The notes beneath the pieces were generated by a model. The model did not search any database. It was not told where the DNA came from and saw only the letters and a program-made list of their open reading frames with translations. The position numbers were made by a program, and so were the translations under genes. From positions 1 to 60,479 of IMG/VR virus record IMGVR_UViG_3300048548_000184: a stretch of DNA of 60,479 bases; one strand, written 5' to 3'. The stretch is from a virus. Every line of letters starts with the position of its first letter. Position 1 is the stretch's first letter. Positions 1 to 60,479 of the stretch are shown piece by piece.

Positions 1-95
1 ACAGAGACACTGGAAATAGATATGAGCACAGACCTTTACATGTAGAGGCAAACAACGCTCTAGAGTACGCATACAAGAATGGAGTTATATCATGA
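1..95 (+). CDS. 3' end of an unidentified phage gene (partial)
   Basis: These are the last 30 codons of a gene that begins before the window, read in the frame that starts at base 3 and closed by TGA at 93-95. The visible tail (ending EYAYKNGVIS) has no motif I can assign. Its stop overlaps the ATG of the next gene in an ATGA arrangement, so translation of the two is probably coupled. No function is proposed. Confidence 0.6.
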   Translation, partial: RDTGNRYEHRPLHVEANNALEYAYKNGVIS

Positions 96-358
96 GTACT
101 TTGCTAGACTTTTTAGATTCTGATGGTGAGTTAAAAACAGGTAATCTTCCTGAAGAAGAATGGGTAAATATGCCTGAGTTCGTACAAGAGAAAGACGAAC
201 CATATGCAAAGATCATTGTTCGTTTTGAAACTAAAGAGGATCTTAAAGAGTTTGGTGAACTGATTGGACAGAAAGTTAATGTCAAGACAAAAAGTATTTG
301 GCACCCAAGATTAGAGCATGGAAAAAATGCAGGACTACGGTGGATAGACGATGACTAG
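92..358 (+). CDS. small conserved phage protein of unknown function
   Basis: The 88-residue product is acidic at its N-terminus and has a central IIVRFETKEDLKEFGELIG segment followed by KTKSIWHP. I recognise this pattern from other phage genomes, where such proteins lie near ParB-like and DNA-modification genes, but the family has no function known to me. No membrane segment or signal peptide is visible. It overlaps both neighbours (ATGA upstream, 8 bases downstream), so it belongs to the operon carrying the methyltransferase-like and glycosyltransferase genes. Confidence 0.75.
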   Translation: MSTLLDFLDSDGELKTGNLPEEEWVNMPEFVQEKDEPYAKIIVRFETKEDLKEFGELIGQKVNVKTKSIWHPRLEHGKNAGLRWIDDD

Positions 359-857
359 TCTCAACATTCTGAAACAACTTTCTAATACTGCAGAGAGTGA
401 TGAGTGCTATACACCATCAGATCAAGTTCTGCCATTACTAGAATACTTAGATAAAGATAAAACATACTACGAAGCTACGAGTGGAAAGAGTTCGAATATA
501 CTTGACGGATTTCACAAATACGGCTATAATATGATTGGATCTGATGGACGTGACTTCTTTGATTGTGTGTGTGATGATGTGTATGATGGTGTTATTACAA
601 ATCCACCCTACAGTTTAAAAGATAAGTTTATCAGACATTGTTATGATCTAGGCAAGCCGTTTGCGTTGTTCTTGCCTGTTGCATCATTTCAAGGTAAAAG
701 ACGTGGACAAATGTTCATGGACTATGGCATGTCTGCATTGGTTTATAATAATCGTGTGGACTTCACAGGTGGTGGGTCTCCTATGTTTGGTAACGCTTGG
801 TTTATTCATGGGTTCCTGCCACCAAACACAATCTATTGGGTGAATAATCCACAATGA
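351..857 (+). CDS. N6-adenine methyltransferase-like protein
   Basis: The protein has 168 residues. A NPPYS motif near residue 84 matches the catalytic (D/N)PPY motif IV of N6-adenine and related amino-methyltransferases. An upstream YYEATSGKSSNIL segment sits where the SAM-binding motif I would be, although it is degenerate. It is shorter than ordinary phage Dam enzymes and I see no target-recognition domain. It could methylate adenine in phage DNA or act on another planar amine such as an RNA or protein side chain. The next gene is a predicted DNA-base glycosyltransferase, which makes a base-modification role attractive but not proven. Confidence 0.65.
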   Translation: MTSLNILKQLSNTAESDECYTPSDQVLPLLEYLDKDKTYYEATSGKSSNILDGFHKYGYNMIGSDGRDFFDCVCDDVYDGVITNPPYSLKDKFIRHCYDLGKPFALFLPVASFQGKRRGQMFMDYGMSALVYNNRVDFTGGGSPMFGNAWFIHGFLPPNTIYWVNNPQ

Positions 858-1762
858 GAAATAAGTATCCTGTATATGTAGTTTCCAAGAACCGTTGGGA
901 TCAGTGCAAGACTGCAGAGCTTCTTGATAGACTTTCTGTGGACTATCATATCGTGGTTGAAGAAGATCAGCTAGATAGATATGCAGAGCACTTTGATCGT
1001 GATAAGCTATTGGTTCTTGATAAAACATATCAGGATACTTATGATACGTTTGATGATTTGGGTGATACTAAGAGCAAGGGGCCAGGCGCTGCTAGAAACT
1101 TTGCATGGGATCATTCTATACAGACGTATGGTTCTAAATGGCATTGGGTTATGGATGACAACATCTATGACTTTCACCGTCTAAATAGGAACGTAAAGGT
1201 TGCGGTCAGAACACTGTCATGGTTCAGGGCTATGGAAGACTTCTGTGATAGGTACACTAATGTTGCTATTGCAGGACCAAACTATAGTAAGTTTTGTAAG
1301 GCAACTGATTGTGTACCACCACTTATCTTTAATACAAGAATATATTCGTGTCTACTAATACGTAATGATATTCCTTATAGATGGCGTGGTAGATATAACG
1401 AAGACACTGATCTGTCTTTAAGAGCATTAAAGGATGGTTGGTGTACTGTACAGTTCAATGCTTTTCTAGCTGACAAGGGTACGACTCAACGTGTTGGTGG
1501 TGGTAATACCAAAGAGTTCTACGCTGAAGAGGGTACGCTACCTAAGTCAGAAATGCTAAAGGAAATGCATCCTGATGTTACAGAAGTGGTTTGGAAGTTT
1601 AATCGTTGGCATCATCATGTTGACTACAGGCCATTTAGAAAGAACCGATTAATAAAAGTTGATAGTCTAGAATATTCTAGTGATCCTGAGTATGGCATGA
1701 AACTTATAGATATCGGTAGAGAAAACATTGGTAGGCGTACTATTGATGATTATTGGGGATAG
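854..1762 (+). CDS. TET-associated-type glycosyltransferase (predicted DNA-base glycosyltransferase)
   Basis: The 302-residue protein opens with YPVYVVSKNRW, has GPGAARNFAW near residue 76, and then HWVMDDNIYDFHRLNR around residue 97, where DDN is the probable metal and nucleotide-sugar site. A YNEDTDLSLRALKDGW segment follows. This order matches the TAGT family described by Aravind and colleagues in phage base-hypermodification operons, in which a sugar is transferred to a hydroxylated base. The gene starts four bases inside the preceding methyltransferase-like gene and is followed by nucleotide-sugar genes. No TET/JBP dioxygenase or hydroxymethylase is evident in the window, so the acceptor base is unknown. 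It could instead glycosylate another acceptor. Confidence 0.72.
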   Translation: MRNKYPVYVVSKNRWDQCKTAELLDRLSVDYHIVVEEDQLDRYAEHFDRDKLLVLDKTYQDTYDTFDDLGDTKSKGPGAARNFAWDHSIQTYGSKWHWVMDDNIYDFHRLNRNVKVAVRTLSWFRAMEDFCDRYTNVAIAGPNYSKFCKATDCVPPLIFNTRIYSCLLIRNDIPYRWRGRYNEDTDLSLRALKDGWCTVQFNAFLADKGTTQRVGGGNTKEFYAEEGTLPKSEMLKEMHPDVTEVVWKFNRWHHHVDYRPFRKNRLIKVDSLEYSSDPEYGMKLIDIGRENIGRRTIDDYWG

Positions 1763-1765
1763 ATT

Positions 1766-2137
1766 ATGAATACTAAGGTTTGTAGAATGTGTAAAGGCGA
1801 TAAGCCTTTGACTGCATATAACATCGATAGGAGATCTACTAAAGGTAAGCCGTTTTATCGAACAGCTTGTAGAGAATGTGAAAGAGAAAAGAGTCGGTTA
1901 ACCGAAGCCTTAAAAAAGACTGCCCCACCTCAACCAAAAGATAGGGTGTGTCAGTGTTGCGAAAAAATTATAGCAGAAGAAGATAGAATAAATTTTGATC
2001 ATTGTCCTACCACAATGAAGTTTAGAGGGTGGATATGTACTAATTGCAATACAGGTCTTGGTAAGTTTGGTGACAACTTAGAGGGCTTAAACAAAGTTAT
2101 TGAATACTTGAAAGGATATGATAATGAAAGCAGGTAA
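1766..2137 (+). CDS. recombination endonuclease VII family protein
   Basis: The 123-residue protein has two N-terminal CxxC pairs (CRMC and CREC) and a second pair set, CQCC and CTNC. Between these lies NFDHCPTTMKFRGWICTNCN, the His-Me-finger core of the endonuclease VII family, with DH as the catalytic pair and the cysteines holding zinc. T4 gp49 of this family resolves branched DNA during packaging and recombination. The protein is close in length to phage Endo VII-like nucleases (T4 gp49 has 157 residues). It could also act as a homing or nicking nuclease. The gene overlaps the next one by 14 bases. Confidence 0.8.
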   Translation: MNTKVCRMCKGDKPLTAYNIDRRSTKGKPFYRTACRECEREKSRLTEALKKTAPPQPKDRVCQCCEKIIAEEDRINFDHCPTTMKFRGWICTNCNTGLGKFGDNLEGLNKVIEYLKGYDNESR

Positions 2138-2543
2138 AGTATGGGGCACGACAGAACTGATTGAAGCAAATGGTGCTTTAGAGTTTCATCGTATTGAAAT
2201 GCATGAAGGTGGTGTGTGCTCGAAGCATTTACATCGATATAAGTGGAATGGGTTCTATGTAGAGTCGGGCAAGATGCTTATCCGCACATGGCAACGTGAC
2301 TATAATTTAGTTGATGTTACTGTTCTTGATGAAGGCGATTATCATAAAGTTAAACCTGGCCTCTATCATCAGTTTGAATGTCTTCAAGAAGGCGTAGCTT
2401 ATGAGTTGTATTGGGCAGAGTTTAATCATAATGATATTGAACGTGAGACTGTTGGTTATCATATTGATGATCAAGAGGATGATATCACGTTTGAGATTGG
2501 TCGTGATGAAGATGGAGCCTACATTAAACATTCATCGTCATGA
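2124..2543 (+). CDS. single-domain cupin, sugar isomerase/epimerase-like
   Basis: The product has 139 residues. The first cupin motif (HEGGVCSKHLHRYKWNGFYV, with HxH and a downstream acidic residue) and the second (HKVKPGLYHQFE) are both present and supply the histidines expected to bind a metal. The size and motifs resemble phosphomannose-isomerase-type or sugar-modifying cupins. I start it at 2124, not at the ATG at 2118, because AAAGGA at 2111-2116 is correctly spaced only from 2124. It overlaps the Endo VII-like gene upstream and the cytidylyltransferase downstream and probably helps make a nucleotide sugar. Confidence 0.7.
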   Translation: MKAGKVWGTTELIEANGALEFHRIEMHEGGVCSKHLHRYKWNGFYVESGKMLIRTWQRDYNLVDVTVLDEGDYHKVKPGLYHQFECLQEGVAYELYWAEFNHNDIERETVGYHIDDQEDDITFEIGRDEDGAYIKHSSS

Positions 2544-2980
2544 CTGTAGGTATCACATTCAGCACATTTGACCTGCTTCATGCAGGTCATATTGCTATGT
2601 TAAGAGAGGCAAAAAATCATTGCGACTATCTGATATGTGGATTGCAGGTAGATCCATCCAGAGATAGAGAAGGTAAGAACCCACCAGTTCAAAGCCTAGT
2701 CGAGAGATGGACTCAATTGCAAGGTGTCAAGTATGTGGATGAAATAATTCCGTATGAATCTGAAAAAGATTTAGAAGACATCTTGCAATTGTTTGGGATT
2801 CATGTTAGAATAATCGGAGAAGAGTATAAAGATACTACCTTTACGGGCAGAAAGATATGTGCCAAAAGGGGTATTGAGATAAAGTATAACAAAAGAGATC
2901 ATAGGTTTTCTTCTACAGATTTACGAGGAAGAGTATATGATAAAGAACTTATGAAGGATATAGAAGATGAAAGAACCTGA
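2540..2980 (+). CDS. cytidylyltransferase-like nucleotidyltransferase
   Basis: The 146-residue protein begins GITFSTFDLLHAGHIAML. HAGH is the HxGH signature of the glycerol-3-phosphate cytidylyltransferase / RfaE-C superfamily, and RIIGEEYKDTTFTGR around residue 90 and SSTDLRGR near residue 125 fit the nucleotide-binding end. The expected reaction joins CTP (or ATP) to a phosphorylated polyol or sugar, releasing pyrophosphate. The length agrees with single-domain members. It sits between a cupin and a nucleotide-sugar dehydrogenase, overlapping both, so the three genes look like one pathway. Confidence 0.78.
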   Translation: MTVGITFSTFDLLHAGHIAMLREAKNHCDYLICGLQVDPSRDREGKNPPVQSLVERWTQLQGVKYVDEIIPYESEKDLEDILQLFGIHVRIIGEEYKDTTFTGRKICAKRGIEIKYNKRDHRFSSTDLRGRVYDKELMKDIEDERT

Positions 2981-3896
2981 ACTGCAACCTGTGGTAAAAC
3001 GCAGGGAGCAAAACTTTAAACTAGGTATTATTGGACATGGGTTTGTCGGTAAAGCCGTTGACTACATTTTCTCTACAAATTCTGTTGAGAAGTTCATTGT
3101 AGATCCAAAGATTAGTGAGAACACACTACAAGATCTTTGTGCATGGCAACCAAACTGTGTGTTTATTTGCTTGCCCACACCTGCGTCTGATGACGGTAGC
3201 ATTGATACTAAGGCTATTGATGAGGCTGTGATGCGTTTAGTAAATCAGACTGATGCATTTATTGTAATCAAATCAACCATTACACCTGATGTTATTGATC
3301 GTCTATCACGTATCGATGGACGTATTGTTTATGAGCCTGAGTTCTTAAATGAGAGTAATGCCAAAGAAGGTATGACTAATGCACGTTATAGAGTCTTTGG
3401 TGTACAGCAGCAGGAAGCAGCTTCCCACTTAGAAGGATTATATAACTACTTCTCTTTGGCTAACCCTGCACAGACTATCACAATGTCTCCTGTAGAAGCT
3501 TCATTCTTCAAGTACACTGTGAACAACTATCTTGCTATGAAGGTTACATTCATGAACCAACTCAAGAAAGTTATGGATGATTTTGGCGGTAGTTACAATC
3601 AGTTGTCACGTGCGTTGATGGCAGATCAGCGTATTGGTCATAGTCATATGAAGATCCCCGGTCATGATGGACGTGATGGTTTTGGTGGAGCATGTTTTCC
3701 AAAAGACCTGTCTGCATTTATTAACTTTATTGATAATAGAACTGATCAGTCTTCTGAGATTTGGAAAACTGTACAGAACCTTAATAATGAAATTAGAAGT
3801 GAATACGATTTAAACGATAGAGAAAGAGAACAAAATGTCGATTATGGACAAACTGAAGACGAACAGCAAGATCAAGACAACGGAAGTTCTGACTAA
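2967..3896 (+). CDS. UDP-glucose/GDP-mannose dehydrogenase family protein lacking the C-terminal domain
   Basis: The 309-residue protein has the Rossmann motif GIIGHGFVGKA (residues 20-30), the family segment CLPTP, the EFLNE segment, the central helix with the lysine and NN residues, and the catalytic-cysteine region GFGGACFPKDL near residue 240. Family enzymes oxidise the C6 hydroxyl of a UDP- or GDP-sugar to a carboxylate with two NAD+. They are usually about 390-450 residues and carry a C-terminal nucleotide-sugar-binding domain, which is absent here; the protein ends in an acidic tail. That tail is read across the first 62 bases of uvsX in another frame. Whether the truncated form is active is uncertain. 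Confidence 0.8.
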   Translation: MKEPELQPVVKRREQNFKLGIIGHGFVGKAVDYIFSTNSVEKFIVDPKISENTLQDLCAWQPNCVFICLPTPASDDGSIDTKAIDEAVMRLVNQTDAFIVIKSTITPDVIDRLSRIDGRIVYEPEFLNESNAKEGMTNARYRVFGVQQQEAASHLEGLYNYFSLANPAQTITMSPVEASFFKYTVNNYLAMKVTFMNQLKKVMDDFGGSYNQLSRALMADQRIGHSHMKIPGHDGRDGFGGACFPKDLSAFINFIDNRTDQSSEIWKTVQNLNNEIRSEYDLNDREREQNVDYGQTEDEQQDQDNGSSD

Positions 3897-4890
3897 ATCT
3901 AAGTTCTTTAATGAAAAAGAGATGGTTCCTACAAACGTTCCTATGATGAATGTGGCACTATCTGGTTCTGTTGATGGTGGGCTATCTTCAGGTCTAACAG
4001 TTCTTGCAGGACCATCTAAGCATTTTAAAACATCCTTTGCTCTGATGATGGCTTCGTCATATCTAAAAGCAAAGCCCAATGCTGTGATGATTTTTTATGA
4101 CTCAGAGTTTGGTTCACCTCAGGCATACTTTGATCAGTTTGATGTGGATACAAGTCGTGTGCTGCATGTACCTATTACCAATGTAGAAGAGTTGAAGTTT
4201 GATCTAGTTGCTCAGTTAGAGGGTCTTGATCGTGATGATGATGTTATTATTATTATCGACTCTATTGGTAACTTGGCTTCTAAAAAAGAACTAGAAGATG
4301 CAAAGGATGAGAAGTCGGTTGCAGACATGTCACGTGCCAAAGCATTTAAGAGCTTGTTCCGCATGACTACACCATACCTAACGATGAAAAACATTCCAAT
4401 GATTGCAATCAATCACACGTATAAAGAGATTGGATTGTTTCCAAAGGATGTTGTATCTGGTGGTACGGGTATCTACTATAGTGCAGATAACATTTGGATT
4501 ATTGGTAGACAGCAAGATAAAAAAGGAACTGAAATACAAGGATATCATTTTGTTATTAACGTGGATAAAAGCAGATTTGTTAAAGAGAAGTCGAAAATTC
4601 CTATCACTGTGTCTTGGGATGGTGGTGTCAAACATTATTCTGGCTTGCTCGATTGTGCTCTTGCTGGCGGTTATGCTACTAAGCCTTCCAATGGCTGGTA
4701 TGCTGTGGTCGATCAGACTACTGGAGAAGTTGGACCAAAGGTACGGTACGATGCCACTCTTGATGAATCTTTCTGGAATCCAATCTTTGCTGAAACAGAT
4801 TTTAAAGATTTCTTAAAGAAGCAATATCAGATTGGTCATAGATCACTAGTAGATATGGATGAGATTGTAGTTGAGGAAGTGACACAGTGA
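3835..4890 (+). CDS. uvsX: UvsX, RecA-like recombinase
   Basis: The 351-residue protein carries the UvsX-type Walker A AGPSKHFKTS (residues 58-67) and a Walker B strand DDVIIIIDSIGNL near residue 138. A RecA-like L1/L2 region follows (AINHTYKEIG, VVSGGTGIYYSADNIW). It forms filaments on single-stranded DNA and drives the strand exchange that feeds recombination-dependent T4-like replication. The family is about 390 residues in T4, so this one is slightly short. The N-terminus MSIMDKLK resembles other UvsX starts. It overlaps the preceding dehydrogenase by 62 bases and its stop overlaps the GTG of the next gene. Confidence 0.95.
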   Translation: MSIMDKLKTNSKIKTTEVLTKSKFFNEKEMVPTNVPMMNVALSGSVDGGLSSGLTVLAGPSKHFKTSFALMMASSYLKAKPNAVMIFYDSEFGSPQAYFDQFDVDTSRVLHVPITNVEELKFDLVAQLEGLDRDDDVIIIIDSIGNLASKKELEDAKDEKSVADMSRAKAFKSLFRMTTPYLTMKNIPMIAINHTYKEIGLFPKDVVSGGTGIYYSADNIWIIGRQQDKKGTEIQGYHFVINVDKSRFVKEKSKIPITVSWDGGVKHYSGLLDCALAGGYATKPSNGWYAVVDQTTGEVGPKVRYDATLDESFWNPIFAETDFKDFLKKQYQIGHRSLVDMDEIVVEEVTQ

Positions 4891-5174
4891 AACAAAATAT
4901 TGACTACGAACTTATCCCCGGGAATAATGATCATTGGAACATCAGAATTAAGACAGGTTATTACATAGAAACAGTATTTAATTTTGGTGAACTTAAGGTC
5001 GGAGAAGATGGTGAGACACTAACATTTACGTCAGATGTTGTGTCTGACGTTCTTGGCGAGGATTGGAAACCTCATGAAGATATTGATTGGCACCACACTA
5101 CAGGAGAAATATTGTATGACATACTAGAACAACAGGTAGAAAGACAAGAAAAAGATATTGTAACTCCTGAATGA
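4887..5174 (+). CDS. conserved hypothetical phage protein next to uvsX
   Basis: A GTG start at 4887 overlaps the uvsX stop (GTGA). The 95-residue product is acidic, contains a DYELIPGNNDHWNIRIKTG start and an IDWHHTTGEILYDILE segment, and has no recognisable domain, signal peptide or membrane span. Its position between recombinase and helicase suggests a replication-related role, but this is inference from context only. Confidence 0.75.
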   Translation: MKQNIDYELIPGNNDHWNIRIKTGYYIETVFNFGELKVGEDGETLTFTSDVVSDVLGEDWKPHEDIDWHHTTGEILYDILEQQVERQEKDIVTPE

Positions 5175-5186
5175 TTGTGGTATAAT
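5158..5186 (+). promoter_or_regulatory. sigma70-like promoter for the helicase gene, probably leaderless
   Basis: TTGTAA at 5158-5163 and TATAAT at 5181-5186 are separated by exactly 17 bases. Transcription would start near 5193, which is the A of the helicase ATG. No ribosome-binding sequence precedes that ATG, so the message is predicted to be leaderless. The promoter lies inside the end of the preceding gene. Confidence 0.6.
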
Positions 5187-5192
5187 TATAGA

Positions 5193-6566
5193 ATGAAAAA
5201 TTTAGAACAAGTCATACTACGTCACCTACTAACGGATGAGCCTTACATGCGTAAGGTTCTTCCTTTTGTAAAACCAGAATATTTTCAAGGAGTATACAAT
5301 CAGTTATTTAAACAGATTGCGAAGTATGTTGCTAAGTATAATAAGCTTCCTACTCAAGAAAGCTTAAAAATTGATATTGATCAGAGCGAAAAGTTTAATC
5401 CTGATCAGTATACTGCTGCACTCGAAATACTTCCAATCATATTTGATAAAGAAACTGTCAAGGCTAACGATAAGTGGTTAGAAGATACCACTGAGAAGTG
5501 GTGTCAAGATAGAGCTATACATAATGCTATTATGGAGTCTATCTCCATTATTGATGGTAAGCACAGAGATCTTACCAAGAATGCTCTACCTGATTTACTT
5601 ACAAAAGCCTTGGCAGTTTCTTTTGATGCGAACATTGGACACGACTATGTGGATAATGTTTCTGATCGTTATGATTTCTATCATGAGCAAGAAGAGCGTA
5701 TTCCATTCGATTTAGAATATATGAATAAAATTACTAAGGGTGGATTGCCTAACAAAACACTGAACGTTGCATTAGCAGGTACTGGTGTAGGTAAATCTTT
5801 ATTCATGTGCCATGTTGCAGCTAATGCGTTAACACAAGGTCGCAATGTGCTATATATTACAATGGAAATGGCAGAAGAGCGTATTGCTGAACGTATTGAT
5901 GCTAATCTTTTGGACATACCTATAGATCAGTTGGAAACTCTATCTAAAGATATGTTGATTGATAAGGTGCATAACATTGCAGGTAAGAGTAATGGTAAAC
6001 TTATTGTAAAAGAGTATCCCACAGGTTCAGCACATACAGGGCACTTTAGAGCATTATTGAATGAGCTTAAGTTGAAGAAAGACTTTGTACCTGAGATGAT
6101 CTTCATTGACTATCTCAATATATGTGCGTCTAGTCGAATGAAAGGCATGGGGGGATCTATCAATTCGTACACTTATATTAAGGCTATTGCGGAAGAACTA
6201 CGTGGACTCGCAGTCGAGTTCGCATTACCGATTGTCACTGCAACACAAACGACTCGTAGTGGTTACTCTAACTCAGATGTTGGGCTTGAAGACACGAGCG
6301 AGTCTTTTGGACTACCCGCAACAGCCGACTTAATGTTTGCTTTGATTTCAAGTGAAGAGCTAGAGTCACTTGGTCAGATCATGGTAAAGCAACTCAAGAA
6401 TAGGTACAACGATCCTAGCAGCAACAAGAGATTTGTGGTAGGTGTTGATAGGTCAAAGATGAAGCTGTTTGATGTTGATGATGCTGAAGGTAATCTGATA
6501 GATGATACAGCAACCTTTGATAAAACAAACACTGCAGAACGATTTAAAGATTTTAAGATGGAGTAA
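5193..6566 (+). CDS. DnaB-like replicative helicase (T4 gp41 type)
   Basis: The 457-residue protein has an N-terminal DnaB-like helical domain and a RecA-fold ATPase domain with Walker A AGTGVGKS near residue 200. Downstream are MEMAEERIAERID, the Walker B region EMIFIDYLN, and a glutamine-containing sensor in VTATQTTRSGY. It should form the hexameric 5'-3' helicase of the phage fork. I use ATG 5193 because an upstream TTG (5175) has no ribosome-binding site and lies before the predicted transcription start. No primase gene is visible in the window. Confidence 0.92.
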   Translation: MKNLEQVILRHLLTDEPYMRKVLPFVKPEYFQGVYNQLFKQIAKYVAKYNKLPTQESLKIDIDQSEKFNPDQYTAALEILPIIFDKETVKANDKWLEDTTEKWCQDRAIHNAIMESISIIDGKHRDLTKNALPDLLTKALAVSFDANIGHDYVDNVSDRYDFYHEQEERIPFDLEYMNKITKGGLPNKTLNVALAGTGVGKSLFMCHVAANALTQGRNVLYITMEMAEERIAERIDANLLDIPIDQLETLSKDMLIDKVHNIAGKSNGKLIVKEYPTGSAHTGHFRALLNELKLKKDFVPEMIFIDYLNICASSRMKGMGGSINSYTYIKAIAEELRGLAVEFALPIVTATQTTRSGYSNSDVGLEDTSESFGLPATADLMFALISSEELESLGQIMVKQLKNRYNDPSSNKRFVVGVDRSKMKLFDVDDAEGNLIDDTATFDKTNTAERFKDFKME

Positions 6567-6569
6567 ATA

Positions 6570-6689
6570 ATGGCACTAAAAGGTTTAACATTTAAGAAGA
6601 AGACAAGTATCGGTAAACGCAATGTGAAGATGTCTTCTATGAATAAAAGTAAAAAGCGCAGCTACAAAAAGAATCGGGGTCAAGGTTAA
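6570..6689 (+). CDS. very small basic phage protein
   Basis: This is a 39-codon frame (MALKGLTFKKKTSIGK...KKNRGQG) with very high lysine and arginine content. It starts directly after the helicase gene, and its TAA overlaps the thyX ATG (TAATG). Similar short basic peptides follow helicase genes in other marine T4-like phages, as far as I remember. The composition suggests nucleic-acid binding. No domain can be assigned. Confidence 0.65.
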   Translation: MALKGLTFKKKTSIGKRNVKMSSMNKSKKRSYKKNRGQG

Positions 6690-7390
6690 TGAAGGCAAGG
6701 CTTATATCATATAGTCAACCTGTTCGTCATGTTCACTCAGGTGAACCAGGGATTATGGGTTTAGATAATATTCAGGATCTAGTTGCATATTGTGCTAGAG
6801 TCTCTAACCCCTCAAATCAAGCAAACACCAAAACCACACCAAAGTTGTTAGACTATTTGATCAAACATAAGCACTGGTCACCATTTGAAATGGCTTCTGC
6901 TTGTATTGAAGTTGAAACCACACGTGATATTGCTAGACAGTTCTTACGGCATCGTTCATTTTCATTCCAAGAGTTCTCACAAAGATACGCTGATATTAGA
7001 GACCTAGATAGTAGTGTTGTAATCAGAAAGGCAAGGTTACAAGATCCTAAGAACAGACAGGCCAGTGTTATCACAGACAATACTAACTTGCATCTAACTT
7101 GGGAGCAACATCAACGCAACGTATGGCATACTGCCATGCAAGCATATGAGTGGGCAATCGAAAATGGAATCGCAAAAGAACAGGCAAGAGCGGTACTACC
7201 AGAAGGCAATACGGTTAGTAGGTTATATGTTAATGGTACTATTCGCTCCTGGATACATTATGTCGAGTTACGTTCAGCAAATGGAACTCAAAAGGAACAC
7301 GCAGACTTGGCGGTGGAAATTGCCAAAGCAATAAGTGCTATATATCCAAAAGCAATGGAGTTTGTAGATGACGGAACTAGTACTTCGTAA
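6689..7390 (+). CDS. thyX: flavin-dependent thymidylate synthase ThyX
   Basis: The 233-residue protein contains RHRSFSFQEFSQRY near residue 88, which fits the ThyX signature RHRxxSxxxxSxR. A C-terminal segment ARAVLPEGNTVSRLYVNGTI supplies dUMP- and FAD-contacting residues. The enzyme makes dTMP from dUMP using methylene-tetrahydrofolate and FAD/NADPH, supplying thymidine for replication. It lies in the replication and nucleotide block and overlaps the next gene by 23 bases. Confidence 0.95.
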   Translation: MKARLISYSQPVRHVHSGEPGIMGLDNIQDLVAYCARVSNPSNQANTKTTPKLLDYLIKHKHWSPFEMASACIEVETTRDIARQFLRHRSFSFQEFSQRYADIRDLDSSVVIRKARLQDPKNRQASVITDNTNLHLTWEQHQRNVWHTAMQAYEWAIENGIAKEQARAVLPEGNTVSRLYVNGTIRSWIHYVELRSANGTQKEHADLAVEIAKAISAIYPKAMEFVDDGTSTS

Positions 7391-8039
7391 TAAACGTATA
7401 CTTGATCAGCTAGAGTATGTAAAATCAACTATCGTTAAGAACCAGCATGTTTTTAACGATAGTAATGCTTTACACTCTCCATCTGATGCAATAACTAACG
7501 GTGAGAAATATTTATCTTTAGATTATCTTAAAAAGCACATGAGTAATTCTGAGATCACAAATCATCCTATAGAGCATTATTCTAATCCAGTTGAAGCCGC
7601 CCATAAAAAAAATCCTGATAACAAAGAGTTGGAAGATATTTTCAAGTTTTCAAGATACGAACTTATACAAGAACTTGGTGCAAACGATAATGCAGTTTTT
7701 CTATACTATCCTAAAGGGGGCTTTGTTGGTTGGCACACTAATGAAGCCAACTCAGGATATCAGTTTATATTTTCTTGGTCTGAAAAAGGTGATGGATATT
7801 TTCAATACTATGATAAGAAAACTCAAAAGGTTGTAAGAATAGAAGACAAGGCAGGATGGCAAGCTAGGTACTATCACTTTGGTAAAGATGAGCCTGATCA
7901 TTGTTGGCATTCTGCATACACTAATGTACCACGTATTACTATTTGTGTTCTCTTTAGATGGTGGGATAAGCCACATTTAAAAGATCAAATCTTGGCTATG
8001 AAAGATCATCTAATAGAAGAAATAGAATCGGAGATTTAA
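7368..8039 (+). CDS. double-stranded beta-helix protein, 2OG-oxygenase-like
   Basis: The 223-residue protein has a helical first half and a beta-rich second half. The second half holds GGFVGWHTNEANSGYQFIFS, then WQARYYHFG and CWHSAYTNVPRITICVLFRW. The two histidines and the late arginine are spaced like the metal and 2-oxoglutarate ligands of the jelly-roll dioxygenases. The usual HxD is HTN here, so catalysis is doubtful or atypical. Similar proteins are common in marine T4-like phages. It starts inside thyX with GGAG upstream. Confidence 0.5.
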   Translation: MTELVLRNKRILDQLEYVKSTIVKNQHVFNDSNALHSPSDAITNGEKYLSLDYLKKHMSNSEITNHPIEHYSNPVEAAHKKNPDNKELEDIFKFSRYELIQELGANDNAVFLYYPKGGFVGWHTNEANSGYQFIFSWSEKGDGYFQYYDKKTQKVVRIEDKAGWQARYYHFGKDEPDHCWHSAYTNVPRITICVLFRWWDKPHLKDQILAMKDHLIEEIESEI

Positions 8040-8273
8040 ATGGGCAAAAAACTTTCGACATATTATCATGATAATGAAGAAGAATACTGCGAAGTGCATA
8101 TTGACTTAAAAGAAGAATTGTTATATATTAAGTATTATAGAGTCGAAGAATCTAAATGGTATCATCAAGAAGATTTTCATGGTAAGTCTATGAGATATGT
8201 TGAAGATGCTGCTGAGAATTGGGCTTTAGGTATAAAAAAAATAGATCCACATTATGAAGGAACTTTACTTTGA
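8040..8273 (+). CDS. hypothetical protein
   Basis: The 77-residue acidic protein is rich in tyrosine and glutamate (EEEYCEVHIDLKEELLYIKY). It has no recognisable motif, signal or membrane segment. It begins on the base after the stop of the preceding gene and its TGA overlaps the TTG start of the following gene, so it is part of the same transcription unit. Function unknown. Confidence 0.65.
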   Translation: MGKKLSTYYHDNEEEYCEVHIDLKEELLYIKYYRVEESKWYHQEDFHGKSMRYVEDAAENWALGIKKIDPHYEGTLL

Positions 8274-8497
8274 CAGATATGGTAAACTCACCATCACATT
8301 ATGCTAGTACTGACATTGAAGCGATTGATGCTATTGAGGCGATGACAAAATCTATGTCAGGAGCAATTGCACCACACGCTGCAAATGTTCTAAAATATGT
8401 ATGGCGATGTGAACGTAAGAACGGTCTTGAGGATATTGACAAGGCACTTTGGTATTTAAACAGAATGAGAGATAGGTGGGTAGAGACGCATCCATGA
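8270..8497 (+). CDS. DUF3310 family protein
   Basis: The 75-residue protein has the DUF3310 pattern: VNSPSHY near the start, then IEAIDAIEAM, NVLKYVWRCERKNG and DIDKALWYLNRM. These proteins are widespread in phages and often lie near nucleotide-metabolism genes; their role is not established. I keep the TTG start at 8270 because AAGGA lies at a normal distance from it and too far from the in-frame ATG at 8279. The next gene overlaps its stop. Confidence 0.8.
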   Translation: MTDMVNSPSHYASTDIEAIDAIEAMTKSMSGAIAPHAANVLKYVWRCERKNGLEDIDKALWYLNRMRDRWVETHP

Positions 8498-8856
8498 CTA
8501 ATGTATTTAAAGATATTGACACATTCCAAGAAGCATGTGATCAGCAACCATCAGCCGAAAACTATAAGATGTATCTAACTCTGATTGATGAAGAGATGGA
8601 TGAGTTATTAGAAGCTGTTGCTGCTGATGATAAGGTTGAACAGCTTGATGCTTTGATTGACATCCTTGTTGTTACTATTGGTGCTATTAGGGCAGGTGGT
8701 ATGAATGGTGAGGGTGCATGGAAAGAAGTCATGGATACAAACTTTGCAAAGATTGATGAAGAAACTGGCAAGGTGCGTAAACGTGAAGACGGTAAGGTTC
8801 TTAAACCTAAGAATTGGAAAGAACCGCAGCTTGAAGAGTTTCTGTATTGGAGTTAA
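8494..8856 (+). CDS. MazG-like / phosphoribosyl-ATP pyrophosphohydrolase family protein
   Basis: The 120-residue all-alpha protein shows the EExxE...DxxxD pattern of this superfamily: IDEEMDELLEAVAADD, then EQLDALIDILVVTIGA. The C-terminal extension KIDEETGKVRKREDGKVLKP is seen in phage members. Relatives hydrolyse nucleoside triphosphates to monophosphates plus pyrophosphate; in phages they may clean the dNTP pool or lower alarmones. The start is ATG 8494, which overlaps the preceding TGA. Confidence 0.8.
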   Translation: MTNVFKDIDTFQEACDQQPSAENYKMYLTLIDEEMDELLEAVAADDKVEQLDALIDILVVTIGAIRAGGMNGEGAWKEVMDTNFAKIDEETGKVRKREDGKVLKPKNWKEPQLEEFLYWS

Positions 8857-8865
8857 AAAGGTATT

Positions 8866-9108
8866 ATGTTCACAGTAGAGTTTGACGAAGATGAAACATT
8901 AATCACAATATTAGACACTACAGGCGAACTAGATGACGTGTCTGTACGACTGTATGAAGATTATTGTCATATCAGGCAATGGAATGAAAAGCATAAGATG
9001 TTTGATGTTGTAACATTAAAGCCTGAAATGTATCTCAAACTAATGGAAGCGTGGAAGTGTTCAGAAGGTGCCTACGAAATAGTAGACAAGCAGTACGACA
9101 CTATTTGA
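8866..9108 (+). CDS. conserved hypothetical phage protein
   Basis: The 80-residue acidic protein has alternating beta-type segments (MFTVEFDEDETLITIL) and ends EIVDKQYDTI. No known domain is recognised. It is the last gene of the leading plus-strand run; its stop abuts the stop of the converging minus-strand gene with no base between them, so no terminator fits in the junction. Confidence 0.65.
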   Translation: MFTVEFDEDETLITILDTTGELDDVSVRLYEDYCHIRQWNEKHKMFDVVTLKPEMYLKLMEAWKCSEGAYEIVDKQYDTI

Positions 9109-9585
9109 TTACCATTTACCTTGGGTGAGACCTAACCAATACACTAAAGCTCCCATTCCACATATTGCAATGCTTGTTATTAAAATACCAAAAGTCCAAG
9201 CAATGAATTTTTCTTTCATTTCTTGGGCGGCATAAACCGCCTCTTTTTGCTGTTTCCTCATTACACCTTCTAAGTGTACAATTTCTTTCCAGGCAGATGG
9301 TCCGTAGACTGCTGATATATAAGATCGAAGTTCCTCACGCATTTCGTCTGCTTTTTTCTTGTGCATCCACACTTCAACAGCATTAGCCTGTACTCCACCA
9401 CCAAGTTTTTTATACCAAGCAGGTTTTTCAGCTTTGGAGTGGGCGTAGTCTAGATCACTTATAGCCTTTCCCCATTGTCCTAGTTGACCTGCCATATCTT
9501 GGATATCTTTTCCAGTTGCTATCATTGTCTTTATAGAATTGAATGCACCTGTCGCTAATCCGATAGCCGTTACTGGATCTATCAT
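9109..9585 (-). CDS. membrane-anchored protein of the lysis-like segment
   Basis: The 158-residue protein begins MIDPVTAIGLATGAF, an amphipathic glycine-rich helix. A charged helical middle (KKKADEMREELRSYI) follows, and a C-terminal membrane segment (AWTFGILITSIAICGMGAL) ends in WLGLTQGKW. The start is set at 9585 because AGGAG lies five bases upstream; a longer reading to 9711 has no such signal. It is the last of three minus-strand genes encoding membrane proteins and could be a holin, a holin regulator or another envelope protein. Confidence 0.65.
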   Translation of the reverse strand: MIDPVTAIGLATGAFNSIKTMIATGKDIQDMAGQLGQWGKAISDLDYAHSKAEKPAWYKKLGGGVQANAVEVWMHKKKADEMREELRSYISAVYGPSAWKEIVHLEGVMRKQQKEAVYAAQEMKEKFIAWTFGILITSIAICGMGALVYWLGLTQGKW

Positions 9586-9604
9586 ATCTGTTCTCCTATG
9601 GTGC

Positions 9605-9994
9605 TTAGTCTTCTTTAGAGCCGCCTTTACCTTTTGAATATGCTTGTGCTCCGAAGAACGCAGCAACCAAACCCGCAATAGCAACAAAGTAAGTCGGTGC
9701 AATGTCGCCAACTATTTGTGCAGCACTATCAATCCCTAATACGGATGTAATCATGATGAGTACAGGGTACAGAAGCATGCCCCAAAGTGCGAACCATGCC
9801 ATAGATCTAATCTGATCTTCCTTGGCATCCTCATTCTCTTGCATCTTCTTTTTGTGTTCCCACTCTGCTATTTCTTTGGCACGTGCCATTTCCTCATCTG
9901 TGATAATTCCATCCCCATCCGCATCTAGATGAGCATAGATGCTATCAGCTTGCATCATTTTAGCTTCTTGTTTTTTAGACTCTTTGGTTGCCAT
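9605..9994 (-). CDS. EF-hand membrane protein, holin-like
   Basis: The 129-residue protein has a perfect EF-hand loop DADGDGIITDEE near residue 24, a charged helix (AEWEHKKKMQENEDAKEDQ), and two membrane segments (MAWFALWGMLLYPVLIMI and YFVAIAGLVAAFFGA). It ends in a basic/acidic tail. The start at 9994 has GGAG five bases upstream; an upstream ATG at 10024 lacks one. Two membrane helices and its place beside a SleB-type endolysin suggest a holin whose activity might respond to calcium, which is inference. Confidence 0.65.
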   Translation of the reverse strand: MATKESKKQEAKMMQADSIYAHLDADGDGIITDEEMARAKEIAEWEHKKKMQENEDAKEDQIRSMAWFALWGMLLYPVLIMITSVLGIDSAAQIVGDIAPTYFVAIAGLVAAFFGAQAYSKGKGGSKED

Positions 9995-10016
9995 TTCTAC
10001 TCCAAACGCATTTTTG

Positions 10017-10274
10017 TCAGCCATCGGATTCTTCGATGACTAATACTTCTTGTGACGAATTGCCACCGGCCATTACAGCTTCACTAAACTCTGCTGCTGC
10101 CCAAGTCATTACAAGTATTCCGACTAGCCCAATAGCTACCCATTTCATTTTCATATCATCTACGATCATCTTAATGCCGATCATCTCGTTTCCTAGAACT
10201 CTAAACTGAAGTTCCATTTTTCCCTCAGGGGTGTCTTCATCTCTAACTACATTAGGTAATTTTTCTTCAGCCAT
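10017..10274 (-). CDS. single-span membrane protein
   Basis: The 85-residue protein has an acidic N-terminus, one membrane segment (WVAIGLVGILVMTWAAAEF, residues 47-65) and a short acidic tail. I use ATG 10274 because AAGGAG lies six bases upstream; the ATG at 10289 overlaps that ribosome-binding site. It heads the minus-strand trio, is preceded by a late octamer, and is probably co-expressed with the EF-hand protein. Function unknown; a holin or antiholin is possible. Confidence 0.65.
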   Translation of the reverse strand: MAEEKLPNVVRDEDTPEGKMELQFRVLGNEMIGIKMIVDDMKMKWVAIGLVGILVMTWAAAEFSEAVMAGGNSSQEVLVIEESDG

Positions 10275-10297
10275 TTCATTCTCCTTCATATTTTAAT

Positions 10298-10305
10298 TAT
10301 TTATA
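10298..10305 (-). promoter_or_regulatory. T4-type late promoter octamer (TATAAATA)
   Basis: TATAAATA is read on the minus strand at 10305-10298, about 25 bases before the first minus-strand gene. Its position in the divergent gap before a lysis-like operon supports real late-promoter function. An octamer this AT-rich will also occur by chance several times in the window. Confidence 0.55.
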
Positions 10306-10316
10306 AAAAAAGACAC

Positions 10317-10345
10317 TTGACATCATGATAAATATCAAGTATAGT
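10317..10345 (+). promoter_or_regulatory. sigma70-like promoter for the endolysin gene
   Basis: TTGACA (10317-10322) and TATAGT (10340-10345) are separated by 17 bases. Transcription would start near 10352, only about four bases before the ATG at 10356, and no ribosome-binding site precedes that ATG, so translation would be nearly leaderless. ACTTGA and TCAAGT form an inverted repeat flanking the spacer, a possible regulator site. Confidence 0.65.
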
Positions 10346-10355
10346 AGATTTTATA

Positions 10356-10835
10356 ATGAGTAGAAAAATAAACATAATAAGTGGAATAATGTCCATGACA
10401 GTTGTAGCAGGTGTTGTTGCTGCAGCTATGATGACCACACCTACTGTAGATGTTAAAGAGCACGAATGTCTTGCCATGAACATCTATCATGAATCAAGGG
10501 GTGAAAGAATAGAAGGTCAGATAGCTGTTGCTCAAGTCACGATCAATCGTGTAAATCATGAAGAGTGGCCCTCTTCTATTTGTGAAGTCGTTTATCAACC
10601 ATATCAGTTTAGTTGGACCCATCTAATAAAAGATCCTTCTCCGATAGATCCTAAATCATGGAATAACGCTAAAGTTATTGCTAGAGACGTTATGATTGGT
10701 AACGTTGAAGATCCTAGTCTAGGGGCAGTCTTTTATCATGCTAATTGGGTGAACCCTGATTGGGCAGATCAGATGGAGCTATCTAAAGTTATTGGTAATC
10801 ATTTATTTTATACATGGGATGGAGTTTGGGATTGA
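10356..10835 (+). CDS. SleB-type cell wall hydrolase (endolysin) with N-terminal membrane signal
   Basis: The 159-residue protein has an N-terminal hydrophobic segment (IISGIMSMTVVAGVVAAAMM, residues 6-25), weakly hydrophobic and alanine/glycine-rich as in signal-arrest-release endolysins. The Hydrolase_2 (SleB) domain follows: MNIYHESRGERIEGQIAVAQ with its catalytic glutamate, then WPSSICEVVYQP, QFSW and DPSLGAVFYHANW. The family cleaves peptidoglycan glycan strands. It is transcribed away from the minus-strand membrane-protein genes. It could be a cleaved-signal periplasmic hydrolase instead. Confidence 0.85.
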   Translation: MSRKINIISGIMSMTVVAGVVAAAMMTTPTVDVKEHECLAMNIYHESRGERIEGQIAVAQVTINRVNHEEWPSSICEVVYQPYQFSWTHLIKDPSPIDPKSWNNAKVIARDVMIGNVEDPSLGAVFYHANWVNPDWADQMELSKVIGNHLFYTWDGVWD

Positions 10836-10990
10836 TTTCAACTGAATTAGAATGTTTTATGTCGGAGATTGGGATTAAAGAAGAGTCTCCTAAAAAACCA
10901 GATATCGTATGGCCTGAGGTCAAAGAAGATTTAACTAAAATATCAAAAGGATGGAAACCAAGTTATGCCGGAGAAGAACCACCCTTCTGA
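10832..10990 (+). CDS. small hypothetical protein
   Basis: A 52-codon frame starts with TTG at 10832, overlapping the endolysin TGA, with GGAG seven bases upstream. The product is acidic at its N-terminus (MISTELECFMSEIGIKEES) and ends SYAGEEPPF. It fills the gap to the DUF1289 gene and overlaps it by 26 bases. No domain is recognised. Confidence 0.55.
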   Translation: MISTELECFMSEIGIKEESPKKPDIVWPEVKEDLTKISKGWKPSYAGEEPPF

Positions 10991-11216
10991 TATGTTCGTC
11001 TCTCCCTGTCAAAGCAAATGTCAACTAGATGCTTTTACAGGTGAGTGTATAGGATGTGGCAGAACTTCAAGAGAGATTGCTACATGGACTAGAATGTCTC
11101 ACTATGAGCGCATGCAAGTAATGAAGAGGCTTGGCTATGGAAAACGAACTACAACGCAAAATAGAATGGCTAGAGAAGCGGCACGAAGAAACGCACCTAA
11201 TGGTAGAGGGGATTGA
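10965..11216 (+). CDS. DUF1289 family small zinc-binding-type protein
   Basis: The 83-residue protein has the DUF1289 arrangement SPCQSKCQLD, then CIGCGRTSREIATW, followed by MSHYERMQVMKRLG. The four cysteines suggest a small metal-binding fold. The family is common in alpha- and gammaproteobacteria, and its function is unknown. The C-terminus is basic. It overlaps the DUF465-like gene by about 80 bases in another frame. Confidence 0.8.
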   Translation: MPEKNHPSDMFVSPCQSKCQLDAFTGECIGCGRTSREIATWTRMSHYERMQVMKRLGYGKRTTTQNRMAREAARRNAPNGRGD

Positions 11217-11352
11217 GCAAGATCGTAGGCTTGATCGAAGTACCAAGGCGCAAACCCTCCTTCGACAAGCTAAAAAAGAAAAGCTTAGATTGAAGGATCA
11301 TATCGCATGGATGAAAAAACTAGAAAAGAAGCTAACCGACTCAACTGGATAG
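11137..11352 (+). CDS. DUF465 (YdcH-like) helical hairpin protein
   Basis: The 71-residue protein is almost wholly helical and charged. It ends with KKEKLRLKDHIAWMKKLEKK, close to the KKxKLxLKDxI pattern of the DUF465/YdcH family, small helical hairpins common in alphaproteobacteria. I start it at ATG 11137 (MENELQRK) with GAGG upstream. About 80 bases overlap the DUF1289 gene. The overlap of two bacterial-type small genes suggests acquisition from a host followed by compaction. Confidence 0.7.
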   Translation: MENELQRKIEWLEKRHEETHLMVEGIEQDRRLDRSTKAQTLLRQAKKEKLRLKDHIAWMKKLEKKLTDSTG

Positions 11353-11507
11353 TCAAAGGAATGCTTATTCCTGAATCTGAAAGTGACTTTGTTGTAGAGC
11401 AAATATATCATTCTTATTTCAAACGAAAATGGGGTAATCATGAGAATGGAATTCACACAGACGGTTTTGAAGAAGCGTATGAAGCTAGAAGAGCGGAAAA
11501 AGGGTAA
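11307..11507 (+). CDS. hypothetical protein
   Basis: The 66-residue protein starts inside the DUF465-like gene (46-base overlap) with AAGGA eight bases upstream. It begins MDEKTRKEANRLNWIVKGML and ends EEAYEARRAEKG. No motif is recognised. It lies in a chain of overlapping short genes leading to the Na+/phosphate cotransporter gene. Confidence 0.6.
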   Translation: MDEKTRKEANRLNWIVKGMLIPESESDFVVEQIYHSYFKRKWGNHENGIHTDGFEEAYEARRAEKG

Positions 11508-11589
11508 GTGGGTTCTCTTTGATGCCAATGATAAGATTGTTGTCATAACAACTGATAAATATATCATAAAGCGTATTATATCTAAATAG
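11446..11589 (+). CDS. small hypothetical protein
   Basis: A 47-codon frame (MEFTQTVLKKRMKLEERKKG...YIIKRIISK) overlaps the preceding gene by 62 bases and ends nine bases before the cotransporter gene. The product is strongly basic with one short beta-rich stretch (WVLFDANDKIVVITT). It fills what would otherwise be a gap. No family is recognised and its reality is moderately supported. Confidence 0.5.
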   Translation: MEFTQTVLKKRMKLEERKKGKWVLFDANDKIVVITTDKYIIKRIISK

Positions 11590-11597
11590 GATTAAAA

Positions 11598-12080
11598 ATG
11601 AAAAACGAAGGAAAGAAACTTTGGAAAAAGGTAAAGAAAATGGATCTAGGTAATCCTGCAATCACGGCTCTAGTAGGGCTTGTTATTTTTTATATCGGAC
11701 TTAAAACATTCTCAGGTGGAATGAAGTCTATGGGTAATATGGAACATCTAACTTGGTTTCTTGGTAATCCTTTGTACATGTTCTTTGGTGGGATAGCTAT
11801 GACATTATTGTGGCAGTCATCATCATTATCTACTACTGCTATCATTGCATTAGTCGCATCAGGTGCCTTACCACTTCCTGCTGCCATTGCCTGTGTTCTT
11901 GGAGCAAACCTTGGTACAACAGGAACCATTTGGTTAGCAGGATTATTCGTATCAGATGGTATGCCAAAAGGAGACACACTTAGGATTGCTATGGCACATA
12001 CTGGTATGAACTTATTGATGGCATTAATGCTATTGCCTTTCGTAGGACGCATTGCTCAACTTCTAGCACGTGTGACATAA
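11598..12080 (+). CDS. Na+/phosphate cotransporter half-protein (NptA/YjbB type)
   Basis: The 160-residue inner-membrane protein has a basic N-terminus and four or so hydrophobic helices. GGIAMTLLWQSSSLSTTAII (around residue 64) carries the QSSS motif of the Na/Pi-cotransporter family, and CVLGANLGTTGTIW near residue 100 is the second hallmark. Full bacterial transporters carry two such repeats and more than 300 residues; this protein has one, so it would need to dimerise or act with a host subunit. It would bring phosphate into the cell. It has AGGA upstream and is followed by a terminator. Confidence 0.85.
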   Translation: MKNEGKKLWKKVKKMDLGNPAITALVGLVIFYIGLKTFSGGMKSMGNMEHLTWFLGNPLYMFFGGIAMTLLWQSSSLSTTAIIALVASGALPLPAAIACVLGANLGTTGTIWLAGLFVSDGMPKGDTLRIAMAHTGMNLLMALMLLPFVGRIAQLLARVT

Positions 12081-12102
12081 TAACCACATAAAATAATAAG
12101 AT

Positions 12103-12141
12103 AAAAGGGGGGTTGACTATACTCCCCTTTTTTGATATAAG
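12103..12141 (+). promoter_or_regulatory. terminator with the tmRNA promoter's -35 box in its loop
   Basis: A 10-bp stem (AAAAGGGGGG at 12103-12112 with CTCCCCTTTT at 12122-12131) is followed by a T-run to 12133, an intrinsic terminator for the cotransporter operon. The loop begins TTGACT (12113-12118), and TATAAG at 12136-12141 lies 17 bases further. Together these form a sigma70-like promoter starting near 12148, the predicted 5' end of the tmRNA precursor. Confidence 0.75.
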
Positions 12142-12147
12142 TATATC

Positions 12148-12475
12148 TGTTAACGTTGAAGCAACGTAGACACATACTGGACTTGGGGGCAGTACCCAAC
12201 GCCTCCACCATAAATGCACTGCGTCCTGCTGCAACAGGAAGTTTTGCAGAACATAGATGGCCCGAATGGGTGGTCGAAGTTAGTGCATTTATGATGGGGG
12301 CGAACTAGGATCGACAGGTGTGAAAGTGAAGTGGAGTTAACCGTGGTGACTGACGATATTAGGTCAACAAACTAAATGCAAACGATAACTTTGCACCATC
12401 TGGTTACGCACTAGCTGCATAACACAGGGGGTTGGCTACTTACCTAGCAACAGAAAAGTAGCAGATTAACAACTA
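12148..12475 (+). ncRNA. ssrA: circularly permuted two-piece tmRNA (ssrA)
   Basis: The order is that of alphaproteobacterial permuted tmRNA. The acceptor piece comes first (about 12148-12210): a short hairpin ACGTTG/CAACGT, a T-arm TTGGG/CCCAA, and the 3' end CGCCTCCACCA. An excised loop follows, closed by a perfect 12-bp inverted repeat (12209-12220 with 12282-12293). The coding piece starts GGGGGCG at 12296, pairing with CGCCTCC, and has AGGATCGAC. The tag frame at 12378-12422 reads ANDNFAPSGYALAA-stop. A pseudoknot region (GCTACTT/AAGTAGC) follows, and TTAACA at 12466 can pair with TGTTAA at 12148. It would tag proteins stalled on ribosomes for proteolysis. The exact ends are estimates. 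Confidence 0.92.
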
Positions 12476-12489
12476 AGGGAACGAAACAT

Positions 12490-12726
12490 ATGGAAATTCT
12501 AACAAAGGTAAAATCGTGGGCAAGCAATCTTGCTGATGTAGGTATCAGCATTGCAGCTTTGATGATCGTAGTAGAAGTACTAGGTCTTGGGGCTATCCCA
12601 TTTTTCCCTGAAACAAGTGTAGTCGCTAATGTAAGCGGTATGCTTGGTACTCTAGGCGCTGAAGGTCTAATGGGCTTGATCGCTATCTGGGTTCTATATG
12701 CTATTTGGAACAAATCACAAGCTTAA
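12490..12726 (+). CDS. small two-span membrane protein
   Basis: The 78-residue protein has a short amphipathic start (MEILTKVKSWASNLA) and two membrane segments (VGISIAALMIVVEVLGLGAI and GLMGLIAIWVLYAIW). AAGGGA lies upstream. No family is recognised; the size and two spans would also fit a small holin. It lies between the tmRNA and the beta-barrel gene and is probably co-transcribed with the latter. Confidence 0.7.
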   Translation: MEILTKVKSWASNLADVGISIAALMIVVEVLGLGAIPFFPETSVVANVSGMLGTLGAEGLMGLIAIWVLYAIWNKSQA

Positions 12727-12744
12727 AATAAGGAAAGAAAAATA

Positions 12745-13137
12745 ATGAAAATTGCAGCAATCACAGCAGCAGCACTATTAGCAGCAACATCAGTCTCAGC
12801 AAATGAGATTGGCGCAACTGGCATCACTTGGGGTGTAGAAACAGAAGCAGCATACACAATCAATGACGCAGCAGGTGCTGACGTAGAAGATTTTGGCGTA
12901 AAGGTAACTCCTGAAATCGGATACACAATGTTTGGTGTAGGTATTACAGCAGACATGGATCTGCCTGTATATAACAACGAAGAGTTTAAACTGGACCAAG
13001 CCTTCGATAATCCAAAAATTAACTTGGGTGCAACATACGAAGTATTTGGTGGACTTGAGTTGTTTGGTGAAACAACATGGGATGTAGACGCATCTGATAC
13101 GGTAAGCTCAAAAGTAGGTGCTACCTTCAGCTTCTGA
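12745..13137 (+). CDS. small outer-membrane beta-barrel protein with signal peptide
   Basis: The 130-residue protein has a clean Sec signal (MKIAAITAAALLAATSVSA, then NEIGA). The mature part consists of alternating polar/hydrophobic strands (GVKVTPEIGYTMFGVGITAD, GLELFGETTWDVD). It ends GATFSF with a C-terminal phenylalanine, the outer-membrane-protein signal read by BAM. About eight strands fit the length. Phages use such proteins to alter host receptors or block superinfection, but the role here is inference. A strong terminator follows. Confidence 0.75.
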   Translation: MKIAAITAAALLAATSVSANEIGATGITWGVETEAAYTINDAAGADVEDFGVKVTPEIGYTMFGVGITADMDLPVYNNEEFKLDQAFDNPKINLGATYEVFGGLELFGETTWDVDASDTVSSKVGATFSF

Positions 13138-13177
13138 TATGCTATATACTATTAGGGTCACTACTTAATAAGTGCGT

Positions 13178-13206
13178 GAGGGGCCATGGTTAGCCCCTCT
13201 TTTTTA
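13178..13206 (+). terminator. intrinsic terminator after the beta-barrel gene
   Basis: GAGGGGC and GCCCCTC form a 7-bp GC-rich stem with an eight-base loop, followed by six T residues. It ends the unit that begins at the tmRNA promoter. The next gene starts just after it. Confidence 0.85.
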
Positions 13207-13218
13207 TTTGAGGTTGCA

Positions 13219-13713
13219 ATGCATATTGAAGTATTAGAAGAAATAGATCATAAAAAGATTTTAGAAGAAGCCAACACCGTTAAAGTTATGTCGGGAAAAG
13301 GATGGGCTAATATTGGTCAAGTAGGAATCCAAGGACACAAGCCAAACCTAGATCCTATGACTGAATACAAATCTTCTATTGGTAGAGTAAGCAAGTTGCA
13401 ATACCCTGAAACTTACTTTAAATACTCTTTGTTTGAGATCCCAACAATAAACAGATTGATGGAAAAGTATGGGATGCTACGTACAAGGATTATGCAGAGT
13501 ACTCCAAAGACTTGCCTGTCATTTCATCAAGATATGAGCAAGCGCATACACATACCTCTCATAACAAACGATGATTGTGTGATGATAATAGAAGATAGGG
13601 TTTATAACCTTGAAGTCGGGAAAGTATATTTAACAAACACAACTCTACGCCATACTGCAGTAAATGCATCTATGAATCCTAGAGTTCATATAGTAGGATG
13701 TGTTTACAGCTAG
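13219..13713 (+). CDS. aspartyl/asparaginyl beta-hydroxylase-like 2OG-Fe(II) oxygenase
   Basis: The 164-residue protein carries TCLSFHQDMSKRIHIPLIT (residues 97-115) with the HxD metal pair, and a distal TLRHTAVNASMNPRVHIVG with the second histidine and the 2-oxoglutarate-binding arginine. This is the jelly-roll core of the aspartyl beta-hydroxylase family. The substrate is unknown; protein side chains or small molecules are possible. The start at 13219 follows GAGG; a longer reading would begin inside the terminator stem. Confidence 0.7.
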   Translation: MHIEVLEEIDHKKILEEANTVKVMSGKGWANIGQVGIQGHKPNLDPMTEYKSSIGRVSKLQYPETYFKYSLFEIPTINRLMEKYGMLRTRIMQSTPKTCLSFHQDMSKRIHIPLITNDDCVMIIEDRVYNLEVGKVYLTNTTLRHTAVNASMNPRVHIVGCVYS

Positions 13714-13722
13714 GAGACTATT

Positions 13723-14070
13723 ATGTTAAAGAAAATAGCGTTAGCGTTAGGGCTAATGACAACAGCAGCAAATGCAGATATGATACAGATACAGGTTCCT
13801 TGTGATCCTTCACCAGTAGTGTATGACTTAATGAGAGTGTATAAGAACGGTTTACTTCTTCAAGGACAAGGTACTATTAAGTCTGAAAAGGGTGATGTAT
13901 TCACTTCTGCCACACAGATTTTTATCAATCAAGATACAGGAACCATGGCAGTTATTATCTCTTTTCCAAATGAAGATAAACCACCAATGTCTTGTTTGAT
14001 AATCGCAGGGTCTAAGTTTGAACCTTATGGTGGACCACAACCTTGGGATAAAAAGAAAGAAGAACTGTAA
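13723..14070 (+). CDS. exported hypothetical protein
   Basis: The 115-residue protein has a signal peptide (MLKKIALALGLMTTAANA, then DMIQI). The beta-rich mature region contains two cysteines (VPCDPSP and MSCLIIAG) that could form a disulfide in the periplasm, and ends in a charged tail KKKEEL. A ribosome-binding site AGGAG precedes it. No family function is known to me. It starts a run of Sec-exported proteins. Confidence 0.7.
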   Translation: MLKKIALALGLMTTAANADMIQIQVPCDPSPVVYDLMRVYKNGLLLQGQGTIKSEKGDVFTSATQIFINQDTGTMAVIISFPNEDKPPMSCLIIAGSKFEPYGGPQPWDKKKEEL

Positions 14071-14246
14071 TGTGGGTTTTGTTGTTTGTATATCTTTATG
14101 ATACAGTTCCGTATGTAGAAGTACACAGTCAACATACTTCTATGATAAAATGTTTTCAAGCTAGAGAAGCTTTAGGCGCAGAGTTATCAGGATCGCCAGG
14201 CTACTTTCCTGATGGTCAACAAGCTTTGTGTGTTAGAAAAGTATAA
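14070..14246 (+). CDS. small cysteine-containing protein with hydrophobic start
   Basis: A 58-codon frame starts where the previous TAA ends (TAATG). It begins MWVLLFVYLYDTVPYVEV, then has KCFQAREALG and ALCVRKV. The short hydrophobic start may act as a signal or anchor. Its stop lies inside the late-promoter octamer. No family is recognised, but the coupling and lack of alternative coding support it. Confidence 0.55.
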   Translation: MWVLLFVYLYDTVPYVEVHSQHTSMIKCFQAREALGAELSGSPGYFPDGQQALCVRKV

Positions 14247-14249
14247 ATA
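14242..14249 (+). promoter_or_regulatory. T4-type late promoter octamer (TATAAATA)
   Basis: TATAAATA lies 24 bases before the next gene, in the only intergenic gap of this stretch, with a second ATAAATA copy at about 14252-14258. The position supports late expression of the exported-protein genes that follow. Confidence 0.65.
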
Positions 14250-14272
14250 GGAATAAATAGGGAGATTATATA

Positions 14273-14842
14273 ATGCTTAGAATGGTTATTATGATAGTTG
14301 CGTTTGTTGCCGCATGTGCTCCTGCACACGCACAAGAAGCTACTGATGATGTTATCTACACAGATAATAATAACACAAGCACTGTAGATTCTACATCAGA
14401 CTCGACAACTAAAGTAATCTCTCCACCACCTTCTGCTATTTCTCCTTCTATCAATAGCGCCAACTCTGATCTGTGTACCGTAGGTGTATCAGGGGCAGTG
14501 CAAACTCAGATACTTGGGTTTTCCACAGGACAAACAGTAAGGGATATGAATTGTGAAAAACTAAAAAATGCTAAGACTCTTTATGACATGGGCATGAAAG
14601 TTGCAGCAGTATCTGTGATGTGTGGAGATCCTAGAGTATTTGAAGCGATGATGAATGCAGGTACTCCTTGTCCATATGATGGTATGGTTGGAGAAGAAGC
14701 AAAAGCGGCATGGATTGCCAATAAAGAAAATCAACCTACTGAGGTAGGCGAAAAGAAAGGTCTAGATCTAAGTGAAGACGAAAAGTCAACTCTTTGGGGC
14801 AGCGGCGTTGTTGCTGGTCTCTTCTTCTTACTGTTACTCTGA
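14273..14842 (+). CDS. exported protein with C-terminal membrane segment
   Basis: The 189-residue protein has a signal peptide (MLRMVIMIVAFVAACAPAHA, then QEATD). A low-complexity Ser/Thr/Asp/Asn region follows, then a cysteine-containing domain (DLCTVGVSG, MNCEKLKNAK, VMCGDPRVF, TPCPYDG) and a C-terminal hydrophobic end (VVAGLFFLLLL). The topology suggests a periplasmic protein anchored at its C-terminus. The DNA for the hydrophobic end also encodes the signal peptide of the next gene in another frame. Function unknown. Confidence 0.7.
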   Translation: MLRMVIMIVAFVAACAPAHAQEATDDVIYTDNNNTSTVDSTSDSTTKVISPPPSAISPSINSANSDLCTVGVSGAVQTQILGFSTGQTVRDMNCEKLKNAKTLYDMGMKVAAVSVMCGDPRVFEAMMNAGTPCPYDGMVGEEAKAAWIANKENQPTEVGEKKGLDLSEDEKSTLWGSGVVAGLFFLLLL

Positions 14843-15665
14843 CGTAACATATGGAGTGACCAACAACGCAGCAATCAATGGACTATCTTGGTCTATGGGT
14901 ACAGTCTTACCCGACTCGTCTGCACCCTATGCAAGTGTTGATATTAACGGATTAACCTACCAATACACTATGGAAAAAGATCCTACTTCTGATGCAAAGG
15001 TTCACGTGAGAAATGAAGATGCTATAAATGGTGGATATGTTTTCGAAGAGACTGATGATTGGTCGGGAAGACATGGTGCAACCATTCGTAAGTATTTTAG
15101 GTTTCCATGGAGTAGTTCAATGTATTGGGGTGATGGTGAGTTTGCCTTAGAGGGTGAAGGTGAAGTTAAAGATCCCATTATGCTATATAACTATCGACTA
15201 GATATTGATGAACAAATGATGAAGTGTATGAATCCTCTTGCAGATCCAAGTTGTCCTGGTTTTGCAGAGGCTTTGGCAGCATACTTAGAGAACCTAGAAG
15301 ATCCTAGTGCTGACGATCCTTTTTATGATGAGTGGGTACAGGCTAACCTTTCGTTAAATGAAGAACCAGAACAAGAAGAAGCAGAAGTACAAGAAGAACC
15401 TGAAGACGAAGGTATAGAAGATTTAAATGGTGATATTACATTGGAGAAGTTAAACTCTAATGATCAGAATAGAATGTTAGCAAAGTTAACAAATACAGAG
15501 ATCCTTCAGTCTTATTATGTATTCGATATTGAAGGTGGTGAATATAAAGACACTGTGGTGTTACAAGATAATGTAATAACAGATAATAGAAGAGCGTTGA
15601 GTAATTTAGCATCAGATGCTAATCATAGAAAGATGGTTCGCTCACAGTATGATAGAGAACAATAA
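14772..15665 (+). CDS. large exported protein starting inside the previous gene
   Basis: The 297-residue protein starts with GTG at 14772, 71 bases inside the previous gene, because only this start gives a signal peptide (MKTKSQLFGAAALLLVSSSY, then CYSDVTYG). The mature protein has a beta-rich first half with aromatic residues (FRFPWSSSMYWGDGEF), a CMNPLADPSCPGF cysteine pair, an acidic stretch rich in EEPE, and a charged helical end. No family is recognised. A GAAAGG about 11 bases upstream is the only ribosome-binding candidate, and expression may be coupled to the upstream gene. Confidence 0.7.
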   Translation: MKTKSQLFGAAALLLVSSSYCYSDVTYGVTNNAAINGLSWSMGTVLPDSSAPYASVDINGLTYQYTMEKDPTSDAKVHVRNEDAINGGYVFEETDDWSGRHGATIRKYFRFPWSSSMYWGDGEFALEGEGEVKDPIMLYNYRLDIDEQMMKCMNPLADPSCPGFAEALAAYLENLEDPSADDPFYDEWVQANLSLNEEPEQEEAEVQEEPEDEGIEDLNGDITLEKLNSNDQNRMLAKLTNTEILQSYYVFDIEGGEYKDTVVLQDNVITDNRRALSNLASDANHRKMVRSQYDREQ

Positions 15666-15678
15666 AGGAATAAAAATA

Positions 15679-16179
15679 ATGTTCAAATCTATTTTAACAA
15701 TGAGTAGTATAGCACTAATGACTACTGTAGCATTCGCAGAAAGCACTCCTATTATAGGCAACGTGTCATCAAAGTGTACAATCTGGACAGACACTGCAGG
15801 TGTTTATGGTAACCCAAGTCCTGATAATCTGAGCACTGCTTCAAGTGATGGTGGTGTGCAGCCTATAATTAGATATGATGTGTCAATTGCAGACTACTAC
15901 ACTGCAAAAATATCTTGGCCTAACGCATTTTCGTCTAGTCCAAGTCTAACAGACTCTCTTACATGGGATGGTGAAATAGAAGTGCATAACACTTCAGATG
16001 CAGGTATGTCAGGGTATGAAGCGGCAAAGGTAGAGTATGACAACCATACTGAATATGATCTTAGCGTAGCAGGTTCTACGTGGTTTAAAGTCACTTCAAC
16101 AGTTGACTATGGACAAGGTAAATCATTGCCCGGTGGTGAGTATACTGCAAATGTAACTGCTGAGTGTATTGCAGACTAA
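15679..16179 (+). CDS. exported, pilin-like beta-sandwich protein
   Basis: The 166-residue protein has a signal peptide (MFKSILTMSSIALMTTVAFA, then ESTPI), a cysteine near the mature N-terminus (SSKCTIWTDT), beta strands rich in Ser/Thr/Tyr, and a terminal GGEYTANVTAECIAD with a second cysteine. Early and late cysteines with a Gly-x-Tyr-x-Ala-x-Val end resemble fimbrial or spore-coat-U-like subunits; this is resemblance only. I start at ATG 15679, preceded by AAAGGA. The upstream in-frame extension lies inside the previous gene. Confidence 0.6.
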   Translation: MFKSILTMSSIALMTTVAFAESTPIIGNVSSKCTIWTDTAGVYGNPSPDNLSTASSDGGVQPIIRYDVSIADYYTAKISWPNAFSSSPSLTDSLTWDGEIEVHNTSDAGMSGYEAAKVEYDNHTEYDLSVAGSTWFKVTSTVDYGQGKSLPGGEYTANVTAECIAD

Positions 16180-16181
16180 AT

Positions 16182-16550
16182 ATGAAGTATTTTATTATTG
16201 CTTTGTTATGCGCCTCTGTAGTTAATAGTCATGAGTTTACACCAACTTATCCTAAGTTCACATCATCTTATGTGGACAATGTTATGACAACAAGAATGAA
16301 GTTGTTTAACAAAAGAAGGGAGATCTTATATTATGAGATTGGTGTCTTTGATGCGGAGTGGAATCCGCTTTCATTTGCTTCTGAAACAAAAATAGTTAAT
16401 GTTGAATATTTAGGCACAAAGAGTATAGATATATACATAAAGAACACTGATTTGAATAGAGTAGAGTATATATGTTCTATATCTAAAATAATAAAAGGAA
16501 CTGTAAAATCTTCAGGTGTAAAATCTAAGATATGTTCTAGAGTAAAGTGA
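16182..16550 (+). CDS. exported protein, possibly chaperone-like
   Basis: The 122-residue protein has a short signal (MKYFIIALLCASVVNS, then HEFTP). A compact beta-rich domain follows: RREILYYEIGVFDAEWNPLS, then KSIDIYIKNTD and YICSISK, with a second cysteine near the end. The strand pattern recalls the N-terminal domain of periplasmic pilus chaperones, but I cannot confirm this. It directly follows the pilin-like gene. I start at ATG 16182, two bases after the previous stop. Confidence 0.6.
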   Translation: MKYFIIALLCASVVNSHEFTPTYPKFTSSYVDNVMTTRMKLFNKRREILYYEIGVFDAEWNPLSFASETKIVNVEYLGTKSIDIYIKNTDLNRVEYICSISKIIKGTVKSSGVKSKICSRVK

Positions 16551-16558
16551 GATGAAAT

Positions 16559-16969
16559 GTGAGACTTTTACCGTTGATATTTTTGGTGACAGGATCAGCA
16601 GTTTTTGCTGAGTCTAGTTCATTGAACTTGGCACTTCCCAGTGTTCCACAAAACTATCAATCGGACAAGTTTCGTGCAGGTGAGTTGGATTGTTCGAATG
16701 CGATTGGATCTGCTACCAATCTAGAGTTTGGTGTTACAGGTCTCATCAGAGATGACGATCCATATAATAATAATAGAGATCCTTTATATAATAGTAACTC
16801 TACAGATGTTGGTGTGTATGCTAGGATTACTGTTCCACTAGGACAAAAGGCAAGAAGCCGTATTGATTGTAATGCATTATATGAACTTGAACTTAAGAAG
16901 AAAAGATTAGAAGTTCTTAAACTAGAGAACGAAATTAGACAGTTAAAAAAATTACAGTTTGAGGATTAG
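16559..16969 (+). CDS. exported protein with C-terminal coiled coil
   Basis: A GTG start at 16559 gives a signal peptide (MRLLPLIFLVTGSAVFA, then ESSS). The mature part has a DCSNAIGSATNLEFGV segment, an Asn/Asp-rich loop, ARITVPLG, a second cysteine, and a C-terminal helix of heptads (LELKKKRLEVLKLENEIRQL) suited to oligomerisation. The ATG at 16552 is in another frame and closes quickly. Unknown function; probably periplasmic, with the other products of this cluster. Confidence 0.65.
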   Translation: MRLLPLIFLVTGSAVFAESSSLNLALPSVPQNYQSDKFRAGELDCSNAIGSATNLEFGVTGLIRDDDPYNNNRDPLYNSNSTDVGVYARITVPLGQKARSRIDCNALYELELKKKRLEVLKLENEIRQLKKLQFED

Positions 16970-16972
16970 GAT

Positions 16973-17239
16973 ATGAAGACTGAACTTACGCAACAGATAC
17001 AGGCTGCTAGTTATGGACATCCAAAGGTGTATCCTAACAGCGAGAATATCACTCCACCTATGAAGAAAGAGCGTATCCGTATAGTAGAAGCAGCAACTCG
17101 TACTGAAATCAAGTTAAATCAAATCAAAGAAATTGAAGAACGTGCTAAAGAAATCCAAGCACTAAGGGAACAGGCAAAGAGTAGATATTCTACAGAGATG
17201 CCTTACACCGAAGGTGAGTATGTAGACATAGAGGTTTGA
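16973..17239 (+). CDS. hypothetical coiled-coil protein
   Basis: The 88-residue protein has an N-terminal segment TQQIQAASYGHPKVYP and a long charged helix (IRIVEAATRTEIKLNQIKEI). No signal peptide or membrane segment is present, unlike the genes before it. It starts three bases after the previous stop, with GAGG upstream. Function unknown. Confidence 0.65.
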   Translation: MKTELTQQIQAASYGHPKVYPNSENITPPMKKERIRIVEAATRTEIKLNQIKEIEERAKEIQALREQAKSRYSTEMPYTEGEYVDIEV

Positions 17240-17240
17240 T

Positions 17241-17795
17241 ATGGCAGAGGTAGAGTTTGGTGGATTAAAATTTTCAGGCGGTAAGATGTTTGCACTTCTT
17301 ACTGCACTATCGACATTGGGCGGTGCAGCATGGGGTGGTTTTGAAATCTACAAAGACTACATGGATATGAAAGAAATCATTCAAAACATTGACACTGATG
17401 CCATTGCTGCACGTAATGATGTTATCGAAACCAAGCTTGATGAGGCTATCGATTATACTAGAGATATTAAATCAGGACTGAAAGATGATATCTTCAAGCT
17501 TGAAGAGAATATAGAACGCATGGAAGATAAGGTAGACGACTCTGAGAACAGAATGAAAGACACTCAGGCATCTATTGAAACTACTCTTGCAGGTGTCAGA
17601 AAAGATCTAAACGATCAGAGTAAAGATGTAACCTCTAGCATCAGAGAGGTAGAGGCAACCGTTAGACTATCTGAAAAAGATGTACGTAACGTAATGAAAG
17701 AAACTGTAAGTGAACTTGAAAACAAAATGGATAGACTAGACACTAGGCTAAATGAAAGACTACAAGAAGCCTTAGATAATCCATTATCAGATTAA
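17241..17795 (+). CDS. membrane-anchored long coiled-coil protein
   Basis: The 184-residue protein has an N-terminal membrane helix (MFALLTALSTLGGAAWGGF, residues 16-34) followed by about 140 residues of charged heptad-type helix (KLEENIERMEDKVDDSENRM and similar). This single anchor plus coiled coil is common in marine T4-like phages and has no assigned role. It converges on the next gene: the last four bases overlap the stop of the minus-strand gene. Confidence 0.7.
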   Translation: MAEVEFGGLKFSGGKMFALLTALSTLGGAAWGGFEIYKDYMDMKEIIQNIDTDAIAARNDVIETKLDEAIDYTRDIKSGLKDDIFKLEENIERMEDKVDDSENRMKDTQASIETTLAGVRKDLNDQSKDVTSSIREVEATVRLSEKDVRNVMKETVSELENKMDRLDTRLNERLQEALDNPLSD

Positions 17796-18145
17796 GCATA
17801 TAATATTTCTGGATATGGATAATTTAACATCAAAACCGATTTCGATTCATAAACAGGGTCTTTGGTTTCTTTGTTGACAAAGGTTGAGTAACGGTAAGGG
17901 TTATAGGTTGCAAGACCATTGGTTTCAAATTTAATGCCATCAACCAAATTGCCACGAACAAAAGCATGTACATTTTTACATTTCTCCTTCAATACTTTTT
18001 GTCTACCAGATTCTCGCACCACAAATTTAACATCTTCTAGAGCAACTTCATTTGTGTGCGCAATAACACGTCCTCTGTTCTCACCTTCTAGGGCACGAAC
18101 AGAAAACGTTTTTTTGTGTAGGTTGTAGTAAACTTCAACTCTCAA
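17792..18145 (-). CDS. conserved hypothetical protein (MRVEVYYNLHKK family)
   Basis: The 117-residue protein begins RVEVYYNLHKKTFSVRALEG and contains KCKNVHAFVRGNLVDG, a combination I recognise from many phage and some bacterial hypothetical proteins. No function is established. I use the TTG at 18145, two bases after the stop of the upstream minus-strand gene and with GGGGA before it. It is the second gene of a two-gene early operon under the minus-strand promoter at 18589-18617. Confidence 0.7.
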   Translation of the reverse strand: MRVEVYYNLHKKTFSVRALEGENRGRVIAHTNEVALEDVKFVVRESGRQKVLKEKCKNVHAFVRGNLVDGIKFETNGLATYNPYRYSTFVNKETKDPVYESKSVLMLNYPYPEILYA

Positions 18146-18147
18146 AG

Positions 18148-18564
18148 TTATCCCCAATCATATTCTTCGTATTTAACAATCTTTGCAAGATCTTTGACAA
18201 TCTGCTTTCCATAGTCAGTAAACAGAATACCTTGTTCCCAAACAAAATGCTCTACATCTTGAATATGATAAAACTTTTCAGAACCAGTGATCCACCGCAG
18301 CGCATCCCAATAATCGTGAGCGCCCCAAGTTTGGGCTTGATGAATACGATCTTTGAATTCGTTAACTTTAAGGATCGCAATCTTTTTTTCATGCATCTCC
18401 TTAACTTCAAGAGCATCACAGTACTCATCCCAAGTTTTTTGTTTCTCTGCAGGAGTACAATTGTTCCAGTCACTCCAAAACCCTGAAGTGGGCCGACAGC
18501 CGTATACCTCTTTATGTAGGTCTGAAATGCAATCTTCTGAATAATCAAATGTCATATCTGTCAT
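18148..18564 (-). CDS. conserved hypothetical early phage protein (ISDLHKEVYG family)
   Basis: The 138-residue protein begins MTDMTFDYSEDCISDLHKEV and has CRPTSGFWSDWNNCTPAEK, a pattern common to small early proteins of diverse phages. It is charged, helical and soluble, with no known function. AAGGAG lies six bases before ATG 18564, within the shared leader of the early promoter family. It diverges from the metallopeptidase-like gene. Confidence 0.75.
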   Translation of the reverse strand: MTDMTFDYSEDCISDLHKEVYGCRPTSGFWSDWNNCTPAEKQKTWDEYCDALEVKEMHEKKIAILKVNEFKDRIHQAQTWGAHDYWDALRWITGSEKFYHIQDVEHFVWEQGILFTDYGKQIVKDLAKIVKYEEYDWG

Positions 18565-18577
18565 ATCGGTTCTCCTT

Positions 18578-18617
18578 ATTACAGAATCACTATGTCACAC
18601 ATTTATAATAAAGTCAA
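18578..18617 (-). promoter_or_regulatory. early-family promoter, minus strand
   Basis: On the minus strand, TTGACT (18617-18612), 17 bases, CATAGT (18594-18589), then GATTCTGTAAT (18588-18578) and AAGGAG. The spacer and the post -10 sequence match six plus-strand relatives elsewhere in the window. It drives the two minus-strand genes and is back-to-back with the plus-strand copy. Confidence 0.75.
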
Positions 18618-18631
18618 ATACTTTTTTTAAC

Positions 18632-18670
18632 TTGACTTTAAAATAAGAATATCGTAAGGTGATTCTGTAA
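18632..18670 (+). promoter_or_regulatory. early-family promoter, plus strand
   Basis: TTGACT (18632-18637), a 17-base spacer, TAAGGT (18655-18660), then GATTCTGTAA (18661-18670) and AGAGG before ATG 18691. The -35 boxes of this and the divergent promoter lie only 14 bases apart, so one bound regulator could control both. Confidence 0.75.
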
Positions 18671-18690
18671 TCAACAATATAGAGGCACAT

Positions 18691-19317
18691 ATGCTTGTTT
18701 ATAGCCCTTCCCATAAAAATATCGTCACTGCTCTTAAAGCCAAATCATGGCATACAGAACTAATTCAGAAGTATCTGAACTATGTTCGAAAGAAAGAACG
18801 TGCTGTTATAACGGGGCGTACTGCTTATACTGACAGCACTAGGGGTAAGACCTACAAAGCTGAGTGGAAGTTTCAGAATAAGTTTCACGATAGCATCAAA
18901 GAGTTTAAAACTGAAAAGCAAGCTGCTGCATATATGAATCGTGTTCTAAATTCTAAAATGTGGAAAGAAATGACTAAAGGTAAAGTCGTTAGCTTAAAGG
19001 TCAAAACAATCGGGCATCGTACCGCAGGACGTGCATACGGTTCACATATCGAACTAAACAAAATGAATGGGATGGATCAATACACCCTACTTCATGAAAT
19101 GGCTCACTGTGCAGGTCACATGCACCACGATGTATCTTTTCGGCAATGTGTGCTGAAACTAACTTCACGGTTCATTGGAACCGAAGCTGCGAAGTTTCTC
19201 AAAGGGTGCTTCAAAGAGCAAGGTCTGAAAATGACAATGCCTAAGGGAAGTGTTAAAGATCCTGACACTTGGCTAAAGACCTACAATCGGCTTGAGGGTG
19301 TCCGTGAAAAAATATGA
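18691..19317 (+). CDS. zincin-type metallopeptidase-like protein
   Basis: The 208-residue protein has TLLHEMAHCAGHMHHDVSF near residue 133. HEMAH is the HExxH zinc motif, and the following histidines could give the third ligand. A GHRTAGRAYGSHIEL strand precedes it, as in SprT-like and phage HExxH families. The N-terminal half is basic and helical (YLNYVRKKERAVITG). It could cut host proteins early in infection, or be a non-enzymatic DNA-associated SprT relative. It is the first gene under an early-family promoter. Confidence 0.7.
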   Translation: MLVYSPSHKNIVTALKAKSWHTELIQKYLNYVRKKERAVITGRTAYTDSTRGKTYKAEWKFQNKFHDSIKEFKTEKQAAAYMNRVLNSKMWKEMTKGKVVSLKVKTIGHRTAGRAYGSHIELNKMNGMDQYTLLHEMAHCAGHMHHDVSFRQCVLKLTSRFIGTEAAKFLKGCFKEQGLKMTMPKGSVKDPDTWLKTYNRLEGVREKI

Positions 19318-19324
19318 GTGGGGG

Positions 19325-19366
19325 GATTAATTTCCCCTTGACTTAAAGTTAAAAGATTGCTATTAT
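19325..19366 (+). promoter_or_regulatory. hairpin followed by an early promoter with palindromic -35
   Basis: GGGGA/TCCCC forms a hairpin directly before TTGACT (19338-19343). TATTAT (19361-19366) follows after 17 bases. The palindrome TTGACTTAAAGTTAA covers the -35. The GATTCTGTAA leader is absent in this copy. A start near 19373 rules out the ATG at 19371 as the start of the next gene. Confidence 0.65.
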
Positions 19367-19394
19367 TAATATGAAGTCAAAAAGGAGTGATTCG

Positions 19395-19604
19395 ATGACT
19401 GTTCAACTTTGCCAAGAAATTTGCGACTTAGAAACTGCGATTATAGCATTTCAAGAAGGTGCTTCTGATGAGAGGCGTATGGCGATTAGCCTTTTAGAGC
19501 AAATGCTTAAATCCAAATCTGAAGAACTTGCTGAGTTCGAATACGTTGCATTTCATGAAGCTGCCTATAATGATGGGTATGCATGCAAACAATATAGCTA
19601 TTAA
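19395..19604 (+). CDS. hypothetical early protein
   Basis: The 69-residue acidic, helical protein begins MTVQLCQEICDLETAIIAF and ends GYACKQYSY. ATG 19395 is chosen because AAAGGAG lies seven bases upstream and the promoter would start transcription after the earlier in-frame ATG. No family is recognised. It precedes the DUF932 gene and is probably co-transcribed with it. Confidence 0.65.
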   Translation: MTVQLCQEICDLETAIIAFQEGASDERRMAISLLEQMLKSKSEELAEFEYVAFHEAAYNDGYACKQYSY

Positions 19605-19618
19605 TAGGAGAAAATATA

Positions 19619-20590
19619 ATGGCACACGAAGTAGAAATTATTGATGGTCAAGCACAAATGGCTTACGCAGGTGAGCGCCCATGGCATGGTCTAGGGGTAG
19701 AGGTTCGTAATGATATGACGCCTCAACAGATGATGCAAAAAGCAGGTCTTGATTGGACGGTCCATGAGGTTGAGTCCTATGTTGACTTTGAGGGTGACAA
19801 GATCCCAACAGGTCAGAAGTCTTTGATCCGTTCATTGGATAAGAAAGTCTTGACTAATGTGGGTGAGGGTTGGAACCCTGTACAGAACTCAGAGGCATTC
19901 GACTTCTTCCATGAGTATGTCATGGCAGGTGATATGGAAATGAATACTGCAGGATCTTTGAAAGGTGGTAAAAATGTATTCGCACTCGCAAAAGTCAATG
20001 AGTCTTTCTCAATCAACGGTGGCGAAGACCAAGTGGACTCCTACTTACTGTTTAGCAATCCTCACGAATATGGTAAAGCTATTGATATTCGTTTTACTCC
20101 CATTCGTGTTGTATGCAATAATACGCTCACATTTTCTTTGAACTCACGTTCATCTAACTTTGTAAAGCTGAACCATCGTACACGGTTTGATGCCGACATG
20201 GTAAAGCAACAGATGGGTCTAGCGTCTGAGAAGTTTGCACAGTACAAAGATATGGCAGAGTTCCTGACCACCAAAAAGTTCTCTGTTGATGCATTGATCA
20301 ACTACTACAATGAGGTATTTCCATATACCCACAAGGTTGCAGAAGCGCCTACCAAAGTAGAAGATCTGTCAAAGAATGCACGTGAAGCCTATGCTGTATT
20401 GGAAACACAACCAGGCGCAGAATTTGGTGCGGGAACTTGGTGGCAAGCACTCAACTCTGTTACTTACTTGACTGATCATAAGATGGGGCGTAACCCTGAC
20501 TCACGTATGCAGTCATCATGGTTTGGTGTTAATCAGGCACGTAAACTGAAAGCTGTAAACAAGGCTGTCGAGTATGCAACAGCAGCGTAA
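19619..20590 (+). CDS. DUF932 (phage/plasmid-like TIGR03299) protein
   Basis: The 323-residue protein has the family hallmarks: MAYAGERPWHGLGVEVRNDM near the start, then GEGWNPVQNSEAFDFF, FTPIRVVCNNTLTFSL around residue 160, and a C-terminal LTDHKMGRNPDSRMQSSWFG. Members occur in many large phages and plasmids. The fold has been linked to a role in DNA handling, but no activity is agreed. The length agrees with the family. AGGAG precedes ATG 19619. Confidence 0.85.
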   Translation: MAHEVEIIDGQAQMAYAGERPWHGLGVEVRNDMTPQQMMQKAGLDWTVHEVESYVDFEGDKIPTGQKSLIRSLDKKVLTNVGEGWNPVQNSEAFDFFHEYVMAGDMEMNTAGSLKGGKNVFALAKVNESFSINGGEDQVDSYLLFSNPHEYGKAIDIRFTPIRVVCNNTLTFSLNSRSSNFVKLNHRTRFDADMVKQQMGLASEKFAQYKDMAEFLTTKKFSVDALINYYNEVFPYTHKVAEAPTKVEDLSKNAREAYAVLETQPGAEFGAGTWWQALNSVTYLTDHKMGRNPDSRMQSSWFGVNQARKLKAVNKAVEYATAA

Positions 20591-20600
20591 TAAAAATGAG

Positions 20601-20625
20601 GGTAGCGTTTCACAAGAACGCTACC
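20601..20625 (+). other. perfect 9-bp hairpin between two early genes
   Basis: GGTAGCGTT and AACGCTACC form a perfect nine-base-pair stem with a seven-base loop, 10 bases after the DUF932 stop. No T-run follows, so it is not a standard terminator. It may stabilise or process the message. Confidence 0.6.
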
Positions 20626-20663
20626 ACAACTATATACAACGTAAGCTAAGAGAGGAACGTAAA

Positions 20664-20894
20664 ATGGCATACGATTGGCCTAAGATACACAAAGCTGAAG
20701 AAAATATTGAAATGCAGATTACTGATTGGGTGTATGAACACGTGCTCGAATATTTTGGTGTAGAGGAAGTGACACATCTTACCGAAGAAAATATTATAGA
20801 AGTGCAAGCATTTTGGGATAGTCTAAACGAATACAATTGCATGAGTATAGGATATTCTAGCCTGATTAATAATTGGGAAGCAGAGAATGGTTAG
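20664..20894 (+). CDS. conserved hypothetical phage protein
   Basis: The 76-residue acidic helical protein begins MAYDWPKIHKAEENIEMQI and contains LTEENIIEVQAFWDSLNEYN, a pattern I associate with marine T4-like phages. ATG 20664 has AGAGGA seven bases upstream; an upstream reading from 20574 would pass through the hairpin and lacks a ribosome-binding site. It overlaps the sulfotransferase start by eight bases. Function unknown. Confidence 0.65.
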   Translation: MAYDWPKIHKAEENIEMQITDWVYEHVLEYFGVEEVTHLTEENIIEVQAFWDSLNEYNCMSIGYSSLINNWEAENG

Positions 20895-21468
20895 GCTTGA
20901 CAACCCTAATATGACTTTCTATCATATATCAAAAAACGCAGGTACTAGTATTGAAGATTGGTTTTTAAAAAATATTAAAGGCGCAGAGATATATAATGGG
21001 GATATGCGGCATGCATATCCCTTGGACATTTATACCCTATGGGATGATTTGGGATGGTGTTTTGCTTGTGTTAGAAATCCTTGGGATCGTACTTTCAGTT
21101 GGTACAACTATCAAAAGAAAGGTGGCAAAATGTCATGTTCTTTTGAAGAATTTGTTATGAAATTATTTTATGAGGGTGATCTAACTAAAAAGTATTATAG
21201 GCCAGTTGAAAGACAGATTAATTGGAGTACTTGTGATTATCTAATTAGATATGAGAATTTAATAGAGGATTTTAAGGTTGTTCAAAAAAAACTTAACTGC
21301 TTTGAACCTTTGCCGCATCTGAATCTTTCACAGACCATGAACAACTACGCCGATCATTACATAAATGATCGTATGATAAATATTGTAGGAGAATATTTTA
21401 AAGAAGATATTGATTATTTTGATTACTCTTTTGATTCTAGGGAAAATAAAAGTTATAAATACTCTTAA
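20887..21468 (+). CDS. sulfotransferase family protein
   Basis: The 193-residue protein has FYHISKNAGTSIEDWF (residues 11-26), matching the 5'-phosphosulfate loop with its basic residue and Ser. The VRNPWDRTFSWY segment near residue 61 is the 3'-phosphate loop of PAPS-binding sulfotransferases. It should transfer sulfate from PAPS to a glycan or other hydroxyl. It is short for the family but has both loops. The acceptor is unknown; a capsule, surface glycan or virion glycan are options. A late octamer lies in its last codons. Confidence 0.78.
   Translation: MVRLDNPNMTFYHISKNAGTSIEDWFLKNIKGAEIYNGDMRHAYPLDIYTLWDDLGWCFACVRNPWDRTFSWYNYQKKGGKMSCSFEEFVMKLFYEGDLTKKYYRPVERQINWSTCDYLIRYENLIEDFKVVQKKLNCFEPLPHLNLSQTMNNYADHYINDRMINIVGEYFKEDIDYFDYSFDSRENKSYKYS
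21454..21461 (+). promoter_or_regulatory. T4-type late promoter octamer (TATAAATA)
   Basis: The octamer sits in the final codons of the sulfotransferase gene, 93 bases before the first virion-type gene. The 86-base gap that follows contains no gene, so it probably forms the leader of the late message for the 21.5-28 kb block. Confidence 0.6.
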
Positions 21469-21554
21469 TATATACTAGGTGGTGAAACATTGAAATTAGT
21501 TTATAACTTTTCAATGGATATTTAAATGAATGGGCGAACCCAAAGGTAGAGTAA

Positions 21555-22010
21555 ATGGCTAAGAATTTAGACTTTAAAGATTTTTTAACTGTGGATTACA
21601 CGCAGACAGGTGATCCACAACTTGCTAAAAACGCAAAGAAGCGTAAGCAACATATTCCTACAGGTAATACAGGAGAGTCTGTAGAACCTGCAGATGAAGC
21701 GTTGAGCATGGCTGCTAGACGCAAAAAAGCAATTACCATGAAAAAAATTCAAGCACGTCTAAAGGTTGGGCGTAAGAAAGCTTCCATGAAAGTTGCCGAT
21801 AAAGGTAGACTTGAAAAGAGAGCACGTAAGGCTGCACGTAATGCTATTGCTAAAAAACTCACAAAAGGTATTTCTAAGGTAGATTTGACTCCTGCTAGAA
21901 AAGCTGAGATAGAAAAGCGCCTAGATAAGATGCAAGGTAAAGTTGGTAGATTAGCCAAGAAAATGCTACCCAAAATCCGTAAGTCTGAACTAGAGAAAAA
22001 ACGTGGGTGA
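21555..22010 (+). CDS. basic virion/internal-type protein with capsid-targeting-like start
   Basis: The 151-residue protein starts MAKNLDFKDFLTVDYT, a variant of the M-x-F-x-x-FL peptide repeated in this block. An acidic linker follows (ESVEPADEAL), then about 90 residues that are strongly basic (ARRKKAITMKKIQARLKVG, LEKRARKAARNAIAKKL). The composition fits a DNA-associated internal or core protein. It is the first gene after a late octamer. No named family is certain. Confidence 0.65.
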   Translation: MAKNLDFKDFLTVDYTQTGDPQLAKNAKKRKQHIPTGNTGESVEPADEALSMAARRKKAITMKKIQARLKVGRKKASMKVADKGRLEKRARKAARNAIAKKLTKGISKVDLTPARKAEIEKRLDKMQGKVGRLAKKMLPKIRKSELEKKRG

Positions 22011-22012
22011 TT

Positions 22013-23458
22013 ATGATAAACAGATTTAGTCAATTTCTTATTGAAGAAGAAAAAACAATTTATATAACGATGGATAACTTTAATCCACCTGCCATTAGTC
22101 ATGGCAACATGTTTGATTCTATTTCAGAATCTTCTAATAAAAGCAATTACAGAATATTCGTAACACCAACGAATGAATCTAAGAACAATCCTTTACCATA
22201 CAAAGAAAAGGTCAAGCAGCTTCGCAAAATGTTTCCGAAGCATGCTAGATCTGTTGTGATGGATTCTACCATTAAATCACCTTTAGATGCTGCTGTCAAG
22301 TTATTTAATGAAGGATATAAAAATATTGTAGTTCTTGGTGAAGAAAATGAAGTAAGAAAGACTACCATTTTATTTGAAAAGTATAATGGAAAGAATAGTC
22401 GTAAAGGATTCTACAACTTTCAGAGTATTAAATCTATTAATCTTGAATCTAAAGGTGCAGATTCAAATAGACAGATCAAAGCAGCATTAAATGAAGACTT
22501 TACTGCATTTGCACAGGGCCTACCTAAGAACGTATCCAACAAAGATGCTAAAGCATTATTTAATGCTGTGCGTAAGGGTATGGGTCTGAAGGAACAAAAA
22601 GAGTTCAAAAATCATGTTCAGTTGTCTCCTGTATCTGATCTGAGAGAAGCCTATGTAAACGATGGACTGTTTGAGCAAGGAGATGAAGTTGTCATGCATA
22701 AACATGAGATTGTAGGCAACATCAAACACCTTGGATCAAACTATGTTATCGTTGAATCCAAAGGCGAGACTTGGAGATGTTGGTTGAACGATGTGTCTAA
22801 GGTACATCCTAGTTCTGAGAATAGATGGCAGGAAGCCCCATACAAAGATCCCGGTGATGCAGGACTGAATGAAGAAAGACTTCCTGATTATGGCACACCT
22901 GAGTCTACAGCAAGAGCTAAGAAGATTACACCTGGTCAAAAAGAAGCTTGTTGGAGTGGCTATAAGCAAGTTGGTATGAAACCAAAAGGTGGTAAAATGG
23001 TTCCCAACTGTGTTGCAGAATATGGTGGTCCACCCATCTCAAGAAAGACTTATCTCAAGCAAGATCCTATGAAAGAGAAGTCTTCTCAAGATCCTGATAT
23101 TAAGGATAGAGAAGGCACACAGCCTAAGAGATATCACTCCGGTCTTCAGAAGGCTACAAAGGTTGCACGTGATAGACACTTTAAGAAGCATGGAAAGAAA
23201 GCTGACAATGATGCGTCTGCTTATAAACCTGCGCCCGGTGATAAAACCGCAAAGACGAAACCGTCTAAATATACTAAAGTAGTTAATAAAATGTTAAATA
23301 AAGAAGATGCTGTACAAATAGCACGTAAGCGTATTGAACGTGAAAAAGACATGGAAAAGAAAAGTGACGCTAATCAAAAAGTGCGTCATGATAAAATATT
23401 AGATAGAGCAAGAAGAGCAAGAATGCTCCGTAGAAACAAGGGTATTTCAGATGATTAA
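22013..23458 (+). CDS. virion-type multidomain protein with nucleotidyltransferase-like domain
   Basis: The 481-residue protein starts MINRFSQFLIEEE, a capsid-targeting-like peptide. Residues 17-150 resemble the HxGH nucleotidyltransferases (MDNFNPPAISHGNMF, IFVTPTNESKNNPLPYKEK, NIVVLGEE). A beta-barrel-like segment follows (GDEVVMHKHEIVGNIKHLG). The last part has the motif PGQKEACWSGYKQVGMKPKG seen in T4-like virion proteins, then a very basic tail. I use ATG 22013 since it gives the shared N-terminus; a GTG at 22007 is also possible. Probably packaged in the head; enzymatic activity is uncertain. Confidence 0.65.
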   Translation: MINRFSQFLIEEEKTIYITMDNFNPPAISHGNMFDSISESSNKSNYRIFVTPTNESKNNPLPYKEKVKQLRKMFPKHARSVVMDSTIKSPLDAAVKLFNEGYKNIVVLGEENEVRKTTILFEKYNGKNSRKGFYNFQSIKSINLESKGADSNRQIKAALNEDFTAFAQGLPKNVSNKDAKALFNAVRKGMGLKEQKEFKNHVQLSPVSDLREAYVNDGLFEQGDEVVMHKHEIVGNIKHLGSNYVIVESKGETWRCWLNDVSKVHPSSENRWQEAPYKDPGDAGLNEERLPDYGTPESTARAKKITPGQKEACWSGYKQVGMKPKGGKMVPNCVAEYGGPPISRKTYLKQDPMKEKSSQDPDIKDREGTQPKRYHSGLQKATKVARDRHFKKHGKKADNDASAYKPAPGDKTAKTKPSKYTKVVNKMLNKEDAVQIARKRIEREKDMEKKSDANQKVRHDKILDRARRARMLRRNKGISDD

Positions 23459-23681
23459 CTTTAAAAACCATATTGTTTTAGAAGGTAGCTTTGCAGATAA
23501 ATCCAAAGCATCAGGAATATCTGTAGGCACTCTAAAGAAAGTTTATAACCGTGGTGTTGCAGCATGGAAGACAGGGCATCGTCCCGGGACTACTCCACAA
23601 CAATGGGGGCATGCACGTGTGAATGCGTTTATCGCAAAGAAGAAAAAGGGTAATCTAAATCACGACAAGGATCTAGCATAA
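23451..23681 (+). CDS. DUF5824-like phage virion-associated protein
   Basis: The 76-residue basic protein begins MINFKNHIVLEGSFADKSK, then GTLKKVYNRGVAAWKTGHRP and GTTPQQWGHARVNAFIAKKK. The VY.RG.AAW..GHRPG...QWG..RV pattern is the conserved core of a small family (I believe DUF5824) found next to virion genes in many phages. The function is unknown; the charge suggests contact with packaged DNA. It overlaps both neighbours by a few bases. Confidence 0.75.
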   Translation: MINFKNHIVLEGSFADKSKASGISVGTLKKVYNRGVAAWKTGHRPGTTPQQWGHARVNAFIAKKKKGNLNHDKDLA

Positions 23682-25195
23682 TGGATGACGTAACACAACA
23701 CTCTAATAAAAAACTATCTACCATTCTGAGAAATCCAAGTCATCCCATGCATTCTGCTGCGAAAGCAGAGCGTGATCGCCGCATGGCACAAAGAGAAGAT
23801 AAAGATCTTGACGAAATTAGCTTAAAAGACCTGTCGAAAAAAATTTCACGGTCTAGCGGTAATAAAAACATTAATAAAGCCATGAAGCCAACCTTTGATA
23901 AAACAAAGAACGATTTGGCTGCAATGCGTAAACGTTTGGATGCTTTGAAGGCAGGGTATGCTGCAGAGAGTGTTGAGCTTGAAGAAGGCGTAATCGATCA
24001 AGTAAAAGATATTGTTGCCAATAAACAAGCCAAGAAGATCAGTGGTGTTATGGTGGACATGTTCACTGCATCTGCTATTTCTCAGATTTATGATAAAGTT
24101 AACGATGCCAATAAAGCAAAGATGGATAAGCTACCTATCGTAAAGCTTGCAGATGTTGCTATGAAGATGATGAAGCGTGAGTCTACAGTTAGTGAAGCTA
24201 AACAGGTTCTTGCACATGGTGGTAAGGGTCAATACAAAATAGTTAGTGACGGTGGTGCTATTAGTGTTATGTTTAAGGGCAAAGTAGTTGGTAAAGGCGA
24301 CTTTGATCGTGGTGCAGATAGTTTCTTTATTAGTATGAAGGGTCAAAAAGGTCAAAAATCTTTTGACGATGCACAGGACATTGCAGACTACTTCGCAAAA
24401 ATGAAAATCAAAGAAGAAGTACAGATTGATGAGATTTCGGGAAAACTTTACAATAAGGCATTAGCAGGACGTAAAGATAAAATAGATCGTACTAGAAACA
24501 GTGCATCAGCAAATGCGTTGCGTATGAATAAACCTGAGATGAAAAAAGATTTAAAAAAAGCTGATGATATGCAGCGTAAGCTTGACAAGATGAAGCAGAT
24601 GGGTATTGATCGTACTGCACGTAATCTGCGTAAAGAAGAAACACAGCTTGAGGCTGCACCGAAAATGAAAGGCGATTGGCTAAAAAAAGAGCGTGAAAGA
24701 AATCGTGAGCATGATGCAGCGATGGGCCGTACAGCTACAGGGCGTAAGAAACCAACACGTACTATGACTTCTACTCAGAAATCTTTGGCATCATTGCGTA
24801 AAGAAATGAAAGAAGCTTTCGAACCACATATGATGTATGATCCTAAGACAGGAAAAGGTTACAAAGCTGAGAAAGAAGCTGATCATTTACGTATGAAGAA
24901 AATGGGCTATACTCATGATAAGCCTGAGGTAAATGAAAAATATAAGATTATGCACAAAACAATGTCTGCAGCATTACAGCATGCTTACGATGAAGCTGAG
25001 AAAAAAGGCTTTGAGGTTGACAAGGATGATATCGACAACAAGGTTGCAATGGGTCCAAGAAAACCATCATCAGGCAAAACAAACTCTTATAACTTAGGTC
25101 TATCTAAGAACGGTAAACCTGTGAAGAAAAAGCTGCATATCCAAGTGTACAACATGGATAATAAAGGCTATGAACTAAACATGTATGTGAGTTAA
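23681..25195 (+). CDS. modular internal-protein polyprotein candidate
   Basis: The 504-residue, highly charged protein looks like a string of small modules separated by acidic linkers: AAESVELEEGVID near residue 94, KREsTVSEAK near 168, KEEVQIDEISGK near 248 and KEETQLEAAPK near 324. The modules are basic and helical except for a beta-type segment (GGKGQYKIVSDGGAISVMFK). Several linkers contain [LI]-x-E, the sequence cut by the T4-type prohead protease. A head-internal protein processed during maturation is the simplest reading, but no domain identity is certain. It starts on the last base of the preceding gene. Confidence 0.6.
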   Translation: MDDVTQHSNKKLSTILRNPSHPMHSAAKAERDRRMAQREDKDLDEISLKDLSKKISRSSGNKNINKAMKPTFDKTKNDLAAMRKRLDALKAGYAAESVELEEGVIDQVKDIVANKQAKKISGVMVDMFTASAISQIYDKVNDANKAKMDKLPIVKLADVAMKMMKRESTVSEAKQVLAHGGKGQYKIVSDGGAISVMFKGKVVGKGDFDRGADSFFISMKGQKGQKSFDDAQDIADYFAKMKIKEEVQIDEISGKLYNKALAGRKDKIDRTRNSASANALRMNKPEMKKDLKKADDMQRKLDKMKQMGIDRTARNLRKEETQLEAAPKMKGDWLKKERERNREHDAAMGRTATGRKKPTRTMTSTQKSLASLRKEMKEAFEPHMMYDPKTGKGYKAEKEADHLRMKKMGYTHDKPEVNEKYKIMHKTMSAALQHAYDEAEKKGFEVDKDDIDNKVAMGPRKPSSGKTNSYNLGLSKNGKPVKKKLHIQVYNMDNKGYELNMYVS

Positions 25196-25198
25196 GGT

Positions 25199-25507
25199 AT
25201 GAAAACATTTAAGACATTCTTAGAAGAAAAAGATCCTAGACTTGCACGTGCAGGTGTATCAGGGTTTAATAAACCTAAAGGTACACCAAGTCATCCTACT
25301 AAGTCGCATATTGTTGTGGCTAAATCAGGTGGGCAAGTAAAGACAATCCGTTTTGGTGAGCAAGGTGCAAGCACTGCAGGAGATCCGAAGGCAGGTGAGT
25401 CTGACAAGATGAAAAAGAAGCGCAAATCATTTAAGGCTAGGCATGCTAAGAATATTGCAAAAGGTAAAATGTCTGCTGCTTATTGGGCTGACAAGGTTAA
25501 GTGGTAA
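25199..25507 (+). CDS. conserved basic virion-associated protein
   Basis: The 102-residue protein starts MKTFKTFLEEKDPRLAR, the closest match in the window to the T4 internal-protein start MKTYQEFIAE. A conserved block follows: GFNKPKGTPSHPTKSHIVV, KTIRFGEQGASTAGDPKAG and ARHAKNIAKGKMSAAYWADK. I recognise this block from many phages (possibly DUF6321). It is basic and probably packaged with DNA; no activity is known. Confidence 0.75.
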   Translation: MKTFKTFLEEKDPRLARAGVSGFNKPKGTPSHPTKSHIVVAKSGGQVKTIRFGEQGASTAGDPKAGESDKMKKKRKSFKARHAKNIAKGKMSAAYWADKVKW

Positions 25508-25514
25508 AATAAAA

Positions 25515-25793
25515 ATGGCAGAGACAACAGGCAAAAGATTAGATCGTATCGAAGAAAAACTAGATAAAATGGGTGAAGTACTTGTCACTCTTGCTAGGTT
25601 CGAAGAAAAGATGGATGCTTATAATGATTATAGGCAAAACTCATGGGAACGTATGAATAAGTTCTCTGAGAAGCTAGATAGAATTGAAAAAACTGTAGAC
25701 GATAATGCACGTACAGTTCATACTATAAACAAACTGTTCTGGGTAGTACTAATTGCTATTGCAGGATCAATCGCCGCTCAACTTATGGTTTAA
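25515..25793 (+). CDS. coiled-coil protein with C-terminal membrane anchor
   Basis: The 92-residue protein has a heptad-rich helix (RLDRIEEKLDKMGEVLVTLA, FSEKLDRIEKTVDDNARTV) and a C-terminal membrane segment (LFWVVLIAIAGSIAAQLMV). The start at ATG 25515 is chosen over an upstream extension that lies inside the previous gene in another frame. Similar tail-anchored coils occur in marine T4-like phages; role unknown. Confidence 0.65.
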   Translation: MAETTGKRLDRIEEKLDKMGEVLVTLARFEEKMDAYNDYRQNSWERMNKFSEKLDRIEKTVDDNARTVHTINKLFWVVLIAIAGSIAAQLMV

Positions 25794-25803
25794 GGAGAAA
25801 CAA

Positions 25804-27468
25804 ATGGGCAATGTAATATCAAAGTTGATTGAGGCGTATGCAGAAGTCAACGAAAAAAAGAAACTAGACCCTGTAGGGCAAGCTGATGCAGATATCGATA
25901 ACGATGGTGATGTAGATAAGTCTGATAAATATCTGCACAATCGTAGAAAAGCTGTTAAGAAAGCTATGAAGGATGACGAAATGAATGAGCTTTCAAATAA
26001 AACTCTTACAAGATATGCGATGAGTGCTGATAACGATGTACAAAAAAGAAGATCAAATCGTCCAGCTGGCAAAGGTGACGAATCAGATCCTAAGATTGGT
26101 AAGCGTTTAGATAAGATCAACCTTGCTCATAAAAAAGGTGCATTTAAAGAAGAAGTAAATGAAGCATATGAATCTGTCTGTAAAGAAATGAAGAAAATGC
26201 ATGATGAAGGTTACGGCAAAAAAGCTATCATGGCAAAATATAAGCACATGGAAATGGCAACTGTTGAGAAACTATATGCTCAAACATGTGGCACAAGAGA
26301 AGAAGTCGAAGAAAGTAGTAAAGCTGCACTTGCCAAGAAGTTAGCAAAGGCTGCTGCACCTTCTGAGAAGGGTAAGAAAGCTGTCACTTTGAAGAAAGCT
26401 CCTTTTGATATTCCTAAAGAAGAAAAGAATGAAGAAGAAATCATTATGAATCCTAAGAAGGATAAAGATAAGAAGGCTGACGCTGAAACAATGAATACTG
26501 AATCTGTTGATCTTGATGAAGATCTTACACACCAAACAGTAAAGCCACCGAGTCATACTAAAAAGTATTCTAACAGTGATTCTAGAGACACAAATAGCAT
26601 CGGAGGTGGCGGTACTAAGAGACATACTGTAACGAGTAGTCAAGCAGATGCTCATGATAAAACTGCTTCTCATCACGATAATGTTGCGGATGCTCATACA
26701 AAGGCAAGTGAAAAATCTTCTAGTTTCAAGATCCGCAGCTTGCATAGTAAAGCCGCTAGATTGCATAGAAATGCAGCAGAAGCACACCGTGATTCTTCTC
26801 ATTCTAGTTCAGGTGCAGATAATGATGGTTCTATTCAAAAAACAGCAAAGCATATGCACACTGCATACCATGCAACTATGGCTGCTAATGATTCATCAAA
26901 ACAAGCGAGAAATATGGGTACTAAAGCAAAGCGTATGAATACTGAAGAAGTTGAACTAGAGGAAAGCTTGAAAAAGCACATGTCTCCTTACGATGCAAAA
27001 GAATTCTTAAAAAAACACAATGCACACAATAAAGACTTCCATGCGTTGCCGGCATCATCGGCAAGCGCAATGCACGATAAGGCTAAAGAATTAAAATATA
27101 AGAAAAGTAAATCAGCACCAGGTTCTACAGGTAGAATGTTCCATGCAGCACTACAAAGGCATGCTGATAGTTATAAGGGTACAAGCGAATCTGTTCTACC
27201 ACCTGTATACGCACGTATTCTTGAAGAAAGAGAAAAGCATTACAAAGGTGCTACAAAACCTGAAGGAATGATGGACAATTCTAAGTCTTCTAAGGGTGCC
27301 ATGGATATGGTTAATCAACCAAAAGAGATTAACAATGATGACGAAAAAGGTCATGAAGATGCAAGCAAAGCAGGTAGAGTTGGACCAAGTGCCAAAGCAC
27401 GTCCTGCTGATAATATGAAAGGTGACAAGAAGGTAATCCCTTCCGCAACCCCAATGAAAGGAAAATAG
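25804..27468 (+). CDS. large modular virion/internal protein with EF-hand-like start
   Basis: The 554-residue protein begins MGNVISKLIEAYAEVNEKKK, followed by ADIDNDGDVDKSDKYLHNRR, a D-x-D-x-D-G calcium-loop pattern. Long charged modules follow, separated by linkers (FKEEVNEAYESV, TREEVEESSK, NTESVDLDEDL, NTEEVELEESL) like those of the 23681 gene. One module is rich in His, Ala and Ser (residues about 255-375). The C-terminus is acidic then basic. AAGGAG precedes ATG 25804. Likely an abundant head component or scaffold-like protein that is cut at the linkers. Confidence 0.6.
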   Translation: MGNVISKLIEAYAEVNEKKKLDPVGQADADIDNDGDVDKSDKYLHNRRKAVKKAMKDDEMNELSNKTLTRYAMSADNDVQKRRSNRPAGKGDESDPKIGKRLDKINLAHKKGAFKEEVNEAYESVCKEMKKMHDEGYGKKAIMAKYKHMEMATVEKLYAQTCGTREEVEESSKAALAKKLAKAAAPSEKGKKAVTLKKAPFDIPKEEKNEEEIIMNPKKDKDKKADAETMNTESVDLDEDLTHQTVKPPSHTKKYSNSDSRDTNSIGGGGTKRHTVTSSQADAHDKTASHHDNVADAHTKASEKSSSFKIRSLHSKAARLHRNAAEAHRDSSHSSSGADNDGSIQKTAKHMHTAYHATMAANDSSKQARNMGTKAKRMNTEEVELEESLKKHMSPYDAKEFLKKHNAHNKDFHALPASSASAMHDKAKELKYKKSKSAPGSTGRMFHAALQRHADSYKGTSESVLPPVYARILEEREKHYKGATKPEGMMDNSKSSKGAMDMVNQPKEINNDDEKGHEDASKAGRVGPSAKARPADNMKGDKKVIPSATPMKGK

Positions 27469-27864
27469 ATGATTAAAGCTCCAAAATGGTGTAGTGACGC
27501 AGTTCCTATGGCTGCAAAAGGTTGGGTAAGTCCTAAGGGGGAGCTAATGGTTTCCTCTAGATTTACTCAGGCGCAAGTAGATGAGTGGTATGGTACTGAA
27601 GTTAGTATTGAAACTACTGCAGAAGAAGATATCCAAGAAGCTATTATGGATATGAATGCCAGAGGAAAAATTCAAGCAGAAATGGCAAGATTTGCGGCTG
27701 TATCTAAAGATGCAATGTCTTATGATCACACTGATGAAGAAGATCTACAAGCAATGACTAAACTAGAGTTAGAACTTCTAGGGCGTGAACATGGTGTTGA
27801 GTTAGATCGCCGCAAGTCAAAAGCTACTTTAATTGAACAGATGAAAGATTTGATGTCTAAATAA
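27469..27864 (+). CDS. hypothetical protein with HeH/SAP-like C-terminal helix pair
   Basis: The 131-residue protein begins MIKAPKWCSDAVPMAAKGWV, has an acidic middle, and ends with MTKLELELLGREHGVELDRR followed by KSKATLIEQM. This end has the helix-extended-helix shape of HeH/SAP/LEM-like DNA-binding ends found in phage structural proteins. It abuts the previous gene and is followed by a 30-base gap. Function unknown; a virion or DNA-binding role is plausible. Confidence 0.65.
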   Translation: MIKAPKWCSDAVPMAAKGWVSPKGELMVSSRFTQAQVDEWYGTEVSIETTAEEDIQEAIMDMNARGKIQAEMARFAAVSKDAMSYDHTDEEDLQAMTKLELELLGREHGVELDRRKSKATLIEQMKDLMSK

Positions 27865-27894
27865 AATCAACAAGGGTTTTTATTTGGATCAACA

Positions 27895-28263
27895 ATGAAA
27901 TTATTTGAAACACTAGACGATAATAATGTATTACTGTATGCCGCTAAACATTATTATAAACCAAATGTAATAGACGCTGATGAGTTTTATGATGATCTTA
28001 AAAGATTCGTATACTTAAAGCGTCTATTAAATCGTTATCACAATACAGGTGAGTTATCAGAAAGACTCATCTTAAACCACTTGATAGTCATATTTAATGT
28101 GTTTGATATTAAACCATCTTTGAAAATGCTAGAGTATCATATGGAAAATAAATATTGGTCTGCAATAAAGCCTTTTTTAATATTCTTAAGGCATATAAGA
28201 AATGAAGAATACACTGAGATAGAGATGGATAAAACAGTAATAGAAAGACTGAGGGAAATATAA
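27895..28263 (+). CDS. conserved helical protein of marine T4-like phages
   Basis: The 122-residue protein begins MKLFETLDDNNVLLYAAKHY and contains RLLNRYHNTGELSERLILNH and VIFNVFDIKPSLKMLEYHM. I recognise this as a conserved small protein near virion genes of marine T4-like phages, without assigned function. It is helical with no membrane segment. Its stop overlaps the start of the next gene (TAATG). Confidence 0.7.
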   Translation: MKLFETLDDNNVLLYAAKHYYKPNVIDADEFYDDLKRFVYLKRLLNRYHNTGELSERLILNHLIVIFNVFDIKPSLKMLEYHMENKYWSAIKPFLIFLRHIRNEEYTEIEMDKTVIERLREI

Positions 28264-28862
28264 TGGGTATCATCAAAAGAGCAGGTGATCTGGTATACAC
28301 CTTCAGGTTTTTACGATTGCTTACTACATCATTCGAAGATACAGAAGCGTTTAAGTTAGGCATCATTGACAAGGACGGTAAGAGGCAAAAGTCTTTTACT
28401 CTTGACAGCATGGAAGATAGAGATAACTATCGCAACTACTACACACCGTTTCATAGACTTGTCTTCAATATAAAAAAGATTATGGCAAAGGCACCAGGGG
28501 GTGGTAGTAAGCTTGCTTCATATGCGGCTGCACTATTTCTTCTCAAAGAAAAGTTTAGTATGCCTCAGGGTAAGATCATAGAAGCTTTAGATGTTCTTAA
28601 CATAGATGAGACAGACTTTTTGACAGAGCACAGTGAATGGTTTGTATTGGAAGATAATAGACTATCGCCTGGTTCATATAAAGTCTTGACTAGTAAACTA
28701 ATCAATGATACAATGGATGAAATGGTCAACGCTAGAGATAAGGTTAGAGTTAGTAATGACTGTTATCCTGTAGGAGAAATCTTTGGTATAAATATATACG
28801 AGGTTACTCATATGAGAACCAACAAAAGTATTTACGTGTCGGTGGGAGAACTAGCACGATGA
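28263..28862 (+). CDS. conserved hypothetical virion-region protein
   Basis: The 199-residue protein begins GIIKRAGDLVYTFRFLRLLT and continues FEDTEAFKLGIIDKDGKR, YTPFHRLVFNIKKIM and GSKLASYAAALFLLKEKF. The combination is conserved in marine T4-like phages next to the preceding gene. No enzymatic motif is seen. It may be a virion protein or a late regulator. It overlaps the next start by four bases. Confidence 0.7.
   Translation: MGIIKRAGDLVYTFRFLRLLTTSFEDTEAFKLGIIDKDGKRQKSFTLDSMEDRDNYRNYYTPFHRLVFNIKKIMAKAPGGGSKLASYAAALFLLKEKFSMPQGKIIEALDVLNIDETDFLTEHSEWFVLEDNRLSPGSYKVLTSKLINDTMDEMVNARDKVRVSNDCYPVGEIFGINIYEVTHMRTNKSIYVSVGELAR
28787..28794 (+). promoter_or_regulatory. possible late octamer before the spanin-like genes
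   Basis: TATAAATA lies inside the end of the preceding gene, 72 bases before the next start. It could drive the small gene and the spanin-like pair late in infection. Being inside a coding region, it may also be chance. Confidence 0.35.
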
Positions 28863-29059
28863 AAGAAGAAGCAATGACAACTGCAGATGCAGGTATTCCA
28901 CAGGACACCAAGAACATGGGTCCAAGGGCTAGATTGCCTATGAATATACTGAGACGCAAAATAGGTCTGCCAATAAATGTGACAGATCGTAGACGTAAAA
29001 AGGATAAAACTCCTAGACTGCTAAAACAGTTTAGGCAGCATGTATATCAAAATGGCTAA
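28859..29059 (+). CDS. conserved small basic phage protein
   Basis: The 66-residue basic protein contains TADAGIPQDTKNMGPRARLP and NVTDRRRKKDKTPRLLKQF, a conserved pattern in marine T4-like phages. No function is known; the basic end would suit nucleic-acid or protein contact. It starts in an ATGA overlap with the previous gene; an internal ATG at 28874 (MTTADAG) is an alternative start. It overlaps the next gene by a few bases. Confidence 0.7.
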   Translation: MKEEAMTTADAGIPQDTKNMGPRARLPMNILRRKIGLPINVTDRRRKKDKTPRLLKQFRQHVYQNG

Positions 29060-29471
29060 GTTATATTTAATTATTATTGTTATGGGGTTGTTGAGTGGTG
29101 TGGGTTATGGTGCCTACAACTATTACTTATGGTCAGAACAAACCATATCAACTCTCAGAGAGAACAACGTAAAGCTTAAATCTGCTGCAGAAACTTTACA
29201 GGCAACTGTAGAGAGAATACAGGCAGATCAAAAGAAAAATGAGCAGCTAAATAAAGATTTGACCAAGAGACTACAGCAATCGCAACAACACCTTGACAAG
29301 CTTAGAGGTGTGTTTGCTAAAATCGATTTGACTATGGAGGCATTAACAAATGCACAAGGACTTGAAGACAGAGTTGACAATGCAGTCAGCAAACTTATTG
29401 GACGTATCGAAAGTGAAACTACCCCTCCTTCTGATGATGCCGCTCCTGCTGATGGGGTGTCTGGGCAGTAG
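29052..29471 (+). CDS. inner-membrane spanin (Rz)-like protein
   Basis: The 139-residue protein has an N-terminal membrane helix (MAKLYLIIIVMGLLSGVGYG) and a long periplasmic coiled coil (ENNVKLKSAAETLQATVERI, LTKRLQQSQQHLDKLRGVF), the architecture of an i-spanin. An overlapping downstream frame encodes a lipoprotein, as in Rz/Rz1 pairs. Spanins fuse inner and outer membranes in the last step of lysis. An ATG at 29040 is an alternative start. It lies away from the endolysin, which is common in large phages. Confidence 0.55.
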   Translation: MAKLYLIIIVMGLLSGVGYGAYNYYLWSEQTISTLRENNVKLKSAAETLQATVERIQADQKKNEQLNKDLTKRLQQSQQHLDKLRGVFAKIDLTMEALTNAQGLEDRVDNAVSKLIGRIESETTPPSDDAAPADGVSGQ

Positions 29472-29787
29472 AGCACCTGAAGCTGAAGTTGTTCTTCAGA
29501 CTGAATACGCCAAACAAAACATTCCTATTCAAGAAAGACCAAAAGCGGTACAGTTTCCACCTGTCGATTGGTATGTTGTCACAGAAGATAACCTAGAAGA
29601 AAAACTAGCAGAGCTAGAACAAAAAACTGGTAATGTAGTTTTCTTTGCTATTACTCCAAAAGGATATGAAAACCTAGCACTTGGTATTGCTGAGATGCGT
29701 AGGTATATCAAAGACACTCAAGCTATCATTGGATACTACGAAGATGCTTTAGCAGAAGAACCTGTGCAGGAACCATCAACTGAATAA
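29413..29787 (+). CDS. outer-membrane lipoprotein, o-spanin (Rz1)-like
   Basis: A GTG start at 29413 gives KLPLLLMMPLLLMGCLGS, a short lipoprotein signal with cysteine after LLMG. The roughly 110-residue mature part is conserved in marine phages (DWYVVTEDNLEEKLAEL, then VVFFAITPKGYENLALGIAE). The gene overlaps the i-spanin-like gene by 59 bases, the usual Rz/Rz1 arrangement. It is longer than classical Rz1, so a different lipoprotein function remains possible. Confidence 0.6.
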   Translation: MKLPLLLMMPLLLMGCLGSRAPEAEVVLQTEYAKQNIPIQERPKAVQFPPVDWYVVTEDNLEEKLAELEQKTGNVVFFAITPKGYENLALGIAEMRRYIKDTQAIIGYYEDALAEEPVQEPSTE

Positions 29788-31229
29788 TGAGATACTGTGG
29801 TATAAGTGAGAACTTCCACAATGCAGCTATTGCGTTTGTGGAAGAAGACGGAAATATATCGTTTGCTTCTGAAAGTGAAAGATATAGTAAACGTAAAAAT
29901 GATCCTATTTTGCACAACACTCTTAATAGTATGGTCAGTGTAAACGATCACATTTCTTTTTATGAAGATATTAAATTAAGAAACAAATATTCAGAAAAGA
30001 TAGCAAGTAATCTTCCTAGTAATAAAGCTGCATTGGACAAAGCTAGACACTTTAAAGACAGAGTTGCCACTAGCTATTCTAGATTTAGTTTTGATAAAAG
30101 CTATCTTCATCACGAAAGTCACGCTGCTGCTGCATTTTATACAAGACCGTGGAGTTCGTCTGAAGACACTGTATGCCTAACTATAGATGGTTATGGCGAG
30201 TGGCAGTCTGCTACTATACAAGACAGCAATTTCAATCTTTTATATGAGGAGACATATCCTAAATCTATAGGAGTTGTATATGCGCTCTGTACTAAAGCTT
30301 TAGGATACAAACCTTTAGAAGAAGAATACATTGTGATGGGAATGTCAGCTTTTTCAGAGAATATTCTATTGTCCGAATTTGAGGAAGCAGTAAATTGTTT
30401 CTTCACAGATAATTTATCATACAACGACTTTTTAGTATATCTTCATAGTTTAAATAAAGAGGAGTTGGCAGGAACTGTACAAAAATGGGCTGAACAGGAG
30501 ATATTTAAATTAGCTCAAAAGGCGAGAAAGTATGGAAGTAAACTTTGTTATAGCGGGGGTGTTGCTCAAAATATTGTTGCAAATTCTAAAATAAGAAGTT
30601 TGTTTGATGATATGTGGGTTGCAGTAAATTCTACTGATGGGGGATCTGCCTTAGGTGCTGCTGCAAGATCATATTGTCTTGAAACGGGAATGGATAGAAT
30701 TAACTGGAAAAATACATATCTAGGACTTGAAAATTGGATTGATGTAAATCCAAAAGAAGTTGCAAAATATTTACAAGAAAACAAAATAGCAGGAGTTATA
30801 CATGGTAAAGCTGAGTTTGGACCTAGAGCACTAGGCAATAGAAGTCTTTTAGCTAATCCTATATATGATGTAAAAGACACTGTTAACAAAATAAAGCAGA
30901 GAGAAAAATTTAGACCTTTTGCTCCTGCTATATTAGAAGAATATGCTAAAGAATACTTTGAGGGTCCAATGAACGAATATATGCAGTACTCAAGTGTGGC
31001 AAAACATGACTACAAATCTGTCATGCATGTTGACAGAACATCAAGAGTGCAAATAGTAAAAAAAGATTCAGAGTCCATAATAAGACCCATTTTAGAAGAG
31101 TTTTACAGTTTAACTAAAGTTCCTATGTTACTGAACACATCTCTTAATGTGAAGGGTATGCCTATTTGTAATAATTTTTATGATGGTAGATTATTTGAAA
31201 GTAAGTATAAAACAAAGGTATTCGGATGA
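29787..31229 (+). CDS. NodU-type carbamoyltransferase
   Basis: The 480-residue protein begins RYCGISENFHNAAIAFVEED and has HHESHAAAAFYT near residue 110, a metal and ATP region. LTIDGYGEWQSATI follows, then SGGVAQNIVANSKI and, at about residue 350, EFGPRALGNRSLLANP with FRPFAPAILEEYA. These are marks of the NodU/HypF-type O-carbamoyltransferases, which make carbamoyl-AMP and transfer the carbamoyl group to a hydroxyl. It is somewhat short of the usual 550-600 residues. A sugar or a modified base could be the acceptor. It starts on the last base of the preceding gene's stop. Confidence 0.82.
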   Translation: MRYCGISENFHNAAIAFVEEDGNISFASESERYSKRKNDPILHNTLNSMVSVNDHISFYEDIKLRNKYSEKIASNLPSNKAALDKARHFKDRVATSYSRFSFDKSYLHHESHAAAAFYTRPWSSSEDTVCLTIDGYGEWQSATIQDSNFNLLYEETYPKSIGVVYALCTKALGYKPLEEEYIVMGMSAFSENILLSEFEEAVNCFFTDNLSYNDFLVYLHSLNKEELAGTVQKWAEQEIFKLAQKARKYGSKLCYSGGVAQNIVANSKIRSLFDDMWVAVNSTDGGSALGAAARSYCLETGMDRINWKNTYLGLENWIDVNPKEVAKYLQENKIAGVIHGKAEFGPRALGNRSLLANPIYDVKDTVNKIKQREKFRPFAPAILEEYAKEYFEGPMNEYMQYSSVAKHDYKSVMHVDRTSRVQIVKKDSESIIRPILEEFYSLTKVPMLLNTSLNVKGMPICNNFYDGRLFESKYKTKVFG

Positions 31230-32107
31230 TATATGTAAACGGTTGTAGTTTTACTTGGGGTGAAGGTGGGGAGTTCTTACCCGAAGGACGTGATGAATTT
31301 GGTGGACCTAAAAACGGCCAAAGAATAGTTGCAAGAATTAAAGACTCATATCCTAGTATATTAGCAAAAGATTTAAATACTGAACTTTTCGACTTTTCGA
31401 CTTCAGGAAAAGACAATACTACAATACTAAAACAAATGGCAATAGCTTTAAATTGGAGAAGACTTGGGAAATGTAAATCAAGTCCTGATGACATAATCAT
31501 AGTACAGCTAACAGATAATTTTAGGGCAGCTACTCCTAAATCAACTTTTGCTTTAAATTTTCACATTAATGATTTAGTATCTCAACTAGAAGACTATGAT
31601 GGACAGTATATAAAGATCATGATGTTTAGTATTCTTAAAAAATTACGAGGGCAAGGGTATGCTGATACAGTTTTAAATAAAACATATCGTATTCATTCAG
31701 ATATAGCACCAGAGTATAAGACAAGAGAACCATATATTGGGGATTGGACTGAAACACATCAAACATTTGAGACAGCACATTACTTAAGACTGATTCAATT
31801 AGAATGTAAAAGTATGAATATTCCTTTAGTGATTATAAATTACTACACTATACCCGAAAAGTTTAGTCCTGATCCAACGTTCCAAGTCATAGATACTGAC
31901 GATTTCCTTATCAGTAATTTTACCAAATCTGGAATGTATGCGCATTTAGAAAATGAAGGATTTGTTAAATGTAACGATAACTTTCATTTTCAACAAGATG
32001 CTCACTATTATCAAGCAGACATTATTAAAAACTTTATTAAGAACAAAGTAAGATTGAAAGCAAACACGGAACGATTTACACCTTACTATGTACACGACTA
32101 CACATAA
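31226..32107 (+). CDS. SGNH-like hydrolase/transferase family protein
   Basis: The 293-residue protein starts IYVNGCSFTWGEGGEF, the block I pattern G-x-S with the nucleophile serine seen in phage SGNH/GDSL-like proteins. IIIVQLTDNFRAA follows at about residue 92, and a late NFHFQQDAHY may hold the catalytic Asp/His. Family members remove or add acyl groups on glycans. It overlaps the carbamoyltransferase by four bases, so the two may modify the same glycan. Confidence 0.6.
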   Translation: MIYVNGCSFTWGEGGEFLPEGRDEFGGPKNGQRIVARIKDSYPSILAKDLNTELFDFSTSGKDNTTILKQMAIALNWRRLGKCKSSPDDIIIVQLTDNFRAATPKSTFALNFHINDLVSQLEDYDGQYIKIMMFSILKKLRGQGYADTVLNKTYRIHSDIAPEYKTREPYIGDWTETHQTFETAHYLRLIQLECKSMNIPLVIINYYTIPEKFSPDPTFQVIDTDDFLISNFTKSGMYAHLENEGFVKCNDNFHFQQDAHYYQADIIKNFIKNKVRLKANTERFTPYYVHDYT

Positions 32108-32135
32108 AAATAATATTTTTTATTACAATATGTAG

Positions 32136-32164
32136 TTGCAAGATTATTACTTTTACTATATAAT
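32136..32164 (+). promoter_or_regulatory. strong sigma70-like promoter for the ribonucleotide reductase gene
   Basis: TTGCAA (32136-32141), 17 bases, TATAAT (32159-32164). Transcription would start near 32171, giving a leader of about 76 bases before ATG 32247. It lies in the 139-base gap after the SGNH-like gene. Confidence 0.7.
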
Positions 32165-32191
32165 ACACCAATTAGAAAAAACAACATTAGA

Positions 32192-32214
32192 CTGCTAGTT
32201 ATACGGACTAGCGG
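32192..32214 (+). other. leader hairpin upstream of the ribonucleotide reductase gene
   Basis: CTGCTAGT and ACTAGCGG form an eight-pair stem (one G-T pair) with a seven-base loop in the predicted leader. There is no T-run, so it is not a terminator. It may stabilise the message or respond to a ligand; no cobalamin-riboswitch core is visible in so short a leader. Confidence 0.5.
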
Positions 32215-32246
32215 TATTAACAACTATTTACTTAAAGAGGTGCTAG

Positions 32247-34475
32247 ATGCTCAAACTTGTCAACAACAACAGGGATAGAGACACAAGAAGTCTTATGTCC
32301 GAAACTAAATTTTATGAAGGATACAGTAGGTGGGATGACACCAAAGAACGCTATGAGAGTTGGGATGAGTCTGTAAGTCGTGTTATGAACATGCACAGAG
32401 ATTACTACAAAGACAAGATGACCCCTGAACTTAATCAGATGATCAATGAGGCAGAATCTCTTTATAAGTTAAAGTATGCACTAGGTGCTCAACGTGCTCT
32501 ACAGTTTGGTGGAGATCAGTTACGCAAGCATATGATGAGAATGTACAACTGTACGTCAACCTATGCTGATAGACCACGTTTCTTTTCAGAGCTATTCTAC
32601 GTGCTTCTGTGTGGCGCAGGGGCAGGGTTCTCTGTACAAAAGCATCATGTGGAGAATTTACCAAATCTATCTGAACGTAAGAAGCAAGCCAAAGGTTGGA
32701 TCGTAGAAGATTCCGTTGAGGGTTGGGCTGATGCTCTAGGTGCTCTTATGTCATCATACTTTGTAGGTGGTGGACAGTTCCCTGAGATGGAAGGACGTAA
32801 AGTATATTTTGATTTAAATCAAGTACGTCCAAAAGGTGCTATGATCAATGGTGGATTCAAAGCCCCTGGTCCTGAACCACTACGTAGAGCACTAGATAAG
32901 ATTGAACATATCCTACAGAATATCGTTTTATCAGGGCGTGATACTCTTAAGCCTATCGAAGTATATGATATTGCTATGCATGCTGCAGACGCAGTTCTTG
33001 CAGGTGGCGTAAGACGTAGTGCGACTATCTGTTTATTCTCACCTGAAGATGAGGAAATGATCAATGCCAAAACAGGGAACTGGTTCATCGATAACCCTCA
33101 AAGGGGCCGAAGCAATAATTCAGCAGTTATCGTCAGATCCGAAATCACTAGAGAAGACTTTAAAAAGATCATGGGTTCGATCAAAGAGTTCGGAGAGCCC
33201 GGATTTTTCTTTGTCGAAGACAGAGATATCACGACTAATCCTTGTGTTGAGATTGGTATGTATCCGCAGATTGATGGAGAATCAGGTTGGCAGGGATGTA
33301 ACCTAACAGAGATCAATGGTGGTAAGTGTACAAGCCAAGATGAGTTCTTTAAGGCATGTCGTGCAGGAGCAATCTTAGGAACACTACAAGCAGGTTACAC
33401 TGACTTCAAATATCTAACAGAAACAAGTAAGCGTATCTTTGAGCGTGAGGCACTGTTGGGTGTGTCTGTAACTGGTTGGATGAACAATCCTGATGTTCTG
33501 TTTGATGAAGAAACTCAACGTCAAGGTGCAGAGATCGTCAAGTCAGTCAACAAAGAAGTTGCGGCATTGATTGGCATCAACCCTGCAGCACGTACTACTT
33601 GTGTAAAACCATCAGGTAATGCATCAGTTCTATTAGAAACTGCTTCTGGTATTCATGCAGAGCATAGTGCTCGTTACTTGCGTCACATTCAGTTGAACAA
33701 AGAAACTGAGGTAGGACAGTTGTTGGCAAAAACTAATCCATACATGGTTGAAGAGTCTGTATGGTCTGCTAATGGCACAGACTATTGTGTGGCATTCCCA
33801 ATCATCACTCCTGAAGGATCTTTGTATCGTGAAGAGTTGTATGGTAAAGCATTACTAGAAAAGGTAAGCGCAGTCCAAAATAATTGGGTAGAAGCAGGTA
33901 CAAATGTAGAGCTATGTGCAAACTCTAAGACACGTCACAACGTATCAAATACTGTAACTGTGTTGCCTCATATGTGGAACGAAGTGGAAGACTATGTTTT
34001 TGAAAATCGTCACAACTTTGCAGGTATTAGTTTCTTAGCAGGTATGGGCGACAAAGACTTTGCCCAAGCGCCTATGACAGAAGTGTTGACTGAAGATCAG
34101 ATTGTTGCTAAGTATGGCAAGGCTGCTTTGTTTGCATCAGGTCTGATTGTAGATACTCGTAAGCAAGGGTTTCGTGATCTGTGGGAAGCAACACAGATTG
34201 CACAAACTCCACCTGAGTATCAAGGAGAAGTCTCTGACCTACGTGCTGAGTGGATTAGACGGTTCAACAAGTTTGCTGATAACTACTTCATGGGGGATCT
34301 TAAGGAAACTGAGTATTGCCTGAAAGATGTGTTCTTACTTCACAAGTGGGAGAAAGTACAACAGAATATTCAGTCGGTAGACTTCTCATCAGAACTAGAT
34401 GAAAAGCGGTTTACTGAGATCGATACCATGGGAGCTATTGCATGTCAAGGGGGTGCATGTGAAATAACCTTCTAG
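32247..34475 (+). CDS. nrdJ: class II (adenosylcobalamin-dependent) ribonucleotide reductase
   Basis: The 742-residue protein matches the monomeric class II enzyme in size (about 740). It has MYNCTSTYADRPRFFSELFY with the first substrate-site cysteine near residue 100, AGGVRRSATICLF, NPCVEIGMYPQ with the catalytic N-x-C-x-E, TTCVKPSGNASVLL, and a C-terminal CQGGACEITF with the redox cysteine pair. It reduces ribonucleotides to deoxyribonucleotides using B12, so it needs no oxygen and no small subunit. It has its own promoter, and RBS AAAGAGGTG lies upstream. No intein is present. Confidence 0.95.
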   Translation: MLKLVNNNRDRDTRSLMSETKFYEGYSRWDDTKERYESWDESVSRVMNMHRDYYKDKMTPELNQMINEAESLYKLKYALGAQRALQFGGDQLRKHMMRMYNCTSTYADRPRFFSELFYVLLCGAGAGFSVQKHHVENLPNLSERKKQAKGWIVEDSVEGWADALGALMSSYFVGGGQFPEMEGRKVYFDLNQVRPKGAMINGGFKAPGPEPLRRALDKIEHILQNIVLSGRDTLKPIEVYDIAMHAADAVLAGGVRRSATICLFSPEDEEMINAKTGNWFIDNPQRGRSNNSAVIVRSEITREDFKKIMGSIKEFGEPGFFFVEDRDITTNPCVEIGMYPQIDGESGWQGCNLTEINGGKCTSQDEFFKACRAGAILGTLQAGYTDFKYLTETSKRIFEREALLGVSVTGWMNNPDVLFDEETQRQGAEIVKSVNKEVAALIGINPAARTTCVKPSGNASVLLETASGIHAEHSARYLRHIQLNKETEVGQLLAKTNPYMVEESVWSANGTDYCVAFPIITPEGSLYREELYGKALLEKVSAVQNNWVEAGTNVELCANSKTRHNVSNTVTVLPHMWNEVEDYVFENRHNFAGISFLAGMGDKDFAQAPMTEVLTEDQIVAKYGKAALFASGLIVDTRKQGFRDLWEATQIAQTPPEYQGEVSDLRAEWIRRFNKFADNYFMGDLKETEYCLKDVFLLHKWEKVQQNIQSVDFSSELDEKRFTEIDTMGAIACQGGACEITF

Positions 34476-34509
34476 GCTATATAGTAGCAAGTGTATAATA
34501 GGAGAAAAC

Positions 34510-34644
34510 ATGGAAGAAGAATATTGGGCAGAGTGTGTAGCTTGTGAGACTGAAACGCAAGTGTTGGTTATAGATAGCGAAGAGTTGCCACAGTATTGTC
34601 CAATGTGCGGTTCTCCTATAGAATTCGAAGTGGTAGTAGATTAG
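34510..34644 (+). CDS. small zinc-ribbon-type protein
   Basis: A 44-codon frame (MEEEYWAECVACETETQVLV...) has CVAC and, 22 residues later, CPMC, giving a four-cysteine zinc ribbon in an acidic background. AGGAG lies six bases before the ATG. Similar short ribbons follow ribonucleotide reductase genes in marine T4-like phages, as far as I recall. It might bind RNA polymerase or another protein; no function is known. Confidence 0.65.
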   Translation: MEEEYWAECVACETETQVLVIDSEELPQYCPMCGSPIEFEVVVD

Positions 34645-34679
34645 TATAAATAGCCTTGCAACAGCAGGGCTATTTTTTT
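34645..34679 (+). terminator. terminator whose stem base is a late octamer
   Basis: AAATAGCC (34648-34655) and GGCTATTT (34668-34675) form an eight-pair stem followed by T residues to 34679. The upstream arm begins inside TATAAATA (34645-34652). A late start near 34658 would lie in the loop, so only half the hairpin would be transcribed and the terminator would not work on late transcripts. Confidence 0.7.
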
Positions 34680-35090
34680 ATGTGGTATTACAACGGTGAA
34701 GTGTTTGAAGAAACACCTGAAGAGTATCAGGGATTTGTATATGAAATCACTGAACTAGATACTGGAATCAAGTATATTGGCAAGAAGTTCTTTTGGAAGC
34801 CAAAGAAGCTACCTGTCACTAAAACACGCAAGAGAGCCGTTAGGAGCCGCACTGAGAGCGATTGGCGTAAATACTACGGTAGCAGTACCGAAGTAAAAAT
34901 GTTAGTAGAAACTAAAGGTGCGGATAACTTCAACAGAGAGATATTAAAGCTTTGCAAGACAAAGGGGCTATGCTCTTACTATGAAATGAAATATCAGCTA
35001 GAGAGAGACGTTCTCCTGAAGCCTGATGAGTATTATAATGCATTTATTGGAGGAAAGATACATCGTAAACACATATTAGGGAAAGAATAA
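34680..35090 (+). CDS. SegE-like GIY-YIG endonuclease family protein
   Basis: The 136-residue protein has GFVYEITELDTGIKYIGKKF (the VYxI...YIGK form of GIY-YIG), then RSRTESDWRKYYGSS with the catalytic arginine, and NREILKLCKTKGLCSYYEMK with a glutamate-containing helix. Family members cut DNA; T4 SegE is a homing endonuclease, while this small version is so common in marine phages that it may have another role. The ATG at 34680 directly follows the terminator's T-run; AGGG in the hairpin arm is the only ribosome-binding candidate. Confidence 0.75.
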   Translation: MWYYNGEVFEETPEEYQGFVYEITELDTGIKYIGKKFFWKPKKLPVTKTRKRAVRSRTESDWRKYYGSSTEVKMLVETKGADNFNREILKLCKTKGLCSYYEMKYQLERDVLLKPDEYYNAFIGGKIHRKHILGKE

Positions 35091-35567
35091 ATGCAAAACG
35101 AATATGACGTAGTAGTAATAAAGGTTCTAGATGGAGACACGATTGATGTTGACATTGATTTAGGCTTTGGTGTTTGTCTTAAAGATGAACGAGTACGGAT
35201 CATGGGCATCGACACGCCTGAGTCACGCACATCTGATAGAGTAGAAGATCTATTTGGTGAGGCTGCAAAGGCTAGACTGAAAGAACTCATGAAAGATGGT
35301 GGCAAGTTAATCACTACAGAAGATAAGCATGGTGAAGACATGAAGGGTAAGTTTGGACGTATCCTTGGAGACTTTCGTGTGCCTGATGGACGTAAGGTTA
35401 CTGACATCATGATCGAAGAAGGACACTGTGTTCCTTACTTTGGTGGGTCTAAAGAGGATACACAGGCTGCACACATGAAAAATAGAGAAAGACTATTGGC
35501 AGAAGGTATTGTAACTCAAAAAGACTATGACGCTGCAGTCGAAAAGATGGCGAAAAAAAAGAGTTGA
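35091..35567 (+). CDS. staphylococcal nuclease-like (thermonuclease) protein
   Basis: The 158-residue protein has VIKVLDGDTIDVDIDLGFGV, RVRIMGIDTPESRT with the catalytic arginine and metal aspartates, and KGKFGRILGDF with the second arginine. These are the SNase (TNase) fold motifs, for a calcium-dependent nuclease acting on DNA and RNA. There is no signal peptide, so it acts inside the cell, perhaps degrading host DNA or RNA. It follows the SegE-like gene with no spacing. Confidence 0.9.
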   Translation: MQNEYDVVVIKVLDGDTIDVDIDLGFGVCLKDERVRIMGIDTPESRTSDRVEDLFGEAAKARLKELMKDGGKLITTEDKHGEDMKGKFGRILGDFRVPDGRKVTDIMIEEGHCVPYFGGSKEDTQAAHMKNRERLLAEGIVTQKDYDAAVEKMAKKKS

Positions 35568-35591
35568 CGAATCATAAAAAATCTATATAAT
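35564..35591 (+). promoter_or_regulatory. sigma70-like promoter for the RNase H gene
   Basis: TTGACG (35564-35569) overlaps the stop of the nuclease gene, and TATAAT (35586-35591) follows after 16 bases. The start near 35598 gives a leader of about 50 bases with AGGAG before the GTG start. Confidence 0.65.
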
Positions 35592-35647
35592 AAAGAAGAG
35601 GTTTTTGAGATGGGTAATATACCATCATTATATTAGGAGTGAACTAA

Positions 35648-36490
35648 GTGATTTTAATAGATTATAATGCAATAGCTATTGGTAGTGTTATTCAACAAAA
35701 AGATGAGATGAATGAAGATATGTTTCGTCATCTCATCCTAAATGCTATCCGTATGTATCGAACTAAGTTTAAAGAAAATTATGGCGAGATAGTAATATGT
35801 GGTGATGGTAGAAAGAATTGGCGTAAAGACTTCTTTCCTAATTATAAATTTAAACGTGGAGACAGTCGTAAAAAAGATAAGGTTGATTGGAATGAACTCT
35901 TTAGAATTACCTCTCAAGTTTATCAGGAGATTAGTGAACACTTTCCATATAAAACTGTATTGATAGATGAATGTGAGGCAGATGATGTCATTGCAACTCT
36001 AGTAGAAGAAACACAAGAGTTTGGCAAGAACGAACCTATTATGATTGTATCATCAGATAAAGACTTTGCACAACTACAAAAGTATGCAAATGTTCAACAA
36101 TACTCTCCTTTGAAGAAATCATTTGTAGTAGAACGTAATCCTAGAAAACAGCTATTAGAACTTATATTGAGAGGGGATGTCTCAGATGGGGTTCCTAATG
36201 TCTTAAGTGCGGATGATTGTTTTGTAGAAGGTATTAGACAAACACCCATGAGACAAGCTATTATAGATAAACTTACAGAAGACATCAAAGCTATGGGTGA
36301 CGAGGTGTATAATAATTACTGTCGTAATAAAAAACTTATTGATTTGGAAGAAACCCCTAATTCAGTAAAATCTAAAATACTAAATAGCTTTGAAGAGCAA
36401 GACAAGTGGAACAACAGAGGTAAAGTATTTCCCTACTTTGTAGAGAAGCGTTGCCGAATGTTACTAGAGGATATAGAGGACTTCATTTAG
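35648..36490 (+). CDS. rnh: T4-type RNase H (5'-3' exonuclease, FEN family)
   Basis: The 280-residue protein starts ILIDYNAIAIGSVI, the N-terminal metal aspartate, then VICGDGRKNWRKDFFPNYKF with lysines of the helical arch. IDECEADDVIATLVEE and MIVSSDKDFAQLQKY complete the acidic FEN active site. A helix-hairpin-helix-like region follows (DGVPNVLSADDCF). It removes RNA primers and 5' DNA ends during lagging-strand synthesis. The GTG start is seven bases after AGGAG. Confidence 0.9.
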   Translation: MILIDYNAIAIGSVIQQKDEMNEDMFRHLILNAIRMYRTKFKENYGEIVICGDGRKNWRKDFFPNYKFKRGDSRKKDKVDWNELFRITSQVYQEISEHFPYKTVLIDECEADDVIATLVEETQEFGKNEPIMIVSSDKDFAQLQKYANVQQYSPLKKSFVVERNPRKQLLELILRGDVSDGVPNVLSADDCFVEGIRQTPMRQAIIDKLTEDIKAMGDEVYNNYCRNKKLIDLEETPNSVKSKILNSFEEQDKWNNRGKVFPYFVEKRCRMLLEDIEDFI

Positions 36491-36491
36491 T

Positions 36492-36926
36492 ATGGTAAAC
36501 AAGACTACATATAATGTACATGAGATTTTAGAACAAGTTTCTAAAGCTAAAAGTCGCACAGACAAAATAAACATCTTAAAATCAAATCAAAACAACTGGG
36601 CAATGAAAGATATATTGCGTGGTACTTTTGATGATTTGGTTACATGGAACTTGCCTAATGGTAAGCCCCCATACGAACCTGCTGATGAGAGATCCATTCC
36701 ATCTAATCTAATGCAACACAATAAAAAGTTTGCTTACTTCATTCCTAATGGACCAGGATCTAAAATGGCAGCAGTCAAGAGAGAAAAGATCTTTTTGGAT
36801 ATGTTAGAAACAGTACATCCAAAAGATGCTGAACTTCTTGTTGGTATGATCAATAAGAAAATGCCTATCAAGGGCATTACAAAGAAACTGGTACAGGAGG
36901 CATTTCCAGATTTAATAGTTAAGTAA
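36492..36926 (+). CDS. conserved phage protein (DUF6433-like)
   Basis: The 144-residue protein begins TTYNVHEILEQVSKAKSRTD and contains ILRGTFDDLVTWNLPNGKPP, PYEPADERSIPSN and GMINKKMPIKGITKKLVQEA. I recognise the family, probably DUF6433, from T4-like marine phages, where it usually lies beside RNase H. No function is established; a replication or DNA-packaging link is inferred from its neighbours. It starts right after the RNase H stop. Confidence 0.75.
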   Translation: MVNKTTYNVHEILEQVSKAKSRTDKINILKSNQNNWAMKDILRGTFDDLVTWNLPNGKPPYEPADERSIPSNLMQHNKKFAYFIPNGPGSKMAAVKREKIFLDMLETVHPKDAELLVGMINKKMPIKGITKKLVQEAFPDLIVK

Positions 36927-36946
36927 TATGTAATACAGGAGAAGGT

Positions 36947-37096
36947 ATGAGTAGAATCCAACTTGATAGACTGAGAAAAGATTTAGAAGAATTAAACCTA
37001 TACATAAGTAAAGTAAAGGAAAAGGGTAAGATGGACCTAGTTTCGAAGTTAAATAAAAAAAGAGATTTTCTAGTGTCTAAGTTGGAAGCTGCATAA
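36947..37096 (+). CDS. small helical protein
   Basis: A 49-codon frame (MSRIQLDRLRKDLEELNLYI...VSKLEAA) encodes one long charged helix. AGGAGAAGG lies directly upstream. No family is recognised. It fills the gap between the DUF6433-like gene and the next promoter. Confidence 0.55.
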   Translation: MSRIQLDRLRKDLEELNLYISKVKEKGKMDLVSKLNKKRDFLVSKLEAA

Positions 37097-37113
37097 AAAG
37101 GTAAAGATTGGGG

Positions 37114-37142
37114 TTGCCAATCTGATTAAAAAAGGTTATAAT
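37114..37142 (+). promoter_or_regulatory. promoter-like sequence before the FmdB-like/phoH pair
   Basis: TTGCCA (37114-37119), 17 bases, TATAAT (37137-37142). The -35 lies in a hairpin (AGATTGG/CCAATCT, 37105-37123). The -10 touches the ATG of the next gene, so a normal start would fall after that ATG; the promoter may mainly serve phoH. Confidence 0.4.
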
Positions 37143-37374
37143 GATGCCTACATACACAATGGTAAACGTGTCTACAAGTGAAGAAAAAGAAATGATTTTA
37201 TCTCTAGCAGAGCGTGAGGAGTTTTTGTCTAATGGTGAGTGGAAACAAAAGCTGATTACTCCTAAGTTTATTTCTCAGCATGGTTCTACTCACAACAAGG
37301 CAGGTGATGGTTGGAAAGATGTTCTTCGAAAAGTTAAATCTGGTTCTGGTAAAGATAGTAAGATAGACGTATAA
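37141..37374 (+). CDS. FmdB-like small phage protein without cysteines
   Basis: The 77-residue protein begins MPTYTMVNVSTSEEKEMILS, like the FmdB-type zinc-ribbon proteins of phages, and ends LRKVKSGSGKDSKIDV. The cysteines that hold zinc in FmdB proteins are absent, as in many marine phage copies. There are two in-frame ATGs (37141 and 37144). It precedes phoH directly. Function unknown. Confidence 0.65.
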   Translation: MMPTYTMVNVSTSEEKEMILSLAEREEFLSNGEWKQKLITPKFISQHGSTHNKAGDGWKDVLRKVKSGSGKDSKIDV

Positions 37375-37375
37375 T

Positions 37376-38071
37376 ATGACAAAACGTGTGAAGAGTTTGA
37401 ACAACTCTATGACTGTTAGATTGGCTGATCTATTACAACATGATCCGTTGACAGCAACTCAAGAAGCTGCTTATTCGGCATGGGATGACGGTGACAACTT
37501 AGTCCTTACAGGATCTGCAGGTACAGGCAAAACCTTTATGGCATTGTATCTTGCATTAGAAGATGTTTTAGAAGCACAGGAATATGATAGATTAGTTATC
37601 GTAAGATCTATGGTTCCAACAAGAGATATGGGCTTCTTGCCCGGTACTAAAGAAGAGAAAGAAGATGCTTTCACCTCTCCATATAGAAATATATGCCATG
37701 AGCTATTTGGAGATAAGGCATCGTATAATAAAATGATAACTTCTGGTCAAATCTCTTTTGACTCAACTTCATTTATTAGAGGCACGACATATGACAATAG
37801 TATAATAGTTGTCGATGAGATGCAGAATTTAAATTTTCACGAGTTAGATTCTGTGATCACACGTGTGGGTAAACACAGTAAGATTATTTTCTGCGGTGAT
37901 TATAAGCAGAGTGATTTTAAGTTTGATGATGAAAAGAATGGTATTATGAAGTTTCTACAAATTGTAGAACAGTTACGCAACTTTACTATAGTAAACTTTG
38001 GATGGGAAGATATTGTGCGTTCTGATTTTGTGAGAGATTATATAATGACAAAAGAAATGCTAGGATACTAA
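37376..38071 (+). CDS. phoH: PhoH-like ATPase
   Basis: The 231-residue protein has LTATQEAAYSAW, Walker A LTGSAGTGKTFMALYLA (about residue 45), IVRSMVPTRDMGFLPGTKEE, Walker B SIIVVDEMQNLNFHEL and the sensor IIFCGDYKQSDF. PhoH is a cytoplasmic ATPase and helicase-like protein; it belongs to the phosphate-starvation regulon in E. coli and is very common in marine phages. Its role in infection is not settled. The length is typical of phage PhoH. Confidence 0.95.
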   Translation: MTKRVKSLNNSMTVRLADLLQHDPLTATQEAAYSAWDDGDNLVLTGSAGTGKTFMALYLALEDVLEAQEYDRLVIVRSMVPTRDMGFLPGTKEEKEDAFTSPYRNICHELFGDKASYNKMITSGQISFDSTSFIRGTTYDNSIIVVDEMQNLNFHELDSVITRVGKHSKIIFCGDYKQSDFKFDDEKNGIMKFLQIVEQLRNFTIVNFGWEDIVRSDFVRDYIMTKEMLGY

Positions 38072-38082
38072 GAGAGGTTAAA

Positions 38083-38268
38083 ATGGCAAAATATTCTAGG
38101 TACGATCCACGCAACAAGAAACGTGGTAATAATAAAATCAAGTCTCAAACAAAAGACTTACGAATACGTGAGGTTTCAGGTAATGAAAATAAACAGATGC
38201 TAAATGAAGTAATGTTTGACGATGAGTATGATCATGACGAACTTGACAACCAACAACTCCAAGGATAA
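38083..38268 (+). CDS. small conserved phage protein
   Basis: The 61-residue protein begins MAKYSRYDPRNKKRGNNKIK and ends in an acidic tail (MFDDEYDHDELDNQQLQG). The basic-then-acidic layout and the SRYDPRNKK start are shared by small proteins after phoH in marine T4-like phages. No function is known. Its acidic tail overlaps the next gene by about 35 bases. Confidence 0.65.
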   Translation: MAKYSRYDPRNKKRGNNKIKSQTKDLRIREVSGNENKQMLNEVMFDDEYDHDELDNQQLQG

Positions 38269-38809
38269 TTTACCAAGCCATATACACGTTGTTTCTGTAG
38301 AAGATCATTCCTATTGGAAACCATTATTACTTGAATCTATTAATAGTATGATAACTAAAAACAATATTCAAGTCAATGAGAAGGGATATTATTACGATTT
38401 TAATATTCCGAAAGTGCATAGAGATTATGGTAAGTTGATGGACAATATACTTTTGTCTTATGTTGAAGATACTTTGTGTGATAATTATGGGCTTAAAAGA
38501 GAAGGCACTGACACATATTGGTTTCAGCAATACTTTCAAGGATCTGATTTTGGTTGGCATCAACATTCAGGGCATTGGGCGATGGTTTATTATGTTGAAT
38601 TGCCTGAAATGACAGAGGCAACTGAGTTCTTAAACTACGGTCAATTCAATGTTAAAGAAGGCGACATTATATTTTTCCCAACATTTTTAGTTCATAGATC
38701 TCCAAGTATTAAAAGTAATCAAAGAAAAACCGTGATAGCAAGTAATCTAGACTTTACTGTGGATAGAGAAAGAATAAATTATTATGGCATCGAATATTTT
38801 AAACATTGA
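38234..38809 (+). CDS. 2OG-Fe(II) oxygenase family protein
   Basis: The 191-residue protein has FGWHQHSGHWAMVYYVELPE near residue 104 with the HxH-type metal site. GDIIFFPTFLVHRSP near 148 has the distal histidine, and NQRKTVIASNLDF has a basic residue for 2-oxoglutarate. This pattern fits the phage 2OG-Fe(II) hydroxylases (TIGR02466-like). The substrate is unknown; the gene heads the glycan island, so a sugar or protein side chain is likely. I use ATG 38234. Confidence 0.7.
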   Translation: MTNLTTNNSKDNLPSHIHVVSVEDHSYWKPLLLESINSMITKNNIQVNEKGYYYDFNIPKVHRDYGKLMDNILLSYVEDTLCDNYGLKREGTDTYWFQQYFQGSDFGWHQHSGHWAMVYYVELPEMTEATEFLNYGQFNVKEGDIIFFPTFLVHRSPSIKSNQRKTVIASNLDFTVDRERINYYGIEYFKH

Positions 38810-39389
38810 CGATCATTACTTACAATGGCCTAAGGATAGTTGGGGTGGCACAGATCTAAACAATCCTGATATGGTCAATCCTTGGTTAGAGATACAAGAC
38901 ATTGTAAATCCTAAAAAAGTTATTGAGATTGGTATGTTTGCAGGGCACTCATCTTTATTGATGATGAATGTGTTTAAGAACCTAGAGACTTTAGAGAGTT
39001 ATGATCCTAGTGAAGTATCTAAACATAATTATAGACAAATTAAGAAATATTATCCTCAACATACATTTTATCAAGAGCCTATCTGGAATAATGAACACAG
39101 ACATACTGATATCGATTTAATATTTGTGGATGGAGATCATACAGCACCTGCACCTGAAAAAGATCTAGGATCTTGTATGAAAATAAAGCCAAGATACATT
39201 CTTGCTGATAACATAGAGCATCTTGGAGTTCGTGATCCAACAAAGAGAAAGTTTAAATTATGGGATGTTAAGTATGATCCTAAGTATTGGTTTTATACTA
39301 ATGTTAAATATAGTAGAGTTACTAAACGCACACTGAAATCCCCCGGAATTATGGGGCTATTTAAAATGGAAGGCACTTATGACAATTGA
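38784..39389 (+). CDS. class I SAM methyltransferase (Methyltransf_24-like)
   Basis: The 201-residue protein has KVIEIGMFAGHSSLLMMNVF near residue 45, the SAM-binding E-x-G-x-x-x-G loop, and DLIFVDGDHTAPAPEKDLGS near residue 111. Such enzymes methylate hydroxyls of sugars or small molecules. It overlaps the oxygenase gene by 26 bases and belongs to the glycan island. Confidence 0.8.
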   Translation: MASNILNIDDHYLQWPKDSWGGTDLNNPDMVNPWLEIQDIVNPKKVIEIGMFAGHSSLLMMNVFKNLETLESYDPSEVSKHNYRQIKKYYPQHTFYQEPIWNNEHRHTDIDLIFVDGDHTAPAPEKDLGSCMKIKPRYILADNIEHLGVRDPTKRKFKLWDVKYDPKYWFYTNVKYSRVTKRTLKSPGIMGLFKMEGTYDN

Positions 39390-39627
39390 AATGATTTTGA
39401 ATCTTAGATACCAATGGGAATCTATGGTATCGTTTAGAAGAAGTTACGATTTACCTAGCTATGAGGGCAATATACATAACTTAAAGGACTTTATTAAAAA
39501 CGGACATAAGTCTAATAGATTTAGAAAAAACTTTAACGAAGCCATGCGATTAGCGAAAGAGATTGTTGAATATTATGAGCGACCTGTGGCATCATTGGAT
39601 AAAAAGCTGGCGAGACAATCACGGTAA
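39379..39627 (+). CDS. hypothetical protein
   Basis: The 82-residue basic helical protein contains YQWESMVSFRRSYDLPSYEG and SNRFRKNFNEAMRLAKEIVE. It has no recognisable domain. It overlaps the methyltransferase end by 11 bases and the next gene start by about 50 bases. Function unknown. Confidence 0.6.
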   Translation: MTIEMILNLRYQWESMVSFRRSYDLPSYEGNIHNLKDFIKNGHKSNRFRKNFNEAMRLAKEIVEYYERPVASLDKKLARQSR

Positions 39628-40396
39628 AGATACTATCAGATGGAAAACAACTGTAGGTATTGGCGACAGTATGTATGGTCTTAACATTGCTTATATGAGA
39701 GCATTTGCTAATCAAAAACCAACAAAGTTTCAACTACATTTTTTTCATCCAAAAGACTATGTACATCACTATGAAGACCCTGAAGCAGTTGCGGCTAGAG
39801 TCGAATATATTCGTGACAGGTATATGTGGAAAGATATTGTAGATGTTGAATACGTTTATGATAGCACTGACACAGTATTATATAAGCAGTTTTATCAAGG
39901 CGTCACTAGACGCAAGCACTCTGAACTATATCGATATTGGGCATTAGATCCTACATTATCCACTAATTCGCAGAATAGAAAAATAGTTTTGTGGAGACCT
40001 ACTAATAATATGCAACAGCAAATTGCTAATGATAAATATATACTTTTAGATTGGGAGTGGCAAAGGCTTATTGACAGGTTAGAAGATTTTGGATATAATG
40101 TGACAGAGATTGACTATAGAACTCCTATAAGAGAAGCGTTATATCATATAAGAACTTGTGAGTGTTGTTTGTCGTATGAGGGGATGTGGCATTATATTAG
40201 TAAGAACCTTTTTAAGCCTCATATAGTGATAGGCACTTCTAATATTTCTAAGTGGCATACTCCTGCTGCAGTATTAACAGATAAAGGGTTCTATATAGAT
40301 AGAGATCTTAAAAAGATTGATTATATGATAGAGTCCGCAACAGAGAACGCAGAAAACTATAAAAAATTATTTTTTAAATTTGTGAACGGGTGGTAG
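39575..40396 (+). CDS. glycosyltransferase-like protein (GT9/GT-B-like end)
   Basis: The 273-residue protein has a DTIRWKTTVGIGDSMYGLNI start and KIVLWRPTNNMQQQ near the middle. The end has CECCLSYEGMWHYISKNLFK followed by PHIVIGTS, which resembles the sugar-nucleotide-binding end of heptosyltransferase-type (GT9) enzymes, where a conserved acidic residue precedes the W/H-x-A helix. It is a weak resemblance. Its place among glycosyltransferases supports a sugar-transfer role. I use ATG 39575. Confidence 0.5.
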   Translation: MSDLWHHWIKSWRDNHGKDTIRWKTTVGIGDSMYGLNIAYMRAFANQKPTKFQLHFFHPKDYVHHYEDPEAVAARVEYIRDRYMWKDIVDVEYVYDSTDTVLYKQFYQGVTRRKHSELYRYWALDPTLSTNSQNRKIVLWRPTNNMQQQIANDKYILLDWEWQRLIDRLEDFGYNVTEIDYRTPIREALYHIRTCECCLSYEGMWHYISKNLFKPHIVIGTSNISKWHTPAAVLTDKGFYIDRDLKKIDYMIESATENAENYKKLFFKFVNGW

Positions 40397-40397
40397 T

Positions 40398-41357
40398 ATG
40401 CAAATAGACAGAGCCGTTATCGAAATACAAGGTGGGTGTAACTACACTTGTCAAATGTGTCCACAGACTAATCCTGATGGCACTACAGGCGCACGTGGTA
40501 AAAACTGGATGAAGAAGATGCCATTGGCAGAGTTCGAAAGATATGTTGCTGAGTGTGCAGAAGCAGGACTGAATGTTGTAAATCTTGATGGATCTGGCGA
40601 GGCTACAATCTCTATGGATCTGCCAAAGTATATTGAGGTGGTTAAGAAGTATGGAGCACAGGCTGTAATCTTCTCGAATGGATATCGTATGAACGGTAAC
40701 TTCATGAAAGAATGCGTAGATGCAGGATTAGATTTCTTTAGGTTTAGTATTGTAGGGTACAACTATGATAAATATAAAGAGTGGATGAACAGTGAGCATT
40801 TCTACAGAGTAATATCTAACCTTCACGAAATGAAACGTTACGTTGTTAGTTCTAAATCGAAATGTGTTGTTGCAACATATCACCTAATACTTGATAATGA
40901 TAACATTGATCATGAAGTTGAAGAGTATAAGAAGATCGTGAAGTCTGCTAATGTTCAGACAGAGATTTGGAAGATGCATAATTGGAGTGGTGTGTATGAT
41001 CCTGAGTATGATAGAATTGGTGAAAAGAAAACTTGTGGTAGACCCTTTTCCCCTGATATTGTTATTAGGGCTGGAGGTCTTGGTAGTAGCACTGGCGCTA
41101 TTCATCCTTGCTGTCAAGTACTAGGAAGAGATGATGAGGCAGTGTTAGGACACGGTTCACTCAACACGCTTGAAGAGATTTGGTATGGAGATGAATATAA
41201 TACGCTGAGAAAGCAACATGAAACAGGAGACTATCCTGACTTTTGCAAGAGTTGTGACTTCTTGATTGACGATCCTGAAGTTTTAGTGTATACTAATCAT
41301 GGACGTGAAAACTATAAAATGTATGGAACAAAGTTTAACTTGGATGATTACAGATGA
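40398..41357 (+). CDS. radical SAM/SPASM enzyme
   Basis: The 319-residue protein has AVIEIQGGCNYTCQMCPQ, the CxxxCxxC iron-sulfur site. NLDGSGEATISMDLPKYIEV corresponds to the SAM-contact strand, and a cysteine-rich C-terminal SPASM region (KKTCGRPFSP, HPCCQVLGR, DFCKSCDFL) would hold auxiliary clusters. SPASM enzymes modify peptides or carry out dehydrogenation and epimerisation of sugars. In this cluster a sugar or a peptide linked to the glycan is the likely substrate, but none can be named. Confidence 0.88.
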   Translation: MQIDRAVIEIQGGCNYTCQMCPQTNPDGTTGARGKNWMKKMPLAEFERYVAECAEAGLNVVNLDGSGEATISMDLPKYIEVVKKYGAQAVIFSNGYRMNGNFMKECVDAGLDFFRFSIVGYNYDKYKEWMNSEHFYRVISNLHEMKRYVVSSKSKCVVATYHLILDNDNIDHEVEEYKKIVKSANVQTEIWKMHNWSGVYDPEYDRIGEKKTCGRPFSPDIVIRAGGLGSSTGAIHPCCQVLGRDDEAVLGHGSLNTLEEIWYGDEYNTLRKQHETGDYPDFCKSCDFLIDDPEVLVYTNHGRENYKMYGTKFNLDDYR

Positions 41358-41821
41358 TAGAAGATCCTCTATACTTACCTAAAGACACTAAGGTGTTTAT
41401 CATATGTAACCCATATGATAATAACCACATGAGTAAAAAGATTGAGCTTGAGCATAACATAATGCGTTATGGATACGAGACAAATATTCAATACTACGTT
41501 AAAGCTAAAGATATTAGAGACCAAACTTTGGGATTTACTTTACCTTTATCTTCCGCAAAGATTGGGGATGATGGTGTATATCAATGGTATACTTTATATT
41601 CAGTTTTAATAAAAGCTAGAATTCTTAGAAAAAAATACATAATCACTTTCGCAAACTTTAGTAGATTTGATAATGATATCAGAAGGACATCCTCACACAT
41701 TCAGCTTCATGAGGGGAAAAGACTTTTGCTAGATCATAAATCCTCTCAGTTTATAATAGACAATATTCATAATATTATTAATAAGTATTCTACAGTAGAG
41801 AATTATATAGCGAATGAGTAA
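41354..41821 (+). CDS. hypothetical protein of the glycan island
   Basis: The 155-residue protein has KVFIICNPYDNNHMSKKIEL and a basic middle part (LYSVLIKARILRKKYIITFA). The first strand may be a nucleotide-binding beta strand, but no DxD or other glycosyltransferase motif is clear. It overlaps the radical SAM gene by four bases and the next gene by eight. Function unknown. Confidence 0.6.
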   Translation: MIEDPLYLPKDTKVFIICNPYDNNHMSKKIELEHNIMRYGYETNIQYYVKAKDIRDQTLGFTLPLSSAKIGDDGVYQWYTLYSVLIKARILRKKYIITFANFSRFDNDIRRTSSHIQLHEGKRLLLDHKSSQFIIDNIHNIINKYSTVENYIANE

Positions 41822-42464
41822 CACCCCACCTGTTTATATGATTGCAATAGAAGAACATCCTGTTTCAATCATGTATGTAAGAGAGGTCTTGCCTTCTTGG
41901 AAAAAGTTTGGAGTAAAAATAAATTATTCTAAAGCAACTACCCCAAAAGATTTAGCATATAGAAATAATTTAACTTTTACTATAAAAAAAATGGGTAGAG
42001 AGAAAAGAGAATTTACTTCTACAGAAAAGGCTGTTTGGTATAGTCATTTTGATTTGTGGTGTAAATGTGTGAATGAAGGTCCACTTATTATTGTAGAGCA
42101 CGATTCTATGCTGAGAAAACCTTTACCAAATCTTTCAAAAGAAGGGTATAAATTTTTATCTTATGTACAACCAGATGAAGGTGAAAAATACCTCCTAGCA
42201 ACGGGTTCAGGATACTATATTACTCCACCTGTAGCAGAGAGATTGATTGCAAGAGCAGTTTGCAAGCCAGTAGACAGAAATAGTGATGGTCATATAAGTT
42301 CAGTTTTGAATTTTAATAAACAAAGAAAAATGTACGATTATCTCTACATAGAACAGATTAATTTTGATGGTCTAAATACCATAGATCACCGCACTACAAA
42401 AAGAAATTATATAGGTTTAGATTATGAAAACATTGATTTATCAAGTATACACAGGCAAACGTAA
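41814..42464 (+). CDS. GT25-like glycosyltransferase
   Basis: The 216-residue protein begins TPPVYMIAIEEHPVSIMYVR and has STEKAVWYSHFDLWCKCVNE, then GPLIIVEHDSMLRK. The SH-x-x-x-W helix before a strand ending in an acidic pair is the core of the LPS glycosyltransferase family 25; EHD replaces the usual EDD. A GSGYYITPPVAERLIARA segment fits the second half. It would add a sugar, often galactose, to a surface glycan. Two more GT25-like genes occur at 47967 and 48806. Confidence 0.7.
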   Translation: MSNTPPVYMIAIEEHPVSIMYVREVLPSWKKFGVKINYSKATTPKDLAYRNNLTFTIKKMGREKREFTSTEKAVWYSHFDLWCKCVNEGPLIIVEHDSMLRKPLPNLSKEGYKFLSYVQPDEGEKYLLATGSGYYITPPVAERLIARAVCKPVDRNSDGHISSVLNFNKQRKMYDYLYIEQINFDGLNTIDHRTTKRNYIGLDYENIDLSSIHRQT

Positions 42465-43224
42465 AAAGCTTTACGACTTTTGTACTGCGTCAGTTAAAGC
42501 ATACGCAGAAAGAATAGGCGCTGATTATATTGTTCAGAGACAGCCTATTCTTATGATAAAGCCCGATATATTTCAAACAAATAGATCAAACGAATCCTAC
42601 GGTAAGTATGGTGGGTTTCTTCCTATATATGAAAAAGAAAATGCCTTTGCATATTTCAGGTCATATGATAAGATTGCTTTGATTGATGGTGACATTTACA
42701 TAAGAGAAACCGCACCAAATATCTTTGACGAAATCAGCAATGATCATGACTTCGCAGGTGTTATTGAACGTGAGATGCCTCTTAATAATCAATACATGGC
42801 AAAGATTGCAAACTACTCACGTATGCAATATCAGACAATCAAAAATGTTGATTGGAAGTGGAATAAGCATGGTGCTGAGTTCTTTAACATGGGCATGATG
42901 CTCATGAATAAGTCTATGGGTAAATACTTAAACGGAGAGACCCCTGCACAGTTTTTAAGGAGACCTAGATTCAAACCATTCATTGATGGACTTGGTGCAT
43001 GGAAGTGGTCTACAGATCAAACTCTTCTTAACACTTGGGTTAGGGAAGAGAAGATGCGATTAAAACATCTTGATTGGAAGTGGAATGGTCTGTATAATGC
43101 GGTTCCTAATGAAAAACTTCATGAGGCACACTTCATCCATTTCTTTCATAAAACTGTTTTGCCAATGGAAGGTGAAAATATTGAAGAGCTTGCCAAGCTA
43201 GTAGATATAAAGGATATGCGATGA
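42424..43224 (+). CDS. GT8-like (GT-A fold) glycosyltransferase
   Basis: The 266-residue protein begins KTLIYQVYTGKRKKLYDF and has YDKIALIDGDIYIRETAPNI near residue 80 with the D-x-D metal motif. HGAEFFNMGMMLMNKS and STDQTLLNTWV then follow, all hallmarks of GT8-type enzymes. HFIHFFHK near the end may give the third metal ligand. Its first 40 residues closely match those of the protein at 45704, so the two are paralogues. It starts 41 bases inside the preceding gene. Confidence 0.78.
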   Translation: MKTLIYQVYTGKRKKLYDFCTASVKAYAERIGADYIVQRQPILMIKPDIFQTNRSNESYGKYGGFLPIYEKENAFAYFRSYDKIALIDGDIYIRETAPNIFDEISNDHDFAGVIEREMPLNNQYMAKIANYSRMQYQTIKNVDWKWNKHGAEFFNMGMMLMNKSMGKYLNGETPAQFLRRPRFKPFIDGLGAWKWSTDQTLLNTWVREEKMRLKHLDWKWNGLYNAVPNEKLHEAHFIHFFHKTVLPMEGENIEELAKLVDIKDMR

Positions 43225-43850
43225 GATTTTTAGAAATAGCAGGTTCTAAGCAGCGTGGATTAAATTGGGATGCTGTACGTGATGTGAAGATGCCGGGAGT
43301 TATGGTCTATGACATGACAGACCTTCCTATGAGAGGCGTGAAGGATAAAACCTATGGTGGAGTGTATAATGAACATTTCATAGAACATCTCACAAAAGAT
43401 CAAGGCATAAACTTTCTAAAAGAAATGCTACGTGTGATGAAACCTTTTGGAACTATTAGAACAGTTTGGCCTCCTATGGATTTTGTAGAGTGGTTACGAC
43501 AAGATAACGATTTAGATGATCACCCTTGGGTCAAACATTACTACCAATTTTATGTGGTAAAACATAAGTTTGCTCCTAAAGGCACAGAGTTTATGCGTAT
43601 GCAAGATCAGTGCGCTGAAGGTATTATGTGGCAGGGCGGTGAGCACAAATATATTTGGCGTAAGCAAGAACTTATTGATACTATGAAAGAAATAGGTTAT
43701 ATTAATGTAAGAGAAAAAAAATATCAAGAAAGTGGATTATCTGCATTTAAAAACATTGATACCGAAGGTGATATTAGAGCATTCCATTCTGCAGTTATAG
43801 AGGCACAATCCCCTGCAGAACAGAAAAGCCAAATGGAGCTAGACTTATGA
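43221..43850 (+). CDS. SAM methyltransferase-like protein (Methyltransf_11-like)
   Basis: The 209-residue protein has VYNEHFIEHLTKDQGINFLK and EMLRVMKPFGTIRTVWP, matching the post-motif-II region of type 11 methyltransferases (EHxxEH, then LkPGG). The glycine-rich SAM loop is degenerate, since the protein starts at about the second strand. It may methylate a sugar or act as a truncated, non-catalytic relative. It is embedded in the glycosyltransferase run with four-base overlaps. Confidence 0.65.
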   Translation: MRFLEIAGSKQRGLNWDAVRDVKMPGVMVYDMTDLPMRGVKDKTYGGVYNEHFIEHLTKDQGINFLKEMLRVMKPFGTIRTVWPPMDFVEWLRQDNDLDDHPWVKHYYQFYVVKHKFAPKGTEFMRMQDQCAEGIMWQGGEHKYIWRKQELIDTMKEIGYINVREKKYQESGLSAFKNIDTEGDIRAFHSAVIEAQSPAEQKSQMELDL

Positions 43851-44518
43851 AAAATATTATCCTACAACACTTTGATGGAGAGTTAAGAGAACTTGACAAA
43901 TTATCTATTGCTAATATTCAGGAATATGCTAGACTAGTAAATGCCGATTATAAACTAATCACGGGTAAGCCTTTTCGAAAGCATCTTACATCACCCTGTC
44001 AAAAGGTTCATATGCTTCATGAAGAGTTTGACGATTATGATGACGTACTAATGCTTGACATAGATATGTTTACTCCAAAAGGAATGAAAACTAATGTTTT
44101 TAAAGAGGTGGGTGTAGGTCTTTATGAGGATGTGCAAAAAAGATTGCACCGACAAATAGCTCAAGTGTATCCATTACAGGCTAGTGCAATTTATCCTTAT
44201 TGGGGCGGGGCTATCTATAAGCTTTCTAAAAAAATGAGAATACAACTTAGATCAGGGTTAGGTGGTAATGAAACATGGATGAACAACTATAACAAATTAT
44301 ATCATTTTGAAGATGAGGGTATAATGCACACCTTATCTATGAAGTCAAATTTCAGACCCAGAGAACCTTATCTTAACAAAAAATGGTGCCAGTGTAGTTT
44401 TCTTCCCAATCCAGAAAACGCTGGGTTTATTCATATCAGAACCAAGATTACTCCTAATGGACCAAAGAGAGAGAAAATAGAAAACTATCAATATCTAATT
44501 GATCAAGATATACTGTAA
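43847..44518 (+). CDS. GT8-like glycosyltransferase
   Basis: The 223-residue protein begins KNIILQHFDGELRELDKLSI and has EYARLVNADYKLITGKPF and DDYDDVLMLDIDMFTPKG with the D-x-D motif. YPYWGGAIYKLSKKM and an EDEGIMHTL segment follow, as in GT-A-fold enzymes. Shared N-terminal features (the EYA...NADY segment) tie it to the other two GT8-like proteins of the island. The donor and acceptor are unknown. Confidence 0.7.
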   Translation: MKNIILQHFDGELRELDKLSIANIQEYARLVNADYKLITGKPFRKHLTSPCQKVHMLHEEFDDYDDVLMLDIDMFTPKGMKTNVFKEVGVGLYEDVQKRLHRQIAQVYPLQASAIYPYWGGAIYKLSKKMRIQLRSGLGGNETWMNNYNKLYHFEDEGIMHTLSMKSNFRPREPYLNKKWCQCSFLPNPENAGFIHIRTKITPNGPKREKIENYQYLIDQDIL

Positions 44519-44529
44519 AGGATAAGATT

Positions 44530-45702
44530 GTGGAAACAGTAAACCCAAACAATTTAATAACGCATAGAAGATTTGATGTGATTGTAAAGTATCTTTATGC
44601 CTCTAATTTATCTAGCAAATACTTTAAAAATCTATACAAAGAACATCTTAGAGTTTGGAATGGGTTTTATGAAGGCACCCCAAGAAAAAGTGGATTTGAA
44701 GATTTTGATGATGCATTTAAATCAATAATTAATAATACAGTCGAGGAACCAGTTCCAGTAAATAGTGATGGAGATATAGTAAATGGTTCTCATAGGTTAG
44801 CAGCAGCACTACATCTGCAAAGACCTATCAATATTAGAGATTTAACACCCAAAGAAAATCCACGTATTGAAAGCAATTACGAATTTTTTATTGAAAGAAA
44901 TGGTGGAATGCCGAAACATATGTTACAAAGGACAGCATTAGAGTACGTTAAACTTAAATCTAATTCGCACATCGTTTGTCTATTTCCTATTTGTTTTGAT
45001 CGTATGAAAGATGTTATGAATGTAATCAACAAACATTCTAATTTGTTTTATCATTCAGATACAACCTTAAATAGTGAAGGTCAACTTAATCTAATGAAAG
45101 AAATATATCTTACTGATGGTTGGGCAAACGAAGAAGGAATAAGAAGAAAAGGCAATCAGTGCTTTATGGGGCGTAATAATGTTAGATTTCTAGTAATAGA
45201 TGGAAAAGATCTTGCAACCGTAAAAGACATGAAAAATAAGATTAGAGCATTATTTAATGTTGGCAACCATTGTGTTCATATTACTGATACGCATGAAGAA
45301 GCAATTAGAGTAGCCAAAACAGTATTCAACGATAATAGTATCCACTTTCTCAATAATAGAAAAAACGTTTCATTTCCAAACTATGTAAAACTTTTAAAAG
45401 CCTCAAAGCCAAGTGATAATACAGTTATTACTGGATCAAGTGTTTTATCATTATATGGTTTAAGAGATTGCAAAGATCTAGATATTATTGATTATGATAA
45501 TGTATTGACAGACACTCACAATCAGTATTTAGAAAAATTCTATAAAATAACTTTAGATGATATTGTTAATAATCCTCGCAATCATTTATATTATAATGGA
45601 CACAAATATGTTTCTTTAAATGTGATAAAGAATATGAAGGAAACGAGAAATGAATCAAAGGATGTAACAGATCTACAACTAATAGAAAAGATAAGTTCTT
45701 AA
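44530..45702 (+). CDS. ParB-like N-domain fused to a nucleotidyltransferase-like C-domain
   Basis: The 390-residue protein has EPVPVNSDGDIVNGSHRLAA near residue 75. DGxxxxGxHRLAAA is the phosphate-binding signature of the ParB/sulfiredoxin fold. The C-terminal part has TVITGSSVLSLYGLRDCKD followed by LDIIDYD near residue 300, which looks like the GS...D-x-D of polymerase-beta-type nucleotidyltransferases. Both assignments rest on short motifs. The GTG start at 44530 has AAGGA eight bases upstream. The role is unknown; it may add a nucleotide or sugar-phosphate to the glycan. Confidence 0.5.
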   Translation: METVNPNNLITHRRFDVIVKYLYASNLSSKYFKNLYKEHLRVWNGFYEGTPRKSGFEDFDDAFKSIINNTVEEPVPVNSDGDIVNGSHRLAAALHLQRPINIRDLTPKENPRIESNYEFFIERNGGMPKHMLQRTALEYVKLKSNSHIVCLFPICFDRMKDVMNVINKHSNLFYHSDTTLNSEGQLNLMKEIYLTDGWANEEGIRRKGNQCFMGRNNVRFLVIDGKDLATVKDMKNKIRALFNVGNHCVHITDTHEEAIRVAKTVFNDNSIHFLNNRKNVSFPNYVKLLKASKPSDNTVITGSSVLSLYGLRDCKDLDIIDYDNVLTDTHNQYLEKFYKITLDDIVNNPRNHLYYNGHKYVSLNVIKNMKETRNESKDVTDLQLIEKISS

Positions 45703-45703
45703 A

Positions 45704-46516
45704 ATGAAAAATTTAATATATCAAGTATGGGCAGGTGATCTTTCAGAAGAAGCAAAGATTAGTAGTAACTTAATGAAAGCCTATGCAGAAAGAATAGGTG
45801 CTGAATATATACTCGATTTAAATCCAAACATTGCCAGTAAAATATGTGATGTTCCTATGTACTTTGAATGGTTAAATCCAATAATAGATGATAGATTTCT
45901 AAAGTATGATAAAGTACTGTCAGTAGATTTAGATGTTTTTCCTGTACATAATTTGAATGAAAATATATTTGAAGAAGATATTGGCGACATAGGTGCATGC
46001 ACAGAACCTTTTCAAGGTAAACAAAGAGCAACAGTTACTGTTGGGGGGCACATAAATAGAGAGAACGATGAAAGGTGGGCTTCTGTAGTAAAACAAAATT
46101 GGGGGGTCAGTCTCCCAAGAGATGAAGATCAAAACTTAAAAGTATATAACGCTGGAATGGTGGTCTTTACAAAAGAAGGAATTGAAAAAGCAAAGAAGTG
46201 GATGCCGTTTCAAGAATATATTGACTTCATGAGAAATAAAGGGTTTGGAAGATTCTATACTGTAGATCAAAACTATTTTCATTTAATGGTATGTGCAAAC
46301 AGTAACATAGACTTTAGAGAAATGAATAATGGATGGAACTCTCAAGTGCATTACGTAAGAGGCCCATTATCATTAGCTAATAAGATAAACGATGAGCGAA
46401 ATAAAAATACTAAATTAGTCCACGTACAAATGACCGGACATAAATGGGATGAACAAAGTCTTTATGAAATTGTAAACCTCCCTCAAAGCAAATGGAAATT
46501 TGAACTATATTCATGA
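45704..46516 (+). CDS. GT8-like glycosyltransferase, paralogue of the protein at 42424
   Basis: The 270-residue protein begins KNLIYQVWAGDLSEEAKISS, then MKAYAERIGAEYILD, nearly the same as the protein at 42424. It has YDKVLSVDLDVFPVHNLNEN with D-x-D, KVYNAGMVVFTKEG, and YTVDQNYFHLMV. The middle has a unique insert (QGKQRATVTVGGHINREND). It should use a nucleotide sugar and a divalent metal. Gene duplication inside the island is likely. Confidence 0.75.
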   Translation: MKNLIYQVWAGDLSEEAKISSNLMKAYAERIGAEYILDLNPNIASKICDVPMYFEWLNPIIDDRFLKYDKVLSVDLDVFPVHNLNENIFEEDIGDIGACTEPFQGKQRATVTVGGHINRENDERWASVVKQNWGVSLPRDEDQNLKVYNAGMVVFTKEGIEKAKKWMPFQEYIDFMRNKGFGRFYTVDQNYFHLMVCANSNIDFREMNNGWNSQVHYVRGPLSLANKINDERNKNTKLVHVQMTGHKWDEQSLYEIVNLPQSKWKFELYS

Positions 46517-46526
46517 GAGATAACTA

Positions 46527-47384
46527 ATGAGACTTTTTGTTACAGGCGCAACAGGGTATATTGGAGCACACTTTGTAAAAGCAGCTTCAGAAGCAGGACA
46601 TACTATTGTGGCAACAGATTATAATCTTTCGCAGAACGATTTAACAAAATATTCTGCGAATACTTTAGAGTGGGATATCCGCAAACCCATCACAAACAAA
46701 ATAGTGGGTATAGATAAAGTTATTCACATTGCAGCAAAAACTAAAGTTCCTAACTCAGTAAAAGATCCATACGATTACTACTTGACAAATGTAGTTGGAA
46801 CTAAAAACGTGATAGATGCAGCGCCGTGTAATCATTTCGTATATTGCTCTACAGGTAGTGCTTTCGAACCTGCTAGTAATCCTTATGCAGGATCTAAACA
46901 TGCAGGTGAGCTTATAGCCAAACAGTTCAACAATAAGTGTAGCTTGGTTAGATTTTATAATGTTAGTGGAAATGATGGAATGCAAAAGTATGATGATGAA
47001 TATAGTCATCTAATACGTAGGGCAGCAGCAGTTGTAAATGGTAAGTTTGATAAGTTGTATATTCATGGAACAGATTTTGACACTAGAGATGGTACGTGCA
47101 TAAGGAACTATACGCATGTCAAAGACATAGTAGACTCTCTTTTAAGGATCACTGAGAACGAGCCGACCAATGAGATTGACTGTCTAGGATCACCTGATGG
47201 ATATTCTGTGAGAGAGGTTATAGATACTATGTCTAATGTATCTAGAGTAAACTTTGAAGTAATTGAAGGACCAAGAAGAGATGGTGATATCGATGTATCT
47301 ACTGTTCCGACAAAATCCAAATATTTCGAACAAAAAAAATCACTTGAAGATATGTGCATTGACGCTATAAAATACGAGGTATAG
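46527..47384 (+). CDS. NAD-dependent sugar epimerase/dehydratase (GalE-like)
   Basis: The 285-residue protein has the Rossmann start RLFVTGATGYIGAHFVKAAS, VIHIAAKTKVPNSV, the catalytic region NPYAGSKHAGELIAKQF with Y-x-x-x-K, and FDTRDGTCIRNYTHVKDI, the GalE family motif. It should interconvert UDP-glucose/galactose or a related pair and feed the glycosyltransferases around it. It is a little shorter than bacterial GalE (about 330). Confidence 0.88.
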   Translation: MRLFVTGATGYIGAHFVKAASEAGHTIVATDYNLSQNDLTKYSANTLEWDIRKPITNKIVGIDKVIHIAAKTKVPNSVKDPYDYYLTNVVGTKNVIDAAPCNHFVYCSTGSAFEPASNPYAGSKHAGELIAKQFNNKCSLVRFYNVSGNDGMQKYDDEYSHLIRRAAAVVNGKFDKLYIHGTDFDTRDGTCIRNYTHVKDIVDSLLRITENEPTNEIDCLGSPDGYSVREVIDTMSNVSRVNFEVIEGPRRDGDIDVSTVPTKSKYFEQKKSLEDMCIDAIKYEV

Positions 47385-47385
47385 A

Positions 47386-47961
47386 ATGATAAACTCTGAA
47401 CTAGGACATGTGACTTCATTAGAAGAATTTAATAGTGAAATCATACGACAGCAGGAAGAAGCACACGGGGAACACTATTGCGCCATTCATAACGCTATTA
47501 AAAAGTATATCCCAGAGTGTAAATCTTATATGGAACTTGGTACACATCAGGGTGGCACTGCCTCTACTGCCTTACTTTGTAAACCAGAGAGCGTTCAGTT
47601 AGTAGATATTGATACTAGTAGGTATCAAAAGTTCTTGAAACCACTTGCTGAAACGTATGCCGAAAAATATGATATTGACCTAACTGTTTTAGAGGTAAGT
47701 TCTCTTAGTATGAAGTCAACTGCCAAAACAGATATGCTAATGATTGACTCTTTACATCATCCTAATCATATGATACAAGAGTTACGTTTACACCATTCTA
47801 ATACGTATAAATATATCATAGCACACGATACAAGCATCTTGCATGGGAAAAAAGACAACAGACTGTATGATTGTATGCAAAACTTTTGTCTAGATTATCC
47901 TTGGCAAATCGTTGAGAGAAATGAACAGAACGTTGGATATACGGTCTTAAAAAGGAAATAG
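47386..47961 (+). CDS. class I SAM methyltransferase (Methyltransf_24/CmcI-like)
   Basis: The 191-residue protein has SYMELGTHQGGTASTALLCK near residue 47, a SAM-binding loop, and TDMLMIDSLHHPNHMIQELR near residue 118. YKYIIAHDTSILHG near residue 144 carries the catalytic His/Asp in a metal-dependent O-methyltransferase manner. It resembles the cephalosporin-hydroxylase-type methyltransferases common in surface-glycan clusters. It would methylate a sugar hydroxyl. Confidence 0.75.
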   Translation: MINSELGHVTSLEEFNSEIIRQQEEAHGEHYCAIHNAIKKYIPECKSYMELGTHQGGTASTALLCKPESVQLVDIDTSRYQKFLKPLAETYAEKYDIDLTVLEVSSLSMKSTAKTDMLMIDSLHHPNHMIQELRLHHSNTYKYIIAHDTSILHGKKDNRLYDCMQNFCLDYPWQIVERNEQNVGYTVLKRK

Positions 47962-47966
47962 AAGCA

Positions 47967-48803
47967 ATGTCTTTAATTGAAGAACTAGACGGTCATAGAA
48001 GCAAAACTATTCCAACTAGAAAAACTGAAAAGTTTTTAGGTTTAGTAACTACGTTTATAATTTCTGATATAAATTCATCAAGCTCGACTGCAGGTATGAG
48101 AAAGGTTGTGAAATCTATAAAGGACACTAAAAGTCTGATGGACCCGTTCATTATGCCAGCAACAACACCTGAGACTTTAGAAGAAGATTTAAAACTTTTC
48201 GGCATGTCCAAATCTGATTGGACTTATCCTTTAGCGGGTGAAAGCAGAATAGATATTAAAAGTGGTCTACACCTCACTGGATATAATGCTAAAAATATTG
48301 ATAAGGTTATGTCTTGTCTAGTTTCTCATATGAGATGTTGGTTGATTGCGACAGCAGGAAGAATGCCTATCATTGTTTTAGAGCACGATGCTTTAATTAA
48401 AAGAACATTTAATCCTTACGGCACTCCTGTTCGTGATAGCAAAGAATTACTTAAGTATGGAATTATAGGATTAAACAGCCCAAAAGGTGCCACAAGAAAT
48501 TGGTCAACCTATATGCAAGGTGTTTTAGATCAAAGTAAATCTGTAAAAAACACATTTGGAGAATATCAGGTTGTTGATGCGCCTTGGGTGGATAGTAACG
48601 AGTATGTACCTCAAGGATTGGCAGGTAATTCTGCATATCTTATTACCCCTAATGTGGCAAGGAATCTTTTAGACTTAGTTGAGAAATACGGTCTATGGCC
48701 TAATGATGCTTTGATGTGTAAGCAACTATTATCATATCAATTAAAACAAATATATCCATTTGTATCAGAACTTCAAGGTATATCTTCAACAACACAAGGT
48801 TAG
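47967..48803 (+). CDS. GT25-like glycosyltransferase
   Basis: The 278-residue protein has KVMSCLVSHMRCWLIATAGR followed by MPIIVLEHDALIKRTF, the SHxxxW helix and EHD strand seen in the GT25-like proteins here. LAGNSAYLITPNVARNLLDL matches the second conserved block. The N-terminal 60 residues are unique. The acceptor is unknown. It sits in tandem with another GT25-like gene. Confidence 0.68.
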   Translation: MSLIEELDGHRSKTIPTRKTEKFLGLVTTFIISDINSSSSTAGMRKVVKSIKDTKSLMDPFIMPATTPETLEEDLKLFGMSKSDWTYPLAGESRIDIKSGLHLTGYNAKNIDKVMSCLVSHMRCWLIATAGRMPIIVLEHDALIKRTFNPYGTPVRDSKELLKYGIIGLNSPKGATRNWSTYMQGVLDQSKSVKNTFGEYQVVDAPWVDSNEYVPQGLAGNSAYLITPNVARNLLDLVEKYGLWPNDALMCKQLLSYQLKQIYPFVSELQGISSTTQG

Positions 48804-48805
48804 TT

Positions 48806-49453
48806 ATGAAAAATTTTGTTATTACTATTCGTGAAAATGATAAGTCTGTAGAAGCCGCACAGAAATGTATACAGTCTGCTGCTAAGTTTGGCTTAGAAGT
48901 GGACTACTATGATGCGTTTGTACCTTCGGAGTCTAAAGAGTTTATCAAAGAACAAAAGATAAACGATTTAGCCTTTAACAACAATAAGTTTTCTAGAGAA
49001 GATAATGCCAGAGCAGCCTTTTGTTCGCACTTTTCTCTTTGGCAGTTCTCCATGGAATGTAACGAAGAAATTACTATCTTTGAACATGATGCTGTAGTTG
49101 TTGATCCTATTCCTGAAATGAGTTATAATGGTTGTATATCTATTGGTAAACCATCTTATGGAAAGTGGATAACACCTAGTTCTCTAGGAACAAATCCTCT
49201 GACTTCTAAGAAATACTTTCCTGGTGCTCACGCCTACAGGTTAAATCCTAAGGGAGCAAAGGAATTGGTGGAAAGGGCTAGATTAGAAGCGGGTCCAACT
49301 GATGTGTTTTTAAATATACATAGCTTTCCATTTCTGCAAGAGTACTATCCTTGGCCTGTAGAAGTGCGAGAAAGCTTTACTACCATCCAAAAAACTCAAG
49401 GGTGTTTAGCAAAGCATATGTATAACAAGGATTATATTATAGAGGATGTTTGA
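48806..49453 (+). CDS. GT25-like glycosyltransferase
   Basis: The 215-residue protein starts KNFVITIRENDKSVEAAQKC and has DNARAAFCSHFSLWQFSMEC, then EEITIFEHDAVVVDPIP. PGAHAYRLNPKGAKELVERA completes the GT25 layout. It is the clearest GT25 member of the three. It probably adds a sugar to the same glycan built by the neighbouring enzymes. It ends two bases before the next start codon. Confidence 0.75.
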   Translation: MKNFVITIRENDKSVEAAQKCIQSAAKFGLEVDYYDAFVPSESKEFIKEQKINDLAFNNNKFSREDNARAAFCSHFSLWQFSMECNEEITIFEHDAVVVDPIPEMSYNGCISIGKPSYGKWITPSSLGTNPLTSKKYFPGAHAYRLNPKGAKELVERARLEAGPTDVFLNIHSFPFLQEYYPWPVEVRESFTTIQKTQGCLAKHMYNKDYIIEDV

Positions 49454-49454
49454 T

Positions 49455-50147
49455 ATGACTGTAACAGTAAGCTGTGTATATTGGGGTAGTAAGTTTTCTT
49501 TAGATTATGTGTATAACCTAAAAGCATCTATAGAAAGAAATACCACAGTTCCTCATAAATTTGTTTGCTACACTGATAGGTCTATTCCTAATGTAGAGAC
49601 AAAAATTCTTAAGCCCGGTTATGAAGGGTGGTGGAACAAACTTCAACTTTTCGACCCCGCTAATAAAGTAAGTAATCGTATGATTTATCTTGATCTAGAC
49701 ACAGTGATTACGGGAAACCTTGATTGGTTGTTGAATGATCGATCATGGTTCATGGGTGTTGAAGATGTCGGTGCCGTAAATAAACATCAGCCACATCTAA
49801 AGAATGTTTTACAGACGGGTATAATGTCTTGGGATTTTGATCCTGTGTCTTTTATATGGTCAGAATTCGTATTAAGTTTTGATAGAGTGGTTGATACTTA
49901 TCGTGGAGATGGAGAATATCTCAGCACCATAATCAATCCTTATCAAAGAACACTTCTTCAGTACAAATATCCTGATGCGTTGAAGTCATATAAGTATGAC
50001 GTGTACCCTAACAAACTAAAGAGGGAAACTTCTATTGTAGGATTTCATGGAAGACCAAGTATTGAACAGGCAATGACTGAGACTATAGCAACTCCTATGG
50101 CTATTTACGAACCTCAGAAATGGATTAAGGATTATTGGAAACGATGA
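49455..50147 (+). CDS. GT-A-fold glycosyltransferase-like protein
   Basis: The 230-residue protein begins TVTVSCVYWGSKFSLDYVYN and has NRMIYLDLDTVITGNLDWLL, a D-x-D strand. QTGIMSWDFDPVSFIWSEF follows, and VGFHGRPS near the end may give a metal-binding histidine. The layout is GT8-like. I choose ATG 49455 because AGAGG is correctly spaced from it and not from ATG 49446. It overlaps the next gene by four bases. Confidence 0.7.
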   Translation: MTVTVSCVYWGSKFSLDYVYNLKASIERNTTVPHKFVCYTDRSIPNVETKILKPGYEGWWNKLQLFDPANKVSNRMIYLDLDTVITGNLDWLLNDRSWFMGVEDVGAVNKHQPHLKNVLQTGIMSWDFDPVSFIWSEFVLSFDRVVDTYRGDGEYLSTIINPYQRTLLQYKYPDALKSYKYDVYPNKLKRETSIVGFHGRPSIEQAMTETIATPMAIYEPQKWIKDYWKR

Positions 50148-50773
50148 GCAGAACAGCACATGTGATAGGTAACGGCGATCAAGCACAGTTATATAGACCT
50201 GCGAAGGGTATCAAAGTAGCTTGCAATCAACCCCCAATGGCTATTGAAAATCTATATGCTTCTTGTATCGTAGACTTCAAAATGTCTGCTGCACTCACAG
50301 AAGGAAGTGTAGAGATCCCGGGGGATTGGGTGCTAGGGTATAGACCTAAGATCTGGTATACAAGAAATGAAATCTTTAAGATGCGCTTTGGTCACAAGAT
50401 CAAAGAGTTCTATACAGTTTTACCGCCATACACAAAACTATTTCCAAATGAAAATGAAGGTAATATGTACACGAACTTTAACTGTGGACATATGGCAGTA
50501 CACTATACTGCAAACAGACTGAAGCCTGACATTCTTCACATGTACGGATTTGATTCCATATTTGATATGAACATGAGAAGCTACACAGACTTTGTTTTAA
50601 ACTCAGACAGAGGTGCTACTAATAACGTGAGACTAGCAGACAGGTGGAGACCTATCTGGAACGGTATTTTTGGAGAGTTCAAGAACACTCAGTTTGTCCT
50701 TCACCACATTCATAATAAATCTAAAATCCAACTACCTGATAACGTTGAGGTTTATGTTCCACAAAAAGCTTGA
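50144..50773 (+). CDS. hypothetical protein at the end of the glycan island
   Basis: The 209-residue protein starts SRTAHVIGNGDQAQLYRPAK, a glycine-rich first loop like that of proteins handling nucleotide sugars, and contains ACNQPPMAIENLYASCIVDF, NCGHMAVHYTANRLKPDILH and MYGFDSIFDMNMRSY. I recall similar proteins in other phage glycan clusters but no function. A relation to MptE/DUF115 or sialyltransferase folds is possible. ATG 50144 follows GGAAA. Confidence 0.6.
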   Translation: MSRTAHVIGNGDQAQLYRPAKGIKVACNQPPMAIENLYASCIVDFKMSAALTEGSVEIPGDWVLGYRPKIWYTRNEIFKMRFGHKIKEFYTVLPPYTKLFPNENEGNMYTNFNCGHMAVHYTANRLKPDILHMYGFDSIFDMNMRSYTDFVLNSDRGATNNVRLADRWRPIWNGIFGEFKNTQFVLHHIHNKSKIQLPDNVEVYVPQKA

Positions 50774-50798
50774 CAACAATGTCACCATAGTGTAATCT
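50770..50798 (+). promoter_or_regulatory. sigma70-like promoter at the start of the early region
   Basis: TTGACA (50770-50775), 17 bases, TAATCT (50793-50798), followed by GTATATGTAACA, a loose match to the shared early leader. TGACA/TGTCA forms a small inverted repeat over the -35. It starts transcription of the small genes after the glycan island. Confidence 0.7.
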
Positions 50799-50824
50799 GT
50801 ATATGTAACAATAAGAGATTCTAT

Positions 50825-51193
50825 ATGATTGTTGAGTTTAAAAGTAAGTTCGCCAAAAAGAAAGAAGACCTCATCTGTGATGTCATTGCTTTCGGAGCAC
50901 AAAAACTTTTCCCTTCTAAAGATGCTGTTTATATAAATATTGAAGCAATCAGAAAACAAGGAGTGTGCGGCGATTGCATATTAGAAGACGATGATGAGTT
51001 TACTATTCGTCTTAACAAATCACTTTCCATAACAGATCTAATAACTACAGTTCTACATGAGCTTGTTCACGTGAGTCAATATCTCAAGTGTTTAATCATG
51101 GATACTGAGAGTGCCTATGAAGATCGTTGGCAGGAGATTGAAGCCCATGCAATGGAGAAGGAACTATTAGAGGAATACATGGTTGGACATTAA
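50825..51193 (+). CDS. zincin-type metallopeptidase-like protein
   Basis: The 122-residue protein has TTVLHELVHVSQYLKCLIMD near residue 77, with HELVH as the zinc motif. RWQEIEAHAMEKELLEEYM supplies a glutamate in the next helix, the usual third ligand of this zincin type. It is small, soluble and acidic. It could act on host proteins early, since it is the first gene after an early promoter. It is unrelated in sequence to the HExxH protein at 18691. Confidence 0.7.
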   Translation: MIVEFKSKFAKKKEDLICDVIAFGAQKLFPSKDAVYINIEAIRKQGVCGDCILEDDDEFTIRLNKSLSITDLITTVLHELVHVSQYLKCLIMDTESAYEDRWQEIEAHAMEKELLEEYMVGH

Positions 51194-51479
51194 CGGAATA
51201 GAAAAAGCATGTATGGAAATATGTGACGATAATACTAATATGTCAATACCATGGTATCTCATGGCGGCATATGCATATTATGAAGAAGATAGCCCAATAA
51301 TAAGTGATGGTATGTTTGACAGACTTGCCAAGAAGATTTTAAAAGATTGGGATAATATTACGCACATGCATAAGCAACATCTAAACATAGATATGTTAGA
51401 GGCAGGTACATTCATAGGGGAATACCCAACACGAATAAAAGGAGCATTGCAAAGTGTCAGACAATCATACAAAGAATGA
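51183..51479 (+). CDS. small protein resembling the N-terminal domain of NAD+ DNA ligase
   Basis: The 98-residue protein has WYLMAAYAYYEEDSPIISDG followed by MFDRLAKKILKDW. This is close to the Y-Y-x-x-D-x-P-x-I-S-D-x-x-Y-D segment of the Ia domain of LigA, which binds NMN. The catalytic domains are absent. It may be a free nicotinamide-nucleotide-binding domain or a coincidental match. The TTG start is spaced from GAGGA; it overlaps the metallopeptidase gene. Confidence 0.6.
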   Translation: MDINGIEKACMEICDDNTNMSIPWYLMAAYAYYEEDSPIISDGMFDRLAKKILKDWDNITHMHKQHLNIDMLEAGTFIGEYPTRIKGALQSVRQSYKE

Positions 51480-51630
51480 TGGTCCGATTGATGATATTAC
51501 AACTGAAACTTTAGAGGGATGGATTAGACGTGACAGTAGTAGAAGTGGCGAGACGGATCTTAGACAACGATTGGAAGGGAGTAAAGGAAGTGGATATCTC
51601 AACTCTTGGACTCGCTTTGAGCATGGTTGA
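51454..51630 (+). CDS. small hypothetical protein
   Basis: A 58-codon GTG-initiated frame (MSDNHTKNDGPIDDITTETL...NSWTRFEHG) overlaps the previous gene by 26 bases and has AAGGAG about nine bases upstream. The product is polar, with an acidic N-half and an arginine-rich middle (GWIRRDSSRSGETDLRQRLE). It is probably real, but competes with a shorter frame at 51530-51646. Confidence 0.5.
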   Translation: MSDNHTKNDGPIDDITTETLEGWIRRDSSRSGETDLRQRLEGSKGSGYLNSWTRFEHG

Positions 51631-51646
51631 GGTAGTGAAGAAATGA
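51530..51646 (+). CDS. possible small overlapping gene
   Basis: A 38-codon GTG-initiated frame (MTVVEVARRILDNDWKGVKE...) lies across the end of the previous frame. Its TGA overlaps the ATG of the next gene. GAGGG is about 10 bases upstream. The predicted helix is amphipathic. Its reality is uncertain. Confidence 0.35.
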   Translation: MTVVEVARRILDNDWKGVKEVDISTLGLALSMVEVVKK

Positions 51647-51783
51647 CTCTCAGCGAACTGCGAAAAGCTTTGAATGATCTTGGTATTGAGTATATGATAA
51701 AGAAGCAAAATACTCACTCAGAAGATCACAGAGGAAATCTAGTAACTGTGAGATTTTTAATAGATGATGAGAAAGAGGGTTGA
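51643..51783 (+). CDS. small hypothetical protein
   Basis: A 46-codon frame (MTLSELRKALNDLGIEYMIK...FLIDDEKEG) starts in an ATGA overlap with the previous short frame. Its stop lies inside the loop of the terminator hairpin that follows. It is helical then beta-like with an acidic end. No family is recognised. Confidence 0.5.
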   Translation: MTLSELRKALNDLGIEYMIKKQNTHSEDHRGNLVTVRFLIDDEKEG

Positions 51784-51818
51784 CAGCCCTCTTTTTTTAT
51801 TGTAGGTTGATTCTGTAA
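51774..51818 (+). promoter_or_regulatory. terminator with an early promoter's -35 box in its loop
   Basis: AGAGGG (51774-51779) and CCCTCT (51787-51792) form a terminator stem followed by seven T residues. The loop begins TTGACA (51780-51785). TAGGTT (51803-51808) follows after 17 bases, then the shared leader GATTCTGTAA (51809-51818). One sequence thus ends the upstream unit and starts the next, as at the tmRNA. Confidence 0.75.
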
Positions 51819-51831
51819 TAAGGAGATAATT

Positions 51832-52173
51832 ATGCAAGAACAGATAGACACTCTACTCGAAAATATCAAAGCTGAATATGTTAACTTCAAACAAATGTGT
51901 GGTTCTAAAGATACCGTTACTGGTCAGAAGATGATCAAGGATTTTGATGAAGGTCTTGGTTACAAAATAGGTAAGAAGTATATCAAGATCACTAAAGAAA
52001 ACAATGGTTGCGTTTGGGGTTTCGTTGTCAACACTGACGAAGATAAGAAGTTTCGTAAAGGTGACATCTTGAAAGCTGCAGGTTGGAATGCCCCTGCACG
52101 TAACAAGGCACGTGGTAATGTTGTTGATGGTCAATACAACATCTGTTGGACTGGTCCTAACTATCTACGTTAG
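51832..52173 (+). CDS. conserved hypothetical early phage protein
   Basis: The 113-residue protein has YIKITKENNGCVWGFVVNTD, FRKGDILKAAGWNAPARNKA and GQYNICWTGPNYLR. The GF-V...F-GD-LKAA-W..PA-N..RGN pattern is shared by small proteins of many tailed phages; the role is unknown. AAGGAG precedes it within the early leader. It is the first gene of a series of one- to four-gene early units. Confidence 0.75.
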   Translation: MQEQIDTLLENIKAEYVNFKQMCGSKDTVTGQKMIKDFDEGLGYKIGKKYIKITKENNGCVWGFVVNTDEDKKFRKGDILKAAGWNAPARNKARGNVVDGQYNICWTGPNYLR

Positions 52174-52176
52174 GAC

Positions 52177-52191
52177 TTGACTTAAAGTTAA
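52177..52191 (+). promoter_or_regulatory. orphan copy of the early palindrome
   Basis: TTGACTTAAAGTTAA is identical to the palindrome at 19338, but no -10 box lies 16-18 bases downstream; that position holds the ribosome-binding site of the next gene. It may be a regulator-binding site without a promoter, or a decayed promoter. Confidence 0.5.
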
Positions 52192-52208
52192 ACTAAAGGA
52201 GAAAATCT

Positions 52209-52421
52209 ATGGGTGCTATGAAACAATTAGTGATTGAAGAAGAAGAAAAGATCGGTGGCGAGTTACAAGATCAAGTTTTCTTCTATGATAATTTCTCCGA
52301 GTTTCGTAAAAAAGTGTATGCAACATACGAAACAAACTGGTATTTAAAAGATAAGGTTATCTGTAAAGAGTATGTTGATGAGGTTTCATATTATATATGG
52401 AATTGTAAATTTAGTAGTTGA
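52209..52421 (+). CDS. hypothetical early protein
   Basis: The 70-residue acidic protein (GAMKQLVIEEEEKIGGELQD, then FFYDNFSEFRKKVYATY) has no known motif. AAAGGAG lies six bases before ATG 52209. It overlaps the next promoter's -35 with its stop region. Function unknown. Confidence 0.65.
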   Translation: MGAMKQLVIEEEEKIGGELQDQVFFYDNFSEFRKKVYATYETNWYLKDKVICKEYVDEVSYYIWNCKFSS

Positions 52422-52457
52422 CATCAAGTTAAAAGTTTGCTAATGTGATTCTGTAAT
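52418..52457 (+). promoter_or_regulatory. early-family promoter with palindromic -35
   Basis: TTGACA (52418-52423) within TTGACATCAAGTTAA, a 17-base spacer, TAATGT (52441-52446), then GATTCTGTAAT (52447-52457) and AAGGAG. It drives the next four small genes. Confidence 0.8.
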
Positions 52458-52468
52458 AAGGAGACATG

Positions 52469-52681
52469 ATGATGTATGAAGTTGGAATGGGTGTTATTCG
52501 TGAGTATGTCAATATTGGCGCAGACAACTATACTGCCAAGGGAGAAATCTCAAGCATTCACGAAAACTCAGATGGTGAGACTCTTGTTACTGTAATGTAC
52601 GATGACGGTGCGGTAAAAGTCTACACTGAGAACGCAATGAACAATAAACGTATGATTGTAACTGAAGAGGTGATTTGGTAA
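52469..52681 (+). CDS. hypothetical early protein
   Basis: The roughly 70-residue protein contains GMGVIREYVNIGADNYTAKG and GETLVTVMYDDGAVKVYTEN, a beta-rich, probably SH3- or OB-like small domain. Three in-frame ATGs (52466, 52469, 52472) follow AAGGAG at 52458-52463; the second or third is best spaced. Its TAA overlaps the next ATG. Function unknown. Confidence 0.65.
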   Translation: MMYEVGMGVIREYVNIGADNYTAKGEISSIHENSDGETLVTVMYDDGAVKVYTENAMNNKRMIVTEEVIW

Positions 52682-52890
52682 TGTTTGCTTACTGCGATTA
52701 TATCGCTGATGAGATCAGCAGTAAGTTCTGGTCTCAACAATCTGAAAACATTGTTGCCAAAGTTGGTAATGTTAACTATGATCTTCATCCTGAACAGGGG
52801 TGGATGATGAGCACGAAAAAAACGATTGAATTGACTGACAATAACGGTAAGATGTACCGTGTAACTGTAGAGGAAATTGATAATGTTTGA
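52681..52890 (+). CDS. hypothetical early protein
   Basis: The 69-residue protein (FAYCDYIADEISSKFWSQQS, then KKTIELTDNNGKMYRVTVEE) has a helix followed by beta strands. It starts on the last base of the previous stop, after GAGGTGA, and overlaps the next gene by eight bases. No family is recognised. Confidence 0.65.
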   Translation: MFAYCDYIADEISSKFWSQQSENIVAKVGNVNYDLHPEQGWMMSTKKTIELTDNNGKMYRVTVEEIDNV

Positions 52891-53083
52891 TAAGTTTTTC
52901 ACAGATATGAAAATCTTTATGGGGTTGAAAGAAAACACCAATGAAGATGGTTCTATTAACTGGAGCTTTATTGATAGTGATCTATTCATGAAATGGTCTG
53001 TACTGCTTGATGGTGAAACTTACACTGAATGGTTTGACAAAGCTGCAGATATTATAGAGGATGAGTTAAATGTCAAAATATAA
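52883..53083 (+). CDS. hypothetical early protein
   Basis: The 66-residue acidic protein (FDKFFTDMKIFMGLKENTNE, then WFDKAADIIEDELNVKI) starts at ATG 52883, eight bases after AGAGGA; an earlier in-frame TTG is less likely. It has no known motif. Its end overlaps the next small gene. Confidence 0.6.
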   Translation: MFDKFFTDMKIFMGLKENTNEDGSINWSFIDSDLFMKWSVLLDGETYTEWFDKAADIIEDELNVKI

Positions 53084-53177
53084 TAAAGAAGCTGTTGAAC
53101 AGCAAATCCGCAAGGAAGGTATCAAAGGTAAAGAAGCAAAACTGATCCATGCTCTGCTGAAAGGGCATGGAAAATAA
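53070..53177 (+). CDS. very small conserved phage protein
   Basis: A 35-codon frame (MSKYNKEAVEQQIRKEGIKG...IHALLKGHGK) encodes a basic two-helix peptide. The SKYNKEAV...GKEAKLIHALLKG pattern recurs in other phages as far as I remember. It ends just before the next early promoter. Function unknown. Confidence 0.6.
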   Translation: MSKYNKEAVEQQIRKEGIKGKEAKLIHALLKGHGK

Positions 53178-53180
53178 CAC

Positions 53181-53220
53181 TTGACATCAAGTCAAAAATA
53201 TCATAATGTGATTCTGTAAT
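53181..53220 (+). promoter_or_regulatory. early-family promoter with palindromic -35
   Basis: TTGACA (53181-53186) in TTGACATCAAGTCAA, a 17-base spacer, TAATGT (53204-53209), GATTCTGTAAT (53210-53220). It drives the following 137-codon gene. Confidence 0.82.
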
Positions 53221-53240
53221 AGAGAGAAAGTGAGAATATA

Positions 53241-53654
53241 ATGGCTTATATGTCCCAAGCAAAGAAAAAAGAACTTGCCCCTGCTATCAAAAGTGTTTTG
53301 AAGAAGTACGGTGTTAAAGGCTCTATTGGTGTTAATAACCATTCCTCATTAGTTGTTACCATTCGGGAAGGATCTATTGATTTCATCGGCATGGCAAATG
53401 CCAAAAACAAAGAGATTGCTGAACGGCGTAATCAGCCTTATTATGCTAATGAAGGATACATTCAAGTAAACCATAATTATCCTGAGAACTATGGTGAAGC
53501 TGCACCTATGATCGAAGAACTTTCAGATGCTATGCATGGCGCAGGTTGGTATAACAACAGCGACATTATGACCGACTATTTTGATATTGCATGGTATGTT
53601 GATATCAATATCGGTAAGTGGGATAAACCCTATAAACTGGTAGAAAGTGCTTGA
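53241..53654 (+). CDS. conserved phage/plasmid-type hypothetical protein
   Basis: The 137-residue protein starts MAYMSQAKKKELAPAIKSVL and continues KKYGVKGSIGVNNHSSLVVT, EGYIQVNHNYPENYGEAAPM and YFDIAWYVDINIGKWDKPY. The pattern is frequent in phages and plasmids, but no activity is agreed. It is monocistronic between two early-family promoters, so its level is set independently. A host-takeover role is inference. Confidence 0.75.
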   Translation: MAYMSQAKKKELAPAIKSVLKKYGVKGSIGVNNHSSLVVTIREGSIDFIGMANAKNKEIAERRNQPYYANEGYIQVNHNYPENYGEAAPMIEELSDAMHGAGWYNNSDIMTDYFDIAWYVDINIGKWDKPYKLVESA

Positions 53655-53690
53655 CATTAAGTCAAGGATATGCTAATGTGATTCTGTAAG
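53651..53690 (+). promoter_or_regulatory. early-family promoter with palindromic -35
   Basis: TTGACA (53651-53656) in TTGACATTAAGTCAA, overlapping the stop of the previous gene, a 17-base spacer, TAATGT (53674-53679), GATTCTGTAAG (53680-53690). It drives the HAD-like gene. Confidence 0.82.
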
Positions 53691-53708
53691 AAAGAGAAAA
53701 GAAAATAA

Positions 53709-54293
53709 ATGATTCACGTACTAAGCAATAAAACAATTCTGACTGACTGTGACGGTGTGCTCCTTGATTGGGAGTACGCCTTTGACGCTTGGATGAAGCG
53801 GCATGGTTATGAAGTTGTTCAAGAGAATGCCTATAAGATGAACATCAAGTATGGGCTTGAAAAGGCTGAAGCTAAGAAGCTTATTCGGATGTTTAATGAA
53901 AGTGCTCAAGTTCGGAAACTTGGACCCCTTCGGGATGCCATCAAGTATGTTAAGAAGCTTCACGAAGAACATGGGTTTGTGTTCCATGCAATCACTAGTT
54001 TGAGCAACGATCAATATGCCCAACACTTACGGACCAAAAACCTTCGGGAGTTGTTTGGCGACACTGTGTTTGAGAAGTATGTTTACCTTGACACTGGTGC
54101 TGACAAAGATGAGGCTCTTGCGCCTTATGCAGGTAGCGGTTGTGTTTGGGTTGAAGATAAACCTGCCAACGTTGACCTTGGTATTCAATTGGGTTTGGAA
54201 GGTATCTTGATTGATCATCACCACAACGCTGATTATGATGGTGCTGCCACTAAGGTTTGGGGTTGGAAAGAAATCTATGAAATGTTAACTTAG
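53709..54293 (+). CDS. HAD-superfamily phosphatase-like protein
   Basis: The 194-residue protein has TILTDCDGVLLDWEYAFDAW, the DxDGVLxD nucleophile motif at residues 12-19. FHAITSLSNDQYAQHL is motif II, and GCVWVEDKPANVDLGIQLGL is motif IV with the metal-binding D. It should hydrolyse a phosphomonoester, such as a nucleotide or sugar phosphate. It has its own early promoter. Its GC-richer codon use in places hints at acquisition. Confidence 0.82.
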   Translation: MIHVLSNKTILTDCDGVLLDWEYAFDAWMKRHGYEVVQENAYKMNIKYGLEKAEAKKLIRMFNESAQVRKLGPLRDAIKYVKKLHEEHGFVFHAITSLSNDQYAQHLRTKNLRELFGDTVFEKYVYLDTGADKDEALAPYAGSGCVWVEDKPANVDLGIQLGLEGILIDHHHNADYDGAATKVWGWKEIYEMLT

Positions 54294-54296
54294 GCG

Positions 54297-54336
54297 TTGA
54301 CATTAAGTTAAGTAAATGCTACATTGATTCTGTAAT
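54297..54336 (+). promoter_or_regulatory. early-family promoter with palindromic -35
   Basis: TTGACA (54297-54302) in TTGACATTAAGTTAA, a 17-base spacer, TACATT (54320-54325), GATTCTGTAAT (54326-54336). It drives the unit beginning at 54354. Confidence 0.8.
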
Positions 54337-54353
54337 AAAGAGAAAGATACATA

Positions 54354-54584
54354 ATGATACAATCGACTCAGAACGGATTTGAAATAGCTGAAGAAGAAAT
54401 GGATCGTATCCATGCCGATACTGCTCAAGGCGAGCAATCTATTGCAGTTCAGATAGATATGAAAAGGTGGGCGTTAAAAGAAGGTCTGTGGTCTTCTGAG
54501 ACTTATAAGAATATTATTGTTCTTTACGCTATTGCCCAAGGTTGGCTTCAAGAATATAATGATGGAATGGAGATTGTATACTAA
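54354..54584 (+). CDS. hypothetical early protein
   Basis: The 76-residue acidic protein (IQSTQNGFEIAEEEMDRIHA, then WALKEGLWSSETYKNIIVLY) is mostly helical with no known motif. Its last base is shared with the start of the next gene (TAATG). Function unknown. Confidence 0.65.
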   Translation: MIQSTQNGFEIAEEEMDRIHADTAQGEQSIAVQIDMKRWALKEGLWSSETYKNIIVLYAIAQGWLQEYNDGMEIVY

Positions 54585-54955
54585 TGCTTGACAGTACTTT
54601 TGAAAAACAGATGAAATATTTTGATGGTATTCGTTCCAAAGAAGGACTAAATACAGTATGGTCCATCTATGAAGTCGAAGATGCCTATGCTAAATCACCC
54701 ATCAAAGTGAAGGGTAAAGAAATCGTATATGAAAGCATTCGTTATGATGCCACTTCAGAAGATCTTTTAAAAGATATTGCAGAAGGAACTAATCGGTCTA
54801 GTATCATGTACAAGACAGAGATCCAAGGCGACACTTGGATGGATATGTGGAAAGCTGCTGAGTGGGTTATTTCTATGTCGGGTACGCATCATCGTTACAT
54901 TGAAGACTTCACGATGAATTCAGATGGAACCATTGAGTTAACAACAGGTTCTTAA
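54584..54955 (+). CDS. hypothetical early protein
   Basis: The 123-residue protein (LDSTFEKQMKYFDGIRSKEG, then TWMDMWKAAEWVISMSGTHH and RYIEDFTMNSDGTIELTTG) has a mixed alpha/beta look and no recognisable domain, signal or membrane segment. It is coupled to the preceding gene and followed by an exported glycine-zipper protein. Function unknown. Confidence 0.65.
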   Translation: MLDSTFEKQMKYFDGIRSKEGLNTVWSIYEVEDAYAKSPIKVKGKEIVYESIRYDATSEDLLKDIAEGTNRSSIMYKTEIQGDTWMDMWKAAEWVISMSGTHHRYIEDFTMNSDGTIELTTGS

Positions 54956-54965
54956 GGAGAACGCA

Positions 54966-55409
54966 ATGAAATATTCATTAGCACTAGTGGCTGCTTTGGC
55001 CTCTAGTACTGCCATGGCAGAAAACATAACAAAGGTCAAAGTTTTTGATCACACGGAAATTGTAACACAATCTGTTCCTGTGACAGAGACACGATGCCAA
55101 GAAGTACAGGTTCCAATCTATCAGCAAAGCCAAGGAGCTTCTGGCGGTGACGTATTACTTGGTGCAATCTTAGGTGGTCTTATTGGTGGTACTGCATCTG
55201 GTAAAGACAGTGGCGCTGCGATTGGTGCTCTAGGGGGTGCTATTGTAGCCAACGAAAGTGCTAAAGGCTCAAAGGTCACAGGCTACAAAACTGAACGTCA
55301 CTGTGGTGATGTGACAGTATATCAGAACACTAATGTTGAAGTGTATAGCCACTCTACCATTCGCTTCTATATAGATGGTAAACGGTATGTGGTTCCATTT
55401 AAAAAATAA
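54966..55409 (+). CDS. exported glycine-zipper outer-membrane-type protein
   Basis: The 147-residue protein has a Sec signal (MKYSLALVAALASSTAMA, then ENITK). A central glycine zipper (LLGAILGGLIGGTASG, AAIGALGGAIVANE) can form a membrane hairpin, and paired cysteines (TRCQEV, RHCGDV) flank it. This resembles SlyB/17-kDa-antigen-type glycine-zipper proteins. It would sit in the outer membrane or periplasm and could alter the envelope during infection. AAGGAG precedes it. Confidence 0.72.
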   Translation: MKYSLALVAALASSTAMAENITKVKVFDHTEIVTQSVPVTETRCQEVQVPIYQQSQGASGGDVLLGAILGGLIGGTASGKDSGAAIGALGGAIVANESAKGSKVTGYKTERHCGDVTVYQNTNVEVYSHSTIRFYIDGKRYVVPFKK

Positions 55410-55420
55410 AGGATAATATA

Positions 55421-55621
55421 ATGAAAGAACAATTAGTAAAAGCTGCACGTATGCATGCTGAAGGTGAGTTAGAACGTGCTAAAACAAACATTATGGTTTA
55501 TATGAATCAGAGTGTGGGTATTGGTGAACACTCAGATATTGTAGAAGCTATTCAAGAAGAACTTGATAAAATGGCGGCTGCAACTGATCGTATTGAAATG
55601 CTACAGCAACATTTCTCATGA
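55421..55621 (+). CDS. small conserved helical phage protein
   Basis: The 66-residue acidic protein (KEQLVKAARMHAEGELERAK, then SDIVEAIQEELDKMAAATDR) is all helical. Similar proteins precede IscA-like genes in marine phages, as far as I recall. Its TGA overlaps the next ATG. Function unknown. Confidence 0.7.
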   Translation: MKEQLVKAARMHAEGELERAKTNIMVYMNQSVGIGEHSDIVEAIQEELDKMAAATDRIEMLQQHFS

Positions 55622-55902
55622 ATATAAGTATAACCGATACAGCTAAATCTTACCTAAAAGAAGTTGGTGATCCTAATGTTTCACTGATGGTAAAGGGTGG
55701 GGGTTGTGCAGGGTTTCAGTATGAGTGGGGTACTACAGATAAAGACCCTACCATAGAAAACCTGTGGCTTGATCCTATGGCAGAGATGTTTGTGTTTGGT
55801 TGTACTATTGATTATGTAAAAGAACTAGGTGGTTCTTATTTGAAAGTCGTGAATCCTAATGCAACTGCAAGCTGTGGTTGCGGTGAAAGTTTTGGAGTTT
55901 AA
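55618..55902 (+). CDS. IscA/HesB-type iron-sulfur carrier-like protein
   Basis: The 94-residue protein begins NISITDTAKSYLKEV and has LMVKGGGCAGFQYEWG with the first cysteine, and NPNATASCGCGESFGV with the CGCG pair. The three cysteines are those that hold the cluster in A-type carriers. Full bacterial proteins are about 105-120 residues, so it is nearly complete. It may deliver Fe-S clusters to phage or host enzymes such as the radical SAM protein, or redirect host iron-sulfur metabolism. Confidence 0.88.
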   Translation: MNISITDTAKSYLKEVGDPNVSLMVKGGGCAGFQYEWGTTDKDPTIENLWLDPMAEMFVFGCTIDYVKELGGSYLKVVNPNATASCGCGESFGV

Positions 55903-55912
55903 GGGGGGTATT

Positions 55913-56101
55913 ATGCCTATATTAATATTAATGTTGTTTGCAGCGAATAACGAAGAGTTCTTTAGCGTCTCTCACGAAAATGCTAAGAATGGGTACACTT
56001 GGGAAGCTATTGAAAGTGGTTGTCGTGAACCTCTTCCCAATACAATTTATATTGAAGATGGTAATGGTGAAGTTTGCTTTACGCAACAGCCGCCATCCTG
56101 A
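55913..56101 (+). CDS. small protein with hydrophobic N-terminus
   Basis: The 62-residue protein has a hydrophobic start (MPILILMLFAANNEE) that could be a short signal or anchor, then YTWEAIESGCREPLPNTIYI and a second cysteine near the end. I start at ATG 55913 after AAGGGGGG; an earlier start would lie inside the IscA-like gene. Function unknown. Confidence 0.6.
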   Translation: MPILILMLFAANNEEFFSVSHENAKNGYTWEAIESGCREPLPNTIYIEDGNGEVCFTQQPPS

Positions 56102-56110
56102 TTGTTATTA

Positions 56111-56187
56111 GGTTTCTTAGCTCAACTGGATAGAGCAACTGCCTTCTAAGCAGTAGGTTATAGGTTCGAGTCCTATAGAGACCGCCA
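56111..56187 (+). tRNA. tRNA-Arg (anticodon UCU)
   Basis: GGTTTCT and AGAGACC form the acceptor stem (one G-T pair). The anticodon arm is ACTGC-CTTCTAA-GCAGT with anticodon TCT, and the T-arm is ATAGG-TTCGAGT-CCTAT. The discriminator is G, and CCA is encoded at 56185-56187. It reads AGA, a codon favoured by this AT-rich phage. Confidence 0.95.
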
Positions 56188-56202
56188 CTAAAAGGATACG
56201 TT

Positions 56203-56364
56203 ATGCGAAGAGGTTCAAAACCAAGCGTAGAAGAATATATAAAGGTTAGATTAGACTTTTTGCGTGATGAGAAGAAAAAGAATGATAATCAAACAGCACA
56301 TCTTGTTTTAGATAAATCAATATATGAGTTGAATGTAGTTCTTGATCTTTTAAAAAGGACATGA
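56203..56364 (+). CDS. small hypothetical protein
   Basis: A 53-codon frame (MRRGSKPSVEEYIKVRLDFL...VVLDLLKRT) follows the tRNA with AAAGGA upstream. The product is charged and helical. It fills most of the gap between the tRNA and the next gene; the remaining 70 bases hold nothing I recognise. Confidence 0.6.
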   Translation: MRRGSKPSVEEYIKVRLDFLRDEKKKNDNQTAHLVLDKSIYELNVVLDLLKRT

Positions 56365-56436
56365 GTTTTCCTCTCTTGGTAGATGCAGGTATTCCCAAAT
56401 CCTGCCCACACCTATATACTTAAAAGGAGATATCTT

Positions 56437-56715
56437 ATGGACCCTGCAAGTATTTTTGCCGCAATATCATTTTGGCTTTTGAGCACTAAGGTAGAGCAAC
56501 AAGAGAAACAGATTCATGAACTTGAAGTTCAGATAGTAATGCAAGAACAATCATTCATTGATCTTGCCGCAACACACTCAGCCTTTGCAGCAAGGTCTGA
56601 GACAGTAGATCAGCAGCACGATAGAAGAATTGACACAGTGAATCAAAGAGTTGATAACATATTAGAGTATATTGTTGAAAATCCATCAGCAGCGAGTGAA
56701 CTTATAACGGAGTGA
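56437..56715 (+). CDS. membrane-anchored coiled-coil protein
   Basis: The 92-residue protein begins with a short hydrophobic helix (DPASIFAAISFWLLSTKV) and continues as a coiled coil (EQQEKQIHELEVQIVMQEQS, DRRIDTVNQRVDNILEYIV). AAAGGAGA lies before ATG 56437. An earlier in-frame start has no ribosome-binding site. Function unknown. Confidence 0.65.
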   Translation: MDPASIFAAISFWLLSTKVEQQEKQIHELEVQIVMQEQSFIDLAATHSAFAARSETVDQQHDRRIDTVNQRVDNILEYIVENPSAASELITE

Positions 56716-56718
56716 TTT

Positions 56719-57099
56719 ATGAAATATTATGTATCCGCAGCAGAACGCTGGAGATTTTGGGAAACTGCTATTCTTGAAAAGGGTGATATTAAGATTTCTT
56801 TAGAATACAATGTTAAATGGGGCACTGTTGAAGTAGAAGTTCCTGATGATTTTAAGTTTGATGAAGACTTTAATAGTGAAGATTTTGATGATTGGAGTAT
56901 TACAGATACTGGCGATGAAGAGTTTGAACAGTTTGAAATGCTGCAAGGTGACGTTTTTGATGCACCCGATCTAGACTTCAACGAAGAAGAATATTTTGAT
57001 CTACGTGAATCCCTAGAAGATAATGGTTGGGAGTATGTGGAAACAAAGGTTTATATTGATAATATTATAGTAGAGGAAAGTGAAAATGAAAACGTATAG
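56719..57099 (+). CDS. strongly acidic hypothetical protein
   Basis: The 126-residue protein has about 40 Asp/Glu against about 10 Lys/Arg by my count, concentrated in PDDFKFDEDFNSEDFDDW and the region around DLDFNEEEYFDLRESLED. It begins MKYYVSAAERWRFWETAIL. Acidic proteins of this size in phages are sometimes DNA mimics, but no family match is known to me. It overlaps the next acidic gene. Confidence 0.65.
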   Translation: MKYYVSAAERWRFWETAILEKGDIKISLEYNVKWGTVEVEVPDDFKFDEDFNSEDFDDWSITDTGDEEFEQFEMLQGDVFDAPDLDFNEEEYFDLRESLEDNGWEYVETKVYIDNIIVEESENENV

Positions 57100-57655
57100 A
57101 CTTGAACCGACACATAAAAAATCTGTTGTTGAGTACGATACCTTCCGTAAGAAGATGGAAGGGGATACCCCAGATATGTGGATCAGAAAAGAAATCGGTT
57201 GGCGATGGGGAGAGTTCAATGTATTTGTTCCTGAGACTGAAGAAGAAGTTATTGAATGGGCAAACGATCAAGTTGGTGATGCAGAATACTATAAGTCTTT
57301 AACAGAAGTCTTAGATGACTATGGTGAAGAAGATCTAGAGGGTATGATAGGACACGCTATGCCAGATGCTAGTGAAGCCTGTACATTCCACGAACTATCT
57401 GACTACAGTTTCGAGATGAACTCAACATGGGATGGTTGTTGGGAAGATTGGGATATCTTTGTAGGTGGAGACGATCTTTCAGAAGAAGAGCAAGAAGAGT
57501 TGCTTGAAGAAGTTCAAGACAAATATTCTGAAGACTATGAAGATGGCGTAGCAGAACTTGGCTTTGAGCATATGGATAACTATACTGATATTCATTGTCC
57601 TATAACTTTAGTTGAAGTTGACGAAGATCGTAATGCAATAGATATAAACTCTTGA
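57086..57655 (+). CDS. acidic hypothetical protein
   Basis: The 189-residue protein begins KTYRLEPTHKKSVVEYDTFR, has a FNVFVPETEEEVIEWANDQV segment and a very acidic stretch (GGDDLSEEEQEELLEEVQDK). ATG 57086 is eight bases after AGAGGA; the GTG at 57080 is too close. Similar acidic proteins occur in large phages without assigned function. It pairs with the preceding acidic gene. Confidence 0.65.
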   Translation: MKTYRLEPTHKKSVVEYDTFRKKMEGDTPDMWIRKEIGWRWGEFNVFVPETEEEVIEWANDQVGDAEYYKSLTEVLDDYGEEDLEGMIGHAMPDASEACTFHELSDYSFEMNSTWDGCWEDWDIFVGGDDLSEEEQEELLEEVQDKYSEDYEDGVAELGFEHMDNYTDIHCPITLVEVDEDRNAIDINS

Positions 57656-57679
57656 CTTTATATTGAATTAGTGTAAACT
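57652..57679 (+). promoter_or_regulatory. early-type promoter, divergent family member
   Basis: TTGACT (57652-57657), 16 bases, TAAACT (57674-57679), then GTCTGTGAAAT, a loose match to the GATTCTGTAAT leader, and GGAG before ATG 57705. The -35 overlaps the stop of the previous gene. Confidence 0.6.
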
Positions 57680-57704
57680 GTCTGTGAAATTAGTGGAGTA
57701 TATT

Positions 57705-58226
57705 ATGACAAGTGTTGAAGCGCAACGTGGTATGAAAGGTTCTCTGAAGTCTTTTGATAGAGCAGAGCACATGATATATGACGATAAAGGTAAAGACGCA
57801 GTTATTAGTTTTGCAGACAGGGTGCTCAAAGGAAAGAATTTAAAAACAATAGAAAACCCTAATGCCTATGGGATTGATGTTCTAACACTTAATGATGAGA
57901 ATGAGGTTGTTGCTTGTTGGGAAGTCGAAGTTCGTCATGGTAATTGGAGTGGGGATAGGAAGTTTCCTTTTGGTGAGATTAATTGTATTGAACGTAAAGA
58001 TCATCAATGGAAACGTGAAAAGTCCTTTACAAGCAAAATTCCTTTTAAGTTGGCTAAAGATTATAAGGTGTACTATGTTCAACTTAACAAAGAATGTACA
58101 CGGCTAGTGGTTATTGATGCTGACAAAATCCTCAAATATCCTCTAAAAGCTTGGCGTAATCGTAAGGCTCATGGCGAATATGTTCGTCAAGTTCCCATCT
58201 CAGAAACCTTACAGTCTAGGGTATAA
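57705..58226 (+). CDS. PD-(D/E)XK nuclease-like protein
   Basis: The 173-residue protein has NAYGIDVLTLNDENEVVACW and then EVEVRHGNW, matching the (G)xD...ExE/K core of PD-(D/E)XK folds, with D in the first strand and E-x-E in the next. FPFGEINCIERKDHQWKREK follows. The usual lysine position is uncertain. It could be a nuclease acting on host DNA or an inactive relative. It is alone under its promoter and is the last early-type gene before the late region. Confidence 0.45.
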   Translation: MTSVEAQRGMKGSLKSFDRAEHMIYDDKGKDAVISFADRVLKGKNLKTIENPNAYGIDVLTLNDENEVVACWEVEVRHGNWSGDRKFPFGEINCIERKDHQWKREKSFTSKIPFKLAKDYKVYYVQLNKECTRLVVIDADKILKYPLKAWRNRKAHGEYVRQVPISETLQSRV

Positions 58227-58230
58227 CTAT

Positions 58231-58238
58231 TATAAATA
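58231..58238 (+). promoter_or_regulatory. T4-type late promoter octamer (TATAAATA)
   Basis: TATAAATA lies five bases after the stop of the preceding gene and 31 bases before the next ATG, the best-placed late octamer in the window. It starts the second virion-type block. Confidence 0.75.
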
Positions 58239-58268
58239 AAGGAAATGGTTTTTTTATAAGGTAACGAC

Positions 58269-59222
58269 ATGCAAAATTTTTCTTCATTTCTAGACGAACT
58301 CATTTATGGCGAGACTGTTTCTGATCCTATCAGAGAAGAGTATATTGAAGAACAGTTTGATGAACTTATGGAAGCCCTTATCACATTTGGTGGTAAGGCA
58401 TATCCTAAGTTTGGTAACGTTGTTATCATGGCTGGTGGTGCAGGATCAGGTAAAGGTTTTGTCAAGGACAAACTAGTTGGTATCGAAGGGTTCACCTTTG
58501 ATGTTGATGCGCTAAAGACACTGGCGGCTGCAACTCCTGCTATCCAAAAACGTGTGAAGAAAGAACTTGGTGTTGATCTAGAGAAACTAGCAGATAATCT
58601 AAAAAAATCTGAAAATGTTGGTAAGCTGCATCAGATCATTGGTGACTATCTAAAGCTAGACAACAGACGATTAAAAGCACTGTACACTTCTATTATGACC
58701 GCAGACCCTGAACGTAAGCCAAACATCATTTTTGATGTGACTTTAAAAGATCTACAGAAACTAGAAAAGCTTACACGTCAAGTTTCTTCTATTGGTTACG
58801 ACAAATCAAACATCCACATCGTTTGGGTTGTTAATGATATCGAAGTAGCTAAACAGCAGAATAAAACAAGAGACCGTGTGGTTGATACAAATATTCTTAT
58901 AAACACCCACAGAGGTGCCTCACAGACCATGGGCGATATCGTGAACATGGGTACAGATTTACGTAAGTATATGGATGGCGATATTGTATTCGCATTCAAC
59001 AAAGTTGATGTTGACAGCACAGTACTAAAAAATCAGCCAAAAGGTGCAGGTGACAAGATTGGTATGAAGGGCGACACAAAGGGTGGCATGTTCATCAAGG
59101 ATGCAAACTACTTCTATGTAAAACGTAAAGGTAAACCGCCAACATCTGTTGCAAAGCTAGAAAAATCTCTTCGCATGAAAATCAAATCATATGTACCTAA
59201 AGGGGTTTCTTGGGATGATTAG
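58269..59222 (+). CDS. P-loop kinase-like protein with capsid-targeting-like start
   Basis: The 317-residue protein starts MQNFSSFLDELIYGET, a capsid-targeting-like peptide with L-x-E. At about residue 50 is NVVIMAGGAGSGKGFVKDKL, a Walker A loop as in zeta-toxin/polynucleotide-kinase-type enzymes. IIFDVTLKDLQKL and VWVVNDIEVAKQQNKTRDR fit the remaining kinase core, with a basic tail. The late promoter and the N-terminus predict that it is packed into the head and might enter the host with the DNA. The substrate is unknown. Confidence 0.7.
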   Translation: MQNFSSFLDELIYGETVSDPIREEYIEEQFDELMEALITFGGKAYPKFGNVVIMAGGAGSGKGFVKDKLVGIEGFTFDVDALKTLAAATPAIQKRVKKELGVDLEKLADNLKKSENVGKLHQIIGDYLKLDNRRLKALYTSIMTADPERKPNIIFDVTLKDLQKLEKLTRQVSSIGYDKSNIHIVWVVNDIEVAKQQNKTRDRVVDTNILINTHRGASQTMGDIVNMGTDLRKYMDGDIVFAFNKVDVDSTVLKNQPKGAGDKIGMKGDTKGGMFIKDANYFYVKRKGKPPTSVAKLEKSLRMKIKSYVPKGVSWDD

Positions 59223-59736
59223 TTTCAAACAACACCTACAGGAAAGTGAAGAACTAGAAGAAAGTGTAGTTGCCTCTGCTATGGAGTTGTGGAATATTGT
59301 TTCATCTTTAAAGGCTTCAGGAGTGTCGTATGAGGCAATGGTTTTGATATCATTCTTCACTTTCATTCCTGCTGCTGTTGGTGCCACGGCTGAACTATGG
59401 ACTAGAAGTGATGATCGTGAAGTAATCAATAGAGCAAAAGCGATTATTAAAAAAATAGAATCGGGTGATGCTAGTAAAGATGATTTAGAATATTTGAGTG
59501 ATTATGGTCAAAACCTAGTAGACTGGTTAGGTGGTGGCGCATATCGTAAGGATTCAAAATATATCAACAACAGAACTGGACGTAGATATACTCAACTAAA
59601 AAGTATTAGTTACAGTACGTTGGTAAACATTGATGCTATTGCACGTTGGGCATACAGAAAACTAACAGGTAAACAACCAAAGAAAATTAAAATCTCTAAA
59701 TCTATTATTCCACAGGTAAAAAGAAAAGATGCTTAG
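59215..59736 (+). CDS. virion/internal-type protein with membrane segment
   Basis: The 173-residue protein starts MISFKQHLQESEELEESVVA, a capsid-targeting-like peptide with two [L]-x-E sites. A hydrophobic segment follows (AMVLISFFTFIPAAVGATA), then a basic helical end (WAYRKLTGKQPKKIKIS). ATG 59215 is preferred over an upstream in-frame start because it gives the shared N-terminus. It may be an internal protein that inserts into the membrane on entry, which is inference. Confidence 0.65.
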   Translation: MISFKQHLQESEELEESVVASAMELWNIVSSLKASGVSYEAMVLISFFTFIPAAVGATAELWTRSDDREVINRAKAIIKKIESGDASKDDLEYLSDYGQNLVDWLGGGAYRKDSKYINNRTGRRYTQLKSISYSTLVNIDAIARWAYRKLTGKQPKKIKISKSIIPQVKRKDA

Positions 59737-60127
59737 TTTTAAACAACACTTACAGGAAGCACAGTGTGACCTTGTAGGTATGAAACAGATCAAACAGTTT
59801 GAGAAGATTGTCGATCAACTCTTTAAGAAGTTTGATATTGATTTTAACTTCACACGTCACTTCGCTGATCGTATGAGTGATGAACGCAACACTCCATGTA
59901 TTACCATGAAAGAGCTTGCTGAGTTTATTAAGAAGATCTATGCAAAGCAGGGTAAGTCTCTGAAGGGTATCGCAGGGGCAGAAGCAGTTGTGAAAGACAT
60001 TCAAAAAGATCTGAACATTCCTGTTGCAGTTACCTATGATCAACGTAACGATGAGTTTGACGTTGTGATGAAAACAATCATGCGTAAGAAAAACTTCAAA
60101 ACACCAAACAAGGTTATTACTTACTAA
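59729..60127 (+). CDS. conserved virion-associated protein with capsid-targeting-like start
   Basis: The 132-residue protein starts MLSFKQHLQEAQCDLVG, almost the same as the previous protein, and then has DFNFTRHFADRMSDERNTPC and ELAEFIKKIYAKQGKSLKGI. I recall this second part as a conserved phage domain near virion genes, sometimes compared with toxin-type RNases because of the R-H-x-x-x-R-M arrangement. The activity is unknown. It starts eight bases inside the previous gene. Confidence 0.65.
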   Translation: MLSFKQHLQEAQCDLVGMKQIKQFEKIVDQLFKKFDIDFNFTRHFADRMSDERNTPCITMKELAEFIKKIYAKQGKSLKGIAGAEAVVKDIQKDLNIPVAVTYDQRNDEFDVVMKTIMRKKNFKTPNKVITY

Positions 60128-60479
60128 TGGCTGTTAATAGATACTTTGCTAATACTTACCTAGCTGAGATGGTAGATATTTCTGCAGGTGAAGTTGTAGA
60201 TGTACACAAGATCGACAAGTTTGGTTACAATAGTGCCGTAGGAAATTCTTATGAAACTATTTGGGATGGTAATAATCTTTACACCTATATCGAAACTGCA
60301 GGTACAGCCACGGTAACAAGTTCTAATACGTCAGCAGACAATGGTAGCACTGTAGAGGTACAGGGGTTAGATGCGAACTATGATCAAGTATCTGAAACCC
60401 TAACTGTCGGTGGTTCTGCAAGTACAGTAGAGTTCTATAGAGTTTACAGGGCAAGCGTGGTAACACCAAATACAGGAAC
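60127..60479 (+). CDS. virion structural protein (5' part, runs off the window)
   Basis: The visible 117 codons begin AVNRYFANTYLAEMVDISAG, then KIDKFGYNSAVGNSYETIWD and the beta-rich TVEVQGLDANYDQVSETLTV. KFGxNxxVGxSxETIWD followed by GLDxxYxxVSE is a pattern I know from marine T4-like virion proteins. It starts on the last base of the preceding stop. The remainder lies outside the window. Confidence 0.7.
   Translation, partial: MAVNRYFANTYLAEMVDISAGEVVDVHKIDKFGYNSAVGNSYETIWDGNNLYTYIETAGTATVTSSNTSADNGSTVEVQGLDANYDQVSETLTVGGSASTVEFYRVYRASVVTPNTG

Follow-up and report, generated by a model that had tools for sequence, protein, structure and literature searches.

The window, a 60,479-base IMG/VR virus record that is possibly a genome fragment, carries on its plus strand a complete circularly permuted tmRNA gene of the alphaproteobacterial type (12149 to about 12464) with the tag ANDNFAPSGYALAA. 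This is a genuine and, most likely, functional gene; two-piece phage tmRNA as such is already known. An earlier note on this DNA had proposed that the phage encodes a permuted tmRNA in two pieces whose tag frame is complete and ends in ALAA, and had called for ARAGORN and covariance-model searches. Both were positive and confirmed the proposal. ARAGORN called a permuted tmRNA with the tag ANDNFAPSGYALAA at 12117-12513 (+), and two Rfam models matched above their cut-offs: RF04321 at 12149-12422 (121.6 bits, cut-off 47, E 3e-23) and RF01849 (alpha_tmRNA) at 12109-12465 (117.1 bits, cut-off 50, E 2.7e-31). The best alphaproteobacterial genes listed score 143-313 bits with RF01849 compared to 117 bits for the window gene, suggesting that the window RNA is divergent.

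The acceptor piece (12149-12210, +) comprises the 5' strand of P2 (GTTAAC), the T arm, the 3' acceptor strand CGCCTCC and ACCA, as supported by ARAGORN, Rfam and covariation; the CCA is encoded in the gene (12208-12210). The intervening spacer (12211-12295, +), which would be cut from the precursor, has paired ends that extend the acceptor stem. These ends form a perfect 12-bp repeat (CATAAATGCACT / AGTGCATTTATG) continuing into the acceptor stem, giving 21-nt arms that are 90% complementary (12200-12220 / 12282-12302). Since the repeat lengthens the acceptor stem, the precursor is predicted to fold as one long hairpin. Spacer length ranges from 4 to 277 nt across relatives, and two of these (L018 and L089) have very short spacers, with about 8-10 nt between CCA and coding piece. 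The coding piece (12296-12464, +; the 3' end is approximate and was placed from structure) contains the 5' acceptor strand GGGGGCG (12296-12302, +), the D-loop GGATCGAC (+), the 3' strand of P2 (GTTAAC, 12336-12341, +), the PK1 region (12342-12369, +), the tag reading frame and a 3' pseudoknot region. The tag frame called by ARAGORN (12378-12422, +) has an alanine resume codon and encodes ANDNFAPSGYALAA, ending in LAA before a TAA stop. The encoded CCA, the perfect repeat, the GGGGGCG strand and the coding piece in permuted order had all been described earlier, and all were found as described. The G3-U70 wobble of alanine identity is also present. The PK1 segment is of normal length; in close relatives its sequence is compatible, by eye, with a small H-type pseudoknot formed by CGU:ACG and UGAC:GUCA, but column counts did not confirm this, the alignment being poor there. 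Cofolding of the mature two pieces was not strongly better than that of shuffles (z -1.9), as expected of a pseudoknotted RNA, for which covariation is the better evidence.

Upstream of the acceptor piece is a sigma-70-like promoter (12113-12141, +) with a 10/12 match, consisting of TTGACT (12113-12118), a 17-nt spacer and TATAAG (12136-12141). Transcription is predicted to start at 12148-12149, where the acceptor piece begins, so that the 5' end would require little or no trimming. The -35 box TTGACT sits in the loop of a terminator-like hairpin (12103-12131, +; AAAAGGGGGG...CTCCCCTTTT; 11 pairs, -15.4 kcal/mol in a fold of 12098-12136), which is followed by a U-run to 12133 and closes the upstream gene. 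According to the fold, the hairpin and U-run can terminate this preceding gene, which encodes a half-length Na/Pi-cotransporter-like protein (PF02690, 11598-12080). A promoter score of at least 9/12 was found in 106 of 149 distinct viral upstream regions, compared to 20% of shuffles, and 74 of these 106 have the 17-nt spacer. The window promoter also contains TATAAGTA, which differs at one position from the T4 late box TATAAATA; the exact box occurs in many relatives. A pure T4 late promoter (TATAAATA) as the sole explanation was dropped, because TTGACA-like boxes lie 17 nt upstream and point to sigma-70. A consensus scan of the window listed neither the tmRNA promoter nor the terminator hairpin; the promoter escaped it because its -10 box lacks the T that the scan requires at position 6. 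The earlier note had placed the feature at 12148-12475. The locus was correct, but the acceptor piece starts at 12149, the 3' end lies near 12464, and the functional unit also takes in the promoter at 12113-12141.

The gene content of the window is that of a T4-like myovirus, with a UvsX-like recombinase, a DnaB-type helicase, ribonucleotide reductase, a glucosyltransferase, a Nol-like carbamoyltransferase and a cell-wall hydrolase (endolysin). The nearest named relatives in the UvsX/helicase region are phages C48C1 and Melnitz, both Kyanoviridae; a literature search found no paper on the origin of C48C1. Directly 3' of the tmRNA gene is a conserved 78-aa membrane-like protein (MEILTKVKSW..., 12490-12726, +) with zero matches in Pfam and PHROG searches, followed by an outer-membrane-like protein (MKIAAI..., 12745-13137) without a family match. 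Homologues of both trail the tmRNA in many relatives, with and without PK1. The window also encodes a tRNA-Arg (TCT) at 56111-56187, and Melnitz has a tRNA-Arg(TCT) as well.

Comparison with viral relatives indicates that the window gene is under selection, as judged from an invariant G3-U70 and from compensatory changes in acceptor, T-arm and most P2 pairs. G3-U70 is present in all 94 distinct long-form viral sequences, window included. Acceptor pairs 5-6 and T-arm pairs 1-3 are paired in 93-94 of the 94 despite several pair types, and the P2 pairs in 69-92 of 93-94, among which TA/AT/GC/CG swaps occur. Even among the nearest relatives P2 changes by a direct swap, from GUUAAC:GUUAAC in the window to GUAAAC:GUUUAC in L004. 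The tag frame is intact in every match listed unless cut by a contig end.

The tag belongs to a family, ANDNFAP[SQTK]GYALAA, that is described here and is viral in all matches. A DNA pattern for ANDNFAPxGYA had matches in at least 119 contigs of IMG/VR and in none of the 84,980 GTDB genomes of bacteria and archaea; wherever a listed viral match was not truncated by the end of its contig, the tag was ANDNFAP[S/T/Q/K]GYALAA. Scanning viral sequences a second time, with the T arm in place of the tag, recovered diverse tags, mostly of 14 aa, and those outside the ANDNFAP family are very diverse. Host tags were taken from the tmRNA loci of 289 alphaproteobacterial genomes sampled across the class, which were reached from three records (including Thalassospira) that had matched a T-loop pattern; they are mostly 12 aa long (46 of 89 distinct sequences). 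Phage tags are mostly of 14 aa, a difference also newly described here: tags of at least 14 aa occur in 57 of 97 distinct viral and 9 of 89 distinct host sequences, which are phylogenetically non-independent and were parsed by a rule that gave no tag for 32 of 124 host loci and a doubtful one for some others. The earlier suggestion that the tag may differ from that of the host holds as a fact of sequence, ANDNFAPSGYALAA being unlike all alphaproteobacterial host tags sampled. The supposed rarity of tmRNA among phages was not borne out, since the tag pattern alone occurs in those 119 or more contigs and two-piece phage tmRNA had been described before (PMC9004378).

Some relatives with this tag appear to lack PK1. 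Among the matches listed, the distance from the D-loop CGAC to the resume codon is 27-28 nt in 24 of 64 distinct same-tag viral sequences and 59-66 nt in the others. In 77 host genes with AND tags it is 62-69 nt, leaving room for PK1 in every one measured. On these sequence comparisons the stretch missing from the short forms is PK1, with an A-rich linker placed directly after P2. Short forms with the same or a similar tag include L042, L028, L047, L089, L096, L085, L012, L005, L069 and L148. In 26 distinct short forms, the true partner strands of P2 pair at -9.2 kcal/mol compared to -7.3 kcal/mol for swapped strands, and none of 10,000 permutations was as good; the swaps include GUAGAU:GUCUAC, GAAGAU:GUCUUC and GUAAGC:GUUUAC. 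All 12 short forms tested passed the RF04321 cut-off. ARAGORN recovered 4 of 52 short forms compared to 105 of 138 long forms, suggesting that PK1-lacking genes are probably under-annotated. The downstream genes common to short and long forms suggest that both belong to one phage group. When two short forms were compared with named phages by blastn, the matches were all short and local. In one PK1-lacking group (L036, L047 and L074) the tmRNA is followed by a gene for a protein of 359-362 aa, which by eye resembles a Rieske-type oxygenase. A second viral group (L131, L147, L163, L169, L176, L196 and L220) has 43-47 nt between D-loop and resume codon, perhaps another reduced PK1 region, and carries different tags (ANDNAPISYALAA, ANDNNAYEMALAA).

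Laboratory studies report that a hairpin or single-stranded RNA can stand in for PK1 (PMC3968760, PMC4236655). The literature searched held no report of a natural PK1-free tagging tmRNA, which is not proof of absence. New here, then, is a putative viral subclass with the same tag, no room for PK1 and a P2 apparently kept by covariation. On balance we favour the view that marine T4-like phages carry a permuted tmRNA lineage that has diverged from bacterial tmRNA, with phage-only and longer tags. One subclass would have lost PK1 but retained P2 and the tag, yielding naturally PK1-free RNAs that can still rescue ribosomes, and the window gene would represent the form with PK1.

The window gene is very probably a functional phage ssrA gene, supplying a trans-translation RNA that sustains the ribosome supply in infection. 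Its promoter would be read by host RNA polymerase, and from the spacing the transcript would begin where the acceptor piece begins. By analogy with known permuted tmRNAs, the precursor would fold with its spacer ends paired, host RNases would excise the spacer, and two RNAs held together by the acceptor and P2 helices would be left. Host AlaRS is expected to charge the RNA via G3-U70, and host SmpB and EF-Tu would deliver it to stalled ribosomes, where ANDNFAPSGYALAA would be added. Neither the window nor any of nine related records, among them the complete genomes of Melnitz and C48C1, was found to contain an SmpB gene, so host SmpB would be needed and the RNA most likely joins the host trans-translation system. 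Adaptors and ClpX generally recognise SsrA tags by their ANDN start and LAA end. Both are retained here, making degradation by host proteases likely, and the tagged product would be degraded by host ClpXP. The most likely benefit would be extra rescue capacity while the infection destroys host mRNA and ribosomes stall on broken messages.

The phage-specific tag raises another use, in which the phage tmRNA outcompetes that of the host and its longer tag is handled differently by adaptors and proteases, so that degradation is redirected. This fits the distribution of the tag pattern (at least 119 viral contigs, 0 of 84,980 GTDB genomes), the excess of tags of at least 14 aa among viral sequences, and the diverse, mostly 14-aa tags of cultured alphaproteobacterial phages. 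However, the tag keeps the very ends that adaptors and ClpX generally read, and the great diversity of viral tags outside the family is consistent with weak constraint on the tag middle. Redirection is therefore possible but rather doubtful, and less supported than extra rescue capacity.

The absence of an encoded SmpB would also suit an RNA that titrates SmpB and so blocks host trans-translation. Such a decoy was proposed for the tRNA-like-domain-only form of phage DS6A (PMC4131195, PMC11915505), and tRNA-like-domain-only phage forms exist in the literature. A decoy needs neither a tag frame nor the 3' structure, yet the frame is complete in all matches listed that are not contig-cut and the 3' structure is kept; the retained frame makes this role very unlikely. 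The divergence of the RNA and its fewer bits than host genes could instead mark a non-functional relic of a host gene that was acquired through imprecise excision or transfer. This is contradicted by the compensatory changes across 94 distinct viral relatives, the invariant G3-U70 and the conserved promoter and tag, and we consider it highly improbable.

That phages bring their own ribosome-rescue RNA suggests that ribosome stalling may be a constraint on infection. Specialists are likely to be most interested in the conserved phage-only tag family and in the relatives without PK1, both of which are natural tests of which tmRNA parts are needed. Cultured roseophages with an unannotated permuted tmRNA (DSS3P8, MD18 and RcXuper) make the question testable now.

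Several known systems resemble the window gene. One-piece tmRNAs are the form known from mycobacteriophages and Bacillus phage G, which are unrelated to the phage of the window. Phage-encoded tmRNA has been described in both (PMC4131195). Two-piece phage tmRNA has been published for Melnitz and for 53 of 402 tmRNA-bearing phages among 18,146 genomes, 50 of the 53 being aquatic (PMC9004378). Like the window, Melnitz (MZ577097, Kyanoviridae) is a T4-like marine phage with a permuted two-piece ssrA of the alphaproteobacterial type, and its tag likewise has 14 aa and ends in YALAA, but differs in sequence (ANDNYVPVDYALAA). Its ssrA is described as linked to a glutamine riboswitch and has other neighbour genes; no glutamine riboswitch was matched by Rfam at gathering score in the window. 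The earlier note had taken the permuted form as a link between the gene and alphaproteobacteria. Although the RNA is indeed of the alphaproteobacterial type, this link is weak: Melnitz has the same type and infects OM43, which is not an alphaproteobacterium (PMC9004378), so that the host group cannot be safely read from the type of RNA.

The ssrA of alphaproteobacterial hosts (RF01849; Caulobacter two-piece tmRNA) shares with the window gene the permuted order, encoded CCA, G3-U70, P2, a PK1-sized segment and an ANDN...LAA tag. In contrast, its tags have other sequences, mostly of 12 aa, and its model scores are higher. Permuted tmRNAs with no tmRNA feature annotated at the match are also present in the cultured roseophages and rhizobial phages DSS3P8, MD18, RcXuper, RcSimone-Hastad, Cp1R7A-A1 and Phosso, and in the cultured alphaproteobacterial phage records KT870145, MT270409, OP186293, MW677525, MT188704 and PV764938. 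The resume-codon distance in the permuted tmRNAs of cultured roseophages and rhizobial phages is 62-69 nt. Their tags differ from that of the window (e.g. ANINNAPMEMAIAA) and are diverse and mostly 14 aa long.

Follow-up and report, generated by a model that had tools for sequence, protein, structure and literature searches.

Why should proteins that differ in everything else begin with nearly the same ten residues? The question is raised by seven open reading frames in the virus record IMGVR_UViG_3300048548_000184, whose whole 60,479-nucleotide stretch is here called the window. An earlier note had read the common start as M-x-x-F-x-x-[FH]-[LI]-x-E, compared it with the capsid-targeting peptide of T4 internal proteins, and predicted a set of enzyme-like proteins packed in the phage head. 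All seven frames (21555, 22013, 23451, 25199, 58269, 59215 and 59729) are present. The shared peptide is very likely a T4-type capsid-targeting propeptide in a marine T4-like phage of the Kyanoviridae.

A common peptide at protein starts

Proteins with no other relation to one another do have a ten-residue peptide in common at the N-terminus. The motif scan called for by the earlier note gave an exact match at 4/573 Met positions followed by at least 60 residues in the six frames of the window, and all four (25199, 58269, 59215, 59729) are among the seven named starts. Counted at any position in the long plus-strand frames, the motif occurs 5 times in 17,779, four of these again being named starts. 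The claim for all seven starts needs amending: with an aromatic or hydrophobic residue at 4 and 7, L or I at 8 and E at 10, four are exact, two are shifted by one, and 21555 does not fit. The 22013 start, MINRFSQFLIEE, has one additional residue ahead of F (F at 5, F at 8, then L-I-E); at 23451 the E comes one residue late, in V-L-E instead of [LI]-x-E. The 21555 protein had been said to begin with the tag-like stretch itself, but its true start is MAKNLDFKDFLTVD. It keeps F-x-x-F-L, has V, then D, at the expected place of E, and carries no cleavable E; many relatives read the same. By analogy with T4 position 10, this protein is predicted to be targeted to the head yet left uncut.

A wider strict rule, M.{1,3}[FY]..[FHYW][LIVM].[ED], was set before any proteome was read. 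In the window it matches at 5/262 start-type codons in the first 25 residues of an ORF vs 1/768 deeper codons, codons at 26-40 being excluded. With nine T4-like genomes added, the counts are 35/4212 and 20/15,900 (Fisher 8.5e-12). As stated earlier, the proteins differ after the tag: all-against-all blastp of the post-tag bodies at E<=1 returned only scraps (best E 0.095), and judged by sequence the bodies, which are basic, are mutually unrelated.

Table 1. Tags, putative cargo and untagged neighbours in the two clusters (positions in the window)
Feature	Position	Strand	Evidence
Tag-like stretch LDFKDFLTVD, no cleavable E	21567..21596	+	start sequence, relatives
Cargo, basic protein	21555..22010	+	homologous to module of phrog_23027, 8.9e-12
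Tag MINRFSQFLIEE of nucleotidyltransferase-like protein	22013..22048	+	matches strict rule
Cargo, putative cytidyltransferase/NMNAT-like domain and basic tail	22013..23458	+	phrog_395 4.7e-42, phrog_3041 3.6e-36
Variant tag MINFKNHIVLE (V-L-E)	23451..23483	+	relatives show INE, LEE, IEE there
Cargo, C-terminal half of DUF5824	23451..23681	+	PF19141 5.7e-19
Untagged multi-module basic protein within cluster	23681..25195	+	no Pfam/PHROG match
Tag MKTFKTFLEE	25199..25228	+	exact motif
Cargo, small basic protein (102 aa)	25199..25507	+	phrog_7595 1.7e-42
Untagged multi-module protein, start MGNVISKLIE	25804..27468	+	module common to S-SCSM1 gp92
Tag MQNFSSFLDE	58269..58298	+	exact motif
Cargo, putative P-loop kinase, zeta-toxin/polynucleotide-kinase-like	58269..59222	+	PF06414 8.1e-07
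Tag MISFKQHLQE	59215..59244	+	exact motif
Cargo	59215..59736	+	one distinct relative, 358 fetched loci, among the matches listed
Tag MLSFKQHLQE	59729..59758	+	exact motif
Cargo, putative RelE/HigB/ParE-like fold	59729..60127	+	model pLDDT 89.6

Proteins behind the tag

What do the tagged proteins carry? The 58269 protein scores 29.1 bits against PF06414 (cut-off 22.3) and matches PezT (3q8x) in Foldseek at E 3e-4; it is predicted to have a zeta-toxin/PezT-like P-loop kinase fold and is a putative kinase. A second predicted site, LME35, lies ahead of the kinase domain, and E35 is invariant in 33 sequences. There is moderate evidence that the 59729 body has a RelE/HigB/ParE-like fold: such proteins fill the top VIA-align rows of its model (Z at most 6.4, below the tool's warning level of 8), and the best Foldseek E value, 0.08, is non-significant. 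ClpX-type AAA folds rank beneath the RelE rows. The 58269 tag is modelled as a helix over residues 4-13 and the 59729 tag over 4-11.

In the first cluster, the bodies of the 21555 and 25199 proteins have pI 11.1 and 10.7. The Pfam search gave no family for the 59215, 25199, 21555 and 23681 proteins. The 22013 protein holds 11 [LI]xE against 3.4 expected, the only clear excess when set against the 23681 protein (4 vs 2.9, p 0.33) and the 25804..27468 protein, frame 25753 (5 vs 3.0, p 0.17); the idea that these two untagged proteins are protease-site-rich polyproteins was dropped because neither excess is significant. The module shared by the latter and the S-SCSM1 virion protein gp92 reads LDPVG..DADxDNDG..SDKYLxNRRKA.

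Relatives and module borders

Gene content places the window in the Kyanoviridae, the marine T4-like phages. The closest record to 22013 is Phage C48C1 (Kyanoviridae), followed by Methylophilales phages Melnitz and Pelagibacter phage HTVC008M. A C48C1 DNA-helicase ORF, MKDYSHFMVE, also fits the strict rule, probably by chance.

Among the matches listed, the strict tag is conserved in 27/43 distinct relatives of 58269, whose loci, like those of 22013, were gathered without a tag-derived pattern. For 59729 it is found in 48/86 distinct relatives among the matches listed, a tally skewed upward, as are those of 25199 and 23451, because one of the six peptide patterns used to fetch each of these three families was taken from the tag. 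Within the 25199 family, subject to that skew, the tag is restricted to T4-type neighbourhoods, at 8/27 loci with T4-like neighbours and 0/70 others among the matches listed (p 1.5e-5), where one script both classed the loci, by density of matches to the ORFs of three T4-like genomes, and counted the tags, and where the intermediate (12) and non-T4 (58) classes are pooled. Tagging is not universal: HTVC008M has zero strict tags, merely short N-termini ending LxE, and among the matches listed the tag is on 3/126 relatives of 21555, 1/57 of 23681 and 0/47 of the 25753 frame.

Does the presumed cleavage site mark domain borders? Among the matches listed, after removal of loci that match only past query residue 8 or whose upstream frame is of intermediate length or cut by a contig end, [LI]xE stands at the tag-domain border in 90/93 relatives of 22013 (shuffled mean 30.8), at the N-terminal domain border in 21/21 relatives of 59729, and in 55/66 and 30/30 members of two further N-terminal sets. 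It is scarce within domains. For internal borders, under the same removals and among the matches listed, the evidence is only moderate: the 59729 module has it at 16/31 (8.7 on average after shuffling, with 16 also reached by the best of 2000 shuffles) and the DUF5824 module at 17/28 (7.8 on average, 15 at best). In one polyprotein, L079, four window modules are fused, among them one homologous to the 21555 protein, and many of its module borders carry [LI]xE. This fusion of the window's modules elsewhere is new here.

Tagged enzymes in virions

Presence in virions was found in relatives, by published mass spectrometry of CsCl-purified particles of S-CREM2, S-SCSM1 and S-SZBM1, as given in passages of PMC10665884, PMC9602691 and PMC9146016. 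In Synechococcus phage S-CREM2 the strict tag is on 3/219 CDS, a SAM lyase, a kinase and a cytidylyltransferase, and all three were detected (p 0.013). S-SCSM1 has it at three annotated starts, two of them labelled virion protein (alone p 0.076) and the third, gp30 (MKTFKQFMSE), not so labelled. Pooled, 5/6 tagged proteins are in the virion vs 95/495 others (p 0.0015). A wider T4 rule, under which 5/6 were detected in S-CREM2 (p 0.003), was composed after a partial view of that list and does not serve as a test here; the loosest rule gives 6/12 (p 0.039). Relatives of 22013 are virion proteins in all three phages: the detected S-SCSM1 cytidylyltransferase is likewise tagged, and that of S-SZBM1 starts MRFRQFIIEA. 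The cytidylyltransferase tags of the other two phages read MKNFSSFLTE and MKSFLQFLKE.

The earlier note went further, holding that the whole set could be recognised by its first ten residues. That idea was dropped because cluster neighbours without the tag are also virion proteins (gp89, gp90, gp92, gp93 and gp97 of S-SCSM1; ORF155, 156 and 160 of S-CREM2), so the tag is not a sufficient predictor of the virion set.

Correspondence with T4

Mutants of T4 IPIII described in passages of PMC9026906 assign targeting to positions 4 and 7 and processing to 8 and 10, and these are the conserved tag positions; the T4 ipII/ipIII start was read as MKTYQEFIAE. The gp21 protease, which the earlier note expected outside the window, is encoded together with gp23 in 13/13 large relatives, and every one of these gp23 proteins has [LIM]xE close to the expected mature start, judged by eye. 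In the 60-kb fragment itself no Peptidase_S77/S78 match was found; the S77 control likewise matched nowhere, which makes that Pfam search uninformative. The prediction that enzyme-like proteins are packed in a T4-type head draws support from the T4 functional residues, from gp21 and gp23 in the relatives, and from tagged enzymes in virions of three cyanophages.

Other readings of the tag

Could the peptide be an accident, or copies of one recently duplicated start? The neighbours 59215 and 59729 are nearly identical over ten residues, yet they use different codons at conserved positions, linkers vary in relatives, and the enrichment at starts refutes chance for the genome set taken together; this reading has next to no probability. 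Scarcely more credible is a different role for the N-terminal peptide, as a nucleoid, membrane or degradation signal, with virion detection in relatives due to co-purification. The basis is limited to sequence and other groups' mass spectrometry, and passages by the S-CREM2 authors leave co-purification of virion enzymes open. Against this, the four conserved positions are those of the tested T4 signal, the L-x-E ending agrees with the probable gp21 site in the capsid protein of these phages, tagged proteins are enriched among virion proteins in the pooled count, and the 25199 body is, among the matches listed, untagged outside T4-like neighbourhoods.

A more serious competitor, still improbable, holds that the tagged proteins are prohead-core assembly parts, degraded or expelled at maturation rather than delivered to a host. 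According to passages of PMC9026906, gp21 cleaves the scaffold and core proteins of T4, which for the most part leave the head, and the tagged proteins are basic. Complete enzyme folds behind the tag, tagged relatives in purified virions, and [LI]xE placed at domain borders and rarely within domains all speak against this reading. Capsid targeting of the T4 type, extended to a new lineage and new cargo, has high probability.

Likeness to known systems

The tags resemble those of T4 IPI, IPII and IPIII in being ten-residue N-terminal propeptides with aromatics at 4 and 7 and an [LI]-x-E ending, in front of basic, unrelated bodies and alongside a gp21 protease (for the window phage, expected from relatives). 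They differ in having F and H in place of Y and F, in their marine Kyanoviridae setting, and in a cargo of enzymes (nucleotidyltransferase, kinase, RelE-like, DUF6267, SAM lyase) of no detected relation to the T4 proteins, found also as polyprotein modules. T4 Alt, a virion ADP-ribosyltransferase, is likewise a head-packaged enzyme with a short propeptide, but its start, MELITELFDE, lacks the aromatic pair; no tagged protein matched an Alt family in Pfam or PHROGs. Passages on polyvalent proteins (PMC5512222) describe packaged phage polypeptides that each combine several domains of effector type and act as one long multidomain protein, whereas here modules are often flanked by likely protease sites and occur also as separately tagged genes. 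Head and ejection proteins of phiKZ and SPN3US likewise have propeptides cut after x-x-E by a gp21 relative; the phiKZ motif is S/A-x-E, unlike L/I-x-E here, and the passages covered mention no short common aromatic tag.

Proposed mechanism and significance

We infer core docking, cleavage in this phage, injection and a benefit to the phage, as follows. The first ten or so residues would fold into a short amphipathic helix, and its F-x-x-F/H-L/I face would attach the protein to the core of the prohead; the docked protein would be enclosed as the shell closes round the core. A gp21-type protease would cut past [LI]-x-E and free the cargo inside the head, where it would remain with the DNA and probably enter the host alongside it. 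The basic cargo would comprise the nucleotidyltransferase, the P-loop kinase, DUF5824 and the RelE-like protein and, in relatives, SAM lyase, kinase and DUF6267; the same modules may alternatively be packaged as segments of one polyprotein.

How cyanophage virion enzymes such as the NMNAT-like cytidylyltransferase, kinases and SAM lyase enter the particle had no explanation, and the tag offers one. Since the tag loads proteins in T4 and tagged enzymes occur in related particles, the first ten residues can reveal enzymes that are probably carried, a rule readable in metagenomes that would flag probable host-delivered enzymes. The internal-protein concept of T4, whose Ip1-3 block host restriction according to passages of PMC12373910, would be widened to marine phages and to enzymes. 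No description of a capsid targeting sequence in cyanophages was found in the literature searched, which took in few subscription journals; among the matches listed, 'cyanophage' and 'capsid targeting' occurred together only in the T4 review PMC9026906.

We further propose, tentatively and with slightly less than even confidence, that packaging in the Kyanoviridae follows a general plug-in code. A helix with F-x-x-F-L, at one end of a protein or the other, would bind the prohead core, serving as a cargo mark followed by a gp21 site at the N-terminus and as an uncuttable anchor for gp21 and a few virion proteins at the C-terminus; modules would swap freely between tagged genes and a polyprotein diced by gp21 inside the head, and tools for nucleotide/NAD and RNA metabolism would thereby reach the host as infection starts. 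The C-terminal end of gp21 is F-x-x-F-L in 9/9 Kyanoviridae examined, an observation new here; one such gp21 tail reads REFKNFLSL. This matching tail suggests that protease and cargo dock at one and the same surface of the prohead core.

The tag at the start of several unrelated proteins in this 60,479-base virus record, a fragment of a T4-like phage, acts like the T4 capsid targeting sequence; the features testable in the phage and its relatives are present, whereas cleavage and injection are putative. This type of targeting sequence is already known from T4. What is new is the cargo and the lineage, the alternative of modular polyproteins and, unexpectedly, a counterpart of the tag on the tail of the prohead protease, gp21. 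The top annotated relative of protein 22013 (proteins are named by start position) is from Phage C48C1, family Kyanoviridae.

The tag and its cargo

The earlier note proposed that seven starts share M-x-x-F-x-x-[FH]-[LI]-x-E. This exact motif occurs at 4 of 573 tested Met positions, all among the seven, and only once more among 17,779 positions in long plus-strand frames; 22013 and 23451 are each one residue off, and 21555 keeps F-x-x-F-L but has V, then D, where E is expected. The tagged bodies are mutually unrelated, as had been claimed, and basic (pI 9.2 to 11.1). In the genome-wide scan it suggested, a strict rule written before any proteome was read, M.{1,3}[FY]..[FHYW][LIVM].[ED], matches 35/4212 start-type codons that lie within the first 25 aa of an ORF, compared with 20/15,900 deeper codons (p 8.5e-12; window plus nine T4-like genomes). 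Numbers are small in each single genome (C48C1 7; window 5; S-SCSM1 and comparison genomes G008 and G009 4 each; G004, S-CREM2 and T4 3 each; G001 2; HTVC008M 0), and some matches are probably chance, e.g. T4 MTRKYVKWIAED and C48C1 MKDYSHFMVE.

What does the tag precede? Protein 58269 is a P-loop kinase whose nearest match is PezT/zeta toxin; polynucleotide kinases also appear among its matches. Protein 22013 is NMNAT/cytidyltransferase-like. As modelled, 59729 most resembles RelE/HigB/ParE toxins (Z 6.4, under the tool's warning level). C48C1 carries the tag on DUF6267, and tagged proteins of G008 and G009 share the start KNTHMTHIEDKVLYGG. The folds prompt a guess that cargo acts after entry in nucleotide, NAD or RNA metabolism.

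T4 ipII and ipIII start MKTYQEFIAE, and in T4 gp23, the capsid protein, FGSFLTE stands before AEIGG, at the processing point. The tag may form a short helix (58269 residues 4-13, 59729 residues 4-11, low-confidence prediction). In T4 IPIII, according to PMC9026906, amber-suppression mapping shows that targeting depends chiefly on residues 4 and 7, whereas residues 8 and 10 matter for processing; aspartate at 10 blocks processing but not targeting. The same four positions are conserved in the window tags. Because 21555 lacks the E, by analogy with the T4 aspartate it would be targeted but left uncut.

Conservation among relatives

Most of 39 kinase 58269 loci, fetched with the tag not part of the probe, carry M-x-x-F-x-x-[FHY]-[LI]-x-E or a near variant; the linker that follows ranges in length from a few to ~30 aa, and a second L-x-E adjoins the kinase domain (E35 invariant in 33 aligned sequences). 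The kinase of Klebsiella phage Miro begins with MKSFKQFTESTLTE, ahead of ALITFGG; as Miro belongs to Straboviridae, the family of T4, the arrangement is not limited to marine phages. The strict tag is present in distinct fetched relatives of 22013 (102/153), 23451 (71/123), 58269 (27/43), 59729 (48/86), 25199 (8/97), 21555 (3/126), 23681 (1/57), 25753 (0/47) and 59215 (1/1), tallies that take in copies fused within longer ORFs and, for 59729, 25199 and 23451, had the tag among the probes. The 25199 body, also present in phages without T4-like neighbours, provides a natural control: of its 97 distinct loci, 8/27 in T4-like neighbourhoods bear the strict tag versus 0/70 elsewhere (p 1.5e-5). One locus, L139, has a body 91 per cent identical to 25199 and starts MAAEKDPRLARAG versus MKTFKTFLEEKDPRLARAG in the window: the tag is a prefix put onto a pre-existing protein.

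Virion proteins of related cyanophages

Do tagged proteins enter virions? PMC10665884 gives a list of 52 proteins from S-CREM2 virions. Among the S-CREM2 CDS, 3/219 match the strict rule, which had been set beforehand, and 3/3 are on that list (p 0.013; p 0.0027 among non-structural proteins); ORF13 (MKDLHSFLTE) and ORF136 (MQTFSMFFSE), also listed there, match only a rule widened afterwards. For S-SCSM1, 48 proteins are labelled virion in the record (own count) and 45 according to the published paper; 2/3 strict matches at annotated starts are so labelled (p 0.076). Pooled, virion proteins are 5/6 of strict-tagged versus 95/495 other proteins (p 0.0015). The S-SZBM1 cytidylyltransferase, the sole enzyme detected in the virion according to PMC9146016, starts MRFRQFIIEA. 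Packaging of tagged enzyme-like proteins is thus supported in relatives, with S-SCSM1 gp30 against it. The idea that the whole packaged set is recognisable by its first ten residues fails: S-SCSM1 gp92, which has a module in common with window protein 25753, is an untagged virion protein, so the tag is not the sole route into the virion.

S-CREM2 ORF12, annotated Cas9, matches no Pfam family at E<=0.01, and the label looks doubtful.

Protease and capsid genes

Genes for the prohead protease and capsid protein were not found within the 60,479-base fragment. Outside it, gp21 and gp23 are each encoded in 13/13 large IMG/VR records, chosen for holding members of the families, and every gp23 N-terminus there has, as judged by eye, an [LIM]-x-E close to where processing is expected. 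A tag-like F-x-x-F-L-type motif ends gp21 in 9/9 Kyanoviridae records; it was not found in gp21 of T4, KP27 or Rhizobium phage P10VF. F..F[LIMV] is present in 78/79 close viral_contigs relatives, which are near copies. The tails are homologous and therefore represent conservation within a changing tail, not independent events. A related pattern lies within the last 16 aa of 21/1970 proteins (ten genomes). Besides gp21 they include gp93 of S-SCSM1 (RTFKEFLEYIE) and, from S-CREM2, ORF12 (TFRDFLN) and ORF154, all three virion proteins; in these two phages 4/5 proteins with it are virion proteins (p 0.006), one of the 4 being gp21. We infer a shared docking site on the prohead core for protease and cargo.

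Modules and polyproteins

Proteins 22013 and 23451, separate in the window, are fused in PHROG 3041; PHROG 23027 likewise joins parts of 21555 and 59729. An 826-aa open frame in one relative (L079) joins, consecutively, the nucleotidyltransferase, the 21555 module, both DUF5824 parts and the 59729 module; in the window 59729 sits 36 kb from the others. [LI]xE stands at the module start in 90/93, 21/21, 55/66 and 30/30 N-terminal copies (shuffled means 30.8, 4.2, 16.6 and 19.2), and at internal module starts in 16/31 (59729) and 17/28 (DUF5824) cases, versus 9 and 1 per cent of windows taken farther upstream within those frames. An L079 junction reads SFDSLME in place of the SFKQHLQE of the separate gene.

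Locations and short motifs of features in the window and in relatives (L-numbers, fetched loci)
Feature	Location	Motif	Remark
tmRNA, phage-encoded	window 12117-12513	ANDNFAPSGYALAA	tag peptide (ARAGORN)
Protein 25753	window 25804-27468 (+)	DADIDNDGDVDKSD	near residues 18-55; conserved, EF-hand/dockerin calcium loop-like; recurs in gp92 (S-SCSM1 virion)
ORF series	window 38784-50147		long, one strand, ~150-390 aa; sugar/methyl/glycosyl transfer-like (by eye)
S-CREM2 SAM lyase ORF6		MKDFDSFLEE	PF23780; on virion list
S-CREM2 kinase ORF14		(V)KRFDAFLTEE	on virion list
S-CREM2 cytidylyltransferase ORF154		MKNFSSFLTE	on virion list
S-CREM2 ORF12	L048:7704-10313	RFASFMAE near start, TFRDFLN at end	reported virion protein
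S-SCSM1 gp31		strict tag	labelled virion protein
S-SCSM1 NMNAT gp91		MKSFLQFLKE	labelled virion protein
S-SCSM1 gp30		MKTFKQFMSE	not labelled virion protein
G008 second, distinct P-loop kinase-like protein	L420:3322-4002 (G008:C1:83322-84002)	MIKFKKFMTE	similar HTVC008M protein starts MIPFILKE
Polyprotein L079	3897-6377		826 aa
Polyprotein L104	5314-7692		nucleotidyltransferase, 59729 module, further domains, one HNH-type nuclease-like (by eye)
Polyprotein L107	3765-6626		nucleotidyltransferase, 59729 module, further domains
gp21 tail, C48C1 and close relatives		REFKNFLSL	
gp21 tail, HTVC008M	L046:23211-23867 (gp21)	FEKFM	
gp21 tail, S-CREM2		FHDLL	
gp21 tail, S-SCSM1		FNDFL	
gp21 tail, S-CAM1		FEHFL	
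gp21 tail, Melnitz-1		FAKFL	
gp21 tail, P-RSM4		FEAFL	
gp21 tail, ACG-2014f		FQDFL	
gp21 tail, S-SZBM1		FHEFL
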